Assembly: GCA_028818375.1 (NCBI GenBank)
Contig: JAPPOB010000007.1
Coordinates: 632,025 to 696,024, forward strand
Origin: Anaerolineaceae bacterium
GTDB taxonomy: Bacteria; Chloroflexota; Anaerolineae; Aggregatilineales; Phototrophicaceae
Direction: 5' to 3'
Length of the DNA stretch: 64,000 nucleotides
Under the pieces are notes generated by a model, which ran no database searches, was not told where the DNA came from, and worked only from the letters and a program-made list of their open reading frames with translations. Made by a program: the position numbers and the translations under genes. Below, one piece after another: positions 1-64,000 of the stretch (its first letter is position 1; the number at the start of each line of letters is the position of its first letter).

Positions 1-456
1 TTCCTGCTGGCCAAGGCCACGCACGAGATTCATGACAAGCTGGAAGGCGACAGCGGTCACGCCGGCGCGCGGATTCCGCCCTCCTTCGGCGCCGTCATCC
101 TGCAAATCGTGCTGCTGGACGCGGTCTTCTCAATCGATTCGGTCATCACAGCCGTGGGTATGGTGAGCGAGGTGGGCATCATGGTGATAGCCGTCACCAT
201 CGCCATGATCATCATGCTGCTCTCCGCCGCGCGCATCAGCGATTTTGTCAACCGCCACCCGACGGTCAAGATGCTGGCGCTGAGTTTCCTGCTGCTGATC
301 GGCCTGACCCTGGTGGCCGAGGGGCTGGACCAGCACATCCCCAAAGGCTACATCTACTTCGCCATCGCCTTCTCGATCTTTGTGGAGATGCTCAACCTGC
401 GCCTGCGCAAGGTGCAGAAGCCGCCGCTACAGTTGAATCGGCCGTACGTGGAGTAG
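1..456 (+). CDS. TerC-family integral membrane protein, 5' truncated
   Basis: The frame is open from base 1, so the start lies outside the window; 151 residues are visible. A segment with FLLAKATHEIHDKLEG precedes a membrane helix carrying the acidic signature DAVFSIDSV, which is characteristic of TerC/Alx/YkoY-type membrane proteins that act in manganese efflux and metal protection. About four hydrophobic helices follow and the protein ends in a short basic tail. It converges on the MazF-like gene with only 9 bp between stops and no obvious terminator. The family is confident; the transported ion is inference. Confidence 0.88.
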   Translation, partial: FLLAKATHEIHDKLEGDSGHAGARIPPSFGAVILQIVLLDAVFSIDSVITAVGMVSEVGIMVIAVTIAMIIMLLSAARISDFVNRHPTVKMLALSFLLLIGLTLVAEGLDQHIPKGYIYFAIAFSIFVEMLNLRLRKVQKPPLQLNRPYVE

Positions 457-465
457 AGGGCCAGA

Positions 466-831
466 CTAATTGTCGAAGCCCAATCCAAGGCACAAGGTTA
501 CAGCATTTGCGATATCTTCAAGTTTGTCAGACTGCAACACCCCAAGCCTTTTCGAAAAGCGATCTGAAGAAGCACACAATATCTGAAAGGCATTGGCCCA
601 TGATTCCTTTGTGAGCCCGTTTGTAGAAGAGGGTGAAACAGGAATCATCCAGAACAGATCCCTGTAATCATGGCCTTTGGAAGTGAACGGCACGACGATT
701 TGCAACTCAGGCCTACCGAGCGACTCCGGACTCAGCACAACTGCCGGGTGCGGGCCTTTCATTTCCGCCCCAACCTGCGGATCAAACTTCACTCTCCAAA
801 TTTCACCACGTGAAATTAAATTCTCATTCAC
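466..831 (-). CDS. MazF/PemK-like type II toxin (endoribonuclease)
   Basis: The 121-residue protein has the MazF/PemK N-terminal pattern: RGEIWRVKFDP near residue 8, then GPHPAVVLSPE and the VPFTSK strand with the conserved Thr/Ser. The family cleaves mRNA at short motifs and is held inactive by an antitoxin. The start is GTG at 829-831, overlapping the upstream gene's TGA (824-826) by 8 bp, so the two genes are translationally coupled. The usual small AbrB- or RHH-type antitoxin is missing; the partner is the large HTH-metallopeptidase upstream. The A+T-richer composition suggests transfer. That it is an active ribonuclease is inferred. Confidence 0.82.
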   Translation of the reverse strand: MNENLISRGEIWRVKFDPQVGAEMKGPHPAVVLSPESLGRPELQIVVPFTSKGHDYRDLFWMIPVSPSSTNGLTKESWANAFQILCASSDRFSKRLGVLQSDKLEDIANAVTLCLGLGFDN

Positions 832-2002
832 CCAAATGCCTTAATTCTTCTTCGCCGAAAGCTTCGAAGATTTCGAAATCCATTTCTTTCGCCTTTGCAA
901 AGGCCCGAGTTGTCCACGCCTTTCGTTCCTCTGCTGACATCTTCATTAATTCAGTAGCAGATGGAGGTTCTGATACCTCCGAAAAAGAGGACTGAAACTC
1001 ATATTGTGGCAGAGCCTGTTGAATCCTTTCTGTTGAAACCACTCCTCCCTCCAAGGCGCGAGAAATCATCTGATTGAGCAGTACCGGTTCCTCGTCAGCG
1101 ACGAAATCAAATGGTTCGGATTTCTTCCATCCCCTTCGATTCACTTCACGCCAAAATGCACGAACCAGTCCCGATGAGAAAATTCCCAAGTCGCTAGCGC
1201 GATATACCCAACCTTGCATACTAAGACCGTAGCGGCGTTTCAAAGCACCGAGTTCCAAAAAGGAAACTGTATTGCGGTTTTCTCCCAACTCACGTCGAGC
1301 GACTTCCTCTGGAACCAATAGAGCCGCTGCGAAACGATGCGCGAGTTTTTCTGCCGTGTCATCTGACGTTTGCATCACCAGGTGACCAAGTTCATGTGCA
1401 AGATTGAATCGCTGCCTGTCTGTTTCAACTTCAGAATTGATCACGATAACCGGGACATCTTCACCAATGTATCCTGCCAAGCCATCGAATCGTTCTGAAA
1501 CTTGATTCTGGCCAATGACTACAACTCCCCTTGTTTCCGCGGTTTGCGTCAAGTTTTCTATCGGCGTATCACCCAAACCCCAGGCGGCTCGAAGCATCTG
1601 TGCTGCCTCTTCAGCACCCTTGGCATCGACGACTTTCACACGCTCTGAAAACTCAAACGACGCATCCGGATAAAGTTTTTCCCGCAACTCGACATGCAAA
1701 GAGGCTACATCATTTGCAGACAACTCGATCTCCGTGCGTGTCCTTTTGGGCAGGGTAGAGCGTTTACGATAAGCAAGCCAATCCACCGTCGTCGTAGGCT
1801 TGTGAAGAAGCCAGACTGGAGGCACATCGAACAGTTTTGAAAGGGCAAGCAGCATGGTGGAATTAACTGCAACATTGCCACTCTCAAACTTGGAAATTCG
1901 TGACGAACTTGTGGGAATGCCAACGCGATCCAGTGCGTCTGCAACATCCGCCCTAGTCATTCCCGCCATTAGACGTGCGTGATAAATGCGAGCACCAACC
2001 AT
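824..2002 (-). CDS. XRE-type regulator fused to ImmA/IrrE metallopeptidase, probable antitoxin
   Basis: The 392-residue protein starts with a Cro/CI-type helix-turn-helix (about residues 5-60, with SSSRISKFESG as recognition region) and continues into an ImmA/IrrE (COG2856) zinc-peptidase domain. HELGH is at residues 203-207, with a likely third ligand in TAEKLAHRFAAALLVP at about 218. Such proteins repress their own operon and, on stress, cleave or release a regulator. The start ATG has GGAGGTG upstream and a good -10/-35 pair (2026-2054). The gene overlaps the MazF-like toxin by 8 bp, in antitoxin-then-toxin order. Antitoxin function is inferred from this arrangement. Confidence 0.85.
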   Translation of the reverse strand: MVGARIYHARLMAGMTRADVADALDRVGIPTSSSRISKFESGNVAVNSTMLLALSKLFDVPPVWLLHKPTTTVDWLAYRKRSTLPKRTRTEIELSANDVASLHVELREKLYPDASFEFSERVKVVDAKGAEEAAQMLRAAWGLGDTPIENLTQTAETRGVVVIGQNQVSERFDGLAGYIGEDVPVIVINSEVETDRQRFNLAHELGHLVMQTSDDTAEKLAHRFAAALLVPEEVARRELGENRNTVSFLELGALKRRYGLSMQGWVYRASDLGIFSSGLVRAFWREVNRRGWKKSEPFDFVADEEPVLLNQMISRALEGGVVSTERIQQALPQYEFQSSFSEVSEPPSATELMKMSAEERKAWTTRAFAKAKEMDFEIFEAFGEEELRHLGE

Positions 2003-2025
2003 GGTCGCACCTCCACTTTGAAGTC

Positions 2026-2054
2026 ATTTTAGCAATTTGCAGGTATCTATTCAA
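2026..2054 (-). promoter_or_regulatory. Promoter of the XRE-ImmA/mazF-like operon
   Basis: Read on the minus strand, TTGAAT (2049-2054) and TAAAAT (2026-2031) are separated by exactly 17 bp. The -10 box lies 23 bp from the start codon, with GGAGGTG between. Since the first gene has an XRE domain, autorepression here is likely but inferred. Confidence 0.65.
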
Positions 2055-2080
2055 TTGGAACTGGACTGGTACACCACTTT

Positions 2081-2109
2081 TTGACAGGCAGGAGCGCGCT
2101 GGCTACGAT
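2081..2109 (+). promoter_or_regulatory. Sigma-70-type promoter of the catabolic supercluster
   Basis: A consensus TTGACA (2081-2086), a 17-bp spacer and TACGAT (2104-2109) lie upstream of the first aminotransferase gene. Transcription should start near 2116, just before the palindrome at 2123-2136. It is the only strong promoter I could recognise on the + strand ahead of the 28-kb run of genes. Confidence 0.65.
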
Positions 2110-2122
2110 TCAGACTTGCCGC

Positions 2123-2136
2123 GATTGTCGACAATC
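2123..2136. promoter_or_regulatory. 14-bp perfect palindrome, candidate operator
   Basis: GATTGTCGACAATC is a perfect inverted repeat lying immediately downstream of the predicted transcription start, where a bound repressor would block the polymerase. The TTGTCGACAA core resembles the GT(n)AC-type sites of GntR/FCD regulators. No candidate regulator gene lies beside it, so the protein that binds is unknown. Confidence 0.5.
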
Positions 2137-2189
2137 GACAGTCGCGCAGTATGTGACGCCGTTACCGGCATGAAGCGAGGACCCTGTCC

Positions 2190-3287
2190 ATGCCCCCTGA
2201 TTCCGTCGCTGCCCTGCTGCAGCGGCATCGCGTCAACGAGAACCTGAACGCCGCCGTCATCCCTGCCGCCGCGCGCAACACGCTGGACCTGGCCGCGGAT
2301 GCCGTCGTCGGCCCGCTGGACGAACGCATCATCGAAGCCACCGGCGCAGCGCTCGACGCCGGCCATACCCATTACGAACCCGTGCCGGGCATCGACGGCC
2401 TGCGCGCGACTCTGGCGCAGCACCTCAACGAAGCCACCGGCGCTCAGTATGAGGCGGCCAACCTGCTGGTCACGGCCGGCATGCAGGAATCCCGATTCCT
2501 CACCCTGCAACTCATCGACGCCGGCGACGGGGCGATCGCCCTGCCCGAAGTCGTGCATCCCGGCGCGCGCAAGGCGCTGGGGGCGCGCCCGCGCGAGACG
2601 GTCTCGCTGGTCGTAGATGCGGAGCGCCGTCTGCCGCGGCTGGCGGCCATCCGCGCCGCGCTGGAAGGCGGCAGTCGCCTTCTGTACATCGAATCGCCCT
2701 CGCGTCTCAGTGGCGCGACGCTGGACGGGGACGAGATGGCAGCCATCGCCGCCCTGCTCGCCGACCATGACGCCGGCGCGATCATCGACCGCGGCCTGGC
2801 GCCCTGGGCCTCGGGGTCTGTCGCGGCGCCGACGGCGCGCGTCGCCCTGATCGGTGAGGCCTTCCCCGGCGCCGGCATCGACAGCTGGCTGGCCGGTTAC
2901 ATCGCCGTGCCGCAAGACTGGCTGCCGCCGATCCAGTCGCAGAAACAGATCATGGCCATCTGCACGGCCACGCCCGCGCAGTTTGGCGCACTGGAGGCGG
3001 GCAGCCTCTACGCAGAGGAGCAGCCCGCGCGTCTGGCGCACATGCAGGCCTTGCGCGCCGGGCTGCAGCAACGCGCCCGCGCCGCCGGCCTCGACGTGCT
3101 GGCGGGCGGGGCGGCCGGCCTGCTGGCGCTGCGCCTGTCCCCGTCACAGAAGTCGGAGGGTCTGGCTCGCCTGGCCGCGGCCGGCTATCAGGTGGCGGAC
3201 GGCAGTGATTTCGGCGCGCCGGACGTGCTGCGCCTCACGGTCTGTGACGCGGCCCGAGCCGCCCTTGACCTGCTGGCCGACGCCTGA
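2190..3287 (+). CDS. Aminotransferase-like fold-type I protein lacking the PLP lysine
   Basis: The 365-residue protein follows the class I/II aminotransferase layout: HTHYEPVPGIDGLRATLA, the cofactor-cup LLVTAGMQES, an IIDRG strand where active enzymes have the PLP-pyridine Asp, and IGEAFPGAGIDSWLAGYIA where active relatives have S-x-x-K-x-F-x-x-G-x-R-x-G. The catalytic lysine position is Glu223 and the following Arg is also lost. It also resembles the C-terminal domain of MocR-type regulators, but no helix-turn-helix is present. It is the first gene of the cluster, 17 bp before an intact aminotransferase. Likely a non-catalytic binding partner or sensor; that role is inference. Confidence 0.72.
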   Translation: MPPDSVAALLQRHRVNENLNAAVIPAAARNTLDLAADAVVGPLDERIIEATGAALDAGHTHYEPVPGIDGLRATLAQHLNEATGAQYEAANLLVTAGMQESRFLTLQLIDAGDGAIALPEVVHPGARKALGARPRETVSLVVDAERRLPRLAAIRAALEGGSRLLYIESPSRLSGATLDGDEMAAIAALLADHDAGAIIDRGLAPWASGSVAAPTARVALIGEAFPGAGIDSWLAGYIAVPQDWLPPIQSQKQIMAICTATPAQFGALEAGSLYAEEQPARLAHMQALRAGLQQRARAAGLDVLAGGAAGLLALRLSPSQKSEGLARLAAAGYQVADGSDFGAPDVLRLTVCDAARAALDLLADA

Positions 3288-3304
3288 ACGAGGAGGAGGG
3301 CACC

Positions 3305-4486
3305 ATGCCCGAACGTGAACGGAAGAAAAGCGGCACCAATCTGCTCTACTCCATGATGGCCGAGGCTGCCAGTTATGACGACGCCGTCATCCTGGGACGC
3401 GGCGATCCGGACTTTGACACCCCCGAACACATCATCGCCGCCGCGAAAGAGGCCATGGTGCAACATCACAGCGACACCGCCCCGCCGGAGGGCCTGCCGG
3501 CGTTGCGCGAGGCCATCGCGGCGCGCGTCGAGCGCGTCAGCGGCGTGGCCTACGATCCCGCCACCGAAGTCGTGGTGACCAACGGCGGGCAGGAAGCGCT
3601 GTTCCTCATGGTGCTGACCCTCATCGGCCCCGGTGACGAAATGGTCGTGCCGGAACCGAACTACAACACCTATCTGGACTCCACCCGCTTCGCCGGCGGA
3701 CGCCAGATCGAAGTCGACACCTTTCCCCACCAGAACTTTCGCGCGGACCCCGCCGACGTGCGCCGCGCCGTCAACGAGCGCACGAAAGCGCTGCTGCTGG
3801 TGTCGCCCAACAACCCGGCCGCCAGCGTCATCTCCCCGCAGGACATGCGGGATCTGGCGCAAATCGCCTGCGACCATGATCTGTTCATCATCTCCGACGA
3901 GATTTACGACCTCTTCGTCTACGACGACGTCGTGCATACGAGCGCCGCGGCCATGCCGGGCGCGCGCGAACGGACGCTGACGCTCAACGCGCTCTCCAAG
4001 GCCTATTCCATGACCGGCTGGCGCGTCGGCTGGGTGACCGGCCCGGCGCCGCTGATGGAACGACTGCGTGAACTGAAGGCGGCCATCACCGGCGCCACCT
4101 CCATCATCTCGCAGTACGCCGGCATCGCCGCTCTGACCGGGCCGCAGGAGCCGGTGCAGATGTTTGCCGATACCTACGTGCGCCGCCGCCGTGTCGTGCT
4201 TGACGCGCTGGACGAGATGGGCATTGAGTACGGCGTACCCGAAGGCGGCCAGTTCATCTTCGCCGACATCGGCTTCACCGGCCTGGACAGCATGCAATTC
4301 GCCCAACGCGTGCTGAGCGAGCAACACGTGCTGGTCTATCCCGGTTCGGCCTTCTCCGAGGCCCGCAAGCAATACATTCGCATGACCTTCCTGCAGCCGG
4401 AGGGGACGCTGCGCGAAGGCATGGAACGCATGAAGTTCGCCATGGAAGGCATCCGGGCGGATATCGGCAACGGATCGGCCCGCTGA
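3305..4486 (+). CDS. Pyridoxal-phosphate aminotransferase, class I/II
   Basis: This is a full-length (393 aa) AspC-like aminotransferase with all landmarks: VTNGGQEALF for the phosphate cup, VSPNNPAAS, ISDEIYD with the PLP Asp, and NALSKAYSMTGWRVGW with Lys232 as Schiff-base lysine. The C-terminal YIRMTF supplies the substrate-carboxylate Arg. It transfers an amino group between an amino acid and a 2-oxo acid; substrate specificity cannot be read. The start ATG has GAGGAGGG upstream. It follows the lysine-less paralogue and is 2 bp from the dehydrogenase. Confidence 0.92.
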   Translation: MPERERKKSGTNLLYSMMAEAASYDDAVILGRGDPDFDTPEHIIAAAKEAMVQHHSDTAPPEGLPALREAIAARVERVSGVAYDPATEVVVTNGGQEALFLMVLTLIGPGDEMVVPEPNYNTYLDSTRFAGGRQIEVDTFPHQNFRADPADVRRAVNERTKALLLVSPNNPAASVISPQDMRDLAQIACDHDLFIISDEIYDLFVYDDVVHTSAAAMPGARERTLTLNALSKAYSMTGWRVGWVTGPAPLMERLRELKAAITGATSIISQYAGIAALTGPQEPVQMFADTYVRRRRVVLDALDEMGIEYGVPEGGQFIFADIGFTGLDSMQFAQRVLSEQHVLVYPGSAFSEARKQYIRMTFLQPEGTLREGMERMKFAMEGIRADIGNGSAR

Positions 4487-4488
4487 GC

Positions 4489-5556
4489 ATGGCCTACGAA
4501 ATCCGCAATCGCGACCTGGTCAATCACTACCCGCTGAAGACCCTGCAGGGCTTCGCGCACGATTTTCTGCAGGCGCTGGGGGCGACGGAAGAAGAAGCTG
4601 CCATCGTCAGTGACGGCGTGCTGACGGCGGCGCAGTGGTGGCACCCGGGGCAGGGCCAGGGGCTGGAGAAGTTCTTCCGTTACCGGCGCCGCGTGCACGG
4701 CGGTGGCATCATCCCCGCTGCGGAGATGACCTGGCTGCGCGAGGGTCCCTCCTTCGCCCTGCTGGATGCGGCCAGGGGCTTCGGCTACGTCGCGGCGCAT
4801 CGCGCCATGAAACGCGCTATCGAAAAGGCGCGCGAGAGCGGCGTCGCCATCGTCGGCGTGCGCCACAGCAACCACTTCGGCATCGCCGGCTACCATGCGC
4901 TGCAGGCGGCGCAGGCCGGCCTGATCGGCTGGGCCTTCACCAACGCCGCCGCCGAAATGGCGCCCTGGGGCTCCGCGCTGCCGGTGCTGGGGACCAATCC
5001 CTGGGGCTTCGCCATCCCGCGCACGGCCAGCCACGCCATCGTGCTGGACATGGCCCTGACGATGTCCGGCAAGGGCATGATGCGCTGGTATCAGCAGGAG
5101 GGGCGCGCCATGCCCGCCAACTGGGCGTTGACCGCCGACGGCCGCGAGACCACCGACCCCGGCGCGGCCATGGATGGCCCGGTGCTGCCCATCGGCGAGT
5201 ACAAGGGTTACGGCCTCAGCTTCGTCAGTGACGTGCTGGCCGGGGTGATGACCGGCGCGCTCTTTGGCATGAGCGTTTTTCAGGACGACCGGAATTTCGA
5301 CGTCGGGCACATCATGATCGCCATCGATCCGCGGGCCTTCATGGGCGAGGCGGAATTTCAAAAACGGCTCGAAGAGCTGGTCGCCGAGGTCAAGGGCGCG
5401 CCGGCGATCGACCCGCAGCGACCCGTCCTGCTGCCGGGAGAAATCGAGTTCAAACGGATGGAAGAAAGGCAGCGTGACGGGGTACCGGTCGCGCGCGAGA
5501 CCGTCGAGGGATTGCGTGAACTGGCGCAAATGCTGGACGTGGATTTTCCGCTTTAG
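4489..5556 (+). CDS. Malate/L-lactate dehydrogenase family (Ldh2/AllD type) oxidoreductase
   Basis: The 355-residue protein belongs to the Ldh2 family of NAD(P)-dependent 2-hydroxyacid dehydrogenases (malate, ureidoglycolate, 2,3-diketogulonate), which have a non-Rossmann NAD fold. Typical features are the HPGQGQGLEKF helix, VGVRHSNHFGIAGY (with the catalytic His), GTNPWGFAIP, and EYKGYGLSFVSDVLAGVMTGA. It begins 2 bp after the aminotransferase stop. Beside an aminotransferase it would interconvert the resulting 2-oxo acid and the 2-hydroxy acid. The exact substrate is not visible. Confidence 0.9.
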   Translation: MAYEIRNRDLVNHYPLKTLQGFAHDFLQALGATEEEAAIVSDGVLTAAQWWHPGQGQGLEKFFRYRRRVHGGGIIPAAEMTWLREGPSFALLDAARGFGYVAAHRAMKRAIEKARESGVAIVGVRHSNHFGIAGYHALQAAQAGLIGWAFTNAAAEMAPWGSALPVLGTNPWGFAIPRTASHAIVLDMALTMSGKGMMRWYQQEGRAMPANWALTADGRETTDPGAAMDGPVLPIGEYKGYGLSFVSDVLAGVMTGALFGMSVFQDDRNFDVGHIMIAIDPRAFMGEAEFQKRLEELVAEVKGAPAIDPQRPVLLPGEIEFKRMEERQRDGVPVARETVEGLRELAQMLDVDFPL

Positions 5557-5583
5557 CAGCAGGATGCGAACAGGAGCAGCTTC

Positions 5584-6579
5584 GTGACTCAGGCAATGAA
5601 AGTTGGCAACGTGAGCGTGATGCCGGGCGAGACCGCGCGTGGCGGCATTCCCGTCAATCCGGACATGTTCCCGCGCGAGCGGGAGATCCCCCTGATTGTG
5701 GTGCGCGGCGCCGGCGATGGACCGGTGCTCTGGCTGAACGGGGCGACGCACGGTGACGAGCCGGAAGGCCCATTCTCCATCTTTCGCACGCTGGAGCAGG
5801 TGGACCCCCGGCAACTGCGCGGCACGATCGTCGCCGTGCCGGTGATGAACGTCCCGGCCTTCACGGCTGGCACCCGCGGCGACCCGCTGGACGGCTTCGC
5901 CTACGACATGAACCGGCTGTATCCGGGCAAGCCTGACGGTTACCCGACCGAGCGCGGCGCCTGGGCCCACTGGCTGGCCATGAAGGACTGCTGCGACCTG
6001 CAGATCAACATTCATTCCGGTGGCGAGCATTCCTACCTGGCGCACATGATCTTCGCCTCGGACAACCCGGCCAGCATGGAACTGGCGGCCGCCATGGGCT
6101 CCGGCTGGCCGCTGGTCTTCCGCAGCGGCACGGGCGGCGCCAACCCCTCCTCGGCGATCGCGGCGGACGGTCGCGCCGGCATCACCGTCGAACTGGGCGG
6201 CAACTGCCGCACCCTGGGCGCCGATTTCCACGGCATTGCCAACGACCTGGCGGAGGGCTATCTGAACGTCCTGCGCCACTACGACATGATCGACGGTGAG
6301 GCGAGTTACGAGGAACGCTGGCATACGGGCTACCAGATTCCGCTGCTGGCGCCGGCCACCGGCATGTACGTCGGCAACCCGGAACTGCCCTTTGAGACCC
6401 TGGTCCCCGCCGGGACGCTGATTGGCTCGATTTACGACCTTTTCGGCGATGTCATCGCCACAGTGAACGCGCCGCAGGATGGTCTCATCTTTGGCATGCG
6501 CTCACGTCCTTCGGTGCTGGAGGGTCACTGGTGTTGTTTCTTCGGCGTGGTGGAGGAGACGGTCACCAGTCTGACCTGA
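5584..6579 (+). CDS. Succinylglutamate desuccinylase/aspartoacylase family deacylase (copy 1)
   Basis: The 331-residue AstE/AspA-family protein is probably a zinc carboxypeptidase-type deacylase that hydrolyses N-acyl amino acids. Zinc ligands are visible: GATHGDEPEG gives His56 and Glu59, and INIHSGGEHS gives His144. The C-terminal TPQDGLIF-like beta domain is present (NAPQDGLIFGMRSRPS). The chosen start is GTG with AGGAGC upstream; an in-frame ATG at 5596 would give MKVGNV, matching the paralogues' MLKVGN and MKLGTV. It lies between the dehydrogenase and the S9 peptidases. It resembles DoeB/EutE of ectoine breakdown as well as AstE; specificity is unknown. Confidence 0.85.
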   Translation: MTQAMKVGNVSVMPGETARGGIPVNPDMFPREREIPLIVVRGAGDGPVLWLNGATHGDEPEGPFSIFRTLEQVDPRQLRGTIVAVPVMNVPAFTAGTRGDPLDGFAYDMNRLYPGKPDGYPTERGAWAHWLAMKDCCDLQINIHSGGEHSYLAHMIFASDNPASMELAAAMGSGWPLVFRSGTGGANPSSAIAADGRAGITVELGGNCRTLGADFHGIANDLAEGYLNVLRHYDMIDGEASYEERWHTGYQIPLLAPATGMYVGNPELPFETLVPAGTLIGSIYDLFGDVIATVNAPQDGLIFGMRSRPSVLEGHWCCFFGVVEETVTSLT

Positions 6580-6608
6580 GCGCGGCGCCATTGGCTATGG
6601 GGGTTGAC

Positions 6609-8597
6609 ATGGAAAGCACGGCAGAGAGACGTCGCGGCCTCATCCCCGAAGACCTGATGAACTTCCGCTGGCTGGAAGAAATCGTCCTCGCGCCGGATGG
6701 CAGCATGGTTGCTTACAGCGTGCGCGAACCGGATGGCGAGTCCGACGGCTATCGCGCGCATTTGTATCTGCGCCGCCTGGATGAGACCAGCGCGCAACGC
6801 CTGACCAGCGGCGCCTGTCGCGTCTCGTCGCTGGCCTGGAGCCGCGACAGCGCGCAACTGGCCTGGAGCCACAACGCGGCCGATGGCGCTTCCGTACGCA
6901 TCTGGCAGGTGGCGGAGGCCCGATGCCACGTCATCCCCCTGGGCGACGAGCCCCTCGGCGGCCTCGACTGGTCGCCGGACGGAGTCCATCTGGCGGGCGC
7001 GCGCTGGACGGATCTGCGCCACCCGGACGAAAACCGCGGGCCCGTGGCGGGCATGCCCAAACCGCACATCAAGGTCGTGCGGCGCCTGCGTTACAAGCGG
7101 GACGGTATCGGCTGGGTGCACGACCGTTATTCCCAAATTGTCGTGCTGAATGGCGTCACCGGCGACCTCGACCAGGTGACGCACAGCGAGAGCGACTACG
7201 AGACGCCGAAGTGGAGCGGCGACGGCACGCGCCTGGCCTTCGTCGGCACGGCGCGCGAACAGAACATCCCCGAGGGCCAGGGACACATCTATCTTTGTGA
7301 CTGGCCGGGCGGGGAGGGGCCGCGCCCGCTCCTGCCGGACTGGCAGGGCACGGCCGTCAGTCCCGCCTGGGGCGCCGGTGACCGCTACATCGCCTTCGCC
7401 GGCCACAACCATCCGCCGCCCACCAATCGCCGCAACTTCTGGCAGCCGCACCTCGCCGACGTGGCCGCCGGCACGGCGGTCAAGCTGGACGAGGACATCG
7501 ACGAGGAGGTCGGCAACTACGGCGTCGCCGACCAGCGCGTCAGCCTGACCAACGTCACAGTCAAGTGGGCGCCGGGTGACAGGTGGATCTACTTCCTGCT
7601 GACCGAGCGCGGCGCGGCCAACCTCTGGCGCATCGACGCGCAGGGCGCTTCCGAACGGCTGCTGCGCGGCGAGTGCACGCATTTCGAATACAGCCCCGCC
7701 TGTGGCGACCTGGCGGCCTACGGCATGGCCGATCCCTCCAGCCCGGGCGACCTCTACCTCTGGCGCGACGGCGACAGCGAGCGCCTGACCGACCTCAACC
7801 CCTGGCTACGCGACGTCAGTCTCGCCCTGCCGGAGAGTTACGAGTTCGAGGGCGTGGACGGCGTGCCGGTGCACGCCTGGCTCATTCGCCCGCTGGACTA
7901 CGACCCGGAGGGCAGTTACCCGCTCATTCTTTACCTGCACTGCTCCATGTTTTGCTGGGACTTCAACCACGAGTTCCAGGTCTATGCCAACTCGGGCTTC
8001 GCCGTGGCCTACTTCAACCAGCGCGGCACCACCGCCGGTTACGGCCAGGCCTGGACCAAGGCCACCGAGGGCGACCAGGGCGGCGCGGACTACGAGGAAA
8101 TCATGCTGGGCGTCGACGACCTGCTGCGCAAACATCCTTGGATCGACGGGGAGCGCATGGGCGCCACCGGCGGCAGTTGCGGCGGTTACCTGACCAACTG
8201 GATCGCCGGACATTCGGAGCGTTTCGCGGCCACCGTGGCCCAGCGCTCCATCGTCAACAACATCAGCATGTTCGGCACCTCGGACATCGGCCCGGAGTGC
8301 AGCAGCGGCGAGACCGGCGCGGAACCCTGGGAGGACCTCATGGAGGTCTGGCGCCAGTCGCCCGTGGCCTACGCGAAGGACTTCAGCGCGCCCATGCTGA
8401 TCATTCACAGCGACGCCGACCATCGCACCGACCTGGAGCAGGCCGAGCAGCTCTTCGCCGCCCTGCGCTGGTACGGCAAGACGGTGGAGATGGTCATCTT
8501 TGAAGGCGAGGACCACGGCCTCTCGCGCGGCGGGCGGCCGGGCAACCGCATCGAACGCATCCATCGCATTCAGGACTGGTTCCTGAAGTACCTGTAG
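6609..8597 (+). CDS. S9-family (prolyl oligopeptidase/acylaminoacyl-peptidase) peptidase, copy 1
   Basis: The 662-residue protein has an N-terminal seven-bladed propeller made of WSPDG/WSRDS-type repeats (about residues 15-390) and a C-terminal alpha/beta-hydrolase domain. The nucleophile is Ser523 in GGSCGGYLTNW, with Asp in HSDADHRTDLEQ and His in EGEDHGLSRGG. The family releases dipeptides or acylated amino acids from short peptides. No signal peptide is seen, so it should act in the cytoplasm on imported peptides. The start ATG (6609) follows a G-rich ribosome site; an in-frame ATG at 6597 is possible. A tandem paralogue follows. Confidence 0.9.
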   Translation: MESTAERRRGLIPEDLMNFRWLEEIVLAPDGSMVAYSVREPDGESDGYRAHLYLRRLDETSAQRLTSGACRVSSLAWSRDSAQLAWSHNAADGASVRIWQVAEARCHVIPLGDEPLGGLDWSPDGVHLAGARWTDLRHPDENRGPVAGMPKPHIKVVRRLRYKRDGIGWVHDRYSQIVVLNGVTGDLDQVTHSESDYETPKWSGDGTRLAFVGTAREQNIPEGQGHIYLCDWPGGEGPRPLLPDWQGTAVSPAWGAGDRYIAFAGHNHPPPTNRRNFWQPHLADVAAGTAVKLDEDIDEEVGNYGVADQRVSLTNVTVKWAPGDRWIYFLLTERGAANLWRIDAQGASERLLRGECTHFEYSPACGDLAAYGMADPSSPGDLYLWRDGDSERLTDLNPWLRDVSLALPESYEFEGVDGVPVHAWLIRPLDYDPEGSYPLILYLHCSMFCWDFNHEFQVYANSGFAVAYFNQRGTTAGYGQAWTKATEGDQGGADYEEIMLGVDDLLRKHPWIDGERMGATGGSCGGYLTNWIAGHSERFAATVAQRSIVNNISMFGTSDIGPECSSGETGAEPWEDLMEVWRQSPVAYAKDFSAPMLIIHSDADHRTDLEQAEQLFAALRWYGKTVEMVIFEGEDHGLSRGGRPGNRIERIHRIQDWFLKYL

Positions 8598-8625
8598 CCG
8601 CGGGCCAGGCAGGGGGGAGGACGTC

Positions 8626-10599
8626 ATCGCAGGCGGGGCAGAACGACAGCGCGGTCTCATCCCCGAAGACCTGTTGAACTTCCGCTGGCTGGAGGAGATT
8701 GCCCTCGCGCCGGATGGAAGCCGCGTCGCCTGCAGCGTACGCGCGCCCGACGCGGAGACCAACGGCTATCGCATTCACCTCTACCTGCGTAACCTTGAGG
8801 GTGGCGCCGCGCAACGTTTGACGGCTGGCGCCAGCCGCGCCTCTTCGCTGGCCTGGAGCCGGGACGGCGCGCAGCTCGCCTGGAATCAGGGGGACGCCGG
8901 CGGCAACACCCTGCGCATCCTGCGTCTCGCGGACGCTGCGGAGCGGGACATTCCGCTGGGCGATGAGCCGGTCAGCGGGCTGGACTGGGCGCCGGATGGC
9001 ATCCATCTGGCGGCTGCGCGCTGGACCCCGATGCGGCACCCGCTGGAACGCCGCGGCCCGCAACCCGGCGTGCCCGCGCCGACCATCAAGGTGATCCGGC
9101 GCCTGCGTTACAAGCGCGACGGCCTCGGCTGGGTACACGATCGCTACCAGCAGATCATCGTGATTAACACCGTCACGGGCGAGCTGCAGCAGCTCACCCA
9201 CAGCGAGTGCGATTATTCGGAACCGGCCTGGAGCCTGGACGGCACGCGCCTGGCCTTCGTCGCCACCGCGCGCGAGCAGGACATCCCGGCGGGTCAGGGC
9301 CAGATCTACCTTTGCGACTGGCCGCCCGGCCCGGCGCCGCGCCCCCTGCTGCCAGGTTGGCAGGGCTCGGCCGTCAGCCCGGCCTGGGGCAACGACGACC
9401 GCCACATTGCTTTCGCCGGCCACAACCATGCGCCGCCGGTGAACCGTCGCAATCACTGGCACCCCTGCGTCGCGGACGTGGCGGCCGGCACGGCCGCCGA
9501 ACTGGACGAGACGCTCGACGCCGAAGTCGGCAACTACGGCGTCTCCGATCAGCGGCCGGGGCTGGTCAACGTATCCGTCAAGTGGCCGCATGGCGATCGC
9601 TGGTTCTACTTCCAGCTGACCGAACGCGGCGCGGCCAATCTCTGGCGCGGCGACGCGGACGGCCGCAGCGAGCGCCTGATCCGTGGCGAGAGCACGGTCG
9701 TTCAGTACAGCCCGGCCGTCGGCGACCTCGTCGCCTGCGCTGTGGCCAGCCCGTCCAGCCCGGGCGAACTGGTCCTCTGGCGCGACGGCGACTGTGAGCG
9801 ACTGAGCGACCTTAATCCCTGGCTGCGCGACGTGCAGTTGTCGCAGCCGGAGAGCTACGAATACGAAGGGCTGGATGGCGTCCCGATTCACTCCTGGTTG
9901 ATGCGGCCCCTGAATTTCGACCCGCAGCGCCGCTACCCGCTGGTGCTCTACGTGCACTGCTCGATGTTCTGCTGGGACTTCAACCACGAGCACCAGATCT
10001 ACGCCAACTCGGGCTTCGCCGTGGCCTATTTCAACACGCGCGGCACGACCGCCGGCTACGGCCAGGAGTGGACCTGGGCCAGCCAGGGCGATCAGGGCGG
10101 CGCCGACTACCGCGAGACCATGCTGGGCGTGGACGATTTGCTGCAGCGCCATCCCTGGATCGACGGGGAGCGCATGGGCGTCACCGGCGGCAGCTGTGGC
10201 GGCTTCATGACCAACTGGATCGTGGGCCACACGCAGCGTTTCGCCGCGGCCGTCGCCCAGCGCTCGATCACCAACAACCTCAGCCACTTCGGCACCTCCG
10301 ACATCGGGCCGGAGCGCTGGACGACGCCGGAGGACGACTGGCGCCAGTCGCCGATCGCCTACATGGACGACTGCCACACGCCGCTGCTGATCATCCACAG
10401 CGACGAGGACCATCGCACCAGTCTGGAACAGGCCGAGCAACTCTACGGGGCGCTGCGCTGGCGCCGCCGGCCGGTCGAACTGGTCATCTTTGAAGGCGAA
10501 AATCACGGGCTATCCACCAGCGGGCGACCGGGCAATCGCATCGAGCGCCTGCACCGCATTCGGGACTGGTTTCTGAGGTATCTGGCTCCGGTTCCATAG
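8626..10599 (+). CDS. S9-family peptidase, copy 2, probable non-canonical start
   Basis: A tandem paralogue of the preceding gene, with a propeller and hydrolase domain and the triad intact (GGSCGGFMTNW, HSDEDHRTSLEQ, EGENHGLSTSG). The homology runs upstream to RGLIPEDLLNF, but no ATG, GTG or TTG occurs between the in-frame stop at 8584 and 8671. ATC at 8626 aligns exactly with the ATG of copy 1 and sits 5 nt after AGGGGGGAGG; with that start the nucleophile is Ser523, as in copy 1. A conventional caller would begin at CTG 8671 or TTG 8674 and lose 15 or 16 residues. Confidence 0.85.
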   Translation: MAGGAERQRGLIPEDLLNFRWLEEIALAPDGSRVACSVRAPDAETNGYRIHLYLRNLEGGAAQRLTAGASRASSLAWSRDGAQLAWNQGDAGGNTLRILRLADAAERDIPLGDEPVSGLDWAPDGIHLAAARWTPMRHPLERRGPQPGVPAPTIKVIRRLRYKRDGLGWVHDRYQQIIVINTVTGELQQLTHSECDYSEPAWSLDGTRLAFVATAREQDIPAGQGQIYLCDWPPGPAPRPLLPGWQGSAVSPAWGNDDRHIAFAGHNHAPPVNRRNHWHPCVADVAAGTAAELDETLDAEVGNYGVSDQRPGLVNVSVKWPHGDRWFYFQLTERGAANLWRGDADGRSERLIRGESTVVQYSPAVGDLVACAVASPSSPGELVLWRDGDCERLSDLNPWLRDVQLSQPESYEYEGLDGVPIHSWLMRPLNFDPQRRYPLVLYVHCSMFCWDFNHEHQIYANSGFAVAYFNTRGTTAGYGQEWTWASQGDQGGADYRETMLGVDDLLQRHPWIDGERMGVTGGSCGGFMTNWIVGHTQRFAAAVAQRSITNNLSHFGTSDIGPERWTTPEDDWRQSPIAYMDDCHTPLLIIHSDEDHRTSLEQAEQLYGALRWRRRPVELVIFEGENHGLSTSGRPGNRIERLHRIRDWFLRYLAPVP

Positions 10600-10655
10600 G
10601 GTAACATGGGCAGACGGCGCCCCACTTGCGCCGGATTCAGGCAGGGAGGCAAGAC

Positions 10656-11690
10656 ATGTTGAAAGTTGGCAACATCACGGCAAGACCAGGTGAGCGGGCC
10701 TTCGGCTATCTGGAAACGATGCTCACGCGCGCCGGCATGGCGCCGGATATTCCGGTGCATCTGGTCGCGGGGGCGTCACCGGGGCCGACGCTGCTGGTGC
10801 AGGGCGCCATGCATGGCGCGGAAATCATCGGGTCCATTGCCATTCTTAATTTTCTTGAGAAAATCGACCCGGAAACCATGAGCGGCAACGTCATCGCCGT
10901 GCCGGTGGCCAATCGCGCCGGCTTCGAGCTGGGCGAACGCGGCTCGCGCATCGACGGCAAGGACATCACCCGCCAGATCCCGGGCGACCCCAACGGCAGC
11001 GCCTGCGACCAGATCGCCCACATTTACTTCCAGGAAGTCATCAGTCAGGCCAACGTGATGGTCGACTTCCACGCCGGCGCGCGCACGGCCTACGAGCGCT
11101 ACGTGCTCTTCATGGAAGAGGACTCGCCGAAAAACCTGACGGAAGTCCAGATGCGGCGGCGCAAGGTGGTGGTGGCCTTTGGCCTCGACCAGGCGGCCTA
11201 CTTCCCGCGCGGCACCTTCGGCGGCACCGAGACCAAGCGCTCCGTCGAGGACCTGGGCGTGGTGCAAATCACCCTGGAATTCGGCGGCGGCACCGGCTGG
11301 CACAAGAACGGCATGGATAACGTGCGCGACGCCGAGCGCGGCATCTGGAACCTGTTGAAATGCATGCGCATCATTGAGGGCGAGTTCGAGACCGATGGCG
11401 ACCTGTGCACGATCTACAACGCGGGTGTGGTCATCTGGAAGCCCAACGCCGACGGCCTGTTCATCCGCAAACGCGCGTTCCGCGACGAGCTGAAGGCCGG
11501 CGACGTTTACGGCGAACTGGTGAGCCCCTGGACGGGTGAACTGGTGGCCGAACTGAAATCGCCGAAGGACGGCATCGTCATCCCCAGCGGTCAGGAGTGG
11601 CCAACCGTCGGGTCAACTTCCATCGGCATTCTGGGCACGATCGATCGTGTCGAGGACCGTCGCACGATGGATATGTACGTTTCCTTTTAG
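10656..11690 (+). CDS. Succinylglutamate desuccinylase/aspartoacylase family deacylase (copy 2, intact)
   Basis: The 344-residue AstE/AspA-family enzyme keeps the zinc site: GAMHGAEIIG gives His53 and Glu56, and VDFHAGARTA gives His139. The catalytic Glu is in VQITLEFGGG. The start ATG is preceded by AGGGAGG; it opens MLKVGNITARPGE, the same N-terminal strand as its neighbours. The nearest described systems with an AstE-type deacylase beside an M24/creatinase-like protein are ectoine hydrolase/deacetylase pairs (DoeA-DoeB, EutD-EutE); such an M24 gene lies at 12752. Substrate assignment is inference. Confidence 0.84.
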   Translation: MLKVGNITARPGERAFGYLETMLTRAGMAPDIPVHLVAGASPGPTLLVQGAMHGAEIIGSIAILNFLEKIDPETMSGNVIAVPVANRAGFELGERGSRIDGKDITRQIPGDPNGSACDQIAHIYFQEVISQANVMVDFHAGARTAYERYVLFMEEDSPKNLTEVQMRRRKVVVAFGLDQAAYFPRGTFGGTETKRSVEDLGVVQITLEFGGGTGWHKNGMDNVRDAERGIWNLLKCMRIIEGEFETDGDLCTIYNAGVVIWKPNADGLFIRKRAFRDELKAGDVYGELVSPWTGELVAELKSPKDGIVIPSGQEWPTVGSTSIGILGTIDRVEDRRTMDMYVSF

Positions 11691-11728
11691 TCACTTCTCC
11701 CGTCAGGGCAGATGCAGGAGGCCTGAAC

Positions 11729-12703
11729 ATGAAACTTGGAACAGTGGAAGCCGGCCAGGGCGAAAAGACCTTTGGCTTTTTCAAGACAGGGGAGACGCAC
11801 GGACGCTTTCCGGTGCACATCCCGCTGCACATCATTAACGGCGCGCAACCCGGTCCCCGGCTCATCGTGCAGTCGGGCACCAGCGGCATGGAGATCGAGC
11901 CCGCGCTGATCCTGCCGAAGGTCGCGCAGGAACTGGACCCGGCCAACATCCGCGGGACGGTGGTCATCGTGCCCTTGATGAACACCTCCGGTTTCGATTT
12001 CGAGCAAGTCACCAGCGCCTGGGACGAGAAGCATCTCAACAAGCTCGGGCGCGGTTCCGCCGTCGGCAGCGTCAGCGAGCAGATGATTGACGCCTGGTAC
12101 CAGGGCGCCATCGCCGGCGCGGACGCGTTGATCGACATTCGCACCGGTTCGCAGTTCAGTTATCATCGCTACGCGGGTTGCTGGCAGGCTGGCAACGCCG
12201 ACAAGTCCCAGGCCCTGGCGGCGTCCCTCGGGCTGCCGCATGTGCTCAACAACATGCCCTCCGACGACTCGATGGCGGAGGCCGCGGCCGGGGATGGCGT
12301 GGCGTCGGTGGCCGCCTGTATCGGCGGCGGGCCGGGCCTGCGCGATTATCGCGAGGACGACATGGCGCGCATCCACAACGCGATTTTGAACGCCATGATC
12401 CATTTGGGCATGACGGACGGCGACATGACCCGCGAGTGCGACGAGGTTGCCGTGATTGAGGGTCACACGACCCTGATGCCCACCGGTGAGCGCGGTTTCA
12501 CCTTCATCGATACCGGCAAGCGCGGCCAGATGATCGCCGAGGGCGAGGAGATTGGCTACGTGCGCCACCCCTTCACCGGCGAGCGCCTCGAAACGATCCG
12601 CGCGCCGCGCGCCGGCATCATGTTGCACGGCGGCCTGTCCTGGCCGGTTCCGCCGGAGGACACCGTGCTGGCGATTCTGGGCGATCAGGTGGCAAGCGCA
12701 TGA
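11729..12703 (+). CDS. AstE/AspA-family paralogue without zinc histidines (copy 3)
   Basis: The 324-residue protein aligns along its length with the previous gene, but the zinc site is dismantled: HGAE has become SGME (Ser52, Glu55 kept) and the second histidine in DFHAG is Arg138 (DIRTG). It is unlikely to be a metal-dependent deacylase. The start ATG at 11729 has GGAGG upstream and gives the family N-terminus MKLGTVEAGQGEK. The frame is intact and codon use matches its neighbours, so it is probably maintained as a structural partner, a ligand-binding protein or an enzyme with new chemistry; none of these is shown. Confidence 0.78.
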   Translation: MKLGTVEAGQGEKTFGFFKTGETHGRFPVHIPLHIINGAQPGPRLIVQSGTSGMEIEPALILPKVAQELDPANIRGTVVIVPLMNTSGFDFEQVTSAWDEKHLNKLGRGSAVGSVSEQMIDAWYQGAIAGADALIDIRTGSQFSYHRYAGCWQAGNADKSQALAASLGLPHVLNNMPSDDSMAEAAAGDGVASVAACIGGGPGLRDYREDDMARIHNAILNAMIHLGMTDGDMTRECDEVAVIEGHTTLMPTGERGFTFIDTGKRGQMIAEGEEIGYVRHPFTGERLETIRAPRAGIMLHGGLSWPVPPEDTVLAILGDQVASA

Positions 12704-12751
12704 AGCGGGGCGAAGGGGCAGTTGTGCGGTACACACGCGAGAGGAGGAAAC

Positions 12752-13909
12752 ATGCTGACGCATGATGGACTGAAACGGGACGTGGCGCGTCGCATCACGC
12801 GCCTGCAGAACATGATGCGCGAGCGCGACGTGGGCGCGCTGATCATCGCCGGGCAGGCCTCGCCTTCCGGCATGGGCGCCATCCGCTATATCAGCCACGC
12901 CCATCTCTGGGGCGGTGTCGGCTACGTCATTCTCGGCGTCGACGACCCGCACCCCTGGCTGGAGATCTGGAGTTCCTACCAGGCGGTCTGGAGCCGCAAC
13001 GAGACCACGACCCTGAAGGAGCGGGTGGAGTGCCCGCCCGATGTCGTGGGGCGCACGGCGGAACTGGCCCTGGAGTACGTGGGCGGCAGCGGGCGCATCG
13101 GAATGGTCAACATGGACAAGATGATGTCCCTGGGGACCGCGCGGCAGTTCGAGGCGGCCATGCCCGGCTGCGAACTGGTCGAGGTCACCAATGACTTCAA
13201 CGCCATTCGCCAGATCAAGACGCCCTTCGAGCTGGAAGCCATGCAGCAGAACGGCGCCATCCTGGACGCCGCGATGGACGTCTTCGCGGAGTACGCCGCG
13301 CCCGGCGTGCGCTACTGGGACGTCTGCGCCGAGGTGGAACGCTACATCAAGTCCTTTGGCGCTTTCTGGGGCCGCACCAAACTGTCGACGGATCTCTCGC
13401 CGGAAACGGTGCCCACCGACAAGGACCAGCGCATCAGCGCCGAGGACATCATCAACTTCGAGATCGTCTACGAATCGCCCTGGGGCTACTGGCTGGAGAT
13501 GACCACCGTCTGCTCCTTCGGGCCGCTGCCGGATGACGTGCAGGCCCTGCTGGATGCCTATCTCTATGCGGCCGAGTGTTCCTCCGCCGTGGCGAAGACC
13601 GGCAACACCCTGGGCATGATCGCCGACGCCAACGACGAGGCCATTCGCAGCCTGGGCTTCGAGGTGGTGGGCAAGCACACGCCGGACTGTCACAGCACCG
13701 GCCTCGACGGCAGCGACGGCCCCAGCGACCAGGCGGCCCCCGACTTCGAGTTGAAGACCAACATGACCCTGTCCTTCCACCCTGGCAGCATCACGCCGAA
13801 CAACCGCGGCTTCCTCATCTCGGACAATTTCCTGGTGACGCCGGAGGGCGGCGTGCGGCTTTCTCCGCACAACGCCAGTCGCTATCATATGGACCTGGAG
13901 GACGCCTGA
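12752..13909 (+). CDS. M24 (Xaa-Pro peptidase/creatinase) family hydrolase with altered metal site
   Basis: The 385-residue protein has the creatinase N-domain (residues about 15-140) and the pita-bread C-domain. True M24 peptidases carry Asp, Asp, His, Glu, Glu as dimetal ligands. Here the first two Asp positions read FEIVYESPWGYWLEMTT, both Glu, and the late E-P-G motif is FHPGS. The Leu-Glu arrangement matches creatinase and ectoine hydrolase (EutD/DoeA), which act on C-N bonds of small cyclic or guanidino compounds without metal. The start ATG has GAGAGGAGG. It directly follows the AstE-like genes. Substrate unknown. Confidence 0.8.
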   Translation: MLTHDGLKRDVARRITRLQNMMRERDVGALIIAGQASPSGMGAIRYISHAHLWGGVGYVILGVDDPHPWLEIWSSYQAVWSRNETTTLKERVECPPDVVGRTAELALEYVGGSGRIGMVNMDKMMSLGTARQFEAAMPGCELVEVTNDFNAIRQIKTPFELEAMQQNGAILDAAMDVFAEYAAPGVRYWDVCAEVERYIKSFGAFWGRTKLSTDLSPETVPTDKDQRISAEDIINFEIVYESPWGYWLEMTTVCSFGPLPDDVQALLDAYLYAAECSSAVAKTGNTLGMIADANDEAIRSLGFEVVGKHTPDCHSTGLDGSDGPSDQAAPDFELKTNMTLSFHPGSITPNNRGFLISDNFLVTPEGGVRLSPHNASRYHMDLEDA

Positions 13910-14000
13910 CGGATATCGCGGGTGACCGCTCCCGGCAGAGAGCGATGACCGGCGAAACACCAGACTGTTTTCGTTCAACACTGGAGGCAAGGAGCGCAGG

Positions 14001-15596
14001 ATGATGAGAAACACCCGCAGGGGGGTCCTGGTCGCCCTGGTGCTGATGGTCGCGCTGGCTCTGTTCAGCGTGCCCGCCACAGCGCAGGACGAGGGGATGA
14101 CCGAATTCGTATTCGCCCATACCGGCCCGATCCGCACCATGGACGCGCCGGTCACCTGGTTCGGCTCCACCCACTGGCTGACCAACCTGCTTTACGAGTG
14201 TCTGATCTGGCGCACGCTGGATGGCTCCGGCTACGTGGGCCAGGCCGCTCATTCCTGGGGTGCCACCGACGACACCACCTGGCGCTTCAACCTGCGCCCG
14301 GGCATCACCTTCCACAATGGCGAGCCGCTGGATGCCGAGGCCGTCAAGTGGAACATCGACCGCGTGCGCACCCGCGAAGACTTCATGGTGCACCCGCAGT
14401 GGCTCTTCGTTAAGGACGTGATCATCGTCGATGACGTCACGCTGGACATCACGACGCACGCTCCCGATCCCTATTTCGAGTACCTGGTCAGCTTTAATGG
14501 CTGCCAGTTGCTGCCGCCGGACTACATGGCCGAGGTCGGCGAAGAGGAATTCGCGCGCAACCCGGTCGGCTCCGGCCCCTACATGCTGACCGGGTTCAGC
14601 GAGAGCGACCGCTACACCTTCGACGCCTGGGATGACTACTGGGGCGGGCGGCCGGAAGTCGACCGCATCATTTACCAGGTTATCCCCGAGCCGGCCGCCC
14701 AGGTGGCCGCGCTGCTGGCCGGTCAGGTGGACCTGATCAGCGGTGTGCCGCCGGCGGACCGCGAGCAACTGGAAGCGGCCGAGGGTATCTCCCTGGTGTC
14801 GGACACCGGTGGCCGTATGCAGCATCTTTACGCGCGCATCGACACCGAGGTCGGCATCATGCCGGAGAACTATCCGGACTACCAGCCGGTCACGCTTGAT
14901 CCGCGCGTGCGCTACGCGGTCTCCCACGCCCTCGATCGCGACTTGCTGGCCGAGGTACATGGCGCGGCCATTGCGAGGCTGGGGCGCGTCTGCGCGCACT
15001 TCCCGGAGGGTGGCGCCGACAGCTTCAACCATCCTGACAACGTGGCGGCCCACTACGACCCGGACCGCGCCCGTGAGTTGCTGGCTGAAGCCGGCCTGGG
15101 CGATGGCGGCGTGAAGATCTACCTCGACTCGCCCACGGCTGACGCCCGCGGCGGCAGCGAGAAGGAAGTCGCCGAAGTGATCTCGGTCATGCTGGAAGAG
15201 GTGGGTTTCGACGTGGAATTGAACATTCTCGACCCCTCCGCCTACCGCGAACAGGTGCAGACCACTGGCGGCCATCGCGACCTGATGATGGTCAACCTGG
15301 GCTGCTCGGCCCCGCTGGTGCCGCTCTTCTACCAGTGCAACTGGCCTTCGAACATCGCCAAAATTTGCAACGAGGCCTGGGACGCGGTCTCCAACGATAT
15401 TCTGAGCACGATCGACTTCGACTCTCGCATGGCGCTGTGGGACCAGTGGTGGGAGTACATGTTCGAGACGGCCCAGACGATCACGCTCTACGAGATCCAG
15501 GCCGTCTACGCCTATGACTCGGAGAACTTCACCTTCGAACCGCGCAAGGATGGCTGGATGACCTTCCGCGGCAATGTCGGGCTGGCCGACGGCTAG
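14001..15596 (+). CDS. ABC transporter substrate-binding protein, family 5 (copy 1)
   Basis: The 531-residue oligopeptide/dipeptide (SBP_bac_5) binding protein has an N-terminal signal peptide with a hydrophobic core (about residues 8-25) and a likely signal-peptidase I site at PATAQ-DE; no lipobox cysteine is present. Family landmarks include WRFNLRPGITFHNGEPLDAEAVKWNIDR, cited here only by its core FRPG-type strand, DDYWGGRPEVDRI and the PVGSGPYML loop. It captures a peptide-like ligand for the permeases at 19185-21051. The first of three tandem copies; a strong GC hairpin follows its stop. Confidence 0.92.
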   Translation: MMRNTRRGVLVALVLMVALALFSVPATAQDEGMTEFVFAHTGPIRTMDAPVTWFGSTHWLTNLLYECLIWRTLDGSGYVGQAAHSWGATDDTTWRFNLRPGITFHNGEPLDAEAVKWNIDRVRTREDFMVHPQWLFVKDVIIVDDVTLDITTHAPDPYFEYLVSFNGCQLLPPDYMAEVGEEEFARNPVGSGPYMLTGFSESDRYTFDAWDDYWGGRPEVDRIIYQVIPEPAAQVAALLAGQVDLISGVPPADREQLEAAEGISLVSDTGGRMQHLYARIDTEVGIMPENYPDYQPVTLDPRVRYAVSHALDRDLLAEVHGAAIARLGRVCAHFPEGGADSFNHPDNVAAHYDPDRARELLAEAGLGDGGVKIYLDSPTADARGGSEKEVAEVISVMLEEVGFDVELNILDPSAYREQVQTTGGHRDLMMVNLGCSAPLVPLFYQCNWPSNIAKICNEAWDAVSNDILSTIDFDSRMALWDQWWEYMFETAQTITLYEIQAVYAYDSENFTFEPRKDGWMTFRGNVGLADG

Positions 15597-15610
15597 CGAA
15601 CAGCAACCAT

Positions 15611-15640
15611 GACGGGGACGCGGCCAGTCCCGTCCCCGTC
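15611..15640 (+). terminator. GC-rich hairpin after binding protein 1
   Basis: GACGGGGACG and CGTCCCCGTC form a perfect 10-bp stem around a 10-nt loop, 14 bp after the stop codon. There is no T-run, so it is more likely an mRNA-stabilising or attenuating element than a simple terminator. Equivalent hairpins follow the other two binding-protein genes. Confidence 0.6.
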
Positions 15641-15728
15641 AGCAGCGCAGCCACCGGAAGACGAGACAGGAGATTTGCCCACCGACAACGGCCGCCCTGA
15701 ATAGAATGAGCCTTTCAAGGAGTAGGTA

Positions 15729-17321
15729 ATGCCTGGTATCTATCGCAAGGGAGTACTGCTGCTGGTGCTGGTTGCCGCACTGGCCCTGCTGGCTGTGCCG
15801 CTGGCGGCACAGGACATGGAAGAAACAGAATTCGTATTTGCCCATCCGGGCCCGATTCGCACCCTGGACGCGCCGGTCACCTGGTTCATTTCGACCCACT
15901 GGCTGGCCAACCTGCTCTATGACTGTCTGATCTGGCGCACCGTCGATGGCAGCGGTTACGTGGGTCAGGCGGCGGAATCCTGGGAGAACGTGGACGCCAC
16001 CACCTGGCGCTTCAACCTGCGCCCCGGCATCACCTTCCACAACGGTGAGCCGCTGGACGCCAATGCCGTCAAGTGGAACATCGACCGCGTGCGCACGCGT
16101 GAGGACTTCATGGTGCAGCCGCAGTGGGTGGACGTGGCCGAGGTGATCGTGGTGGACGATGTCACCGTCGACATCAAGACGGTCGGCCCCACCCCCTACT
16201 TCGAGTTCATCGTCAGCTTCAACGGCTGTGAACTGCTGCCGCCCGGCTACATCGAGGAAGTGGGTGAGGAACAGTTCGCCCGCGCTCCCGTAGGCTCCGG
16301 CCCCTACGTCCTCAGCGAGTTCACCGAGAGCGACCGCTACGTCTTTGAGGCCTGGGACGACTACTGGGGCGGACGTCCCTCGCCGGACCGCGTCATCTAC
16401 CAGGTGATCCCCGAGCAGTCCGCCCAGGTGGCGGCCCTGCTGGCCGGTCAGGTGGACATGGTCAGCAACGTGCCGGCGGTTGAACTTCCGGGCCTGGAAG
16501 CAGCCGAAGACATTGTGCTGACGAAGGAAACCGCGGCCGTCATGCAGCATATCTACCTGCGGGTGGATACCACCGCCGGCAACATGGCCGAGACCTACCC
16601 GGATTATCAACCGGCGACGCTGGACCTGAACGTGCGCCAGGCCCTCTCGCACGCGCTGGACCGTGACCTGCTGGCCGAGGTGCACGGCGCAGCCGTCCCG
16701 CGTCTGGGTCGAATCTGTCCGCACTTCCCGGAGGGCGGCGCTGACAGTTTCAACAATCCGGAAACGGTGACCGCGCATTACGATCCGGACCTTGCCCGTT
16801 CGCTGCTGGCTGACGCCGGCTATGCGGACGGCGGCCCGACCGTGTACTTCGATACGCCCACGGTCAGCCGCGGCGGCAACGAGAAGGAAGTTGCCGAGGT
16901 CGTGTCCGCCATGCTGGAGGAGGTCGGCTTCAACGTCGAACTCACCGTCCTGGACCCCGCGGCCTTCGGCGAACAGATCAACTCGCCGGGTAACAACCGC
17001 GACATGATGATGGTGACGCTGGGCTGCTCGGTGCCGCTGGTGCCGCTCTTCTATCGCTGCGTCTGGCCCGCCGCCCACCATGACATCTGCGTCGAGGAAT
17101 GGGATGAAGTCTCCAACGCCATCCTGTCCGAGATGGACTCCGCGGCGCGCCTCGAGCTCTGGAGCCAGTGGTGGGATCACTGGTTCGGCGTCCTGCAGAA
17201 CGTGACGCTCTACGAGGTGCAGGCCAACATCGCCTACTCGAGCGACTTCGAGTTCACGCCACGCAAGGACGGCTGGTACACCTTCCGTGACAACCTGACG
17301 CCGACCGGCGACGGCATGTAA
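15729..17321 (+). CDS. ABC transporter substrate-binding protein, family 5 (copy 2)
   Basis: A 530-residue paralogue of the preceding binding protein, closest to copy 3. The signal peptide ends near PLAAQ-DM, again without a lipobox. Nearly every motif is shared (TWFISTHWLANLLYDC, FNGCELLPPGYIEEVGEE, DDYWGGRPSPDRV), but blocks such as VPAVELPGLEAAEDIV and the CVWPAAHHDICVEEWDE end differ, so ligand preference may differ. AAGGAGT precedes the ATG. The gene is preceded and followed by GC-rich hairpins, which fits uneven expression along the operon. Confidence 0.92.
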   Translation: MPGIYRKGVLLLVLVAALALLAVPLAAQDMEETEFVFAHPGPIRTLDAPVTWFISTHWLANLLYDCLIWRTVDGSGYVGQAAESWENVDATTWRFNLRPGITFHNGEPLDANAVKWNIDRVRTREDFMVQPQWVDVAEVIVVDDVTVDIKTVGPTPYFEFIVSFNGCELLPPGYIEEVGEEQFARAPVGSGPYVLSEFTESDRYVFEAWDDYWGGRPSPDRVIYQVIPEQSAQVAALLAGQVDMVSNVPAVELPGLEAAEDIVLTKETAAVMQHIYLRVDTTAGNMAETYPDYQPATLDLNVRQALSHALDRDLLAEVHGAAVPRLGRICPHFPEGGADSFNNPETVTAHYDPDLARSLLADAGYADGGPTVYFDTPTVSRGGNEKEVAEVVSAMLEEVGFNVELTVLDPAAFGEQINSPGNNRDMMMVTLGCSVPLVPLFYRCVWPAAHHDICVEEWDEVSNAILSEMDSAARLELWSQWWDHWFGVLQNVTLYEVQANIAYSSDFEFTPRKDGWYTFRDNLTPTGDGM

Positions 17322-17331
17322 GTGATTCACC

Positions 17332-17366
17332 CTGACGGGGGCGCGGCCCTGGCCCGCCCCCGTCAG
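17332..17366 (+). terminator. GC-rich hairpin after binding protein 2
   Basis: A perfect 12-bp stem (CTGACGGGGGCG paired with CGCCCCCGTCAG) closes an 11-nt loop, 10 bp after the stop codon. It is the same element as after copies 1 and 3, again without a T-run. Confidence 0.62.
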
Positions 17367-17514
17367 TAACAGACAGGACGTCAATTTGAAAGAGCTCGCA
17401 CAATTGCTTTGGTGGACTTTGGATGCGTACATTCTTGCCGACGCCCGATTTGCCGGAGAGGAGAACCCGCAAACCGCCAACGCACTTTCGTAAGGTAATG
17501 ACAAGGAGAATGGA

Positions 17515-19107
17515 ATGACGAGTATCAGTCGCAAGGGAATTCTGGTGCTGGCGCTGTTGACGCTGCTGGCGCTGCTGGCTGCGCCCGCGGTGGCGCAGGA
17601 CATGGAAGAGTCCGAATTCGTATTCGCCCACGGCGGCCCGATTCGCACCCTGGACGCGCCGGTCACCTGGTTCATTTCGACCCACTGGCTGGCCAACCTG
17701 CTCTATGACTGTCTGATCTGGCGCACGGTGGACGGCAGTGGCTACGTCGGCCAGGCGGCCGAGTCCTGGGAAAACGTGGACGACGTCACCTGGCGCTTCA
17801 ACCTGCGCCCCGGCATCACCTTCCACAATGGTGAGCCGCTGGACGCCGCGGCCGTCAAGTGGAACATCGACCGCGTGCGCACGCGCGAGGACTTCATGGT
17901 GCAGCCGCAGTGGCTGGACGTGGCCGAGGTGATCGTGGTGGACGATGTCACTGTCGATATCAAGACGGTGGCGCCCACGCCCTACTTCGAGTTCATCGTC
18001 AGCTTCAACGGCTGTGAACTGCTGCCACCCGGCTACATCGAGGAAGTCGGCGAGGAACAGTTCGCCCGCGCTCCCGTAGGCTCCGGCCCCTACGTCCTCA
18101 GCGAGTTCAGCGAGAGCGACCGCTACGTATTCACGGCCTGGGACGACTACTGGGGCGGGCGTCCCGACATCGACCGCGTCATCTACCAGGTGATCCCCGA
18201 GCAGTCCGCCCAGGTGGCGGCGCTGCTGGCCGGTCAGGTGGATATGGTGGCCAACGTGCCCTCGGCTGAAGCGCCCGGGCTGGAAGCGGCCGAGGGTATC
18301 GTGCTGACCTCCGAGACCGCGGCCGTCATGCAGCATCTCTACCTGCGCGTGGAGACGGAAACCGGCAACATGGATTCGACCTATCCGGACTATCAGCCGG
18401 CGACGCTGGATTCGAACGTGCGTCACGCCATCTCCGCCGCGCTGGACCGCGACCTGCTGGCCGAAGTCCATGGTTCGGCCCTGCCGCGCACCGGTCGTAT
18501 CTGCCCGCACTTCCCCGAGGGCGGCGCGGACAGCTTCAACAGCGCCGAAGGCGTGGCGGCAGCCTACAACCCGGATCGCGCCCGTGAACTGCTGGCCGAG
18601 GCCGGCTACGCCGATGGCGGACCGACGGTCTACCTCGATTCGCCCACGGTTGGCCGCGCCGGCAGCGAGAAGGAAGTCGCCGAGGTTGTGGCGGTAATGC
18701 TGGAGGAAGTGGGCTTCAACGTTGAGCTCAGCGTCCTCGATCCCTCCGCCTATGGCGAGCAGATCTCTTCGGGCGGCAACAACCGCGACATCATGATGGT
18801 TTCGCTGGGCTGCTCGGTGCCGCTGGTGCCGCTCTTCTACCAGTGCAACTGGATCCAGGCCAACTACAATGTCTGCAACGAGGACTTCGATGCCGTGGCC
18901 CAGGCCATTCTCACCGAGATGGACCCGGCCGCGCGTCTGGAGCTCTGGGGCCAGTGGTGGGAATACTGGTTCGATACCATGCAGACGGTGACGCTCTTCG
19001 AGTCGCAGGCGATCATCGCCTACTCCGACGAGTTTGACTTCACCCCGCGCAAGGACGGCTGGTACACCTTCCGTGAGAACCTGAAGCTGGCCGGCGACGA
19101 CATGTAA
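17515..19107 (+). CDS. ABC transporter substrate-binding protein, family 5 (copy 3)
   Basis: The third tandem 530-residue family-5 binding protein, very similar to copy 2 from the signal peptide (cleavage near PAVAQ-DM, no lipobox Cys) to the C-terminal FTPRKDGWYTFRENL. Differences cluster in the ligand lobe, for example VPSAEAPGLEAAEGIV and QCNWIQANYNVCNEDFD. AAGGAGAATGG lies before the ATG. The 3' flank GTAAGTGATTCAC is shared with copy 2, showing that the duplication included non-coding sequence. It is followed by the permease genes. Confidence 0.92.
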   Translation: MTSISRKGILVLALLTLLALLAAPAVAQDMEESEFVFAHGGPIRTLDAPVTWFISTHWLANLLYDCLIWRTVDGSGYVGQAAESWENVDDVTWRFNLRPGITFHNGEPLDAAAVKWNIDRVRTREDFMVQPQWLDVAEVIVVDDVTVDIKTVAPTPYFEFIVSFNGCELLPPGYIEEVGEEQFARAPVGSGPYVLSEFSESDRYVFTAWDDYWGGRPDIDRVIYQVIPEQSAQVAALLAGQVDMVANVPSAEAPGLEAAEGIVLTSETAAVMQHLYLRVETETGNMDSTYPDYQPATLDSNVRHAISAALDRDLLAEVHGSALPRTGRICPHFPEGGADSFNSAEGVAAAYNPDRARELLAEAGYADGGPTVYLDSPTVGRAGSEKEVAEVVAVMLEEVGFNVELSVLDPSAYGEQISSGGNNRDIMMVSLGCSVPLVPLFYQCNWIQANYNVCNEDFDAVAQAILTEMDPAARLELWGQWWEYWFDTMQTVTLFESQAIIAYSDEFDFTPRKDGWYTFRENLKLAGDDM

Positions 19108-19118
19108 GTGATTCACGT

Positions 19119-19151
19119 TGACGGGGGCGCGGCTGCGGCCCGTCCCCGTCA
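19119..19151 (+). terminator. GC-rich hairpin after binding protein 3
   Basis: TGACGGGGGCG pairs with CGTCCCCGTCA through 11 positions (one G-T wobble) around an 11-nt loop, 11 bp after the stop. Located just before the permease genes, it could lower permease expression relative to the binding proteins. Confidence 0.58.
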
Positions 19152-19184
19152 GCACCCTGTTCCCGAACGAGGGCGTCAAATTCC

Positions 19185-20102
19185 ATGCAACAGTTCATCG
19201 CGACGCGGATTGTCCAGGGAATCATCACACTCATCATCGTCTCCTTCCTCGCCTTTTTCCTGGTGCGTCTCAAGGGCGATCCGGTGGACATCACGGCGCC
19301 GCCAACCTTCAACGAAGACCAGAAACAACGCCTGCGGGAGTTGTGGGGCTTCGACAAACCCCTGGCCGAGCAGTACGTCATTTTCATCACCAGGGCGGTG
19401 ACCGGCGACTTCGGTATCGCCTACCTGTCGAAGCGCCCGGCGATGGAACTGGTGATCGAGCGCCTGGGAGCCACCTGGTTGCTGGCCGGCGTGGCCTCGC
19501 TGATCGGCCTGTCCGTGGCTTTGCCGCTGGGCATTATTTCTTCACTGAAGCGCAACAGTCTCTTTGATCTGGGCAGCACCATGCTGGCCTCCATCGGAAC
19601 GGCCATGCCGTCGTTCTGGCTGGGCCTCATGATGATCATTTTCTTTTCGGTGCGATTGCGACTCCTGCCGGCCTTTGGCGCCCTGGACCCCTCGGCGATC
19701 ATCATGCCATCCCTGACCATGGGCGTTGGCATGGCCGCCTACCTCTCGCGCCTGACGCGCTCGGCCATGCTGGAAGTGCTGAACGAGGACTACGTCCGCA
19801 CGGCCTACAGCAAGGGCCTGATCACCCGCACGGTGGTTTTCCGCCATGCGATGAAGAACGCGCTCATCCCCATCATGACCGTCTTCGGCCTGCAACTGGG
19901 CTGGTTGCTGGGGGGCTCGGTGGTGGTCGAAAGCGTCTTCTCCTGGCCCGGTCTGGGGCGCCTGATGATCGATTCGATCGGCGTGCGCGACAACACGGTG
20001 GTGCAGGCCGCCCTGCTCTTTTTCTCGCTCTCCTTCATCACCATCAACATCATTATTGACATCCTTTACGCGGTGATTGATCCGCGCATTCGCTTCGACT
20101 GA
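19185..20102 (+). CDS. Peptide-type ABC transporter permease, DppB family
   Basis: The 305-residue inner-membrane permease has an N-terminal helix (FIATRIVQGIITLIIVSFLAFFLVR), a periplasmic loop, and five more helices. The cytoplasmic EAA loop that docks the ATPase reads SKGLITRTVVFRHAMKNAL (about residues 205-223). It pairs with the DppC-like gene 16 bp downstream to form the channel for the ligands bound by the three upstream proteins. The chosen start is ATG; the run-in from the third hairpin is short. No ATPase genes lie in this window. Confidence 0.92.
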   Translation: MQQFIATRIVQGIITLIIVSFLAFFLVRLKGDPVDITAPPTFNEDQKQRLRELWGFDKPLAEQYVIFITRAVTGDFGIAYLSKRPAMELVIERLGATWLLAGVASLIGLSVALPLGIISSLKRNSLFDLGSTMLASIGTAMPSFWLGLMMIIFFSVRLRLLPAFGALDPSAIIMPSLTMGVGMAAYLSRLTRSAMLEVLNEDYVRTAYSKGLITRTVVFRHAMKNALIPIMTVFGLQLGWLLGGSVVVESVFSWPGLGRLMIDSIGVRDNTVVQAALLFFSLSFITINIIIDILYAVIDPRIRFD

Positions 20103-20118
20103 GCTGGAGGCAGACAAC

Positions 20119-21051
20119 ATGAGCACAGGGCCCGGCGGGCCTCCCGCTACGGCGCAGTCCGAAGGCGAGGTGGCGACTCTGGTCACCGGTCATTCGCGCC
20201 AGCCTTCGCTGCTGTCGCTGTTGCGGAGCAGTCCCATCGGTCTGATCGGGACGGGCATTATTTCCCTGGTCATTGTGCTGGCGCTGATCAGCCCCTACAT
20301 CGTTCCCCACGATCCGATCCGCGGCAACCTGCGCACCCGCTACAAACCGCCCGGCTTCACGGGCGACGACGGGACCCACCTGCTGGGCACGGACCAGCTG
20401 GGGCGCGATATCTTCAGCCGCATTCTGGTCGGCAGTCGCGTGTCGGTGCTGGTAGGCGTGGTGGCGGTCATGATCGCCGGCACCATCGGCGTGCTCTATG
20501 GCCTGACCAGCGGCTTCCTCGGCGGGCGCGTGGACGGCTTCATGATGCGCATCTGCGACGCCATGCTCAGCATTCCCTTCGTGATCCGCGTCGTGGCGAT
20601 CTCGGGAATCGTCGGGCCGGGTCTCGTCACGCTGATTCTGATTCTCGGCCTCTCGGGCTGGGTGACCTACGCGCGCGTGATCCGCGGCGAGGTGCTCAAG
20701 GCGCGCGAAAACGACTACGTCCTGGCGGCCTGGTCCATCGGCCAGCGACCGCTGTGGGTCGTGCTGCATCACATCCTGCCCAACGTGATCGCCTCGGCCA
20801 TCGTGCTGGCCGCCCTGCAGGTCGGCATCACCATGCTCGCCGAATCCTCCCTCAGCTTCCTCGGTCTGGGCGTCAAGCCGCCCACGGTGACTTGGGGCAT
20901 CCAGCTGGCGGATGGCAAGTCGGTGATCAACAGCGCCTGGTGGATGACGGCCTACCCGGGCATCGCCATCACCATCACCGTGCTGGGCGTGGTTTTCCTC
21001 GGCGACTGGCTGCGCGATTCGCTCGACCCCAATGTGCGCGGCCGCGACTGA
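20119..21051 (+). CDS. Peptide-type ABC transporter permease, DppC family
   Basis: The 310-residue permease has a variable cytoplasmic N-terminus (about 35 residues), an OppC/DppC N-terminal helix near residues 45-65, the HLLGTDQLGRDIFSRI signature, and an EAA loop around WSIGQRPLWVVLHHILPNV. GGAGG lies upstream of the ATG at 20119. It forms a heterodimer with the DppB-like protein. The next gene is a DegT aminotransferase, not the DppD/DppF ATPases that usually follow, so energising subunits must be encoded elsewhere or shared. Confidence 0.92.
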   Translation: MSTGPGGPPATAQSEGEVATLVTGHSRQPSLLSLLRSSPIGLIGTGIISLVIVLALISPYIVPHDPIRGNLRTRYKPPGFTGDDGTHLLGTDQLGRDIFSRILVGSRVSVLVGVVAVMIAGTIGVLYGLTSGFLGGRVDGFMMRICDAMLSIPFVIRVVAISGIVGPGLVTLILILGLSGWVTYARVIRGEVLKARENDYVLAAWSIGQRPLWVVLHHILPNVIASAIVLAALQVGITMLAESSLSFLGLGVKPPTVTWGIQLADGKSVINSAWWMTAYPGIAITITVLGVVFLGDWLRDSLDPNVRGRD

Positions 21052-21070
21052 GCGGGTAGAGGAGGCGCCC

Positions 21071-22252
21071 ATGGTCGCACTTTCACAGGAAGAACGGATT
21101 TACGCCGAACAGGGCCGCTTCGCCATCCCGCGCTCGCGCAACTACCTCACCCATCAGGCCCTGCGGGAGGAGATCCTGGCCGCGCTGGAACCGATGCTCT
21201 TCAGCGCCAACGACAGCAGCTACCGCGCCCGCAAGGACTTCGAGGAGGCCTTCGCCGCCGAAGTGGAACAGACCTGGGCGGTGGGCGTGCACTCCGGCAC
21301 CTGCGGCCTCTTTCTGGCCCTGCGCGCCTGCGGCGTGGGCCCCGGCGACGAGGTCATCACGGTCGCCAATTCCGATATTTCCACCACGGCCGCGATCAGC
21401 AACTGCGGCGCCACGCCCGTGCTCTGCGACCTGCGCGCCAGCGACTACAACATGGACCCGGACCTGGTGGAAGCCCTGATCAGCGAGCGCAGCCGCGCCC
21501 TGCTGCCGGTGGACATGCACGGTCATCCCGCCGACGTGAAGCGCCTGCGCGAGATCGCCGACCGCCACGGCCTGTTGATCGTCGAGGATGCCTGCCTTGC
21601 CACCGGCGCGCGCGATTACGGCCGCAGCGTCGGCGTCTACGCCGATGCCGTCGTCTTCAGTTTCGCGCCCTACAAGCCCTTCGGCGGCGTCGGCAGCGGC
21701 GCCGCGGTGGCGACCAGCGAGCCGCGGGTGCATGAGAAGTTGCGCCTGCTGACGGCCTACGGCGCCGGCCGCAGCGAGGGCTGGGAAGAGGAGATTCCAG
21801 GACGGCAGTACGCCATCGACGAGGGCTACAATCTCTCGCTGGATGGCCTGCAGTCCGCCGTGTTGCGCGTCAAGCTGCCGTATCTGCGCCAGTGGACGCA
21901 GCAGCGACGGGAGATCGTGGAGTGGTACCGCGAGGGTCTGGCCGGCACGACGGCGGTGTTGCCGAGCTTTCGCCCCGGGTCCGAACCCACCTTTCGTTCC
22001 TTCACCATCGGCGTCGACAACCAGCAGGCGTGTTACCATGGTTTGCGCGCTGCCGGCGTGGAGGCGGCGCTGCACTACACGCCACCGGTGCACCACTACG
22101 AGGTCTATCGCCACGGTCTGCCCAACGCCGCCAATCTGCCGGTCACCGAAATTCTGGCCGACCGCTTGCTTACCCTGCCCGTCACGCAGGAATTCACGCG
22201 TGAGGATATCGATTACGTCACCCGGGAATTACGCGCCCTGCTGCGCCAGTGA
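21071..22252 (+). CDS. DegT/DnrJ/EryC1/StrS-family PLP aminotransferase
   Basis: The 393-residue fold-type I enzyme has DegT-family features: VGVHSGTCGLFLALRACGVGPGDEV-type start (core VHSGTCGL), a DMHGHPADV loop, VEDACLATGA with the PLP Asp, and FSFAPYKPFGGVGSG with Lys202 as the PLP lysine. Members normally aminate keto-sugars but some act on other ketones, or are regulatory. No sugar-nucleotide genes lie nearby, so in this cluster it more likely acts on a catabolic intermediate. GAGGAGG precedes the ATG. Overlap with the permease frame is avoided by this start. Confidence 0.88.
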   Translation: MVALSQEERIYAEQGRFAIPRSRNYLTHQALREEILAALEPMLFSANDSSYRARKDFEEAFAAEVEQTWAVGVHSGTCGLFLALRACGVGPGDEVITVANSDISTTAAISNCGATPVLCDLRASDYNMDPDLVEALISERSRALLPVDMHGHPADVKRLREIADRHGLLIVEDACLATGARDYGRSVGVYADAVVFSFAPYKPFGGVGSGAAVATSEPRVHEKLRLLTAYGAGRSEGWEEEIPGRQYAIDEGYNLSLDGLQSAVLRVKLPYLRQWTQQRREIVEWYREGLAGTTAVLPSFRPGSEPTFRSFTIGVDNQQACYHGLRAAGVEAALHYTPPVHHYEVYRHGLPNAANLPVTEILADRLLTLPVTQEFTREDIDYVTRELRALLRQ

Positions 22253-22282
22253 CAGCGGGCCGAGAGCAGAGAGGTTTTGATT

Positions 22283-23665
22283 ATGAGCACGAGTAATGGT
22301 CGCAATGCCGTTGACATCATCGCCGCGCACGCCGCCAACCTGCGCTATGAGGACCTGAGCGAGACGGCGATCATCCGCGCCCGTCAGGTGATTCTGGACA
22401 CGATCGGCACCGCCCTGGGCGGCTACCAGACGCGCCTGGGGCGGCTGGCGGCGGATTACGCCGCGCATCGCATGCCGGGTGAGGAGTCGAGGATCATCGC
22501 TGACGGGCGCAGCAGCAACGCCGAGGGCGCGGCCTGGGCCAACGGCACCATGTGCAAGTTTCTGGGCATGGATGACACCAGCCGCCTGTCAGGGCACGTA
22601 GCCTCGGAACTGGCGCCGGTCGTGCTGGCCCTCGGCGAGCATCTGAACCTGTCGGGTCGTGACCTGATCACTGCGATGGCGGTGGGCTACGACGTCTTCG
22701 ATGCCATTCAGCCCTGGGTCCGCGACTGGCAGCGGGAGCGAGGCCTGGACCACAAGAGTCAGGTGGGCTCGATGGCCAGCGCCGTCACGGCGGCGGTCGC
22801 CATGGGGCTGGACGAGGAGTTGATCGGCCAGGCGCTGGCGCTGGCGATGGACATGGCCAGCGGCACCGAACAGTACGTCTGGGACGCCGGTTACTGTGAC
22901 ACCAAGGACCTGCTGGCCGGGCTGGGCGCGCGCAACGGCATCATGGCGGCGCGGATGGCCGAGTTTGGCTTCCAGGGCCCGCCCGGCGCGCTGGACGGTG
23001 CGTATGGTTACTTCCACGCCTTTGGCCCGGGTTACGATCCCACCTATCTGGAGGTCCTGGGGAAGCGCGGCGGTTTGGCGGAGACGGGCTTCAAGCCGCA
23101 CGCCGGTTGCCGCCACGTCCACTCCTGCGTCGATGCGACCCAGGCGCTGGTCCGTGGCAACGGCGGCCTGGACCTTGAGGCCATCACCTCGATCGAGATT
23201 GGCAGCTACCATGAAGCGATCAACCCCTTCTTCCGCATCGACCCCGAGCCGGAAACGACCGGCCAGGCGGGTTTCAGCCTGCCGGTGACGGTCGCAGTCG
23301 TCCTGCAGCGCGGCGCCTGGTACCGCAGCGATATCGAGACCTGGGACGAACCCATGACGCGCCATCTGCGGCGTCTGGTCAAGGTTGAGCTGGACGAGGA
23401 ACTGGAGAACGCCGGCGGGAACGGCTGCAAGCTGCGCATCAACACGCGCGATGGCAAACAGTACAGCAGCGAGGTGGCCTACGCCCTCGGTGAGCCGGAA
23501 AACATGCTGAGCGACGCCGAGTTTGAGGGCAAGTTCCGCTATCTCGTCGGGGACCTGCTGCCCGAGGAGCAAATCGTCGGGCTGCTCGATTCCTGCGCCC
23601 GCCTTGAGGAACTGGACGACGTCGGTGAGTTGCTGGGCCTGGCCTCCGCCAGGGTCAGGGCCTGA
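22283..23665 (+). CDS. MmgE/PrpD-family protein, copy 1
   Basis: The 460-residue protein belongs to the MmgE/PrpD family, which includes 2-methylcitrate dehydratase, cis-aconitate decarboxylase and iminodisuccinate epimerase. It has an all-helical N-domain (LGMDDTSRLSGHVASEL in place of the family D-D-T-H...H-P) and an alpha/beta lid (FKPHAGCRHVHSCVDATQAL). The start ATG at 22283 is used; a TTG 6 bp upstream is also in frame. The insert DAGYCDTKDLLAG is shared with copy 4. No propionate genes (prpB/prpC) are present, so the reaction is unassigned. Confidence 0.88.
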   Translation: MSTSNGRNAVDIIAAHAANLRYEDLSETAIIRARQVILDTIGTALGGYQTRLGRLAADYAAHRMPGEESRIIADGRSSNAEGAAWANGTMCKFLGMDDTSRLSGHVASELAPVVLALGEHLNLSGRDLITAMAVGYDVFDAIQPWVRDWQRERGLDHKSQVGSMASAVTAAVAMGLDEELIGQALALAMDMASGTEQYVWDAGYCDTKDLLAGLGARNGIMAARMAEFGFQGPPGALDGAYGYFHAFGPGYDPTYLEVLGKRGGLAETGFKPHAGCRHVHSCVDATQALVRGNGGLDLEAITSIEIGSYHEAINPFFRIDPEPETTGQAGFSLPVTVAVVLQRGAWYRSDIETWDEPMTRHLRRLVKVELDEELENAGGNGCKLRINTRDGKQYSSEVAYALGEPENMLSDAEFEGKFRYLVGDLLPEEQIVGLLDSCARLEELDDVGELLGLASARVRA

Positions 23666-23732
23666 GAAGGGTAATCCGGGACACGAGAACGCGCCCTGCC
23701 AGCCAAATACAGGCAGAGAGGGTTATTAACCA

Positions 23733-25103
23733 ATGAGCGATAGCAGAAATGCCGTGGAAATCATTGCCGCGCACGCCGCGAACCTGCGTTACGAGGACCT
23801 GAGCGAGATCACCGTCACACGCGCCCGCCAGGTGATTCTGGACACCCTGGGCACCTCGCTGGGCGGCTACCAGACGGACCTGGGTCGGATGACGGCGGAC
23901 TACGCCGCGCTGCGGATGCCGGGCGAGGAGGCGTCGATCGTCGCCGACGGCCGCGGCAGCAACGTCGAGGGCGCCGCCTGGGCCAACGGAGTCCTCTGCC
24001 ATCTGCTGGAGATGGACGACACCAGCCGCCTTTCCGGGCACGTGGCCTCGCAGCTGGTGCCCGCCGTGCTGGCGCTGGGTGAGCACCTGCAACTCGGTGG
24101 CCGCGAACTGATCACGGCGCTGGCTGTCGGTTACGATGTCTTCGATGCCATTCAACCGGCAGTGCGGGGCTGGCAACGGGAACGCGGCCTGGACCACAAG
24201 AGCCACGTGGGTTCCATGGCCACTGCCGTGACGGCGGCCGTGGCCATGGGTCTCGACGAGGGGCAGATCGGCAACGCGCTGGCGCTGGCGATGGACATGG
24301 CCAGCGGCACCGAACAGTACGTCTACGATGGCGCGGATTGCGACACCACCCTGGCCGGCATCGGCGCGCGCAACGGCATCTTTGCGGCGCGCCTGGCGGA
24401 GTTCGGCTTTCAGGGGCCGCCAGGGGCTCTGGACGGGCCCTACGGCTACTTCCACGCCTTTGGCCCGGGCTACGACCCGGCCGCCCTGGAGGGGTTGGGC
24501 CGGCGCCAGGGGCTGGCGGAGACGGGCTTCAAGCCGCACGCCGGCTGCCGTCACGTCCACTCCTGTGTGGACGCCGCCCAGGCCCTGCGCAGCAACAACG
24601 GGGGTCTGCAGCCGGAGGCCATCAGCGCCATTGAAATCGGCAGCTATCCCTCGGCGATCAGTGAAGACTTTCGCATAAATCCGGAGCCTGAATCCGCCGA
24701 ACAGGCCCAGTTCAGCATGCCGACGACGGTCGCCGTCGTGCTGCAACGCGGCAGCTTTTACAACGACGACATCGCGACCTGGGACGAGGCCGGGACGCGC
24801 CGCCTGCGGCGTCTGGTGAAGATCGGACTGGACGAGAAACTGGTGGCCGCCGACAGCAATGGCTGTGAGGTCCGGGTCACCACGACAGACGGTCGGCAGT
24901 TCAGCGGCAGGGTGGAATACGCCCTCGGCGAACCGGAAAACATGATGAGCGCCGCGCAGTTTGAAGGCAAGTTGCGTTACCTCAACGCAGGCCTGCTGCC
25001 CGAAGCGCGCGTCAGCGCTCTCATCGAGGCCTGCAATCGTCTTGAGGAACTGGAAGACGTCGGCGAACTGCTGCGCCTGAGCGCCGTCGCCGTCAGGGCC
25101 TGA
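23733..25103 (+). CDS. MmgE/PrpD-family protein, copy 2
   Basis: A 456-residue tandem paralogue, alike from AVEIIAAHAANLRYEDLSE to the C-terminal LEELEDVGELLRL. It lacks the short insert of copies 1 and 4 and reads GADCDTTLAGIGARNG, like copy 3. Core residues shared by all copies include MDDTSRLSGHV, QRERGLDHKSHVGSMA and SGTEQYV. AGAGAGGG lies upstream of the ATG. Together the copies point to several related substrates or to a hetero-oligomer; neither is shown. Confidence 0.88.
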   Translation: MSDSRNAVEIIAAHAANLRYEDLSEITVTRARQVILDTLGTSLGGYQTDLGRMTADYAALRMPGEEASIVADGRGSNVEGAAWANGVLCHLLEMDDTSRLSGHVASQLVPAVLALGEHLQLGGRELITALAVGYDVFDAIQPAVRGWQRERGLDHKSHVGSMATAVTAAVAMGLDEGQIGNALALAMDMASGTEQYVYDGADCDTTLAGIGARNGIFAARLAEFGFQGPPGALDGPYGYFHAFGPGYDPAALEGLGRRQGLAETGFKPHAGCRHVHSCVDAAQALRSNNGGLQPEAISAIEIGSYPSAISEDFRINPEPESAEQAQFSMPTTVAVVLQRGSFYNDDIATWDEAGTRRLRRLVKIGLDEKLVAADSNGCEVRVTTTDGRQFSGRVEYALGEPENMMSAAQFEGKLRYLNAGLLPEARVSALIEACNRLEELEDVGELLRLSAVAVRA

Positions 25104-25166
25104 GCCGGAAACCATCAGGGCAACACGCGCGCCTGTCCGGGCGGGTGTAGCCGGAAAGGTTGGAGG

Positions 25167-25401
25167 ATGGGCGCCATTGGTGGCCGCAGCGCCGTTGACA
25201 TCATCGCGGCGCACGTTGGGCTTCTGCGTTTCAAAGACCTGGGCGCCTCGGCGGTCCTGCGCGTCCGCCAGGCGCTGCCGGATACCAGAGGCGCCGTGCC
25301 GGACGGCGGACTACGCCACCCAACGCCAACCGGGTGAGGAGGCCACGCTGGTCGCCGACGGCCGTGGCAGCGCGGCCGGGGGCGCCGCAGACTTCCCGTG
25401 A
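25167..25401 (+). pseudogene. Remnant of a fifth MmgE/PrpD gene
   Basis: After GGAGG, an ATG at 25167 opens GRSAVDIIAAHVGLLRFKDL, clearly the family N-terminus, up to RQALPDTRGAVPD. Homology then jumps to the next frame (TADYATQRQPGEEATLVADG, RGSAAGGAA) and stops at a TGA at 25399-25401. About ten codons are missing at the frame switch, and everything after residue about 85 of the family is deleted. The next intact copy begins 41 bp later. It is a decayed copy from unequal exchange in the tandem array. Confidence 0.82.
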
Positions 25402-25442
25402 CATCGTCGTTGCAAGGCGGATTGAGGCAGAAAGGTTATCCC

Positions 25443-26819
25443 ATGAGTGTAGCCACGAATGAAAACGCTGTGGACTTCATCGCCGGGCACGCTGCGACGC
25501 TGCGTTTCGAAGACCTGGGCGAAAAGACGGTGCTGCGCGCCCGCCAGGTGGTTTTGGACACCCTGGGCACCTCTCTGGGTGGCTACCAGACCCGGCGCGG
25601 CCGGATGATGGCGGACTTCGCCGCGCGCCATTACCCGGGTGACGAGGCGACCCTGATCGTGGACGGCCGCGCCTGCAGCGCCGGGGGCGCCGCCCTGGCC
25701 AATGGCGTCATGGCCCACGCCCTGGGCATGGACGATACCAGCCGGCTGGCCGGGCACGTGGCGGCGGAGCTGGTGCCCCTGCTGCTGGTGTTGGGTGAAC
25801 ATTTGCGCCTCGGCGGGCGCGAGCTGATCACGGCGCTGGCGGTTGGCTACGACGTCTTTGAAGCCATACAGCCGACCGTGAAGGAATGGCAACGCGAACG
25901 CGGGCTGGACCACAAAAGTCACGTGGGTTCGATGGCCGCCGCGGTCACGGCCGCGGTCGCCATGGGCCTGGATCAGGAGCAGATCGGCAACGCGTTGGCG
26001 CTGGCGATGGACATGGCCAGCGGCACCGAGCAGTACGTCTACGACGGCTTCGTTTGCGACACGCTGCTGTCCGGCATCGGGGCGCGTAACGGCATTGACG
26101 CGGCGCGCATGGCGGCCTTCGGTTTCAGGGGGCCGCCCGGGGCGCTGGACGGGCCCTACGGTTACTTCCACGCCTATGGTCCGGGCTTTGACCCGGCGGC
26201 CCTGGAGTCGTTGGGGACGCGTCAGGCGCTGGCCGAGACGGGCTTCAAACCGCACGCCGGCTGCCGCCACGTGCACTCCTGCGTGGACGCGACCCAGGCG
26301 CTGCGCAACAGCAACGGGGCGCTGGACCTGGACGCCATCGCCGCCATCGAGGTCGACAGCTACCTGAACGCGATAACGCCGCACTTCCGCGTCGATTCGG
26401 AACCGGCGAACGCCTATCAGGCCTGTTACAGCCTGCCGGTGACCGTGGCCGTCACGCTGCAGCGGGGCAGCTTCTACAAGGCGGACATCCAGGCCTGGGA
26501 TGACCCGCAGGTGCGACGTTTGCGGCGTTTGGTCAGGGTGGGGCTGGAAGAGGAACTGGAAAAGGCCGGCAGGAACGGCTGCGAGGTGCGGATCACCATG
26601 GACGATGGCCGCAAGTATCGCGGTCGGGTGGAGTATGCCCGCGGCGAACCGGAGAACATGATGAGCGACGCCGAGTTCGAGGGCAAGTTCCGCAAGCTGG
26701 GCGGCGATCTGCTGCCGGAAGAGGGCATCGACGCCCTCATCGACGCCTGCGCCCACCTGGAGGAACTGGAGGACGTGGGCCAGTTGCTGCGCCTGACCAC
26801 CGCAGGCGTCCGGGTCTGA
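25443..26819 (+). CDS. MmgE/PrpD-family protein, copy 3
   Basis: The 458-residue third intact paralogue starts at ATG 25443, after the remnant gene. It shares the short GFVCDTLLSGIGARNG loop with copy 2, the LGMDDTSRLAGHVAAEL core (Ala for Ser, and VAAEL for VASEL) and the KPHAGCRHVHSCVDATQAL strand. The N-terminus NAVDFIAGHAATLRFEDLGE is the most divergent of the array. Direction and spacing suit one operon. Function as for copy 1: dehydratase, decarboxylase or epimerase, substrate unknown. Confidence 0.88.
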   Translation: MSVATNENAVDFIAGHAATLRFEDLGEKTVLRARQVVLDTLGTSLGGYQTRRGRMMADFAARHYPGDEATLIVDGRACSAGGAALANGVMAHALGMDDTSRLAGHVAAELVPLLLVLGEHLRLGGRELITALAVGYDVFEAIQPTVKEWQRERGLDHKSHVGSMAAAVTAAVAMGLDQEQIGNALALAMDMASGTEQYVYDGFVCDTLLSGIGARNGIDAARMAAFGFRGPPGALDGPYGYFHAYGPGFDPAALESLGTRQALAETGFKPHAGCRHVHSCVDATQALRNSNGALDLDAIAAIEVDSYLNAITPHFRVDSEPANAYQACYSLPVTVAVTLQRGSFYKADIQAWDDPQVRRLRRLVRVGLEEELEKAGRNGCEVRITMDDGRKYRGRVEYARGEPENMMSDAEFEGKFRKLGGDLLPEEGIDALIDACAHLEELEDVGQLLRLTTAGVRV

Positions 26820-26872
26820 GTCATGCGGGGCGTAGCAACCTGCCGGTTCAGCGAAGGCGGGAAGTTTGCCGG

Positions 26873-28249
26873 ATGAGTACAGACAGGGCTGTCAACGCCG
26901 TCGACGTCATCGCCGCGCATGCCGCGCGACGGCGCTACACAGACCTGGGCGAAAGGACGATCACGCGCGCCCGCCAGGTGCTGCTTGACACGCTCGGCAC
27001 GACCCTGGGCGGCTACCAGACTCGCCTGGGCCGGCTGACGGCGGATTTCGCGGCGTGCCGCTACCCGGGTGAGGCGGCGACGCTGGTGGCCGACGGCCGC
27101 GGCAGCACGCTCGAGGGCGCGGCCTGGGCCAACGGCACCATGAGTAAAATCCTGGGGATGGACGACACGAGTCGCCTCTCGGGCCATGTGGCCTCGGAGC
27201 TGGTGCCGGTCGTGCTGGCGCTGGGCGAGCATCTGCAGCTGAGTGGCCGCCAGTTGATCACGGCGCTGGCGGTCGGCTACGATGTCTTCGACGCCATTCA
27301 GCCGGCTGTGTGGGACTGGCAACGCGAGCGCGGGCTGGACCACAAGAGTCACGTGGGCTCGATGGCCGCCGCGGTGACGGCCGCGGTCGCCATGGGGCTG
27401 GGCCGGGAAGAGATCGGCAACGCCCTGGCGCTGGCGATGGACATGGCCAGCGGCACGGAACAGTACGTCCCGGATGCCGGCTACTGCGACAGCAAGGACC
27501 TGCTGGCCGGCCTCGGCGCGCGCAACGGCATCTTCGCCGCGAGTCTGGCGGCGTCCGGTTTTCGGGGCCCGCCCGGAGCGCTGGACGGTCCCTACGGCTA
27601 TTTCCACGCCTTCGGCCCAGGCTTCGATCCCTCCTTTCTGGAGAACCTGGGGGAACATCAGGGCCTGGCGGAGACGGGTTTCAAGCCGCACGCCGGTTGC
27701 CGTCACGTGCACTCCTGCGTGGACGCGACCCAGGCCCTGCTGAAGCGCAACGGGAGGCTGGACCTGGATGCCATCGTCGTCATCGAGATCGACAGCTACC
27801 CCCTGGCGATCACGCCCGAAAATCGCGTCGATCCGGAGCCGGGGACGGCCGAACTGGCCGGATACAGCCTGCCGGTGACGGTCGCCGTCGTGCTGCAGCG
27901 CGGCAACTGGTACCGGGCTGACATCGAGGCCTGCTGGGACGACCCGCTGACGCGCCGGCTGCGCCGCCTGGTGAAGATCGGGCTGGACGAGCGACTGGTC
28001 GCCGCGGACAGCAATGGCTGCGAAGTGCGGGTCACCATGCATGACGGCGCGCAGTATAGCGGTCGCGTGGAATACGCCCTGGGTGAAGCGGAGAACATGC
28101 TGGACGAGGCGCAGTTTGAAGGCAAGTTTCGCTATCTGGCGGGCGACCTGCTGCCCGACGCGCGGATCGACTCGCTCATTGATGCCTGCGGGCGCCTTGA
28201 GGAACTGGACGACGTCGGCCGGCTGCTGCGGCTGACGTCGGCGCATTGA
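26873..28249 (+). CDS. MmgE/PrpD-family protein, copy 4
   Basis: The 458-residue fourth paralogue carries the longer DAGYCDSKDLLAGLGARNG loop shared with copy 1, so copies 1 and 4 pair in this feature and 2 and 3 pair with each other. Core motifs are intact (LGMDDTSRLSGHVASEL, RERGLDHKSHVGSMAAAV). It has one extra residue in DIEACWDDPLTRRL. It is followed after 25 bp by the enolase-superfamily gene, so the product of the MmgE/PrpD step may feed the next two enzymes. Confidence 0.88.
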   Translation: MSTDRAVNAVDVIAAHAARRRYTDLGERTITRARQVLLDTLGTTLGGYQTRLGRLTADFAACRYPGEAATLVADGRGSTLEGAAWANGTMSKILGMDDTSRLSGHVASELVPVVLALGEHLQLSGRQLITALAVGYDVFDAIQPAVWDWQRERGLDHKSHVGSMAAAVTAAVAMGLGREEIGNALALAMDMASGTEQYVPDAGYCDSKDLLAGLGARNGIFAASLAASGFRGPPGALDGPYGYFHAFGPGFDPSFLENLGEHQGLAETGFKPHAGCRHVHSCVDATQALLKRNGRLDLDAIVVIEIDSYPLAITPENRVDPEPGTAELAGYSLPVTVAVVLQRGNWYRADIEACWDDPLTRRLRRLVKIGLDERLVAADSNGCEVRVTMHDGAQYSGRVEYALGEAENMLDEAQFEGKFRYLAGDLLPDARIDSLIDACGRLEELDDVGRLLRLTSAH

Positions 28250-28274
28250 CCGGAACAGAAGCGGGAGAACGGCC

Positions 28275-29375
28275 ATGAAAATCACCGAAGTACGTTCGAC
28301 CATCGTCCGCATTCCACGCCGCCGCCTGTTGCTCACCTATTACGGTGGGTCGCCGGATACGGCCACAGTCGTGTCGGAGGTGATGACCGACGAGGGCATC
28401 ACCGGCATCGGCCAGACGATCGCGCCAGCGCCCTTTTACGGCGATTCGGTGGAAGTCATCAAGGCGGCCACCGACGCCTACCTGGCGCCCGCCATGGTGG
28501 GCAAGGACCCCTTCGCCATCGAGCAACGCTTCGCCGAGATGCAGGCGCTGAGCGTGAGCGACTACGCCATCACCTCGGTCGAGATGGCCCTGTGGGACCT
28601 CAAGGGCAAGGCGCTGGGCGTGCCGGTCTACGAATTGCTGGGCGGACGCTGCAACGCCGGCGCCCCGCTGCACGCCCTCGCCGACCACGACGACCCCGAG
28701 GCGATGGCCGAGCAGGTCAACCAGAAAGTGGAGCAGGGCTGGACCTGGTTCAAGGCCAAGATCGGTTTTGAAGTGGACCAGGACATCGCCATGTACGCCC
28801 GCATCCGCGAACTGTGCGATGATCGCGCCCGCTTTCAGCTGGACAGCAACACGGGCTACACCCTGGGGCAGGCGGTGCGGGCGCTGCCGGTGATGGAGCA
28901 AATCGGCGGCGTGGGCCTGTTTGAGCAGCCCGTGCGCTATATCGACGAGATGGCCGCGCTGGCCGCTCGTCTTAACACGCCGTTGCAGGCGGACGAAAAC
29001 ACGCTCGGCCCCCGCAGCATATACGAGATCGCGCACGCCGGCGCGGCGCACGTGCTGCACTACAAGCTGGAGAAGTATGGCGGCCTGCTGCCCGGGCACA
29101 AAATGAACGCCGTCGCCGAAGCCGCCGGCCTTGAGATTTCGGTCGCGCCCTATTTCGATATCATGGCCGCCGGCGCCGCCCATCTGGCCGCCTCCACGCG
29201 CATCGCGAAATGGCGCGCCGGCTTTTCGGACATGACCGACACCCTGCTGGCCGAGCCCTACGAGCCGGAGCCGGGGGCGCAGGTGCTGGAGCCGCTGGAA
29301 GCGCCCGGTCTGGGTGTGGCAATCGACCAGGACAAACTGGCATACTGCGCGGCGCATGACGGCAATCTTGGCTAG
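28275..29375 (+). CDS. Mandelate racemase/muconate lactonizing (enolase superfamily) enzyme
   Basis: The 366-residue enzyme has the capping domain followed by the (beta/alpha)7-beta barrel. The catalytic K-x-K is Lys160/Lys162 (FKAKIG); metal ligands are Asp190 (QLDSNTG), Glu217 (LFEQPV) and Asp240 (QADENTLG). The opposite-face base is Lys264 (HYKLEKYGG). This residue set is that of the MLE subgroup, which forms an enolate by abstracting the proton alpha to a carboxylate (cycloisomerase, epimerase or dehydratase). GGGAGAACGGCC precedes the ATG. The substrate is unknown; it sits between MmgE/PrpD and the aldolase. Confidence 0.9.
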   Translation: MKITEVRSTIVRIPRRRLLLTYYGGSPDTATVVSEVMTDEGITGIGQTIAPAPFYGDSVEVIKAATDAYLAPAMVGKDPFAIEQRFAEMQALSVSDYAITSVEMALWDLKGKALGVPVYELLGGRCNAGAPLHALADHDDPEAMAEQVNQKVEQGWTWFKAKIGFEVDQDIAMYARIRELCDDRARFQLDSNTGYTLGQAVRALPVMEQIGGVGLFEQPVRYIDEMAALAARLNTPLQADENTLGPRSIYEIAHAGAAHVLHYKLEKYGGLLPGHKMNAVAEAAGLEISVAPYFDIMAAGAAHLAASTRIAKWRAGFSDMTDTLLAEPYEPEPGAQVLEPLEAPGLGVAIDQDKLAYCAAHDGNLG

Positions 29376-29396
29376 CGACAGGGGCGCAGCGCGACC

Positions 29397-30149
29397 ATGA
29401 GTGACCAGAACCCGGACATGATCACCGAAGATATTCGCAGACCGCCGACGCATCTCATCGAGGGACTGAAGGACATCGGCAGCGCCACCGCCTCCGCCGA
29501 ACTCAGCAAGCTGGGCATCCGTGACGCGCAGATTCGCGGCCCCCTGGCCATGACCCCGGGGGTCTCCGTCGTCGGGCCGGCGCTGACGCTGCAGTGTATG
29601 CCGCGGCGCGAGGACATGATCGACACTGACGAATACGCCAACACGCAACGTCAGTTGCACCGCCACGTGCTGTATCACACGCAACCGGGTGACGTGGTGG
29701 TGGTGGACGCGCGCGGCGACATGGGCAGCGGCGTCTTCGGCGAGATGATGCTGACCTATTTCCAGGGTCGGGGCGGCATTGGCGTGGTGATCGACGGCTG
29801 CATTCGCGATTTCGGCCACGCGCGCACCCTGGATCTGGGCCTGTGGCTGCGCGGCGCCACCCCCAACTTTCACGCGCAGACCAACATCATGCCCTTCGCC
29901 GTGAACCAGCCGATAGCCTGTGGCGACACGCTGGTCATGCCCGGCGACATCATCGTCGCGGACGACGACGGCGCGGTCAACGTGCCCGTCGCCCTGGCCG
30001 AGGAGCTGATCCGGACCGCCGGTGAACATGCCGACTGGGAAGTCTTTTCGCGCATGAGACTGGCCGGGGGCGGCGACCTGCGCAAGTATTATCCGCTGCG
30101 GGAAGACGCCCGCGAGGAATACGAAGCCTGGCGCCGCAGCCAGGAATGA
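29397..30149 (+). CDS. RraA-like / HMG-CHA aldolase family protein
   Basis: The 250-residue protein belongs to the RraA/HMG-aldolase (formerly menaquinone methyltransferase) family. The typical segment VVVDARGDMGSGVFGE, the divalent-metal and oxaloacetate-binding DGCIRDFGHARTL (Arg-Asp) and PGDIIVADDDGAV are all present. True members cleave 4-hydroxy-4-methyl-2-oxoglutarate-like acids to pyruvate. As the last enzyme of the cluster it may release pyruvate from the ring-opened or isomerised acid. Its TGA overlaps the next ATG (ATGA), linking the M23 peptidase gene to the transcript. Confidence 0.86.
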   Translation: MSDQNPDMITEDIRRPPTHLIEGLKDIGSATASAELSKLGIRDAQIRGPLAMTPGVSVVGPALTLQCMPRREDMIDTDEYANTQRQLHRHVLYHTQPGDVVVVDARGDMGSGVFGEMMLTYFQGRGGIGVVIDGCIRDFGHARTLDLGLWLRGATPNFHAQTNIMPFAVNQPIACGDTLVMPGDIIVADDDGAVNVPVALAEELIRTAGEHADWEVFSRMRLAGGGDLRKYYPLREDAREEYEAWRRSQE

Positions 30150-31312
30150 GACGTACGACTATGCGAGGCGGCGCAACGCCCCTGTGGCGTCGCCTGACCG
30201 GCTGGCTGCTGCTGCTCGGCGCCGTCCTGCTCTTCCTGGCGACCGGCGCGCTGGTATTGACCGACCTGCTGCCGGTCGATGACGCGGCGGCGCCGGTTAC
30301 GGCCGAGCCGCCAACGGCGCCGGTTGTGCCTGGCGAGGGCCGGCCCGTCCGGCCCGCCACGACCGTGAATCTTCCCACGCTCAGCCCGGCGCAGCTGGAT
30401 GTCTTCCTGCAGCGCTCCGTCGTTCCCGGCCCGCCCCTGAGGGACGTGCTGCTGGAACGCAACGTTTACGATCCCTTCACCGTCATTCCCGAGCGCCAGC
30501 GCAACGAGGTCATCCAGTACACCATTGAGAAGGGCGATACGGTCATCGGAATCGCCGAGCGCTTCGGCCTGCAACCGAATACCATCGCCTGGTCCAACGA
30601 ACGCTCGATCATCCAGAGTTTGCGTCCGGGCAGGGTGCTGAACATCCCGCCGGTGGATGGCGTGTATCATACGGTCATTGGCGCGCGCAATATCGCCGAG
30701 ATCGCCCGTTCCTACGACGTGGATGACCCCTGGCTGGTCATCGATTCAGAATTCAACCAACTCTTCGGCGCGACGCCGGAGACCGTGCTGCCCAGCGGAA
30801 CGCGCATACTCATCCCCGGAGGCGAGGCGGAACAGATCGCCTGGACGCCGCGCGTCCAGCGCGAGGGTGGCGCCAGCCGCAGCGGCGGCAGCTATGTCTC
30901 CTTCGCAGTCGGCCAACCGGGCAGTTGCGGCCGCGTCCAGAACGCCACCGGCAGCTTCTGGACCAACCCCATGAGCAGCTACACCATCACCCAGGGTTTT
31001 TCGATTTACCACAGCGGCATCGATCTGGCCAGTGTCGTTGGCGCGCCGGTGCGCGCGGCCAATGGCGGCGTGGTCATCTTCTCCGGCTGGAACAGCTATG
31101 GCTACGGCTACACCGTCGTGCTGTCGCACGGGCCCTTCACCACGGTTTACGGGCATCTGAGCCGCATTGACGTGCGCTGCCGCCAACTGGTGAGCGCCGG
31201 CCAGGTGGTCGGCGGCCTGGGCAACAGTGGCAACTCAACCGGCCCGCATCTGCACTTTGAGATCCGCTATCTGGACAGGCCGCAGAACCCGGCGGCCACC
31301 ATCGGCTTCTAG
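30146..31312 (+). CDS. LysM-containing M23 metallopeptidase, membrane-anchored
   Basis: The 388-residue envelope protein has one N-terminal membrane helix (about residues 12-38), a Pro/Ala-rich linker, a LysM module (QYTIEKGDTVIGIAERFG, ending RVLNIPP) with a weaker second repeat ending ILIPGG, and an M23 (LytM) endopeptidase domain. Zinc and catalytic residues are visible: His289 and Asp293 (HSGID), the VYGHLS His, and His368/His370 (PHLHFE). It should cut peptidoglycan cross-links. It starts inside the previous stop (ATGA) and converges on the hydrolase, sharing CTAG. Confidence 0.92.
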   Translation: MRRTTMRGGATPLWRRLTGWLLLLGAVLLFLATGALVLTDLLPVDDAAAPVTAEPPTAPVVPGEGRPVRPATTVNLPTLSPAQLDVFLQRSVVPGPPLRDVLLERNVYDPFTVIPERQRNEVIQYTIEKGDTVIGIAERFGLQPNTIAWSNERSIIQSLRPGRVLNIPPVDGVYHTVIGARNIAEIARSYDVDDPWLVIDSEFNQLFGATPETVLPSGTRILIPGGEAEQIAWTPRVQREGGASRSGGSYVSFAVGQPGSCGRVQNATGSFWTNPMSSYTITQGFSIYHSGIDLASVVGAPVRAANGGVVIFSGWNSYGYGYTVVLSHGPFTTVYGHLSRIDVRCRQLVSAGQVVGGLGNSGNSTGPHLHFEIRYLDRPQNPAATIGF

Positions 31313-32163
31313 CGCAGCGTCGCCAGCCAGACAGTCAGGGCCGACCGCGTCTCGTCCGGATGGCTCAGCGGGAAGAGGTGCCCACAGGCCGGCAGGCTGG
31401 CTAGCGTCGCCGAGGGCAGCAAGGCCCGGGCGCGCCAAAAAGAGTCGGCGGGGAAGGTCTCGCTGTCCGCACCCTGCAGCAGCAGCGTCGGCATTTGCCC
31501 TTCCAGACGCGCCAGCGCGGACCATGGCTCCAGCTCCACCGCGCTGTAGTACCAGGCTTCCCAGTCCCTGCGCCAGCCGAGTTCAAGGCCGGCGCCGTCA
31601 CGGGCGGGGCGCGTCATGTTGCGGGTGTAGGCCCACAGCGCCGCGTCGCTCCAGTCGGCGAAGAGTGGCTTCGGACGCCAGTAGGTGAAGGCGGCCTCCT
31701 GCGAGGCGAAGCGATGTTTGCGCTCCAGCGCGCCCTGTGCCAGCGGCATCTGGTCCAGCTCACCGCGATCGCGCAGACCACGCAGCAATCCCAAACGTTC
31801 TTCGCTCAGGATGGCGGGGTCGAGCAGGCTCAGGGCGCGAAAACGCTGTGGCTCGCGCAGGGCGGCCAGCAGCAGCACAACGGCCCCCATGGAATGGCCC
31901 AACGCGACAGCGCTTTCCAGGCCATGCTGCGCCATACCAGCCAGCAGGTCATCGGCCAGCGATTGCCAACTGCCGGGCGCAATGGGCGGCGGCCCGCTGA
32001 CGGGCCACATGGCGCGCGGCGGCAGGGCCAACAGGCGCCAGTCGCGCGCCAGCGGCGCCAGCAGGGGTTCGTAGCAGCGCGGCGGGAAGCCGTTGGCCGG
32101 CGCCAGCAGCAGGGTCGGGGATGACGCCTGGCCGCCCAGCCGCTCCAGCGGGTACCCGCTCAC
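31309..32163 (-). CDS. Alpha/beta-hydrolase family protein
   Basis: The 284-residue protein has LLLAPANGFPP at the first strand, a GHSMGAVVLLL nucleophile elbow, LLLQGADSETFP around the acid and PACGHLFPLSHPDE around the histidine, so all triad elements are present. The frame stays open far upstream but the extra part is low-complexity; the start used is GTG at 32163, overlapping the methyltransferase TGA (GTGA). It is an esterase, thioesterase or lactonase of unknown substrate. It ends in the same CTAG as the convergent M23 peptidase. Confidence 0.85.
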   Translation of the reverse strand: MSGYPLERLGGQASSPTLLLAPANGFPPRCYEPLLAPLARDWRLLALPPRAMWPVSGPPPIAPGSWQSLADDLLAGMAQHGLESAVALGHSMGAVVLLLAALREPQRFRALSLLDPAILSEERLGLLRGLRDRGELDQMPLAQGALERKHRFASQEAAFTYWRPKPLFADWSDAALWAYTRNMTRPARDGAGLELGWRRDWEAWYYSAVELEPWSALARLEGQMPTLLLQGADSETFPADSFWRARALLPSATLASLPACGHLFPLSHPDETRSALTVWLATLR

Positions 32164-32927
32164 GGCCCCTGCCGCAGGCGCGCGACGACCCGCAGCCGCA
32201 CGTAGTCGGCGACCCAGTGACCGTCGCGCCATTGCGTCGGCCGCAGCTGCCGCTCGCAGGCGTCCAGTACGCGCTCCCGCCCGCCCGCATCGAGCCGCTC
32301 CAGCGCTTCGCCCAAAAACATGGCGTACCAGTTTCGCAGGCCGTCTTCGCCATCCAGGGGCGTGGGCCGCGGGAAGCGTTGCGCCCCCAGCACCTGGAAG
32401 CCCTGCGCTTCCAGCAGGGCGCTGTAGGCTGTCGCTGCCGGAAAGTACCAGGGGAAACGGCCCGGGACATGCTGGCCAACGTCGCCCAGGGCCGCGCAAA
32501 AGGCTTCGTAGAGCCTGCGTACGTTGCCCGCGCCGCCGAACTCGGCGACCAGGCGACCGCCCGGCCGCAACGCGCGGGCCATGCAGGCCGCCGCCCCGTT
32601 GGCATCCGGCATCCAGTGCAGGGCGGCGTTGGAGAAAATGGCGTCGAAGGGCGCGTCGACCTGGAAGTCCTGGCCGTCCGCCTGGATGAAGCGCAACTGT
32701 GGGTAGTTGGCGCGCGCCTGGCGCAGCATGGCCGCGTCGCTGTCCAGCCCTGTGACGCAGGCGCCCGAGTCGGCGATCTGTTGCGTCAGATGTCCCGTGC
32801 CGCAGCCAAGGTCAAGGACGCGTTCGCCGGGTTGCGGCGCCAGCAGGTCGATCAGGCCCTCACCCAGGCGCGAGACGAAGCCGTGGTGCGCCTCGTAGAG
32901 CGCGCTGTCCCAGCGCCGGTCTGTCAC
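32160..32927 (-). CDS. Class I SAM-dependent methyltransferase (trans-aconitate methyltransferase-like)
   Basis: The 255-residue protein has motif I VLDLGCGTGHLTQQIAD, an acidic TGLDSD strand end, IQADGQDF and FDAIFSNAALHWM, the last resembling trans-aconitate and malonyl-ACP methyltransferases. The GTG start (32925-32927) lies inside the left copy of the 59-bp repeat, whose other copy overlaps the map stop 2.3 kb away. Originally the gene therefore followed map with 7 bp between them. It now sits downstream of the restriction-modification island, so its expression may have changed. Methyl acceptor unknown. Confidence 0.86.
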   Translation of the reverse strand: MTDRRWDSALYEAHHGFVSRLGEGLIDLLAPQPGERVLDLGCGTGHLTQQIADSGACVTGLDSDAAMLRQARANYPQLRFIQADGQDFQVDAPFDAIFSNAALHWMPDANGAAACMARALRPGGRLVAEFGGAGNVRRLYEAFCAALGDVGQHVPGRFPWYFPAATAYSALLEAQGFQVLGAQRFPRPTPLDGEDGLRNWYAMFLGEALERLDAGGRERVLDACERQLRPTQWRDGHWVADYVRLRVVARLRQGP

Positions 32928-32971
32928 GACGCTGTCAGATGGCGGTGACCAGTACGGGCGCGCCGCGGGTG
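32913..32971. repeat. 59-bp direct repeat, left copy
   Basis: This matches 35244-35302 at 58 of 59 positions. It contains the last 11 codons and stop of map plus the first codons of the methyltransferase, so map-end sequence is present where no map gene is. The single difference is a synonymous base (GTA for GTG). Confidence 0.93.
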
Positions 32972-33007
32972 TGAGACAGAGTTTGCCAAAGCCTCACTCT
33001 TCGCCCT

Positions 33008-33649
33008 TCAGGTCTCGTCGGCTTGTTCAAATTCCTCCAGCCTGGTCCTCGCTAGGTGTTCAAGACGACGAGCTTGAGCCCAAAGAGTACGACGTATACC
33101 GGGCCTTACACTGCGCTCGCTAATAACCCAGGCGAGATTGGCAATCGTTCGCGCTCGTCGCGCCAACCGGATATCTGGATGTTCGCGCTGTTTGCGCAAT
33201 GTCACTGGCAACACGGAAACGCGAACCGATTTTGGCAAGTCAATTGCTTCGGCGGGTCTGATATCTTTTTCGTTCAACACGACCGAGAAAATCGAGTGTT
33301 GCAAGGCCTTTTGATAAACTGTGTATTCGGCTTGATCCAATGTTTCATTGGCGTCGCTACTCGTCAGGTTCCAAAATGGCCACATCTCAATTTCAGCTAC
33401 TTCGAAAGGATCAAGTACGCTCATTGCAACAGCGTCGGTCCGCTGATTCGTCAAGTGTCGCCGGATGCGCCCTCGTAGTTTCTCCCTTGTTCGGCCAACA
33501 TATATAGGTTCTCCATCATAGTCATAAAACAGATATACTCCGTACTGGCAATCCCCAACGCGTCGACCGTCTCCATAGTCCGTATTCAGCGCGGCCATCA
33601 CGCCGTCGTACAGCACCCTGACTTCATCCGGTTCTCTTCTCGGCATCAT
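33008..33649 (-). CDS. GIY-YIG family nuclease, probable type II restriction endonuclease
   Basis: The 213-residue protein has the GIY-YIG core: YGVYLFYDYDGE (GVY at residues 37-39) and PIYVGRT (YVG at 50-52), then an Arg-rich helix GRIRRHL and a downstream Glu in DQAEYTVYQKAL. Its position next to a C5 methyltransferase suggests a restriction enzyme of the Eco29kI kind. The chosen start is the ATG at 33647-33649, which overlaps the methyltransferase stop (ATGA); an upstream in-frame ATG at 33712 would overlap by 67 bp. The recognition site cannot be read. Confidence 0.8.
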   Translation of the reverse strand: MMPRREPDEVRVLYDGVMAALNTDYGDGRRVGDCQYGVYLFYDYDGEPIYVGRTREKLRGRIRRHLTNQRTDAVAMSVLDPFEVAEIEMWPFWNLTSSDANETLDQAEYTVYQKALQHSIFSVVLNEKDIRPAEAIDLPKSVRVSVLPVTLRKQREHPDIRLARRARTIANLAWVISERSVRPGIRRTLWAQARRLEHLARTRLEEFEQADET

Positions 33650-34659
33650 TGGCGTTGGCGTAGCAGCGGCATCAGGCAATGTATTGCCAACCATTCGATG
33701 ACTGGCACGCACACTGCGTCTCCAAGAGCAAACATCGCCTGAGAAGGCGTAACCGAATCGTAGCGCAAATGCTCGGCGCCCTGAAGCCGCGCATATTCAG
33801 TCAAGTTCATCCAGCGTACGGCAATGTCGCCGCAGCCTGCGCGAACAATCGCTTGTCTTGCCGAGCCACCGCGCGTTGTACGCAGGGTACCAGCGATTTC
33901 GTCCGAGCGTACTTCCCACACTGCTTTACCTCGTCTCGTGCGCCTAAAGGCACCATAATAGCCCGGCCAGAAACGATTCCGATACCGTGAAACACGGTTA
34001 GACTGAACCGGCGACAAGGTTTCCAGGAATCCGTGCAGTCGATCGGGCGGCCACCACTCGCCGTCCCTTTCGGCTATACTGTCCAGTCGAAGGTCCTTGC
34101 GGCTTTTTGGTGGTTCAGGCAATTCGATAGGCCCCTTGTGACCAAACAGAAATACTCTCGCGCGGCTTTGAGGGACAAAAGCGTTGGCGTTAACCACGAT
34201 ATGCGCCGACTGATATCCAAGTTGGCGAATGCCCTCAACAATTGTCTCCCAATCCTTACCATCGTTCGCTGTAAGAAAACCCATAACATTCTCAATCATT
34301 AACGTTCGTGGCGCGCGACCTTTCATATCGTCGAGAATCCGCAGGAAATCTAATACAAGGCCAGACTGCGCACCGTTCAGACCTTTGTACTTCCCGGCTA
34401 GCGACATATCCGTGCATGGAAACGAAGCTGTAACTATGTCGGCATCTGGAATATCGTCACCATGCAGCGCGCGAATGTCACCGACGTGCAACTCCTCTCG
34501 CCCCCAGTTTTCGGAATAAAGCTTGGCTTTGGTTTCGTCGTTGTCGTTGGCAAAGATTGTTTTGATGCCGACGACCTCCAGCCCGGCGCGCATAAGGCCC
34601 ATACCTGCAAAGAACTCTATAGCGCGGAACACGAAGGTTTGCCTTTGATTTCGGAACAT
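33646..34659 (-). CDS. DNA (cytosine-5-)-methyltransferase
   Basis: The 337-residue Dcm/HpaII-type methyltransferase has motif I IEFFAGMGLMRAGLE (residues about 13-27), motif IV ASFPCTDMS with the catalytic Cys82, motif VI IENV, motif VIII QSRARVFLFG and motif X GDAVCVPVIEWL. It should protect host DNA from the adjacent GIY-YIG nuclease. The start used is ATG at 34657-34659, shortly before motif I, overlapping vsr by 43 bp; in-frame ATGs at 34722 and 34764 are less likely. Target sequence unknown. Confidence 0.88.
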   Translation of the reverse strand: MFRNQRQTFVFRAIEFFAGMGLMRAGLEVVGIKTIFANDNDETKAKLYSENWGREELHVGDIRALHGDDIPDADIVTASFPCTDMSLAGKYKGLNGAQSGLVLDFLRILDDMKGRAPRTLMIENVMGFLTANDGKDWETIVEGIRQLGYQSAHIVVNANAFVPQSRARVFLFGHKGPIELPEPPKSRKDLRLDSIAERDGEWWPPDRLHGFLETLSPVQSNRVSRYRNRFWPGYYGAFRRTRRGKAVWEVRSDEIAGTLRTTRGGSARQAIVRAGCGDIAVRWMNLTEYARLQGAEHLRYDSVTPSQAMFALGDAVCVPVIEWLAIHCLMPLLRQRQ

Positions 34660-35135
34660 GAATTCGTTGACAAAAGCCACGCGGACGCCAACATAATTAC
34701 TTGATTCAAGCCTAGTTTCCATTTTCCGGTCAGCGCGCATTCCCAAATTGTCATTACCCGCCATCCCTCCTCAAGAAGCAAACGGCGGTTTATATTGTCG
34801 CGTTCCACATTTCCAGCGACTTTTCGCATCCAATAGTCGGTGTTGGAATTTGGCATCCTGCACCGCGGGCAAGAATGGCCATGCCAAAGACAGCCATTGA
34901 CGAAGATGACAGACCTGTAGCGACGAAACACAAGATCAGGTTTTCCCGGCAAATCCTTGACGTGCAAGCGGTAGCGGAAGCCCAGCGCATGTAAGCCCTT
35001 TCGAATCATGAGCTCGGGCTTGGTGTCTTTGCTCCCGATTTTTGACATTACATCGCTGCGTTTTTCGGGAGAAACGGTATCTGTCAAATAACTCTCCTTA
35101 CCGGCATCACGAGATGTTGCATGGATTATAGTCAT
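34617..35135 (-). CDS. vsr: Very short patch repair (Vsr) mismatch endonuclease
   Basis: The 172-residue protein aligns along the Vsr family: SKIGSKDTKPELMIRKGL, LPGKPDLVF with the catalytic Asp, FVNGCLWHGHSC with the zinc/catalytic histidines, NVERDNINRRLL and GWRVMTIWECAL. Vsr nicks 5' of the T in T:G mismatches that arise when 5-methylcytosine deaminates, which explains its pairing with a C5 methyltransferase. The start ATG has GGAAA upstream. The C-terminus is about 20 residues longer than usual and overlaps the methyltransferase. It is first in the island operon. Confidence 0.9.
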   Translation of the reverse strand: MTIIHATSRDAGKESYLTDTVSPEKRSDVMSKIGSKDTKPELMIRKGLHALGFRYRLHVKDLPGKPDLVFRRYRSVIFVNGCLWHGHSCPRCRMPNSNTDYWMRKVAGNVERDNINRRLLLEEGWRVMTIWECALTGKWKLGLNQVIMLASAWLLSTNSCSEIKGKPSCSAL

Positions 35136-35158
35136 AGATGTTTCCGAAGCACTAATGT

Positions 35159-35186
35159 TTTATACTTTTAGTGGATGTTGTCTCAA
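35159..35186 (-). promoter_or_regulatory. Promoter of the vsr-methyltransferase-nuclease operon
   Basis: On the minus strand TTGAGA (35181-35186), a 16-bp spacer and TATAAA (35159-35164) lie 24 bp upstream of the vsr ATG. It is inside the island, so the RM genes carry their own promoter. Confidence 0.6.
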
Positions 35187-35243
35187 ACCCTCGAATACAG
35201 GGCATCCAGGTCGCCCCCCCGCGCGACTGAAGGCAACATCCCG

Positions 35244-35302
35244 GCGCCGGTCTGTCACGACGCTGTCAGATGGCGGTGACCAGCACGGGCGCGCCGCGGG
35301 TG
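35244..35302. repeat. 59-bp direct repeat, right copy
   Basis: The matching copy of 32913-32971. It contains the real end of map (stop at 35266) and, beyond it, the first five codons of the methyltransferase (GTG ACA GAC CGG CGC), after which the sequence changes to island DNA. Confidence 0.93.
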
Positions 35303-36012
35303 ATGACGACCGTGTGCTCGAATTGCACCGCCGGCGCGCCGTCTACGGTGCGCAGGGTCCAGCCGTCGTCGGCCTTGCGGATGTGCGGTTTGCCCGTGGT
35401 CAGGAAGGGCTCAAGCGTCAACACCATGCCTTCGCGCAGCTTGTCGCGCGCGCCGCGGTTGAAGAAGTGGGGTATGGCGTGCGGCGGCTCGTGCAGGCCG
35501 CGGCCCACGCCATGGCCGCCCAGTTCGCGAATGATGCGGTAGCCGGCGGGCCGCGTGACGCGCTCGACGGCCCTGCCGATCGCCGAGAGGCGCCGTCCCG
35601 CGCGCGCCGCGTCGATGGCGGCGTCCAGCGCCTGACGGCCCGTCGCCAGCATCCTGCGCCTGGCGTCGGAAACTGGCGGCACGCCAAAGCTGCTGCCCGT
35701 ATCCGCGTAATAGCCGTCCATTTCGGCCGAGACGTCGATGTTAACCAGGTCACCGGCCTGGATGAGGCGCCGCCCGGGGATGCCGTGGGCGGCCTCGTCG
35801 TTGATACTGATGCAGGTGTGGCCGGGGAAGTTGTAGGTCAGGATGGGCGCGGAACGCGCGCCCTGCTGCTGCAGAAAACGCGCGCCGATGGCGTCCAGCT
35901 CGGCGGTGCTCATGCCAACCTCAATGGCCGCGCCCATGTGCTGCAGCGTCAGGCCGACGATGCGGCCGATTCGCAGCAGGGCGGCCAGTTCCGCCTCGTT
36001 GCGGACAGTCAT
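35266..36012 (-). CDS. map: Methionine aminopeptidase, type I
   Basis: The 248-residue enzyme removes the initiator Met from nascent proteins. All landmarks of M24A are present: His76 (AAHG), metal ligands Asp93 and Asp104 (NIDVSAEMDGYYADTG), His167 (GGHGVGRGLHEPP), Glu201 (LEPF) and Glu232 (FEHT). There is no N-terminal zinc-finger extension. It lies 6 bp downstream of moaA. Its last 11 codons form part of the 59-bp direct repeat that bounds the island; the protein itself is complete. Confidence 0.94.
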   Translation of the reverse strand: MTVRNEAELAALLRIGRIVGLTLQHMGAAIEVGMSTAELDAIGARFLQQQGARSAPILTYNFPGHTCISINDEAAHGIPGRRLIQAGDLVNIDVSAEMDGYYADTGSSFGVPPVSDARRRMLATGRQALDAAIDAARAGRRLSAIGRAVERVTRPAGYRIIRELGGHGVGRGLHEPPHAIPHFFNRGARDKLREGMVLTLEPFLTTGKPHIRKADDGWTLRTVDGAPAVQFEHTVVITRGAPVLVTAI

Positions 36013-36018
36013 GCCGGT

Positions 36019-37026
36019 TCAGCCACCGATATGGTACATCTCCACCTTGTGCTCGCGCGGTTGCGCCAGCGCAAAGCGCTCTTCGGAATAGCGGTCCTCG
36101 CGCACACGCCAGGCGCCGCGCACGATGGCCTCCAGTTCGTCATCGCCGGCGCCGGCGCGCAGCGGCCCGCGCAGGTCGATGCCCTCACTGGCGAAAAGAC
36201 AGGTGAAGAGTCGCCCTTCCGGCGAAAGGCGCAGGCGGGTGCAGGCGCCGCAGAAGGGTTGGGTGACCGAAGTGATCAGGCCAATTTCACCGCCGCCGTC
36301 GCGGTAACGGAAACGACGCGCCACCTCGCCAGGGTAGTTGCGGCCCAGCGGCTCCAGCGGCAGTTCGGCGTCGATGCGGGCCACGATTTCTGCCGCCGGC
36401 ACGACGTCGTCCATGCGCCAGCCGTTCATCGTGCCCACGTCCATGTACTCGATGAAGCGGATGATGTGACCGTGCTCGCGGCCATAGCGCGCCAGATCGA
36501 CCAGGGTGTGGTCGTTGAGTCCGCGCTGCACCACGGCGTTGATCTTGATTGGGCCCAGGCCCGCCGCATCGGCGGCGCGAATGCCCTCCAGCACGCGCCC
36601 GACGCTGCCGCGTCCGCCGCTCATAAGTTTGAAAATGTCTTCATCGAGGGTGTCGAGGCTGACCGTCACGCGGCGCAGGCCGGCTTCCTTCAACGCCGGC
36701 GCGTGCTCCGCCAGATGCCAGGCGTTGGTGGTCATGGCGAAGTCCTCGACCGCGTCGTACTGCGCCAGCAGCCGCACCAGTTCCGTCAGACCGGGTCGCA
36801 CCAGCGGTTCGCCGCCCGTCAGGCGCAGCTTGAGTGCGCCGAGGCCCACGACAACGCCCACCAGACGCGTGATTTCCTCAAAATCCAGCAGCTCCCGGCG
36901 CGGCAGAAAGCGATAGCCCTCGCCGAAGACCTCGGCCGGCATGCAGTAGCCGCAACGGAAGTTGCAGCGGTCGGTGACCGAGATGCGCAGGTCGCGCAGG
37001 GGGCGGTTGAATCGGTCTTCAGGCAT
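36019..37026 (-). CDS. moaA: GTP 3',8-cyclase (molybdenum cofactor biosynthesis)
   Basis: The 335-residue radical-SAM enzyme makes the first pterin intermediate of molybdenum cofactor from GTP. The N-terminal cluster is Cys21, Cys25, Cys28 (CNFRCGYC); the C-terminal second cluster is FCGACTRLRLSPEGRLFTC; the chain ends in the essential Gly-Gly (YHIGG). The start ATG at 37024-37026 gives MPEDRFNRPLRDLRISVTDR, the usual N-terminus; an upstream in-frame ATG would add 46 atypical residues. No other moa genes are nearby. It is divergent from the kinase-like gene. Confidence 0.95.
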   Translation of the reverse strand: MPEDRFNRPLRDLRISVTDRCNFRCGYCMPAEVFGEGYRFLPRRELLDFEEITRLVGVVVGLGALKLRLTGGEPLVRPGLTELVRLLAQYDAVEDFAMTTNAWHLAEHAPALKEAGLRRVTVSLDTLDEDIFKLMSGGRGSVGRVLEGIRAADAAGLGPIKINAVVQRGLNDHTLVDLARYGREHGHIIRFIEYMDVGTMNGWRMDDVVPAAEIVARIDAELPLEPLGRNYPGEVARRFRYRDGGGEIGLITSVTQPFCGACTRLRLSPEGRLFTCLFASEGIDLRGPLRAGAGDDELEAIVRGAWRVREDRYSEERFALAQPREHKVEMYHIGG

Positions 37027-37114
37027 GAACAGGCCGGCTGTTTTCGGGTACAGTGACCATTTCAGTCTACAGGTTGGCGGGGGGTCTGGCAAGGCGGCCA
37101 CCCGCGGGACGGAC

Positions 37115-38077
37115 ATGCTCAGCGAGCCCGCATTATCGCATGACCGCATTGGCGAGGCCGTCAAACGCCTGTGGGAGCGGCAGGTTGTGACGCTGGCGTT
37201 TTTGCCACCGGGTGGCGAGTGTTCCTGGGGTTACCGGCTGAACACGGCCGCCGGCGAGTGCCTGTTCCTCAAGCTGTCGCAGCCGCGCGTCTGCGGCTCA
37301 GCGCTTTGCGAGCAGAACCTGGCCGCCGCCGACAGTCTGTCGCGCGCTCTCGGCGCGGAGCGCATCGTCAGCGCCTGGCGTTCCCGCCGGGGACGCTTTC
37401 TGGAAACCATCGACGCGTATCAGGCGCGGCTGCAGCCCTGGGTGGAAGGCGTGGCCTTCATGGACCTCCCCGACGGGCCGGATAGCGGGCAGCAACGCAG
37501 GCTGGGCGACCTGGTGGCGGACATCCACAGTTTCAGACTGGCGCAGCGGCCGCTGGACGAGGACTACCCGGCGGCCGAGATTCGTGACTGGCCGCAACTG
37601 CTGAAAGCGCTGGACGCGCCGGCGACGGAGCGGAGCCCGACGCAACTGGCGCTGGCGGACCTGCTGCGGGAGGCGCAACCGCGCATGGCGCGCTGGATCG
37701 AGGCCTGGCATGATCTTGTGGGTCGCGTGCGTGCGGCGGGGCATCCCTGCGTCTTTTGCCATGGCGATCCCTCCGGCGGCAACGTCCTGGTCAGGCCGGA
37801 CGGCAGCCTGGCGCTGGTCGACCTGGACGCGCCCGCCTGGGCGCCGCGCGAGCGCGATCTCTTTCATTTGCGTCTGTGGCCCGCCGCGCTGGAGGCGTAT
37901 CATCGTCGCGTTCCGGACGTCGAGGTGGACGCCGTCTTGCTGCGTCTTTACCAGCTGGCGTGGGACATCGGCGAGGTGGTGGACTATGGCTGGCGCGCCT
38001 TGCTGACGCAGCAGAGCGTAGCGCAGCAGCGGCACGACCTGCGCGAGTTGCGCCGGCACCTTGAGGAGGCCATTTGA
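37115..38077 (+). CDS. APH/choline kinase-like phosphotransferase
   Basis: The 320-residue protein has the aminoglycoside-phosphotransferase fold: a nucleotide lobe with YRLNTAAGECLFLKLSQP carrying the Lys, Brenner's motif HGDPSGGN (His216-Asn223), and the metal Asp236 in LVDLDAP. Family members phosphorylate small alcohols, such as homoserine, choline, methylthioribose and aminoglycosides. With a threonine-synthase-like gene directly after it (TTGA overlap), a homoserine-kinase role is attractive but unproven. The start is ATG at 37115; the open frame extends upstream into moaA antisense and is not used. Confidence 0.82.
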   Translation: MLSEPALSHDRIGEAVKRLWERQVVTLAFLPPGGECSWGYRLNTAAGECLFLKLSQPRVCGSALCEQNLAAADSLSRALGAERIVSAWRSRRGRFLETIDAYQARLQPWVEGVAFMDLPDGPDSGQQRRLGDLVADIHSFRLAQRPLDEDYPAAEIRDWPQLLKALDAPATERSPTQLALADLLREAQPRMARWIEAWHDLVGRVRAAGHPCVFCHGDPSGGNVLVRPDGSLALVDLDAPAWAPRERDLFHLRLWPAALEAYHRRVPDVEVDAVLLRLYQLAWDIGEVVDYGWRALLTQQSVAQQRHDLRELRRHLEEAI

Positions 38078-39144
38078 GACCCGAACTGGTTTGCGAGGAC
38101 TGCGGGGCGGTCCGTGGCGCGCTGGACTGGCGCTGCGAGGGCGCGCGCCTGCGCATCGCCAACCTGCCGCGCTACGACCCCGCCGCTTGCGACAGCCAGG
38201 AGTCAGGCCTGTGGCGTTACGCAGCCATGCTGCCTGCGAGCCGTCGCGTTTCCCTGGGGGCGGGCGGCACGCCGCTGGTTCCCGTGCGACTCGATGCCCA
38301 CGCCTTCCAGGCCAAGCTGGAATACTGCAACCCGACCGGCTCCTTCAAGGACCGCGGCACGGAAGTCATGGTCAATCACTTCATCGCCAATGGCGTCGAC
38401 GAGGTCGTCGAGGACTCCTCGGGCAACGCCGGCGCCTCGCTGGCGGCCTGTGTGGCGGCGGCCGGCATCCGCGCGCGCATCTTCGCGCCCGCCGACGCGC
38501 CCGCTGCCAAACTGGCGCACATCCGCGCCTACGGCGCCGACCTGGTGACCGTGCCCGGTCCGCGCCAGGCGGCCGCCGACGCCTGTCTGGCCGCAACGGC
38601 GACGGCGGTCTACGCCAGCCACGCCTGGAGTCCCTTCTTCGTCGCCGGTCAGATGACCTGCGCCTGGGAGATCTTCGAGCAGGGCGGCGCGCCCGACGTG
38701 GTGCTCTGCTGCGCGGGCCACGGCGGGCTCTTCACCGGTCTGGCGCGCGGCTTCGCGGCGCTGAAGGACGCCGCTCTGATCGATCGGCTGCCGCGGATGG
38801 TGGTCGCCCAGGCGGCGGCCTGCGACCCGCTGGTGCGCGCCTGGGAGAGCGACCTCGACGAGGCGCCGGCCGTTTCGCCGACAGCCGGTGTCGCGGACGG
38901 CATTTCGGTGGCGCGGCCGGTGCATGGCGCGGAGATCCTGCGCGCGCTGCGCGAAACCGATGGCGCTGCGCTGCGCGTCAGTGATGGTGAGATTCTGGCC
39001 GCGCAGAAACGTTTGTGGCGTAAGGGACTGTTGGTGGAGCCGACCAGCGCCGTTCCGGTGGCGGCGCTGTTGAGCGGGCAGTTGCCTCTGGAAGGCCGCA
39101 TCGTCATCCCGCTGACCGGCAGTGGCCTCAAGTTGCTGACGTGA
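38074..39144 (+). CDS. Threonine synthase-like PLP-dependent lyase
   Basis: The 356-residue fold-type II enzyme starts with a short zinc-ribbon remnant (CEDCGAVRGALDWRC), then GGTPLVPV, NPTGSFKDRG with Lys92 as PLP lysine, and SSGNAGASLAA for the carboxylate loop. These fit threonine synthase, which converts O-phosphohomoserine to threonine. It is somewhat shorter than many threonine synthases. It starts at TTG overlapping the previous stop (TTGA), so it is coupled to the kinase-like gene and the pair may do homoserine to threonine. Related lyases (cysteate synthase, diaminopropionate lyase) are not excluded. Confidence 0.84.
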   Translation: MRPELVCEDCGAVRGALDWRCEGARLRIANLPRYDPAACDSQESGLWRYAAMLPASRRVSLGAGGTPLVPVRLDAHAFQAKLEYCNPTGSFKDRGTEVMVNHFIANGVDEVVEDSSGNAGASLAACVAAAGIRARIFAPADAPAAKLAHIRAYGADLVTVPGPRQAAADACLAATATAVYASHAWSPFFVAGQMTCAWEIFEQGGAPDVVLCCAGHGGLFTGLARGFAALKDAALIDRLPRMVVAQAAACDPLVRAWESDLDEAPAVSPTAGVADGISVARPVHGAEILRALRETDGAALRVSDGEILAAQKRLWRKGLLVEPTSAVPVAALLSGQLPLEGRIVIPLTGSGLKLLT

Positions 39145-40916
39145 ACAGGGCAGGTCTACCGTCCATACGCAGGCACTGGTTTGCGGCCTGCCTCTTCTAT
39201 CTGGCTTGCGCCGTGGCGATCACCTGGCCGCTGGTCTCCCGCATGGACACCCATCTGGCCGGTATTGAGTTCAGGGACAGCGCCGAGCGGGCGCATCATG
39301 TCTGGTGGCTGGTCCATGCGCTGCGAACAGGTCAACCCTTGTTTTGGCTGCCCAATCTGGGCTGGCCGGATGGCATGGCGGGCATCACCCTTGTGGGTCA
39401 TCCGCTGCAGCACATACCGGCAGCGTTACTGGCGCTGTTTCTGCCCCTGCTGATAGCCGACAACCTGGCGCTGCTCTTGCAGATCGCGTTGATGGGTCTT
39501 GCCATGTATGCCCTGGGCCTGCATCTGGCCCGCGGCTGCCGTATTGCCGCCCTGGTCGGTGGCCTGGTGTTTATGGCAGCGCCGACCTTTCAGGCGCATT
39601 TGGGCGACGGTCACAACGTTCATCATTCGCTGGCCTTCGCCCCGCTCTTTGTGTTGGCGCTGCTGCGCATGAAGAGCGCAACGGGTCGATCGCGCCGGCG
39701 CTGGTTTGTCGCCGGATCCCTGAGTTTCGCGCTTGTCAGCGGCGGCCATGCGCTGAATGCCATTCACATGACGATGCCACTGGCATTCGTGTTGTTTCTG
39801 CAGGGCTTGCTGCGGCGGGACTGGCGCGGTCTTTTGCAACTCGTGCTGGTTTGCCTTTCAGGAGCAGTCGTGCAATTCCTGATCCTTCTTCCCGTCATTG
39901 GCGAAACATTGGGGCATCAGGCTTACACCGGCGCAGGTGGCGACATGAGGTTCAGTCTGGACCTGCTCGGCATTGTGACTCCATCCCATTTCCATCCACT
40001 GTACGGCCATCTGGAACACGCGCTACCGGTGCTCGGTTCCCGACCCGCGGAGCGCTCGGCCTGGGTCGGGTTCATTCCTGGCGCGCTGACCCTGGCGGCG
40101 CTGGCGCATGGGCGCGGCCGCCTGTGGCTGGGACTGGCGCTGATTTCCTGGGTGCTCGCGCTGGGGCCGTTTCTGAAACTTCTGGGCGAACCCCTGACCG
40201 TCCTCGTGGATGGTCGCTCCAGCTATGTGACCATGCCCCAGGTTCTCTTCGAGAGTCTGCCCGTTCTAAACATTGAACGAACACCAGGGCGCTTCACTTA
40301 TCCTCTTGCGCTGGCGGTGGCCTGCCTCGCCACACTGGGTATGGCGTTGCCGCCGTCCAGGCGGTGGTTGCAGGGACGTCGTCGAAGACTTGTGGCAACG
40401 ACAGTCTTGCTCATCCTGATCCTGTTTGATTACCAATGGTACTGGCCCTTGCCAACCTTCGACGCGACTGTCCCGGCGGAGATTGCCGCGCTGGGCCAGC
40501 GGCCGGGTTTGCGCGCCGTATTGAATATTCTAGGGCAGTATCGGGATCAGCGCAATGCGGCCATGTGGTTGCAAACGGCGCACGGGTTGCCAATCCTGGG
40601 CGGTCAAGTGACTCGTCACTCGCCTGTCAACCCGGCGCGCTTGCTCTTGCTGCGGGAGACGCTTGACCCGGCGCTGCTGCAAGTGGCGGGCGCCGATATC
40701 GTGATCCTGCACCTGCGCTACGCTTCGCAAGAGCAACATGCACTGGCTGATGCCAGGCTGGGGCTGCCGATCTACCTGGACGAAGACTACGCTGTTTACG
40801 AGACGCCCGCACGGATGCTGCGCCAGTTAGGTTCGTCCCACCGGCAGCGACACAGCGATTTAGGGGATCAACCCGTGTGCCGCTGTATTCCCCGCAGACG
40901 GGCTGGCTGGATGTAA
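39141..40916 (+). CDS. Multi-spanning membrane glycosyltransferase-like protein, main part (probable frameshift at 3' end)
   Basis: 591 codons with about 11 membrane helices. The protein resembles large GT-C-like (GT39/PMT-type) membrane proteins: an acidic/His first periplasmic loop after WPLVSRMDTHLAGIEFRDS, then GHPLQHIPAALLALFLPLL and TPGRFTYPLALAVACL. Starting at GTG overlapping the previous stop (GTGA). Homology-like content ends near YAVYETPA (about codon 555); the last 36 codons are basic and unlike a membrane protein tail. The following frame continues with a beta-sandwich typical of this family, so a frameshift between about 40810 and 40876 is likely. Confidence 0.68.
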   Translation: MNRAGLPSIRRHWFAACLFYLACAVAITWPLVSRMDTHLAGIEFRDSAERAHHVWWLVHALRTGQPLFWLPNLGWPDGMAGITLVGHPLQHIPAALLALFLPLLIADNLALLLQIALMGLAMYALGLHLARGCRIAALVGGLVFMAAPTFQAHLGDGHNVHHSLAFAPLFVLALLRMKSATGRSRRRWFVAGSLSFALVSGGHALNAIHMTMPLAFVLFLQGLLRRDWRGLLQLVLVCLSGAVVQFLILLPVIGETLGHQAYTGAGGDMRFSLDLLGIVTPSHFHPLYGHLEHALPVLGSRPAERSAWVGFIPGALTLAALAHGRGRLWLGLALISWVLALGPFLKLLGEPLTVLVDGRSSYVTMPQVLFESLPVLNIERTPGRFTYPLALAVACLATLGMALPPSRRWLQGRRRRLVATTVLLILILFDYQWYWPLPTFDATVPAEIAALGQRPGLRAVLNILGQYRDQRNAAMWLQTAHGLPILGGQVTRHSPVNPARLLLLRETLDPALLQVAGADIVILHLRYASQEQHALADARLGLPIYLDEDYAVYETPARMLRQLGSSHRQRHSDLGDQPVCRCIPRRRAGWM

Positions 40917-41539
40917 GCGCGGACCAGGTGGAAGGCTATCGTGATCTGCAGGTGCTGCTGGACTCTACCCCCTTTAAGCGTTGGTCTTCCTTTCGGGGGA
41001 ATCCCCGGACCAGGATCGTCAGTCTGCCCTTGCAGGCGGAAGGCTGGCACATGTTAACGGTCCGGGCGGTTCCGGCATGCAACATCGTACCGGACCCCGT
41101 GCTGGATTGTCCGAGAGTGGAACTGAACAATTTCAGACTGGAAGTGGTTCCCGCTCCGTTTGTTCAGGCCAGGTTTGACGAGGGTGTCGAACTGCGGGCC
41201 GCGTCCATACCAGCCAGGGCTTTTGCCGGTGAGGATCTGACAGTCAGGATGCACTGGGACGTGGCCCAGGGCAGGGACAGTTTTGATGTCCGATTTATTC
41301 ATGTGCTGGACGACAATGGTCAGATGGTCGCCCAGTCAGACGAAACCCTTGGCTCCCTGCCGGCGGGAGACCAGATCGCAGACCGGGCCATCCTGCCCTT
41401 GCCCGCCAGTCTGCCGCCGGGCGAGTACAGCGTCTGGCTGGGCTGGTACCGCTACCCGGAAATCAGGCGACTGTCACTGATTGGGCCTGACGGACCGCAA
41501 GGCAGTGTCTTTCCGCTGGGCGTCGTCCGCGTCGAATGA
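40877..41539 (+). CDS. C-terminal beta-sandwich domain of the same glycosyltransferase-like protein, displaced frame
   Basis: The 220-codon open segment begins at GTG inside the end of the previous frame. The stretch VRFIHVLDDNGQMVAQSDE, then LPPGEYSVWLGWYRYPE, is the beta-rich C-terminal domain commonly seen at the end of Chloroflexota-type membrane glycosyltransferases. There is no signal peptide, membrane helix or good ribosome site of its own. The open frame extends upstream of the GTG without a stop, as expected for a frameshift. It is most likely the end of the gene at 39141 rather than an independent protein. Confidence 0.6.
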   Translation: MPLYSPQTGWLDVSADQVEGYRDLQVLLDSTPFKRWSSFRGNPRTRIVSLPLQAEGWHMLTVRAVPACNIVPDPVLDCPRVELNNFRLEVVPAPFVQARFDEGVELRAASIPARAFAGEDLTVRMHWDVAQGRDSFDVRFIHVLDDNGQMVAQSDETLGSLPAGDQIADRAILPLPASLPPGEYSVWLGWYRYPEIRRLSLIGPDGPQGSVFPLGVVRVE

Positions 41540-41812
41540 TTATTCCTGGTCCGCGCCTTCATACACCTGGCGCTGCAGTTCCTGCATCTCGCCGGGATCC
41601 TCGCCCTCAAGCACCGAGAGCATGTCGCCGCTGGACATGGATGCATAGTCGCGCCCGCCGCGGGCGACGCCGACCGCGCCGATCAGCCGCGTGAGCGCGT
41701 CGCTGCCGCAGTGCGGGCAGACCGGTGTGGCCGCGGCGTAGTCCGCGATGCGGCGCCAGCGCAGCAGCAGGCGCCGGTCGCAGTCTTCGCAGTGAAAATC
41801 GTAGTCTGGCAC
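41540..41812 (-). CDS. FmdB-type zinc-ribbon protein
   Basis: The 90-residue protein has the FmdB/CxxC regulatory-protein zinc ribbon: YDFHCEDCDRR, then PVCPHCGSD, four cysteines in two CxxC pairs within residues 8-38. The C-terminal half is acidic and rich in Glu/Gln. Family members are small proteins linked to regulation; precise function is unknown. It converges with the preceding frame without any spacer. Confidence 0.8.
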   Translation of the reverse strand: MPDYDFHCEDCDRRLLLRWRRIADYAAATPVCPHCGSDALTRLIGAVGVARGGRDYASMSSGDMLSVLEGEDPGEMQELQRQVYEGADQE

Positions 41813-41917
41813 GGGTCTCCCCAGGAGAATGTGAGTGGGTGCTGAGCAACTCCTGCCAGAATACCGCGAAACGGGCGTGACCGGCGTATACTGGTCATCA
41901 GGCTTGCGGGAGCATCA

Positions 41918-42772
41918 ATGCGCGACCATCCCAAACCGGAGCGTGACCGGCACCCGCTGGAGTGGCGCAACCCGCCCTCCACGGTAACGGTATCGCCGCG
42001 CCGGCCGCCGCCGCGACAGCCGGGTCTGCGCCTGCCGCTGACGCCGCCGCGCCTGACCCTGGCGCTGCTGGCCATTAATGTCGCCGTGTTCGCGCTGGGT
42101 ACGCTGCTGCCCTTTGCCGGACGGCAGTTTTTCCTCGCCGGCGCCAGCCGCAGTTACGAGGTGCTGGTGCAGGGCGAGGTGCAACGGCTCTTCACGGCCA
42201 TGTTCCTGCACGCCAGCCTGATGCATCTGTTCTTCAACATGTACGCGCTTTACATCATCGGGCGGGGCGTGGAAGGTCTCTTCGGCCACGCGCGCTTCCT
42301 GCTCATTTACCTGCTGGGCGGGCTGACCGGCTCGCTGCTGAGCGTGGCGCTGGGCTCGACCAACCCCTGGACGGGCGTGCCCTCGGTGGGCGCGTCGGGC
42401 GCGGTCTTCGCCATATTCGGCGCGGAAATGGTCTGGCTCTACCGTCATCGACGTCTGCCGGGCGTGGCGGCCCGACGCCAGTTGCGCAGCCTGCTGATGG
42501 TGCTGGGCCTGAACCTGGCGATTGGCCTGCTCAGTTCAACCGGCGCCGGCGCCATGCGCATCGACAACTGGGCCCACCTGGGCGGCCTGGCGGGCGGCCT
42601 GGCTCTGGCCTGGGCCATCGGCCCGGTCTATCGGCCGCAGCCGCACCCCACGCTGGTCGGCGTGTTTCAGTTGCGGGACGGGAACCCCTTCAGTTCCGGC
42701 TGGTGGCTGGCTTTACTCTACGCCATCGCCTACGTTGCCCTGGTCGTCGTGCTGGTGACCCTCGTCAACTGA
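41918..42772 (+). CDS. Rhomboid family intramembrane serine protease
   Basis: The 284-residue protein has a Pro/Arg-rich cytoplasmic N-terminus (about 45 residues) and seven helices. Rhomboid catalytic residues are visible: Ser160 (GASGAVFAIFG), His220 (DNWAHLGGLAGG) and the oxyanion Asn107 (HLFFNMYAL). It cuts within the membrane at helix-breaking sites in substrates. TATACT at 41887-41892 may be its -10 box. Its last 60 bp overlap the convergent DUF2304-like gene. Confidence 0.92.
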   Translation: MRDHPKPERDRHPLEWRNPPSTVTVSPRRPPPRQPGLRLPLTPPRLTLALLAINVAVFALGTLLPFAGRQFFLAGASRSYEVLVQGEVQRLFTAMFLHASLMHLFFNMYALYIIGRGVEGLFGHARFLLIYLLGGLTGSLLSVALGSTNPWTGVPSVGASGAVFAIFGAEMVWLYRHRRLPGVAARRQLRSLLMVLGLNLAIGLLSSTGAGAMRIDNWAHLGGLAGGLALAWAIGPVYRPQPHPTLVGVFQLRDGNPFSSGWWLALLYAIAYVALVVVLVTLVN

Positions 42773-43114
42773 GCCCCTCTGCTCAAGATCGTGGCGCAAC
42801 AGGGCGAGTTGCTGGGCCAGTTCGCGGTTTTGCTGCGTCAGACGCGTCAGGATGATCGAGAAATGTAGCAGAATGGCCAGCACGAAGAGCAGGGCCACCA
42901 GAAAGAGCGCGCTTGGCGGGTAAAAGATGCCGGTCAGTTGTGCCAGGGTATCCAGCAACGGACGCGAGAGACTGAGCAGCAGCAGGACGGCGCCAGTCGC
43001 CAGCCAGAGCAGCGCGTACTCCTCGCGCAGGTGACGGCGCCGCACCAGTTCCAGCACCAGCAGCAGGGCGCCGATCGAGCCAAGGGCCCCTGCGAGGGTC
43101 GTGCGGTCCGGCAT
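42713..43114 (-). CDS. DUF2304-family small membrane protein
   Basis: The 133-residue protein has three helices (residues about 8-25, 33-50, 68-92) and a short coiled-coil tail LTQQNRELAQQLALLRHDLEQ, cut here at its centre. REEYALLWLATGAVLLLLS is characteristic of DUF2304 proteins, which often lie beside glycosyltransferase genes; function unknown. The gene overlaps the rhomboid 3' end by 60 bp in opposite orientation, and its last 20 codons are read in that overlap. Confidence 0.72.
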   Translation of the reverse strand: MPDRTTLAGALGSIGALLLVLELVRRRHLREEYALLWLATGAVLLLLSLSRPLLDTLAQLTGIFYPPSALFLVALLFVLAILLHFSIILTRLTQQNRELAQQLALLRHDLEQRGSVDEGHQHDDQGNVGDGVE

Positions 43115-43131
43115 GGCGCTCTCCCGTTAAA

Positions 43132-43935
43132 TCAGTCGCGACGCCAGAGCAGAGGGTTCTGCGCGTCCTCGTCGAGCAGGTCGCCGACCTGCAGGCGTTC
43201 GAACATGTCCGGCGGCAGGATGTTCTGCTGGCCGTTAAAGGTGCTGCCATCGGGCATGTAGGCGCAGGTCATGGCGCGGCGCCAGCCCGGCGTCATGTTG
43301 GCCGCGGCGCCGTGGGCGCAAAGTCCGTTGTGGAAAGAACAGGAGCCGGCGCGCATCGGCGCGGCCACTGACTCAACCTTCGCCCACTGCGGATAGACGC
43401 GGATGAGGCCGCCCTGGTTTTGGCCGATGCTGACGTTGTCGAATGTGGCGGTCTTGTGCGTGCCCGGCAGAAAGTAGAGGCAGCCGTTGTCGCGCGTGGA
43501 ATCGTCGAGCGCGACCCAGAGGCTGATCGCCTGGCGCGAGGTAAAGGACCAGTAGGGCACGTCGAGGTGCCAGGCGGTGGGGTTGCCCCAGGGCGGTTTA
43601 ATCAGCGCCTGGTCGTGCCAGATGCGCATGCCGTCGGCGCCGGCGAGCAGGGTCGCCATGCGCCCGATGCGCTCGTCGAACATCAGCTTGCGCATCCCCT
43701 CATGGTCGGTCCAGAGGTTGATGCGCTGGATGAAGACGTTGCTGTAGTAGGTGTCGCCGGTATCGCGCCAGCGCTCACCGGCGTCCGCCAGCTTGCGACC
43801 CTCGCGCTGTTCGACCGCCTCGTCGACGCAGCGGCGCCACTCCTCCAGCTCCTCCGGCGAGAGGAAGTCCTCAATGATGATGAAGCCGTTTTCCTGGTAG
43901 AAATCGATCTGTTCCTGGCTGATGGCATCGCGCAT
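43132..43935 (-). CDS. Phytanoyl-CoA dioxygenase (PhyH) family protein
   Basis: The 267-residue Fe(II)/2-oxoglutarate dioxygenase has the facial triad His123 and Asp125 (AWHLDVPYWS) plus His208 (NGLCAHGAAAN), with 2-oxoglutarate-binding Arg near 219-220 (GWRRAMTCAY). The N-terminal FYQENGFIIIEDFLSPEEL is typical of PhyH proteins. Members hydroxylate diverse substrates, including ectoine (EctD) and fatty-acyl groups; nothing here fixes the substrate. It is transcribed away from the prfA operon across a 100-bp spacer. Confidence 0.9.
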   Translation of the reverse strand: MRDAISQEQIDFYQENGFIIIEDFLSPEELEEWRRCVDEAVEQREGRKLADAGERWRDTGDTYYSNVFIQRINLWTDHEGMRKLMFDERIGRMATLLAGADGMRIWHDQALIKPPWGNPTAWHLDVPYWSFTSRQAISLWVALDDSTRDNGCLYFLPGTHKTATFDNVSIGQNQGGLIRVYPQWAKVESVAAPMRAGSCSFHNGLCAHGAAANMTPGWRRAMTCAYMPDGSTFNGQQNILPPDMFERLQVGDLLDEDAQNPLLWRRD

Positions 43936-44035
43936 GGAGACTCTCCTTCAAACAGTCGCGCAGGACCGGGGACACTGTACCCCATAGGGTCACCATGCTA
44001 CCATAACGCCCCTGCCACCACAGGAGGAGGGGGTC

Positions 44036-44272
44036 ATGCGGTTCGTCATCAGACCACCGTGGGACGATGAGGAAGCGTACTGCCGGTTCAGCAGCGGCCA
44101 CGGGATTTGCTTCATGCTGCCCGCCAGGGACGCGGCTGATGTCGAGAGTTTCATGAGTGATCCGGAAACGACCGTTCACCTGGAGGTAGATGGCCAGGAG
44201 ATCAGCGAGCGAATGAACCTGGAGCAGTGGCGCAAGTTCGCGAAGTTGCGTGGATTTGTCCAGGAAGCATGA
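44036..44272 (+). CDS. Small conserved-looking protein ahead of prfA
   Basis: The 78-residue product (MRFVIRPPWDDEEAYCRFSS at the N-terminus) has no motif I recognise. It is preceded by a very strong GGAGGAGGGGG site, and its stop codon overlaps the prfA ATG (ATGA), so it seems real and translationally coupled to release factor 1. Composition is acidic and soluble, with no signal peptide. Function unknown. Confidence 0.6.
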   Translation: MRFVIRPPWDDEEAYCRFSSGHGICFMLPARDAADVESFMSDPETTVHLEVDGQEISERMNLEQWRKFAKLRGFVQEA

Positions 44273-45345
44273 TGCTCGACAAGCTGCGGGACGTGGAGGC
44301 GCGTTACGAGGAGCTCGGCCGCATGCTGGGCGACCCGGCCACGCTGGCCGATTACCAGCGCCTGGCGCCGCTCTCAAAGGAACGCGCCGGCCTTGAGGAG
44401 CTGGTGGAGGTGGCGCGGGCGTATCGCCACTGCGCGCAGCAGCTGGACGAGGCGCGCGCCATGCAGCAGGAGGAGACGGACGCCGAACTGCGCGCCCTCG
44501 CCGCCGAGGAGAGCGAGTCGCTGCAGGGCAGTCTGGCGGAGCTGGAGGAGCGGCTGCGCCTGCTCTTGCTGCCGAAAAACCCGCGCGACGAACGCAACGT
44601 CATCATGGAGCTGCGCGCCGGCGCGGGCGGCGAGGAGGCCGGCCTCTTCGCGGCGGACCTCTTCCGCATGTACAGCCTTTACGCCGAGGACCGGCGCTGG
44701 AAGGTCGACGTGCTGGGCCAGAACGTCACCGGCGTCGGCGGCCTGCGCAGCCTCACCTGCGAAATTCGCGGCAGGGGCGCCTACAGCCGCCTTAAGTACG
44801 AGAGCGGCGTGCACCGCGTGCAGCGCGTCCCCGAAACCGAAAGCCAGGGGCGCATCCACACCAGCACCGTCACCGTGGCCGTGCTGGCCGAAGTTGACCC
44901 GGTCGACGTCGAGCTCAACATGAACGACGTGCGCGTCGACGTCTTCCGCAGCCAGGGCGCCGGCGGCCAGTCGGTCAACACCACCGACTCGGCCGTGCGC
45001 ATGACCCACATCCCCACCGGTATCGTGGTCGAGATGCAGGACGAGCGCAGTCAGCTGCAGAACCGCGAGCGGGCGCGTCAGGTGCTGGCCGCGCGGCTCT
45101 ATGAAGTGGAGCTGGAGCGGCAGCGGCGCGAGCAGGAGGACGAACGCCGCGGCCAGATCGGCACCGGCGACCGCTCGGAGAAGATTCGCACCTACAACTA
45201 CCCGCAGAACCGCGTCACCGACCACCGCATCGGGCTCAGCAGCCACAACCTGCCGGCCGTGCTCAACGGCCGCCTGGATGAATTCATCGACGAACTGGCC
45301 ACCCGCGACCAGGCGCAGAAGCTGGCCGCGAGCGAGTTAGGCTAA
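44269..45345 (+). CDS. prfA: Peptide chain release factor 1
   Basis: The 358-residue RF1 recognises UAA and UAG and triggers peptide release. The GGQ motif is at residues 232-234 (SQGAGGQSVNTTDSAV) and the tripeptide anticodon region reads RVPETESQGRIH. The C-terminal YNYPQNRVTDHRIG is typical. ATGs at 44269 and 44272 both fit. It is coupled to the small upstream gene. Its usual partner prmC does not follow; a membrane protein gene does. Confidence 0.95.
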   Translation: MMLDKLRDVEARYEELGRMLGDPATLADYQRLAPLSKERAGLEELVEVARAYRHCAQQLDEARAMQQEETDAELRALAAEESESLQGSLAELEERLRLLLLPKNPRDERNVIMELRAGAGGEEAGLFAADLFRMYSLYAEDRRWKVDVLGQNVTGVGGLRSLTCEIRGRGAYSRLKYESGVHRVQRVPETESQGRIHTSTVTVAVLAEVDPVDVELNMNDVRVDVFRSQGAGGQSVNTTDSAVRMTHIPTGIVVEMQDERSQLQNRERARQVLAARLYEVELERQRREQEDERRGQIGTGDRSEKIRTYNYPQNRVTDHRIGLSSHNLPAVLNGRLDEFIDELATRDQAQKLAASELG

Positions 45346-45368
45346 ACTACGAGCAACAGGATACCGGG

Positions 45369-46388
45369 ATGACGAGACTCTCTTCGTTTAACGCCGGGCG
45401 GGTACTGGACATCGGACTGCTGTTCTCGCTGGCGGTCTGCCTCGGCATCGTGCTGCTGGGCTTCTGGTTGATCCGCTTTGAACTTGCCACGCCGCCCGCC
45501 GACGACGTCGGCTTCTTCTACGAATGGAAGCTGGCCGAGCCCAACTTCTGGACCCGCGCCACGCCCTGGCTGGGCTTTATGCTGCACCAGGTCGGCATCT
45601 GGCTCACCATCCGCCACGCGCGCGCCAACTACCGCAAGTACAGCGATCGCCTGCGCCCGGCCAACTGGTGGGCGCTGGGCATCAACGCCGTCTTCATCCT
45701 GCTGCATTACGCGCAGACGGCCTTCTTCTACGACGGCATCGCCCAGGACATCCCCAGCTGGACGGCGCAATACGCGGTCATCGTGATGCTGGTCTTCATC
45801 CTGGCGCTGGAGAATCGCCGCCGCGGTCTTTTCGCCGGGCGCAAGGTGAAGCTGCGCAAGGAGTTTTATCGCTGGATTGCGGACAACCACGGTTACATCT
45901 TCAGCTTCGCCGTGATTTACACCTTCTGGTTTCACCCGATGGTCAACACCTGGGGCCATCTGATCGGCTTTGCGCACGTAATCCTGGTGATGCTGCAGGG
46001 TTCGCTGATGTTCACGCGCGCGCACGTCAACCGGCGCTGGACCTTCCTGCTGGAGATTCTGGTGCTGCCGCACGCGGCGCTGGTGGCGATCAACCAGGGC
46101 GGCGGCCTGGTCTACATGTTCCTCTACGGCTTCCTCTTCCTCTTCATCGCCACGCAGATGCAGGGCCTGAACCTGAAACGCTGGCAGCGTCAGGCCTTCA
46201 CGGCCGCCTTCCTGCTCTGCGTGCTGCTGACCTACACGCTGCTGCGCGAGCCCTTCCAGGTCAACGAGGTGATCCGCATCCCGCTGATCGAGTACGGCCT
46301 GGTGTTTGTGTTCTACGGGATCTGGTGGCTGGTAGCCCGGGCGACGGGGAAGTTGAATGACACAACTGTCAGGGGCAGCCGCGCCTGA
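45369..46388 (+). CDS. Integral membrane protein of unknown function
   Basis: The 339-residue protein has about nine hydrophobic helices (for example VLDIGLLFSLAVCLGIVLLG near the N-terminus, and a run IFSFAVIYTFWFHPMVNTWG). Histidines fall in or near helices (GFMLHQVGIWL, FWFHPM, WGHLIGFAHV), which might bind heme or metal, but no family motif is clear. It follows prfA by 23 bp. The next gene is an A+T-rich insertion. Confidence 0.6.
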   Translation: MTRLSSFNAGRVLDIGLLFSLAVCLGIVLLGFWLIRFELATPPADDVGFFYEWKLAEPNFWTRATPWLGFMLHQVGIWLTIRHARANYRKYSDRLRPANWWALGINAVFILLHYAQTAFFYDGIAQDIPSWTAQYAVIVMLVFILALENRRRGLFAGRKVKLRKEFYRWIADNHGYIFSFAVIYTFWFHPMVNTWGHLIGFAHVILVMLQGSLMFTRAHVNRRWTFLLEILVLPHAALVAINQGGGLVYMFLYGFLFLFIATQMQGLNLKRWQRQAFTAAFLLCVLLTYTLLREPFQVNEVIRIPLIEYGLVFVFYGIWWLVARATGKLNDTTVRGSRA

Positions 46389-46523
46389 CGTGGCACGGCT
46401 GCCCCCGCGCGGAGGTTGGCGGGCAGCGAGTTGCTGGTGGGTAAGGCAGTTGCGGAATGCGGAAAATGGCCATACTTCCGCATCGTTTTTCGGCGGAGGA
46501 TTAGAGACGGGTTAGCAGAAAAG

Positions 46524-47843
46524 ATGATGCAAATGGATAAGAAGACGGTTTTGAAGGGGATGTGGTGGGTAAAAGGAAACGAGAGTGACAAATTCACAGG
46601 CATATTGACGTATGGTGGCGGGTATGTTCCAGTGCTAGAGATATTTCCGAAAGAATATGATAGGGACAAACAGAAAGTTCCAAATAACTCTACTATCTAT
46701 GGGGACGTGTTTGGAGATTCCAGGAAAATTCAGGCGGTCACATTATTGGAATGCAGATCAGAAAACAATCTCGGAAATATCGATGTAGGCGCTTTCATTT
46801 ATAAACAAGAGTTTGTATACGCTGGCTGTGTTGCCATTGGTATGTTGCTTGATGATGACGAGATAGCGCAAGTTCAATCACCTCAGAACATATATTTGTC
46901 ATGCCCGGGTTTGGATGAATACAGCTTGGCTCACGCGGTAGATTATGTGTGGAAGGACAACATTCCAAAGGGCAGGGCTTACCGCAACACTGATCTTGAA
47001 AGAATTGTGTATACGCCGCCAGAACCCGTCGCAATTGACATTGATATTGGAACAATCACACTTTCGCTAGGATCTTCAAGCGAAAACAGAGATATATCAT
47101 CAAGGTATCTAATTGCCATTAGTCTGGAGAATCCTACACCACAAGCTGAGGTCAACTCGCTGATTTACTTACAGTGGTTATCATTTCTGTCGGTAATGAC
47201 AGGGCGAAAAGAATTCATTGAAACCCACAGCGTTAACATAAACTCCAATCAAACAAGATCTGGTTCTTTGAGTATAGAATTGAATTACGGGCACATTGCT
47301 TACTCGACGCAACAAACAAAGTATTCCATGACGCAAGGACTCTTGCTTGGCAGAGAAGAGAATATGGAAAAGTTCGCAACTTTGTTTCCAAAGTGGCGGG
47401 AGAATTTCGCATTTGTTGAAGACTTGGCTTTCCACTATTTGCAGATGGTTGATCAGCCCACCGAAACCAACTTGCTACAGGCTATTCCTCATATTGAAAA
47501 TTATGTTCTTCAGAGATTGCTCCAAAAGAACAGGAAGGGTTTGCGTGGCATCTTAATCAAAGTCATCAACTCCATCGCAGATTATTTTTCATCCGTAGAC
47601 GTCTATCGTCGACGTTTCCCATCAGAGCGAACAGAGCATGTGGCAGAACAGTTGGCAAATTTTCGTAACAATCGCATACATCGAAGGAACACCGAAGAAT
47701 GCACGTTTTCCTCTGCAGAGGTCTATGCCTACATCGTCGTGATCTTGCGTTCGATATTTTTGATGGAAATGGAATGCTCGTATAAAGATATTGACGGTGG
47801 GTTGGGTCACTGGGATTTGTGGCGTCAAATCGATAGTGACTAA
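46524..47843 (+). CDS. ApeA-like HEPN antiphage protein
   Basis: The 439-residue protein starts KGMWWVKGNESDKFTGILTY, followed by NSTIYGDVFGDSRKIQAVTLL: the beta-rich ApeA N-terminal domain pattern (W-W-x-P/K-G, G-x-L-x-Y, I-x-G). The C-terminal helical domain contains the HEPN RNase motif R-x4-H (Arg381-His386, FRNNRIHRR). ApeA is a single-gene abortive antiphage system in which the HEPN part is thought to cleave RNA. The gene is visibly A+T-richer than the whole region and has no partner. ATG 46524 is chosen; GGAGG lies about 25 bp upstream, so the start is uncertain. Confidence 0.72.
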   Translation: MMQMDKKTVLKGMWWVKGNESDKFTGILTYGGGYVPVLEIFPKEYDRDKQKVPNNSTIYGDVFGDSRKIQAVTLLECRSENNLGNIDVGAFIYKQEFVYAGCVAIGMLLDDDEIAQVQSPQNIYLSCPGLDEYSLAHAVDYVWKDNIPKGRAYRNTDLERIVYTPPEPVAIDIDIGTITLSLGSSSENRDISSRYLIAISLENPTPQAEVNSLIYLQWLSFLSVMTGRKEFIETHSVNINSNQTRSGSLSIELNYGHIAYSTQQTKYSMTQGLLLGREENMEKFATLFPKWRENFAFVEDLAFHYLQMVDQPTETNLLQAIPHIENYVLQRLLQKNRKGLRGILIKVINSIADYFSSVDVYRRRFPSERTEHVAEQLANFRNNRIHRRNTEECTFSSAEVYAYIVVILRSIFLMEMECSYKDIDGGLGHWDLWRQIDSD

Positions 47844-47849
47844 CGGTGA

Positions 47850-48081
47850 AAATCGAGTGCTAGACTTCAGCATGAGCGAGCTGGTCGTAGGCCAGGAAGA
47901 CGATGGCCACGACTGCGCCCGCTCTTCCAGCGCGAGATTGTAGGGGCGACATATCATGTCGCCCGCCGTTCCAGGCACATTTTCGGGCGATTTGATAAAT
48001 CGCCCCTACCGACGTGGCGACGAATGAGGAACTTGTCGGTGAAAGGGATGTCGCCGTTCTCTTGAAGGGTTGCGAGCCACC
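47850..48081 (-). other. Possible remnants of a coding region, split by palindromic repeats
   Basis: On the minus strand 48081 to 48011 reads RWLATLQENGDIPFTDKFLI and 47935 to about 47861 reads GRAGAVVAIVFLAYDQLAHA followed by a stop, both with protein-like composition, separated by the repeat element at 47940-48009. No intact gene can be built. It may be debris from the site where the A+T-rich gene entered. I do not recognise the family. Confidence 0.25.
47940..48009. repeat. Paired palindromic (REP-like) repeats
   Basis: Two 26-bp units face each other. The left (47940-47965) folds through GGGCGACAT/ATGTCGCCC; the right (47984-48009) through GGGCGATTT/AAATCGCCC. The outer GTAGGGGCGA ends are identical in inverted orientation, and the central stem bases differ in a compensated way. 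The arrangement is that of a REP/BIME-type element mobilised in trans. Confidence 0.75.
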
Positions 48082-48540
48082 TCACCCCGGCGCAGGGTGA
48101 TTGGGGCCGATCCAGACCGTCTCTGACTCCTCGGCGGGGGCGATGTCCAGGTTGACCACCACGGCCTCCTGGTCGCTGCGCACGAGGATGCAGTGCAGCG
48201 GCTCCTCCGGGCTGGCGTTGATCTCCTGGTGCGGCACGTAGGGCGGCACGTAGATGAAGTCGCCCGCCTCCGCCTCGGCGACGTACTCCAGCCTGTCGCC
48301 CCAGCGCATGCGGGCGCGCCCGCTCAGCACGTAGATCACGCTCTCCAGTTCACCGTGGTGATGGGCGCCGGTTTTGGCGTCGGGCTGGATGTCGACGGTG
48401 CCTGCCCAGAGCTTGCTGGTGCCGGCCTTCGCAAAGTTGATGGCCGCGGCGCGTGTCATGCCCGGCGTCTGCGGCGTGTTGTCGTCCAGTTCGTCGCTGC
48501 GCACGATGCGCACGCCCTGTTCGCGCCAGTCGATGCTCAT
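48082..48540 (-). CDS. Single-domain cupin protein
   Basis: The 152-residue protein has cupin motif 1 GAHHHGELESVIYVLSG and motif 2 GDFIYVPPYVPHQEIN, giving the usual three histidines and one glutamate for a divalent metal. The N-terminus GVRIVRSDELDDNTPQTPGM is shared by cupins of unknown function in catabolic regions. It may bind or sense a small acid or sugar. A 34-bp gap separates it from transketolase, on the same strand. Confidence 0.84.
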   Translation of the reverse strand: MSIDWREQGVRIVRSDELDDNTPQTPGMTRAAAINFAKAGTSKLWAGTVDIQPDAKTGAHHHGELESVIYVLSGRARMRWGDRLEYVAEAEAGDFIYVPPYVPHQEINASPEEPLHCILVRSDQEAVVVNLDIAPAEESETVWIGPNHPAPG

Positions 48541-48574
48541 GATGGCCTCCCTTCGCCTCCCCGGTCGCCGGGGC

Positions 48575-50569
48575 TCAGTCGCGCGCCAGCAGACCCTTCG
48601 CCGCCGCCACGACCGCGTCGGCGGTGATGCCCAGGTGCTCGTAGACTTCCTCGAAGGGCGCGCTGGCGCCGAAGCGCTCCAGGCTGATGGCGGCGCCCCC
48701 GCTGCCGATCCAGCGGTGCCAGCCCTGGGCGACGCCGGCCTCCACGCTGACCCGCGCCGTCACGGACGAGGGCAACACCTGCTCACGGTAGGCTGCATCC
48801 TGCGCCGCGAAGCGTTCGTGGCAGGGCATGGACACCAGGCGCGTCGCCACGCCCTCGTCGCTCAGGGCGCGCCAGGCGTCGCGGGCGATATGCACTTCGC
48901 TGCCGGTCGCCAGCAGAATGACCTCGGGCGTCCCCTCGCAATCCTGCAGGACGTAGCCGCCGCGCCCGACGTCGGCGCGCAACTGCGCCGTGTCCTGATC
49001 GATGACCGGCAAGTCCTGGCGCGTGAAGATCAGGACGCAGGGGCCGGGCTGCTCCATGGCGACGGCCCAGGCGGCGACCGTTTCGTTGGCGTCGGCCGGG
49101 CGCAGCACGGTCAGGTTGGGGATGGCGCGCAGGGCCGCGAAATGCTCGATCGGCTGGTGCGTGGGGCCGTCCTCGCCGAGGCCGATGCTGTCGTGGGTGA
49201 AGATGTAGAGCGCCGGCACGCCCATCAGCGCGCCGAGTCGCATGGTCGCGCGCATGTAGTCGCTGAAGGTGAGGAAGGTGGCGCTGTAGGGTTTGGTGAT
49301 GCCGCCGTGCAGGGCGAGGCCGTTGACGATGGCGCCCATGGCGTGTTCGCGCACGCCGAAGCGCAGGTTGCGCGCGGTGGCCACGTCCGCGCCGCTGCCG
49401 GCCGCGCCGGAGATGAGCGTTTTGGTGCTGCCGGCCAGGTCGGCGTCGCCGCCGATCATGGTCGGGACCTGCTGCGCGATGGCGTTGAGCGCCTCGCCGT
49501 TGGCGTTGCGCGTGGCCATCTTTCCATCTGTGTAATGCGGCAGGTCAGCGTCCCAGCCCGGGGGCAACTCGCCGCGCTGCAACTGCTCCCATTCTGCGGC
49601 CAGGTCGGGATGCTCCCCGGCCCAGGCGCGGAACAGCGAACGCCATTCGCTTTCCTGCTGCGCGCCGCGCGGAATCGCCTCGCGGAAGTGTTCCAGGGCT
49701 TCGCCGGGGATGTAGAAGTCTTCGTCGGGCCAGCCGAGCGCCTGCTTCGTCAGGCGGACCTCGTCGGGGCCGAGTGGCGAGCCGTGGGCGTCGCTGCTGC
49801 CGGCCTTGTTGGGGCTGCCGTAGCCGATGGTGGTGTGCACAGAGATCAGCGTCGGCCGGTCCGTAACCTGCTGCGCCTCGGCCAACGCGGCGCTGACCCG
49901 GTCGGGGTCGTTGCCATACTCGACGCTGAGGGTGTGCCAGCCGATGGCCCGAAAGCGACCCGGCACGTCCTCGCGCCAGACCATGTCGGTGGGCCCGTCC
50001 AGCTGGATGTCGTTGCTGTCGTAGAGGAAGGTCAGCTTGCCGAGGCCCCAAAGCCCGGCCAGGGCGCAGGCCTCCATGCAGACGCCCTCCTGCAGGTCAC
50101 CGTCGCTGACCAGGGCCCAGGTGCGGTGGTCGACGATGTCCTGGCCCGGCCGGTTGAAGTGACCGGCGAGAAAGGCCTCGGCCAGCGCCATGCCGACGGC
50201 GTTGGCCGCGCCCTGTCCGAGCGGACCGGTGGTCGTCTCGACGCCGGCGGTGTCGCCGTATTCCGGGTGGCCTGGGGTGTGGCTGCCCCACTGGCGGAAG
50301 TTCCTGAGTTCCTCCAGCGACAGGTCGTAGCCGGTCAGGTGCAGCAGGGCGTAGAGCAGCATCGAGCCGTGCCCGGCGCTGAGCACGAAGCGGTCGCGGT
50401 TGGGCCAGCGCGGATTGCGCGGGTTGTGGCGCAGCGCTTTCGTCCAGAGCGCCCAGGCCATCGGCGCGGCGCCCATCGGCAGGCCAGGATGGCCGCTGTT
50501 GGCCCGCTGCACGGCGTCGATCGCCAGCGTCCGGATGGTGTTGATCGCCAGGGTTTGCAGGTCGTCGCT
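48575..50569 (-). CDS. tkt: Transketolase
   Basis: The 664-residue thiamin-diphosphate enzyme moves two-carbon units in the pentose-phosphate pathway. Motifs include [29 protein letters not shown], the ThDP motif [13 protein letters not shown] to NDIQLDG, and the C-terminal pyrimidine domain with [10 protein letters not shown]. The start is TTG at 50567-50569 preceded by GGGAGGG, giving [20 protein letters not shown], the usual family N-terminus; an ATG at 50611 overlaps a TATTAT element and would add 14 residues. Confidence 0.93.
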
Positions 50570-50645
50570 CAAGGGAGGCCCTCCCGCTGCGTCATCGTGA
50601 ACGGCGCCCATAATAGCGCAGAATGGGGCCCGCGCCCGCGCGCGG

Positions 50646-50674
50646 TTGAGGGTTGGCCCGCGCCGCGGCATACT
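50646..50674 (+). promoter_or_regulatory. Promoter of the nitroreductase gene
   Basis: TTGAGG (50646-50651) and CATACT (50669-50674) are separated by 17 bp and lie 36 bp upstream of the start codon, in the divergent spacer from transketolase. Moderate match to consensus. Confidence 0.45.
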
Positions 50675-50709
50675 CGGGTCGGGTTTCGCAACAGGGAGAG
50701 GACCGGGAC

Positions 50710-51345
50710 ATGGGCGACATTTCCGCTGACAAACTCCTGACCACCACACGCAGCGTGCGCAAGCGTCTGGACCTGACGCGCGCCGTGCCGCCGGAAGTCA
50801 TCGAGGCGTGCCTGCAGATCGCGATTCAGGCGCCCTCCGGCAGCAACATGCAGAAATGGCACTTCATCGTCGTGACGGATGCGGCAAAGCGGGCGCAGAT
50901 CGGCGCCTGGTACAGGGACTCCTTCCTGCAGTACGCTGACACAGGCGAGGGGGACATTCAGGAGCGGAGGCGGCACATTCGCCTGCTGGACAGCGCGCTG
51001 CACCTGGCGGAGCACATGCACGAGGTACCGGCGCTGGTGATCCCCTGTTACGAGGGGCGCGTCGAGGACGCGGGTCAGATGGCGCAGGCGGCGCACTACG
51101 GCTCGATCCTGCCGGCGGTGTGGTCCTTCATGATGGCGCTGCGGGCGCGCGGCCTCGGCTCGGCGTGGACGACGCTGCACCTGCGTTATGCTGACGAGGT
51201 GGCGGCGCTGCTGGGCATCCCGGCGGACGTGACGCAGGCGGCGCTGCTGCCGGTGGCGTATTACTCGGGCAGCGATTTCCGTCCGGCCGGCCGGCGCCCG
51301 GCGCGCGAGTTCACCTACTGGGACAGCTGGTCGGCCGCCCGCTAA
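50710..51345 (+). CDS. Nitroreductase-family FMN oxidoreductase
   Basis: The 211-residue protein has the nitroreductase fold pattern: [38 protein letters not shown] for FMN binding and [24 protein letters not shown] near the C-terminus (cited by its core [11 protein letters not shown]). It reduces nitro, quinone or enone substrates with NAD(P)H. GGGAGAGGACC precedes the ATG at 50710. Its stop abuts the trxB stop on the other strand with no gap. Confidence 0.88.
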
Positions 51346-52299
51346 TCAGCCGTCGCCGGGGAAGTCGTCTGAATCCAGCCAGTCGATGGCCGTCAGGGCG
51401 GCGGCGCAGCCGTCCCCGGCGGCGGTGATCGCCTGGCGGAAGATCTGGTCGTGAATCTCGCCGGCGGCGAACACGCCCTCAATGTTGCTGCGGTAGCGTT
51501 GGTCGATGAGCACGTAGCCGGCCTCGTCAGTGGCCAGCTGGCCCTTGAAGACGTCGCTGTTGGGATCGTAGCCGATGAAGATGAAGACGCCGTCGACCGG
51601 GCGCTCCTGCTGCTCGCCGGACTTCAGGTTGCGGGTCACGATTTCGTGGACCGCGCCGCTGCCGTTGGCGCGGATTTCGTCGACCACGGTGTCCCAGATG
51701 AAGTGAATCTTCTCGTGGGCCATGGCGCGGGTCTGCAAAGCGACGCTGGCGCGCAACTCGTCGCGGCGGTGAATGATGTCGACCCGGTTGGCGAAGCGCG
51801 TCAGAAAGAGCGCTTCCTGCAGCGCCGAGTCGCCACCGCCGACCACGACGACGTCCTTGCCGCGGAAGAAGAATCCGTCGCAGGTGGCGCAGTAGCTGAC
51901 GCCATGGCCGACGTACTCGGCCTCGCCGGGGATGCCGAGGGCGCGGGGGTTGGCGCCGATGGTGACGATGACGGCCTGCGCCTCGAGGGTCTGGCCGCCC
52001 TGGGTCTCGATGCGGAAGGGCAGGCCCTCCGTCAACTGCGCCCGCGCCACCGAGTCGTAGACGAATTCGGCGCCGAAGCGCTCGGCCTGGGCGCGCATGG
52101 CTTCCACCAGCTCGGGGCCGGTGGTGCCATCCGGGAAGCCGGGGTAATTCTCGACCTCGTGCGTGGTGGCGATCTGCCCGCCCAGCAGGGGCCCGGTGAT
52201 GACCGTCGTCGGCAACTGCGCGCGCGCGGTGTAGAGCGCGGCGGTCAGCCCGGCGGGTCCGGAGCCGATCACGACGACGCGTTTCTTTCCTTCGTTCAT
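51346..52299 (-). CDS. trxB: Thioredoxin reductase
   Basis: The 317-residue flavoprotein reduces thioredoxin with NADPH. FAD site GSGPAGLTAALYTARA, redox disulfide Cys137-Cys140 (SYCATCDG), NADPH site VVVGGGDSALQEAL with HRRDELRAS, and a C-terminal FAAGEIHD where the family reads FAAGDV. The Glu for Asp there is minor. The start ATG at 52297-52299 gives MNEGKKRVVVIGSGPAG; an upstream in-frame ATG overlaps the anti-sigma gene. The neighbouring sigma/anti-sigma pair may control it. Confidence 0.94.
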   Translation of the reverse strand: MNEGKKRVVVIGSGPAGLTAALYTARAQLPTTVITGPLLGGQIATTHEVENYPGFPDGTTGPELVEAMRAQAERFGAEFVYDSVARAQLTEGLPFRIETQGGQTLEAQAVIVTIGANPRALGIPGEAEYVGHGVSYCATCDGFFFRGKDVVVVGGGDSALQEALFLTRFANRVDIIHRRDELRASVALQTRAMAHEKIHFIWDTVVDEIRANGSGAVHEIVTRNLKSGEQQERPVDGVFIFIGYDPNSDVFKGQLATDEAGYVLIDQRYRSNIEGVFAAGEIHDQIFRQAITAAGDGCAAALTAIDWLDSDDFPGDG

Positions 52300-52312
52300 G
52301 GTTTCCCTGTCC

Positions 52313-52567
52313 TTAAGGTTGAAAGTGAGTCTCACTAGACTGTTCTGCGCGCAAAACCGCCAGCAGGGCCTCGTATTCCTCGCGGCAGTCCGGGCAATGA
52401 GCGAGGTGAGCGGCGGCCTGCGGCAGGATGTCGTGGATATCCGCCCCGTTCAGGGCCGCTTCACCGAGCCTGGTGAAATGGCGAGCGGCCGTGGCACAGT
52501 CGATATCCCCCTCACGATGGACGGCCGCCAGGCAATCCAGGAGCCTGCGCATGCGCTCGTCGATCAT
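52313..52567 (-). CDS. Small zinc-finger anti-sigma-like protein
   Basis: The 84-residue product has the ZAS-type H-x3-C-x2-C pattern (AHLAHCPDCREEYEALL) near its C-terminus, and an upstream IDCATAARHF segment. No membrane helix follows, so it would be a soluble anti-sigma or redox sensor. It lies between the sigma factor and trxB on the same strand, a layout like SigR-RsrA-trxB redox control. The start ATG at 52565-52567 has TGGAGCG; an ATG at 52627 is the alternative. Confidence 0.7.
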   Translation of the reverse strand: MIDERMRRLLDCLAAVHREGDIDCATAARHFTRLGEAALNGADIHDILPQAAAHLAHCPDCREEYEALLAVLRAEQSSETHFQP

Positions 52568-52660
52568 TCCATGGCGCTCCACGCGTCCCGCGGGCGCAGG
52601 TCGCATCGGCTGTATTGACGTTGGCAAACTCTCATATCTTACTCATCCTGATTCAGGTTC

Positions 52661-53353
52661 TCAGGACCCCCTGGCAAACAGTTCCAGCATGTAGGCGACG
52701 TCCAGGCCCTGGCCCTCCAGCCTGGCGCGCAGCTTGCGCCGGGCGTCATGCAGCAATTTGTAGAGCGCGTTGCGGTTGCTGCCCATACGTTGCGCCACGA
52801 CCTCCAGCGGCACGCCCTGCAGCACGACGGCCTCCAGCGCCTGACGCTGGCGTGGCGTCAGGGTTTCCTGCAGGGCCCGCAGGATTCGCTCCTGCACGTC
52901 CTGGCGTTCGGCCGCCCCCTCGGGCGCGGGCACGGGGTTGTCCCCTGCGCCGGAGGGATCGAGTTGGGGCAGCAACTCGCCGTCCAGGGTGAGGTCTTCA
53001 AGGCGAAAATCGCGGTAACGGGCGCGCCGCAGGTCGCTGATGGCGACGCGCAGGGCGATGCGCGTCGCCCAGGTGGTGAAGCGGCTCTCGCCGCGGAAGC
53101 TGTCCAGCCCTTGCAGGATGCGCAGCAGGGCGTCCTGGCTGTAGTCCTCCGCCATGCGTTCCAGTTCCGCCAGCGGCCGGCCGGCGAGGTCGCTGCGGTC
53201 CCTGGTCAGATACCAGAGCAGGCCGCGCCGCAGCCGCGCCCGCAGGTCCGCGATGGCGGCTTCCTGGTCCTCTGGCGCGCCGGTCAGCGACCGCAGCCAC
53301 TCCTCGTTGCTGCGCCCTGTCGTGTCCGTCGCTGCCCTGTCCGGTATCGCCAT
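52661..53353 (-). CDS. RNA polymerase sigma-70 family (ECF-like) factor
   Basis: The 230-residue protein has region 2 (YSQDALLRILQGLDSFRGES, RFTTWATRIALRVAISDLRR) and region 4 (LTPRQRQALEAVVLQGVPLE, VVAQRMGSNRNALYKLLHDA), joined by an acidic linker. No region 1.1 or 3, so it is ECF-type. Together with the zinc-finger protein it likely forms a stress-response switch controlling genes such as trxB. A TATACT lies only 7 bp before the ATG, and the start codon is enclosed in a 7-bp inverted repeat, hinting at leaderless, structure-controlled translation. Confidence 0.88.
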   Translation of the reverse strand: MAIPDRAATDTTGRSNEEWLRSLTGAPEDQEAAIADLRARLRRGLLWYLTRDRSDLAGRPLAELERMAEDYSQDALLRILQGLDSFRGESRFTTWATRIALRVAISDLRRARYRDFRLEDLTLDGELLPQLDPSGAGDNPVPAPEGAAERQDVQERILRALQETLTPRQRQALEAVVLQGVPLEVVAQRMGSNRNALYKLLHDARRKLRARLEGQGLDVAYMLELFARGS

Positions 53354-53358
53354 ACCGG
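53341..53358 (-). promoter_or_regulatory. Inverted repeat around the sigma-factor start codon
   Basis: CCGGTAT and ATACCGG (7-bp arms, 4-bp loop) enclose the ATG at 53351-53353 in the mRNA, which could hide the start codon or serve as an operator. TATACT on the minus strand (53360-53365) lies immediately upstream. Confidence 0.45.
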
Positions 53359-53409
53359 CAGTATAGCATGGGCATTGGGAGCCCCTTCCGCAGCCCCGTG
53401 GCAGGGCAT

Positions 53410-53438
53410 TTGACCCGCGGTCATTCCCTCATTATGAT
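53410..53438 (+). promoter_or_regulatory. ftsH promoter
   Basis: TTGACC (53410-53415), a 17-bp spacer and TATGAT (53433-53438) make a near-consensus promoter. Transcription would begin near 53445, so the in-frame ATGs at 53434 and 53437 cannot be used and the GTG at 53464 becomes the likely start. Confidence 0.65.
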
Positions 53439-53463
53439 GAAGGCAGTGACGGTGGAGACCAAC

Positions 53464-55482
53464 GTGAACAATCGCCCCCCGCAAGACAACAACAACGACA
53501 ATTCACCCTTTTCGGGTCGTAACGCCCAGCGCCTGCTGATCGGCATGGGCGTGGTCGTGCTGGTGCTGTTCGTGCTGGCCATGGGCGGGCAGAGCAACTT
53601 CCAGAGCAGCAACCGCATCCCGCTCAACGAGCTGGCCACGCAGATCCAGCGCGGCAACGTCGAGCGTCTGGTGGTGCGCGGCGGTCAGGACGTCTACGTC
53701 CAGTTCTTCAGCGGCATCACTGCCTACCACTACAAGGAACGCGAATCAGACCTCTTTGAGAACCTGCGCACCTTCGGCGTCGGCGACACACAGTTGCAGT
53801 CCATCACCTACGTCGAGCAGCCAGGCGACAACACCGGCGGCCTGCTCCTCCAGTTGCTCATCGCCATCGTGCCGACGGTCATCATCATCTGGCTGCTGTG
53901 GCGCATGATGCGCTCGGTGCGCAGCGGCCAGGACCAGGCGATCAGCTTCGGTCGCAGCCGCGCGCGCGTCACGCGGGACGTGGAGCGGCCCCAGGTGACC
54001 TTCGCCGACGTGGCCGGCGCCGAGGAATCCAAGGAGGAACTGGCCGAAATCGTCGAGTTCCTCAAGGAACCGGAGAAGTTCATCCGCCTCGGCGCGCGCA
54101 TCCCCAAGGGCGTGCTGATGGTCGGCCCGCCCGGCACCGGCAAGACTCTGCTGGCGCGCGCCGTGGCCGGCGAGGCCGGCGTGCCCTTCTTCAGCATTTC
54201 CGGCTCCGAATTCGTCGAGATGTTTGTCGGCGTGGGCGCCAGCCGCGTGCGCGATTTGTTCGAACGCGCCAAGTCCGAGGCGCCGGCGATCGTCTTCATC
54301 GACGAAATTGACGCCGTCGGGCGCCACCGCGGCGCCGGCCTCGGCGGCGGCCATGACGAGCGCGAACAGACCCTGAACCAGATTCTGGTCGAAATGGACG
54401 GTTTCGAGCAGGGCACCAACGTCATCATCATCGCGGCCACCAACCGGCCCGACATCCTCGACCCGGCCCTGCTGCGTCCCGGCCGCTTTGACCGCAAGGT
54501 CACCATGGACAACCCGGACGTGGCCGGCCGCCTGGCGATCCTCAAGGTGCATGCGCGCGGCAAACCGCTGGCGCCCGACGCCGATCTGGAGGCCGTGTCG
54601 CGCATCACGCCGGGCTTCTCGGGCGCGGACCTCGAAAACCTGATCAATGAGGCCGCCATCCTCACGGCGCGCGGCAATCGCAAGACCATCAACATGCAGG
54701 ACCTGCAGGAGAGCATGGAACGCGCGGTGATGGGGCCGGAGCGCAAGACGCGCGTCATTTCCGACAGGGAAAAGCGCCGTCTCGCCTGCCACGAAGCCGG
54801 CCACGCCATTCTGTTCCACGTGTTGAAGTACGCCTGGCCGGTGCACAAGATCACCATCATCCCGCGGGGCCGCGCGGGCGGTTTTGTGATGCCCCTGCCG
54901 GAAGAGGACCAGTTCCTCGTCACGGGCGAGGAGTTTGAGGACCGCATCGCGGCCGCCCTCGGCGGGCGCATCGCCGAAAAGATCACCTACACCAGCCAGC
55001 AACTTTCCACCGGCGCCCAGATGGACCTGCAACAGGCCACCGGCATCGCCCGCAGCATGGTCACGCAGTATGGCATGAGCGAGTTGCTGGGCCCGCGCAC
55101 CTTCGGCAACAGCCAGACTTCCGTCTTCCTGGGGCGCGAGTTCGGTGAACAGCGCGATTACAGCGAGAAGACCGCCGAGCAAATCGACCAGGAGATCAAG
55201 CGCCTGGTGGAGACCGGTGAGCAGCGCGGTCGCGAGATCCTGATGGAGCATCGCGAGAAGCTGGACGAACTCGTCGCCGTGCTGATGGAACGCGAAACGC
55301 TCGACCGCGAGGCCTTTGAGCGCCTTATGGAGGGAGCAGCGGACCCGGCCGACCTGGCCGTCAGCCCGGACGCCGGAGAGCAGGCCGGCGGCGCGGAAGA
55401 CTCCGCGGGTGACGGCGACGCCCCGCGCAAGGACCCGCCGACGGCCGGTCTCGGCGACATGCTGCCCGTCCCCGGCAAATAG
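53464..55482 (+). CDS. ftsH: ATP-dependent zinc metalloprotease FtsH
   Basis: The 672-residue membrane AAA+ protease degrades misfolded membrane proteins and regulators. Two membrane helices flank a small extracytoplasmic domain (first near residues 21-40, second near 126-147). Walker A GPPGTGKT is at 221-228, Walker [12 protein letters not shown], second region of homology [20 protein letters not shown] (20 residues), and the zinc site HEAGH at 443-447. The C-terminus is acidic and disordered. The start is GTG 53464 with GGTGGAG upstream, chosen because a promoter covers the earlier ATGs. Divergent from the sigma gene. Confidence 0.94.
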
Positions 55483-55494
55483 CCTGCGTCGCGC

Positions 55495-56187
55495 TCAGGG
55501 CTTGTCCGCCCAACCGTAAATGAAATAACGCTCCGTCAAGTGCAGCGTTGGTTGCAGGCCCGCGTCCCGCAGGCTGGCGCCCAGTTGCTCCGGCTCATGA
55601 AACACCTTCACGATGGTGAAGCGACTCCCGTCGTTCAGTACCCGCTCGTCAAGAATGCTGTCGCTGTCAGGATCGCGTAGGGAATGGTCGCTGGCGCCGG
55701 CGTAGATGGCGCGGCGCGAGTCGACCAGGAAGAGACGCCCGCCCGGACGCAGGGCCCCCGCCACCTGCTGCAGGAAGGGCGCCATGTGTTCCGGCGGCAC
55801 GTGCGAGAGCCAGAAGCCGCAAAAGGCCAGGTCATATTGACGCTGCGGGCGCCAGGTAAAGAGATCGGCCTGCTCGTAGCTGACGCGGTCGGACAGCAGT
55901 TTGGCGCGGTTGATGGCCAGCATCTCCGGCGCGGCGTCCACGGCGTGGACGCGCTGGCTGATTTGCAGCAAATGCTGCGTCCAGATGCCCGTGCCGCAGG
56001 CCAGCTCCAGCGCAGACTCAATCGGGCCGCAACGCAGCAGGGTCTGGCGCACCTCGTCGACCTGGTCGTGCCATCTTTTGTTAAGTTCCGGGCCATGGTT
56101 GTAGCGGCCCTGGCGCAGGGCCCACTGGTCGTATTCGGCCGCCCGCGCCCGATAGTAGGCGATTTGTTCCTGCAACAGCTCGTCCAT
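55495..56187 (-). CDS. Class I SAM-dependent methyltransferase
   Basis: The 230-residue protein starts YYRARAAEYDQWALRQGRYN and has motif I ALELACGTGIWTQHLLQ, VHAVDAAPEML, and YDLAFCGFWLSHVPPEHM, as in Methyltransf_11/25 proteins. The acceptor is unknown. It converges with ftsH (12 bp between stops) and follows the exonuclease gene by 9 bp on the same strand. Confidence 0.85.
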   Translation of the reverse strand: MDELLQEQIAYYRARAAEYDQWALRQGRYNHGPELNKRWHDQVDEVRQTLLRCGPIESALELACGTGIWTQHLLQISQRVHAVDAAPEMLAINRAKLLSDRVSYEQADLFTWRPQRQYDLAFCGFWLSHVPPEHMAPFLQQVAGALRPGGRLFLVDSRRAIYAGASDHSLRDPDSDSILDERVLNDGSRFTIVKVFHEPEQLGASLRDAGLQPTLHLTERYFIYGWADKP

Positions 56188-56196
56188 GCGCGTATC

Positions 56197-56982
56197 TCAC
56201 CCTTTTACCTGACCGGCCACGGCGCGCATCAGCGCCAGCACCATGTGGCAATCGGAGAGGGCGCGGTGCTGCTGGTCAAGCTTTTCAGCACACTCACGCC
56301 GGTAAGCCTGATGCAGCCTGTTGCCACGTCTGGCGCCGGTTTCCCGCCGGCGCCAGTCTCTGTAGTCGTTCAAAACACAGCGCCAGGAGACGGCCGGCAG
56401 ATGCAGGGAATGGCGGGCGCAGGTCTGCTTCAGCATACGTCGGTCGAAGTCGGCGTTGTAGACGAGCACCAGCACGGCCTCTTCAAGGAACGGCGTCAGG
56501 TCGGTGTGAAGCTCTGGCCAGTTCCCGGCGCCCAGCTGCTTCAATTTGACCTTTGTCAGACCGTGGATACGTGACGCTTCACGGGGGATTCTGCCCTGCG
56601 GCAGGGCCAGGCGATGCAGCAGGTCCTCGCCGCGGGTGTTGATGAGCGCCACCTCGATCACCTCCGCGCTGCGATCGAGGCCGGTCGTCTCGGTGTCCAG
56701 AATCAGCACGTCGTCACGATCCAGCAGCTGCGGCCAGTCATGGATGTCTGCTCTGTGCAGTCTTTTCTGCTGTTCAATCTTTCCACGCGACATTGCTGCA
56801 GACGGTTCATCATCATCATCAAATTCAAATGTCACTTCGAGAGTATCCCGGCGAGCCGGACCAGTCAGGGAGGAGTGCTGTCCTTTAAGTTTATGTTTTT
56901 TCCCGGACAGCAATCTGAATGGCAACCGAACCAGTTTCCAAATGATGTACAGGAATATCACGGTGATTATCAGGTCGACCAT
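56197..56982 (-). CDS. DnaQ-like 3'-5' exonuclease with N-terminal membrane helix
   Basis: The 261-residue protein has a DEDDh exonuclease domain: Exo I Asp96/Glu98 (LILDTETTGLD), Exo II Asp178 or Asp180 (VYNADFDRRML) and Exo III His239/Asp244 (HRALSDC). Residues 3-20 (DLIITVIFLYIIWKLVRL) form a membrane helix followed by a basic/acidic linker, unusual for this family, which is generally soluble. It could degrade RNA or DNA near the membrane. If the true start were downstream the helix would vanish, but no better start is evident. Confidence 0.82.
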   Translation of the reverse strand: MVDLIITVIFLYIIWKLVRLPFRLLSGKKHKLKGQHSSLTGPARRDTLEVTFEFDDDDEPSAAMSRGKIEQQKRLHRADIHDWPQLLDRDDVLILDTETTGLDRSAEVIEVALINTRGEDLLHRLALPQGRIPREASRIHGLTKVKLKQLGAGNWPELHTDLTPFLEEAVLVLVYNADFDRRMLKQTCARHSLHLPAVSWRCVLNDYRDWRRRETGARRGNRLHQAYRRECAEKLDQQHRALSDCHMVLALMRAVAGQVKG

Positions 56983-57109
56983 CAGATTTTCCTTTCAACC
57001 GATGCACTCCCTTCGCATCCAGCAAGAACAAATCAACATGACTGGAAGGGTTGCAACCTGGCAGTTTAGCATCGGCAATGGCAGCGTCGAAAAGGCCAGG
57101 GGGACATGA

Positions 57110-57784
57110 TCAGGCCGCGTCCGCGGACGCGTCTTTCTCGCGGGCCGCCAGCGCGACGGCCAATTGACCCAGCAAATGCCCCTGCACCGGGACGCCGAGC
57201 GCCAGCGAAATCAGCCAGCCGACGAAGGGCAGACCGGCCACCAGGCCCAGCACCAGGTTGGCGAGCACGCTGTAGAAAAGCCATTGCAGAAAGAGGTCGC
57301 TGTTGCCGCGCAGGGTATCCCACAGTTCGCCCGGCTGAAACCAGGCGGTCAACTGTCGCGTCTCTGCGTAGCGCGTCGCGCCGGTCGCCAGCATGAGCCC
57401 GATGAACAGGTTCCAGAGCAGCAGGAAAAGCAGCAGGCAGCAGAGCGTCAGCAGCGCCAGGATGCCGCCCTCGCCGCCGCTGCTGACAAACAGCAGCAGG
57501 CCGCAGAGCGGCAGGGCATTGGGGATGTTATAGACGAAGATGGCGACCAGCGCGTTGAAGCCGTCGCCCAGGCGGCTGTTGAAGTCCGTCCATTCCGGCA
57601 GCGGACGCGGCTTGCCGGCCAGCTGGTTGCGCAGCAGATCGAACCCGTAGCCCGCCAGCATGGCCATTCCCGCGAGGCCCAGCAGCGGGACCATCGCAAC
57701 GAGTCCCCAGAGCAGCACCAGGGCCAGTTTTCCGCCCCATTGCGGGTCCTCGAAGGCGAATGTAAAGGCGCGCGACAGGTTCAC
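57110..57784 (-). CDS. DUF4013 family membrane protein
   Basis: The 224-residue protein has about five hydrophobic helices and the DUF4013 signature RPLPEWTDFNSRLGDGFNAL between the first and second membrane segments. FTFAFEDPQWGGKL at the N-terminus is also typical. Function is unknown; members occur widely in Chloroflexota and archaea. It lies 43 bp downstream of the thioredoxin-like gene. Confidence 0.78.
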   Translation of the reverse strand: MNLSRAFTFAFEDPQWGGKLALVLLWGLVAMVPLLGLAGMAMLAGYGFDLLRNQLAGKPRPLPEWTDFNSRLGDGFNALVAIFVYNIPNALPLCGLLLFVSSGGEGGILALLTLCCLLLFLLLWNLFIGLMLATGATRYAETRQLTAWFQPGELWDTLRGNSDLFLQWLFYSVLANLVLGLVAGLPFVGWLISLALGVPVQGHLLGQLAVALAAREKDASADAA

Positions 57785-57827
57785 ATCAGATCTCCGGCGT
57801 CGTCGGGCGGGGGGGGGTCATCGGCGT

Positions 57828-58448
57828 TCAGGACTTCGCAAGAAACAACCAGTATTCCAGGGCCGCCAGTGTGATTTCGCCCGCCTGCGCGGCGAGGACC
57901 TTTCCCGTCGGGTTGAGCAGGAAGGTCATGGGCAGACCCCCTGCGCCCCAGGCGTCGCTGGCGACCAGGTCGCGATCGAGCAGGACCGTCAGGTTGCCGA
58001 CGTCGTTTTCACCCAGAAAACTGCGAACTGTCGCGTCGTCCTCGCCGACGTTGACTGCCAGCACCTGCGGGTCTGCCGGCCCGTCGTGTCGCGCCGCAAA
58101 GGTCTCCAGCGCGGGCAGCTCCCGTACACAGGGCTCACACCAGCTGGCCCAGAAGTTGACGATGACGGGTCGGCCCCGCAGCGATGCGCTCGAGAGCAGC
58201 GCGCCATCGGCAAGACGCGGCAATTCGAGCGCCGGCGCGGGCCCGCCGACCAGGGTTGAGGCGGGCGATTGCGCCGGAATCTGCGCGATGCCCGCGTGGT
58301 CGCCGCCGCGCTCTTGCACGTAAAGCGCCCCGGCGATGCCGAGCAATGGCAGGAGCAGCAGTGCCAGCCAGAGCAGATGATGGCGCCGCAGCTGAGGTAT
58401 GGAGAGGCCGGCCACAGGCGCCTCGGGGTCCAGGAACGTCCCCGTCAT
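57828..58448 (-). CDS. TlpA/ResA-like membrane-anchored thiol-disulfide oxidoreductase
   Basis: The 206-residue protein has one N-terminal helix (residues about 25-43) and an extracytoplasmic thioredoxin fold with Cys104/Cys107 (NFWASWCEPCVREL) and the cis-Pro loop GGLPMTFLLNPTGKV. It should reduce disulfides in the envelope, for example in cytochrome c maturation. The start at 58446-58448 gives MTGTFLDPEAPVAG; an ATG 11 codons upstream is the alternative. Divergent from mscL. Confidence 0.88.
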   Translation of the reverse strand: MTGTFLDPEAPVAGLSIPQLRRHHLLWLALLLLPLLGIAGALYVQERGGDHAGIAQIPAQSPASTLVGGPAPALELPRLADGALLSSASLRGRPVIVNFWASWCEPCVRELPALETFAARHDGPADPQVLAVNVGEDDATVRSFLGENDVGNLTVLLDRDLVASDAWGAGGLPMTFLLNPTGKVLAAQAGEITLAALEYWLFLAKS

Positions 58449-58544
58449 TGTGCCGCGGCGCGCCCCTGCCCGCAACGGCATGGCCTGTCGCCACGCGCTA
58501 CAGTTGGCAGGGGGACGCCCTGAATGCTACACGGGAGGACAAGG

Positions 58545-58919
58545 ATGCGCAGTATTATGCTGGAGTTCCGCGAGTTCGCCCAGCGCGGCAACGTGATGGA
58601 CCTGGCCGTGGGCCTGGTGCTGGGCACGGCCTTCAAGGAGATCACGAATTCGCTGGTGAAGGACATCATCACGCCAGTCATCGGCGCGCTGACCGGCGGG
58701 GTGAACTTCGATCATCTCTTCCTCAGCCTCTCCGTGACGCAGTACGCGACCCTGGAGCAGGCGCAGGAGGCCGGCGTGGCCACGCTCGGTTACGGCAAAT
58801 TCATCACCCAGGTCATCGAGTTCGTGATCATCGCCTTCGCCATGTTCATGGTGGTGCGCACCATGAACCGCCTGGCGCGTGAAGTGGAACAGAGGACAGA
58901 CGGGGACCCGACGACCTGA
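58545..58919 (+). CDS. mscL: Large-conductance mechanosensitive channel
   Basis: The 124-residue MscL opens as an emergency valve under hypo-osmotic shock. The N-terminal amphipathic helix and first membrane helix read FREFAQRGNVMDLAVGLVLG, then IGALTGGVNFDHLF, and the second helix FITQVIEFVIIAFAMFMVV. The usual N-K-Q/R motif after the second helix is TMNRL. GGGAGG precedes the ATG at 58545. Confidence 0.94.
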   Translation: MRSIMLEFREFAQRGNVMDLAVGLVLGTAFKEITNSLVKDIITPVIGALTGGVNFDHLFLSLSVTQYATLEQAQEAGVATLGYGKFITQVIEFVIIAFAMFMVVRTMNRLAREVEQRTDGDPTT

Positions 58920-58972
58920 GCCGCGCCCGCGCCGTGTTGACGACCACCCTGTAAGTGTGGTACGGCGGCGTG

Positions 58973-58978
58973 TATACT
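58973..58978 (+). promoter_or_regulatory. -10 element upstream of the DAHP synthase gene
   Basis: TATACT lies 47 bp before the ATG. There is no good -35 at the expected distance (a TTGACG lies 30 bp upstream, too far), so only the -10 is called. Confidence 0.35.
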
Positions 58979-59025
58979 GATAGCGGCAATGTCGCCATAC
59001 GGGGTCCAGTGAGGGAGTGCACATC

Positions 59026-60105
59026 ATGCACGAAGACAGATTGCGGGAGTTACGCGGGGAGATCGACGTGATCAACCTGCAAATTCTTGAGCTGCTGACG
59101 CAGCGCGCGCGCATCGTCTCGGCGATCGGGCGCGTGCAGCAAACCCTTGGCACCTCGTTTTATGACCCCGAGCGCGAAGCCGAAATGCTGACGGCACTGC
59201 AACAGGCCAACGAAGGCCCTTTCAGCAACGAGACCATCAGCGCCCTTTTCAGTGAGATCTTCCGCGCCTCCATGGCGCTGGAAGAAGAGGAGGCGCTGGC
59301 CAAGATCCTGGTGCAACGTCATTACCCGGACGAGCGCACGATCATCACCATGGCCGACGGCACCGAAGTGGGCGCCGGGGACTTCACCGTCATCAGCGGC
59401 CCCTGCGCCATCGAAAGCGCGGAACAGGTCGACGAGGTGGCGGAGGCGCTGGCAGTGCGCGGCGTGCGCTTCCTGCGCGGCATGGGCTGGAAGCCGCGCA
59501 CCTCGCCCTACGATTTCCAGGGCCTGGGCATGGAAGGGCTGCGCATCGCGCGGCAGGTAGCCAACCGTCACAACATGTACATCGTCAGCGAGGTGATGGA
59601 CAAGAGCCTCATCTCCGAGATGTCCGAGTACGTCGACGTCTTCTGGGTTGGCGCGCGCAACATGTCCAACAGCCACCTGCTGAAGGCAATGGGCCAGGTG
59701 CGCCAGCCCGTGATCCTCAAGCGCAGCTTCGGCGCCACCATTCAGGAATTCCTCTACGCCGCCGAGTACATCGTCAGCAGCGGCAACCCCAACGTCATTC
59801 TGATGGAACGCGGCATCCGCACTTTCGAGACGCGAACGCGCAATACGCTCGACCTGAGCGCCGTGGCGGTGCTGAAGCTGGAGACCCATCTGCCCGTGGT
59901 GGCTGACATCTCACACTCCGCCGGCCGGCGCGATATCGCCATCCCGCTGGCGCGGGCCTCGAAGGCGGTGGGCGCGGACGGCCTGATGTTCGAGTGTCAC
60001 CCCAACCCGCCGGTTGCCATGAGCGACGCCAAGCAGCAATTGAGCATCCCCGAGATGCACGCCCTCATGGACGAAATCGCGGACGAGCAAAAGGTGCTGG
60101 CCTGA
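59026..60105 (+). CDS. Bifunctional chorismate mutase / DAHP synthase
   Basis: The 359-residue protein joins an AroQ-type chorismate mutase helix bundle (residues 1-85, [19 protein letters not shown]) to a DAHP synthase barrel (from about 100). The barrel shows [27 protein letters not shown] where the family usually reads [20 protein letters not shown] and [12 protein letters not shown]. It starts the shikimate pathway from PEP and erythrose 4-phosphate, and the mutase domain may provide feedback control. GAGGGAG precedes the ATG by 8 nt. A strong hairpin follows. Confidence 0.93.
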
Positions 60106-60137
60106 GGGACAGCTTCGAAAACCCGGGCCGCTGCACA

Positions 60138-60164
60138 GGGGGTGACGACGCGTTCGTCACCCCC
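60138..60164 (+). terminator. Hairpin terminator after DAHP synthase
   Basis: GGGGGTGACGA pairs perfectly with TCGTCACCCCC (11 bp, 5-nt loop), 32 bp after the stop and followed by GTCGTTT. It separates this gene from dnaX. Confidence 0.68.
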
Positions 60165-60226
60165 GTCGTTTGCCGCCCCGCGCGGCGACTGCTACACTGG
60201 CGTGCCCGGCAGGAGGACCCCAGGCC

Positions 60227-61858
60227 TTGCCTGAACAAGCCCTTTACCTCGCCTGGCGCCCCATGCGCTTCGAGGATGTCATCGGCCAGGAGCACATCAC
60301 CCGCACTCTGCGCAATTCCCTGAAATCCGGCCGGGTGCGCCATGCTTACCTCTTCAGCGGGCCGCGCGGCACCGGCAAGACCACGACGGCGCGTTTGCTG
60401 GCCAGGGCCGTCAATTGTGCCGACGCCGACCCCGGCCGGCGTCCCTGCAACCGTTGCGCCGCCTGCCGCGCCGTCAACGAGGGCCGCTATCTTGACCTGA
60501 TTGAGATTGACGCCGCCACCCACACCGGCGTCGATGACGTGCGTGACCTGCGCGACAAGGTCGCCTTCGCGCCCGGCCAGGGCAATTACAAGGTCTATAT
60601 CATCGACGAGGTGCATCGCTTCACCGGCAACGCCTTCGATGCCCTGCTCAAAACGCTTGAGGAACCGCCGCCGCACGCCGTCTTCGTGCTGGCCACCACC
60701 GAAATCGACAAGGTGCCGGCGACCATCCGCAGCCGTTGTCTGCCCTTTGAGTTCCGCCGCGTGGCGGTTCAGGCCGTGGCGGACCATCTGCAATCGATCG
60801 CCGACGCCGAGAGCCTGCGCATAGAGCGCCCGGCGCTGGAACTCATCGCGCGCCAGGGCACCGGCAGCGTGCGCGACAGCATCAGCCTGCTGGACCAGAT
60901 CGTCACCAACCCGGACGAGGAAATCACGCTGGAACTGGCTCAGGACGTGCTGGGCACCGCCAGCAGCGAGGCCGTGCGCGCGCTGCTGGACGCGCTGGTG
61001 GCGCAGGACGCGGCGGCCGGGCTGGACATCATCAACCGCGCCGTCGATGCCGGCAGCGACCCCCGCCAGTTCGGCCAGCAAATCGTGGAACAGCTGCGCA
61101 ATCTCTTGCTGACGCAGACGGCCAGCGCCGACCTGGTGGTGGGGACGGAGGAAGAAAGACAGCGCTATCGGACGCAGGCTGAGGGGCTCAGCCCCGCCCG
61201 GCTGTTGCGCGCCCTGCGCAAGTTCAACGAGGCTTTGGCCGACGACCTGGGCAGTTGGCAACCGCAACTGACCCTGGAGCTGGCCCTGGTGGAGAGTTTG
61301 CCCGTGGCCGGCGCTGAAGCAGCCATGGCTGCGGAACCCGTCGCCCGGGCCGCGCCAGAGCCGGACTTGCCGGCCCCCGCATCCGCCGGGATGTCGTCGG
61401 CCAGTTCGCCCGAGGCAGAAGAGTCGGCAGCGCCGGCGATGGAATCCGGGCCTTCGACCGAAGCTCCGGCAGAAGCTCCCGCTCCGCCTGCCCCGGAAAC
61501 GCTAACGCTGGAACAGCTACGGGACCGCTGGGACGCCGTGCGCCAGGCGGTGGAGCAGCAGGGACGCAGTTACGTCCCGGCGATGCTGGAGCACGTGCAG
61601 GTCCACGACCTGCGCGGCGACCTCGTCATTCTCGGCACCAGGCGGAACTTCCACGTTCGCCTGAATACGCCGGACGCCCGTGAGAAACTCGAACAGGCCC
61701 TGGAAGGTCTGTTTGGTCGTCCCCTGCGCGTGCGCGTGCAGCCCATCGCAGCGGACACGGGAGACGGGCAGATTGACGCGGATGACCCACTGGTCGCCAG
61801 CGCCCTGGCGATGGGCGCGCGGGTGAGCGTGCAGGGGTCCGCAGAAAAGGGAGACTGA
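60227..61858 (+). CDS. dnaX: DNA polymerase III subunit gamma/tau
   Basis: The 543-residue clamp-loader subunit has Walker A GPRGTGKTT (from residue 45), a zinc module with CNRCAACRAVNEG, IIDEVHRFTGNAFDALLKTLEEP-type Walker B (core IIDEVHRFT), ATTEIDKVPATIRSRC and a Pro/Ala/Glu-rich linker before the tau-like C-terminus. The start is TTG at 60227, 11 nt after AGGAGG, giving LPEQALYLAWRPMRFEDVIG; the ORF's earlier ATG would precede the ribosome site. Followed directly by ybaB and recR, the classical dnaX-ybaB-recR order. Confidence 0.93.
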   Translation: MPEQALYLAWRPMRFEDVIGQEHITRTLRNSLKSGRVRHAYLFSGPRGTGKTTTARLLARAVNCADADPGRRPCNRCAACRAVNEGRYLDLIEIDAATHTGVDDVRDLRDKVAFAPGQGNYKVYIIDEVHRFTGNAFDALLKTLEEPPPHAVFVLATTEIDKVPATIRSRCLPFEFRRVAVQAVADHLQSIADAESLRIERPALELIARQGTGSVRDSISLLDQIVTNPDEEITLELAQDVLGTASSEAVRALLDALVAQDAAAGLDIINRAVDAGSDPRQFGQQIVEQLRNLLLTQTASADLVVGTEEERQRYRTQAEGLSPARLLRALRKFNEALADDLGSWQPQLTLELALVESLPVAGAEAAMAAEPVARAAPEPDLPAPASAGMSSASSPEAEESAAPAMESGPSTEAPAEAPAPPAPETLTLEQLRDRWDAVRQAVEQQGRSYVPAMLEHVQVHDLRGDLVILGTRRNFHVRLNTPDAREKLEQALEGLFGRPLRVRVQPIAADTGDGQIDADDPLVASALAMGARVSVQGSAEKGD

Positions 61859-61859
61859 A

Positions 61860-62204
61860 ATGCCCAAACGTCCCAGCCAGGCCGCCATGCTGCGGCAAAT
61901 CCAGAAGATGCAGGATGATATGAGCGCGGCGCAACAGGCCCTCGAGCATGAAACCGTGGAGGTCTCGGTGGGCGGTGGCCTGGTCACTGTCGTCATGACC
62001 GGTCACCAGCGTGTGCAGTCGGTCGACATCGACCATTCAAAGATTGACTTTGAGGACGAGGAATGGCCTGAGGACCTGCAGGACCTGCTGGTGGCGGCCG
62101 TGAACCAGGCCGTGGAGCAAAGTCAGTTGCTGGCGGCGCAGAAAATGGAATCCATCACCGGCGGCCTCGGCGGGTTGCCGGGCATGGGCGGGCTGCTCGG
62201 TTGA
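61860..62204 (+). CDS. YbaB/EbfC nucleoid-associated protein
   Basis: The 114-residue protein forms DNA-binding dimers. An N-terminal coiled helix (AAMLRQIQKMQDDMSAAQQA) precedes VEVSVGGGLVTVVMTGHQRV and a C-terminal helix; the tail is Gly/Met-rich (GGLGGLPGMGGLLG). Begins 1 bp after the dnaX stop and sits before recR, the usual gene order. Confidence 0.93.
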   Translation: MPKRPSQAAMLRQIQKMQDDMSAAQQALEHETVEVSVGGGLVTVVMTGHQRVQSVDIDHSKIDFEDEEWPEDLQDLLVAAVNQAVEQSQLLAAQKMESITGGLGGLPGMGGLLG

Positions 62205-62232
62205 GGCCGCAATTGCCGCTCCGGGCCCTGCA

Positions 62233-62838
62233 GTGAAGTCCGCCATCCCCGAGCCGGTCAGCCGCCTGACCGAGGCCTTCGCCCGTCTGCCGGGCGTGGG
62301 CCCCAAGACGGCCTCGCGTCTGACGTTTTACCTGTTGCGCGCCCCGGACGACATCGGCCTGACCCTGGCCGGGGCCTTGCGCGACCTGAAGGCCGAAACC
62401 CGCTTTTGTTCGCAATGTTTCAATATCACGGTGGAGGACCCCTGCGGACTCTGCGGCGACGGCGGACGGGACCGCAGCGTCATCGCCGTCGTCGAGGAGC
62501 CGCTGGACGTCCTGGCGCTGGAGCGCACCGGCAGTTACGGTGGCCTTTACCATGTCCTGCATGGCGCCATCTCACCGGTCAACAACATCGGCCCGGACGA
62601 ACTGCGTATTCGCGAACTGCTGCGGCGCGCAGAGGCCCCGGAGTTGCGGGAGTTGATCATCGCGACCAACCCGGGTATGGAAGGCGACGCCACCGCAATG
62701 TACATCGAGGGCAGTCTGGCGGGTCGGGGCCTGCGCATCACGAGGCTGGCGCGCGGTCTGCCGGTGGGCGGCGACCTGGAATACGTCGACCCGGTGACCC
62801 TGACCCGTGCCCTGCTGGGGCGTTCCGAAACGCCCTGA
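62233..62838 (+). CDS. recR: Recombination mediator RecR
   Basis: The 201-residue protein works with RecF/RecO to load RecA at gaps. It has the helix-hairpin-helix RLPGVGPKTASRLTFYLL, a zinc finger with Cys59, Cys62, Cys71 and Cys74 (FCSQCFNITVEDPCGLC), and a Toprim domain (VIAVVEEPLDVLALER, ISPVNNIGPDEL). The GTG start at 62233 fits the family N-terminus. Last gene of the dnaX-ybaB-recR run. Confidence 0.95.
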   Translation: MKSAIPEPVSRLTEAFARLPGVGPKTASRLTFYLLRAPDDIGLTLAGALRDLKAETRFCSQCFNITVEDPCGLCGDGGRDRSVIAVVEEPLDVLALERTGSYGGLYHVLHGAISPVNNIGPDELRIRELLRRAEAPELRELIIATNPGMEGDATAMYIEGSLAGRGLRITRLARGLPVGGDLEYVDPVTLTRALLGRSETP

Positions 62839-63049
62839 ACCTCACCAGTCTGTATGGCCTGACCCTTGCGGCGCAACAGACGCCGTCTTCGCGCTGTTGG
62901 CGCTCATCGACGACCGTTCTGCGGGTAATCAAACGGAGCGGCAGGATATGCCGCCCCGGCACAGCCTGGAATTGATGGCAGTTGCTTGCGGCGTGGACAG
63001 GTGTTTGACAATAATTGTTGCACTTGCCGGCGTGGGGGGTTGAAAGATA

Positions 63050-63412
63050 ATGGAAATCCTGAAGAGACCCGTACTCTACAATGTCATTACGATTGTCGCG
63101 TTGATTCTCTCGGTCATTGGCCAATTGGATCAGGAACGCACCCTGATTGCCGAGACGTCTGAAGTCATCGTCAGGCTGGAGGGTGTGGCTGCTGAAAGCG
63201 ACCCGGCAGTCGGCGAGGCCGCGGCGGCGATCCGCGCCAGCCAGGAGGTCCGCGGGGCACTTTACCAACAAGCGCTGATCGCCATGATCATAGCCATTTT
63301 GGCAAATGTCATTGCGAATTACCTTGGTCGCACCCGTCAATGGACAAATCTCTCTCGCATTGAAGCGCTGGAAGCGGAGATTGAGGAACTGCGGGGGAAT
63401 CAGCAGACCTGA
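63050..63412 (+). CDS. Small membrane protein with coiled-coil tail, unknown function
   Basis: The 120-residue protein has two helices (about residues 8-25 and 72-92) separated by an acidic external loop, and ends with IEALEAEIEELRGNQQ, a short coiled coil. No family motif recognised. The preceding spacer (62839-63049) holds nothing else I can name. Confidence 0.55.
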   Translation: MEILKRPVLYNVITIVALILSVIGQLDQERTLIAETSEVIVRLEGVAAESDPAVGEAAAAIRASQEVRGALYQQALIAMIIAILANVIANYLGRTRQWTNLSRIEALEAEIEELRGNQQT

Positions 63413-63590
63413 TACGTCGCTCCCTGATGCCTTGCCGGTCAGGTCGCATCGCGGCGCGATTTGGGCAATGACTCCCCGGAATTGAACCCTTTGCGGTTTG
63501 CTACGTACAAGTCATAAGGCCGGGTCCCGGGTTGGCCTGGAGACTCCCGGCGTTCGTGTACGTCTTGCAGACGGGGAAAGGGAATGCAGC

Positions 63591-63884
63591 ATGAACATGG
63601 AAAAGTGGGCCGGCGCCCTCATTGTGTTTCCGATGTTGCTGCTTGCCATTGTGGCGTTTCTGATGGGCGAATTGTTGCCAGGCATGTTTCACGGCATGTT
63701 GCATGCACTTGAGAATGCAGGTGGCGGGCCACTGACCGGGACAAGCTACGCTGCCTGGCAACAGATGTCGCAACTGGCGACGTTCCTGCGGATTGCGGCG
63801 CTTGCCCTTGTTGGCGGCCTGGTCTTTTGCAGCATCCTGATCTGGCGTCAACGGTTTCCGGTGCCTCTGCACAAGTTGCACTGA
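63591..63884 (+). CDS. Small membrane protein, unknown function
   Basis: The 97-residue protein has two hydrophobic helices (GALIVFPMLLLAIVAFLMG and FLRIAALALVGGLVFCSILI) and a His/Met-containing loop (GMFHGMLHALENAGG). GGGAAAGGGA lies before the ATG at 63591. No recognised family. Confidence 0.5.
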   Translation: MNMEKWAGALIVFPMLLLAIVAFLMGELLPGMFHGMLHALENAGGGPLTGTSYAAWQQMSQLATFLRIAALALVGGLVFCSILIWRQRFPVPLHKLH

Positions 63885-63969
63885 CCGGATCGGCAGGACG
63901 CGGGCCCTTGCGGGGTCGGACGCTGCGGCGCCACTGACCGGCAGGAGGCGGGCTTTTGCGGGGGGCGCC

Positions 63970-63998
63970 TTGACAGTAATGGCAAGGGGGTGTAAGGT
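63970..63998 (+). promoter_or_regulatory. Promoter at the right edge
   Basis: TTGACA (63970-63975), a 17-bp spacer and TAAGGT (63993-63998) form a good promoter reading out of the window. The preceding 80 bp contain two imperfect GC-rich copies of a GACCGG...GGCGGGC-type sequence but no gene. Confidence 0.55.
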
Positions 63999-64000
63999 AG

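Follow-up and report, generated by a model that had tools for sequence, protein, structure and literature searches.

A restriction-modification cassette between two copies of a 64-bp map-methyltransferase junction in a member of the Chloroflexota

How did a restriction-modification (R-M) cassette enter a tightly packed gene junction and leave both neighbors whole? In the window, the 64,000-nucleotide stretch of an Anaerolineaceae genome analyzed here, a vsr/C5-methyltransferase/GIY-YIG nuclease cassette separates map from a class I SAM methyltransferase gene. The 2,267-bp insert is bounded by a direct repeat of 64 bp, of which 62 are identical (Table 1). This repeat is far above chance: its ungapped score is 58, whereas 300 cross-paired flanks of related loci give at most 18. 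The initial annotation had described a 59-bp core with 58 identities, which we recovered (32913-32971 / 35244-35302); the second mismatch lies just beyond it. Likewise, removing the insert with one copy restores the map stop, 7 bp, and the methyltransferase start, as had been proposed. The recognizable genes of the insert are vsr and those for the C5-methyltransferase and the GIY-YIG protein, and its encoded proteins include no recombinase or integrase, again in agreement with that reading. Neither a terminal inverted repeat nor a short (8-9-bp) duplication was found at the island. The GC content of the cassette is 50 to 56%, versus 61 to 74% in its surroundings.

Table 1. Features of the island and its neighbors, in window coordinates
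Feature	Coordinates	Strand	Remarks
Class I SAM methyltransferase gene	32160..32927	-	Intact; downstream neighbor in reading direction; GTG start inside left repeat
Left target-duplication copy, 64 bp	32908..32971	.	Methyltransferase working start and dead map tail
36-bp stretch, repeat to GIY-YIG stop	32972..33007	.	
GIY-YIG nuclease, presumed restriction endonuclease, 234 aa	33008..33712	-	Pfam PF01541
C5-cytosine DNA methyltransferase	33646..34764	-	PF00145, TIGR00675; PADLOC MTase_II
vsr, T:G mismatch-type endonuclease	34617..35135	-	PF03852, TIGR00632; PADLOC Vsr
Upstream block (AAAACATTAGTGC ... TATAAT), presumed promoter	35125..35162	-	By-eye comparison
Filler, conserved cassette to right repeat copy	35161..35238	.	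Imperfect inverted repeat GGATGTTG.../...CAACATCC
Right target-duplication copy	35239..35302	.	map working end and dead methyltransferase start
map, type I methionyl aminopeptidase	35266..36012	-	TIGR00500; intact; upstream neighbor in reading direction

The empty site that the initial annotation expected in related genomes is present. In both congeners compared (G001 and G002), the map-methyltransferase junction is uninterrupted, with a gap of 8 bp, and the flanks of the island are collinear with both; the class I SAM methyltransferase orthologues are 84% (G001) and 90% (G002) identical. It follows that the insertion is derived and that the repeat arose by duplication of the target. Both mismatches have their derived base in a nonfunctional half (position 19 of the left copy and position 60 of the right copy). 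The core does hold a single mismatch, but the description of it as synonymous needs amending: the change, G to A in the reading direction of the genes, falls within the left copy's dead map tail, and the right copy, which is part of the working map, keeps the base of both congeners at this site. Since the derived bases are in the dead halves, we conclude that the duplication arose with the insertion and has drifted since. Two further positions and a 1-bp length difference are common to both copies against both congeners; both copies are of within-lineage origin.

These observations also bear on whether the junctions reflect an assembly artefact or a contaminant join. The genome is a draft of 12 contigs (96.75% complete, 2.92% contamination), but the island lies on a 696-kb contig with collinear flanks, the cassette groups with Chloroflexota, and the mismatches fall in dead halves. 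We regard an artefact as extremely improbable.

The most probable history, which we hold with good confidence, is that a horizontally acquired R-M cassette was inserted once in this lineage with duplication of a 64-bp target, an "insertion with long target duplication." The cassette would have entered the map-methyltransferase junction in a single event, and the duplication runs from the end of map through the 7-bp gap into the start of the next gene. Because these three elements were duplicated, both host genes remain whole and are read in the same direction as the cassette. A two-step history could also account for the 64-bp length and the filler.

Sequence comparisons suggest a putative R-M function for the insert. 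The GIY-YIG protein is presumed to be the restriction endonuclease: it carries a GIY-YIG domain with a complete catalytic residue set, its predicted structure has a GIY-YIG fold, and Y60, Y71, R82, H86, E129, and N147 are conserved in 99 to 100% of 72 aligned rows. We take this set to be like the residues of Eco29kI. The cassette shares the GIY-YIG domain and the Y, Y, R, H, E, N set with type II R-M systems that use a GIY-YIG endonuclease (R.Eco29kI and R.Hpy188I); R.Hpy188I was absent among the 50 entries listed by VIA-align. In 81 loci, comprising the window and the best 80 of 181 relatives found, a C5-methyltransferase gene on the same strand ends within 300 bp of the GIY-YIG gene in 70 cases. 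Vsr accompanies a C5-methyltransferase in dcm/vsr-type pairs, and here, too, vsr lies directly beside the C5-methyltransferase gene; unlike such pairs, the cassette adds a linked GIY-YIG nuclease. Alignment with the G035 orthologues indicates that the C5-methyltransferase likely starts at the GTG at 34632 rather than at the first ATG of the open reading frame, and that vsr likely starts at the TTG at 35087. Each repeat copy contains a CCGCGG site near one end. We had considered, by presumed analogy with R.Eco29kI, that the endonuclease cuts there, and we dropped this idea because the recognition sequence of the cassette is not established and the window contains 67 such sites.

Where did the cassette come from? 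Relatives carrying the same three genes in place without repeats had been named in advance as evidence against an insertion, and none appeared. Among 61 genomes, GIY-YIG homologues with E values below 1e-100 were found only in the genome itself and in G035, whose three-gene cassette lies elsewhere; the same cassette also occurs in other Anaerolineae and Chloroflexi. Loci L046 and L036, the latter from G035, represent one and the same contig. In the GIY-YIG tree, the window adjoins L044 with support of 92/85, within a clade of 11 Chloroflexota rows. This tree and the residue counts use 72 rows, leaving out L040, L043, L047, L048, L052, L055, L064, L083, and L112, for which the reading-frame extract was short; L040, the closest relative by identity (82%, among the best 80 of 181), is therefore outside the tree. 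In other Anaerolineae the cassette sits in a sulfatase/transporter neighborhood, and no such surroundings were found at the best sulfatase matches in G000 and G002. Three phage records matched, the best with 49.5% identity across 78% of the query, and none of 29 viral-contig stretches that fit a peptide pattern encoded a relative.

Plasmids bear on a different route, Campbell-type homologous integration into the chromosome of a circular or linear molecule of the same species that already had the cassette next to 64 bp of the junction. Sixty-four base pairs suffice for some homologous recombination, and this route predicts that both copies belong to this lineage, as observed. However, it presupposes that an earlier molecule had picked up precisely this junction. 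GIY-YIG matches in 14 plasmid records reach at best 64.6% identity over part of the query, and none of these records matches the filler. We consider such integration unlikely.

At the ends of the insert, homology to the G035 cassette starts only at about 33024 on the GIY-YIG side, and the filler on the other side has no homology in G035, no match in plasmids, and nothing better than an E value of 0.07 in G000 to G002 besides itself. Its inverted repeat is not unusual (folding z of -0.72; 37 of 200 shuffles fold equally well), and Rfam gave no match on 32800-35400. Upstream of vsr, visual comparison of 13 rows showed a block akin to AAAACATTAGTGC ... TATAAT in 9, the window included, and none in L040, L042, L043, and L045; a strict sigma-70 scan did not detect this presumed promoter.

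The initial annotation had suggested that the island may move by homologous or trans-acting recombination, and present movement finds no support in the wider family. Among the 74 testable cassettes, the window included (best 40 of 74 listed), only 2 are flanked within 700 bp by a long direct repeat, so that 72 of the 73 others lack one; seven of the 81 loci (L047, L050, L053, L067, L089, L098, and L106) lie near contig ends and were left out of this test. The second case is L100, a Verrucomicrobia locus at a contig end with a repeat of at least 328 bp. When repeats farther out were admitted, L096 (140 bp, 96%), L062 (155 bp, 84%), and L051 (135 bp, 89%, also present inverted) were added, with short direct repeats in L054, L082, L101, and L116. 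Within the genome itself, two other C5-methyltransferase loci and a second vsr locus are not bracketed by a comparable direct repeat, and a search with the island and its repeats gave no further copy of the repeat, although copies unrelated to the island had been suggested as a possible objection. Since 72 of 73 others lack one, the repeat does not belong to any standing mechanism by which the family is transferred, and a special tie of this R-M family to long duplications is unsupported because most relatives have no long repeat.

The same survey weighs on another route, in which a trans-acting tyrosine or serine recombinase integrated the cassette site-specifically and the repeats are attL and attR. 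A long direct repeat at the end of a gene looks like a pair of attachment sites, and an insert without a visible recombinase would fit an enzyme supplied from elsewhere. Against this, both copies are the host lineage's own sequence and span two gene ends, and the 72 cassettes lack long repeats within 700 bp. Related cassettes also sit at several unrelated sites with ends that differ between sites (13 aligned rows), and these relatives largely show no end sequence or attachment site in common. Site-specific integration is thus very unlikely.

Transposition has left clear traces elsewhere in the family. In L057, L061, L068, and L114, methyltransferase-GIY-YIG cassettes lie inside IS1595-family elements with inverted repeats and perfect 8-bp duplications, and these four are the loci with a clean pair in a scan of 81 (the window and the best 80 of 181) for inverted repeats with 8-9-bp duplications. 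These passengers are related to the window cassette, which might accordingly be read as a degenerate IS1595-type transposon that has lost its transposase. However, the insert in the window has no such inverted repeat and short duplication, its repeat is 64 bp long, and no IS1595 transposase was found among the proteins of the insert or in the genome. Descent from such an element is highly improbable. No title on IS1595 elements with an R-M passenger turned up in the literature searched, which most subscription journals lie outside, and we do not claim that such elements are unpublished. With a long repeat in 2 of 74 cassettes and four relatives inside IS1595 transposons, the long repeat marks the insertion event and not the element.

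For a single insertion with target duplication, the joining step would be illegitimate recombination of a repair or replication type. We favor this because the insert ends in sequence of unknown origin, Ku was not found (0 of 21 genomes), and nearly all related cassettes lack the repeat. Staggered nicks might have been filled in, or a replication fork might have jumped onto the incoming fragment and restarted 64 bp upstream. Later homologous recombination between the two copies could in principle remove the cassette precisely. R-M systems in general persist by restricting foreign DNA and punishing their own loss, and this cassette may do the same. A more active role, which we judge distinctly unlikely, would have the cassette spread itself without a recombinase: its endonuclease would break incompletely methylated DNA, repair would copy the cassette in and leave target duplications that vary in length (64 bp here and at least 328 bp in L100), and cousins would have been captured by IS1595 transposons.

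Nobusato et al. (2000) and Furuta et al. (2010) reportedly described insertion with long target duplication for R-M genes of Helicobacter pylori. The locus analyzed here has the corresponding features: a flanking repeat, an empty single-copy target in both congeners, and neither a recombinase nor terminal inverted repeats. The insertion type is already known, and this case is a well-documented new example, not a new principle. What it offers is a clean, polarized insertion in Chloroflexota, with an empty site in two congeners and later substitutions in dead halves, and it hints at a reason for the survival of such duplications in compact operons, where the neighbors are left whole. Long-duplication insertion and residence inside IS1595 transposons are both found in this one R-M family, which allows the two routes to be set side by side for a single cassette. 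Published work describes R-M units flanked by a long direct repeat, set against a related genome without the insertion (PMC1643837, PMC3031569, PMC3874152), and R-M systems that insert with long, variable target duplications on the order of 100 bp (PMC3874152, PMC3031569). As set out in those papers, the H. pylori cases and ours have in common the long flanking repeat and the empty site in a related genome; ours differs in its phylum, in a duplication of 64 bp versus "in the order of 100 bp," and in the inclusion of vsr. It differs further in that the substitutions in the dead halves allow the event to be polarized.

The vsr, C5-cytosine methyltransferase and GIY-YIG genes of the island lie in the same orientation as the flanking map and methyltransferase genes and are enclosed by a direct repeat of 64 bp with 62 identical positions. 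The 59-bp repeat with 58 identities described in the initial annotation is confirmed as its core. The ungapped score of the repeat is 58; when flanks of related loci were paired at random 300 times, the highest score was 18. GC content in 500-bp windows (positions 28000 to 39999) is 50 to 56% inside the insert versus 61 to 74% outside, and the insert contains no recombinase gene. A search of the window's own genome, using the island plus both repeat copies as query, returned one extra match, vsr-like and on another contig, and no further repeat copy; the unrelated copies that would count against the initial reading are thus not seen there. Elsewhere in the window, two families of 300-nt direct repeats, with copies about 67 to 84% alike, are probably paralogous genes.

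Features of the island, its genome and related loci
Feature	Position	Strand	Remark
Left repeat copy	32908-32971		
vsr, C5-cytosine methyltransferase, GIY-YIG protein	between repeat copies	minus	
Filler	35161-35238		
Imperfect inverted repeat	35174-35241		in filler; right arm covers first 3 bases of right repeat copy
Right repeat copy	35239-35302		
300-nt direct repeats	13991-19022		3 copies about 1.7-1.8 kb apart
300-nt direct repeats	22265-28233		4 copies about 1.4-1.7 kb apart
Second vsr gene near 860-aa protein	L039 (G000:C7:1303000-1314000), about 5670-10513		own genome
Direct repeat	L100:3139-3466 / 5766-6093		
Direct repeat	L096:1278-1417 / 5964-6103		140 bp, 96%
IS1595-family transposon	L057:3067-5864		
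IS1595-family transposon	L061:2899-5881		
IS1595-family transposon	L068:99-2848		
IS1595-family transposon	L114:2734-5850		

The uninterrupted map-methyltransferase junction expected in relatives is present in two congeners, G001 and G002, whose methyltransferase orthologues are 84% and 90% identical, respectively. Neither has a detectable GIY-YIG gene; among 61 genomes searched, this gene was found in the window's own genome and, 78% identical and at a different genomic location, in G035, with a weak partial match in G013 (E 7e-4). These comparisons show the insertion to be a derived state of the window's lineage, the second copy of the repeat dating from the same event. Alignment with both congeners places the derived base of the left copy in its map part, which is dead, the working map end being in the right copy; the right copy has its derived base in the methyltransferase part, which is dead in that copy. 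The copies also share the base at two further positions and a 1-bp length difference, in all of which both congeners differ from them; the gap between the genes is 8 bp in the congeners versus 7 bp in the window's lineage. This pattern indicates that both copies are of host-lineage origin and have since drifted.

Long flanking repeats are not a general habit of this host: two other C5-methyltransferase loci and the second vsr locus of the same genome have no comparable repeat flanking the genes, only weaker ones (79% over 73 bp, 74% over 184 bp) on one side. The second vsr locus, with a protein that looks ATPase-like by eye, is possibly another defense locus.

We compared loci around GIY-YIG relatives (best 80 of 181). 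Among 74 cassettes with enough flank, the window included, an above-chance direct repeat within 700 bp was found at two, the window and a Verrucomicrobia contig (L100). The latter repeat surrounds a methyltransferase-GIY-YIG pair, is 97% identical over at least 328 bp, its right copy reaching the contig end, and by eye corresponds to the 3' end of a P-type ATPase gene. At L096, the vsr, methyltransferase and GIY-YIG genes are part of a larger stretch bounded by a direct repeat. The vsr-type cassette is found repeatedly in one neighborhood in Anaerolineae and related Chloroflexi, with an ABC-transporter operon on one side of it; on the cassette's other side is a sulfatase gene in L044, L046, L049 and L052, and an aminotransferase gene in L041, L042, L048 and L056. 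L045 shares this neighborhood, but the operon is not seen between its sulfatase and aminotransferase genes. None of these cassettes has long repeats within 700 bp. In the GIY-YIG tree, the window adjoins L044 (support 92/85) inside an 11-row Chloroflexota clade; nine rows, including L040, the closest by identity, are unplaced.

Four relatives (L057, L061, L068, L114) lie in IS1595-family transposons of about 2.75 to 3.1 kb, with 22- to 24-bp inverted repeats (GG at the start, ATTA inside) and perfect 8-bp target duplications. The transposase gene is directly upstream of, and codirectional with, the C5-methyltransferase and GIY-YIG nuclease genes, its frame overlapping that of the methyltransferase by 1 to 4 bases in L057, L061 and L114. 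IS1595-type transposase matches also lie upstream in L062, L064, L078 and L079. R-M genes occur as transposase-operon passengers in Pseudomonadota, Acidobacteriota and Chloroflexota. The window island has neither IS1595-type inverted repeats nor an 8-bp duplication, and a search of its genome found no IS1595 transposase.

The homology shared with the G035 cassette ends at about 33024 and 35160, leaving short unmatched stretches at both ends; no source of the right-end stretch was found in G000 to G002 or in plasmids. Classical nonhomologous end joining is unlikely, because Ku was found in none of 21 genomes searched, the window's own included. What fits best is either a replication- or repair-type event, in which copying of the incoming fragment would have been followed by a restart 64 bp upstream, or the filling in of widely staggered nicks. 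Since the duplication spans the map end and the beginning of the gene that follows, both neighbors survive the insertion unbroken.

Insertion of R-M systems with long target duplications is credited, in citing papers, to Nobusato et al. 2000 and Furuta et al. 2010. The window island shows the tested features of such insertions but lacks those tested for IS1595 transposons and for integrase islands. Passages of PMC3874152 (also PMC3031569 and PMC1643837) describe R-M systems inserting with long, variable target duplications on the order of 100 bp, and others with short duplications and imperfect inverted repeats. The window island is a further case of the already described long-duplication type; less ordinary is that one R-M family shows both modes, long duplication and IS1595 transposon.
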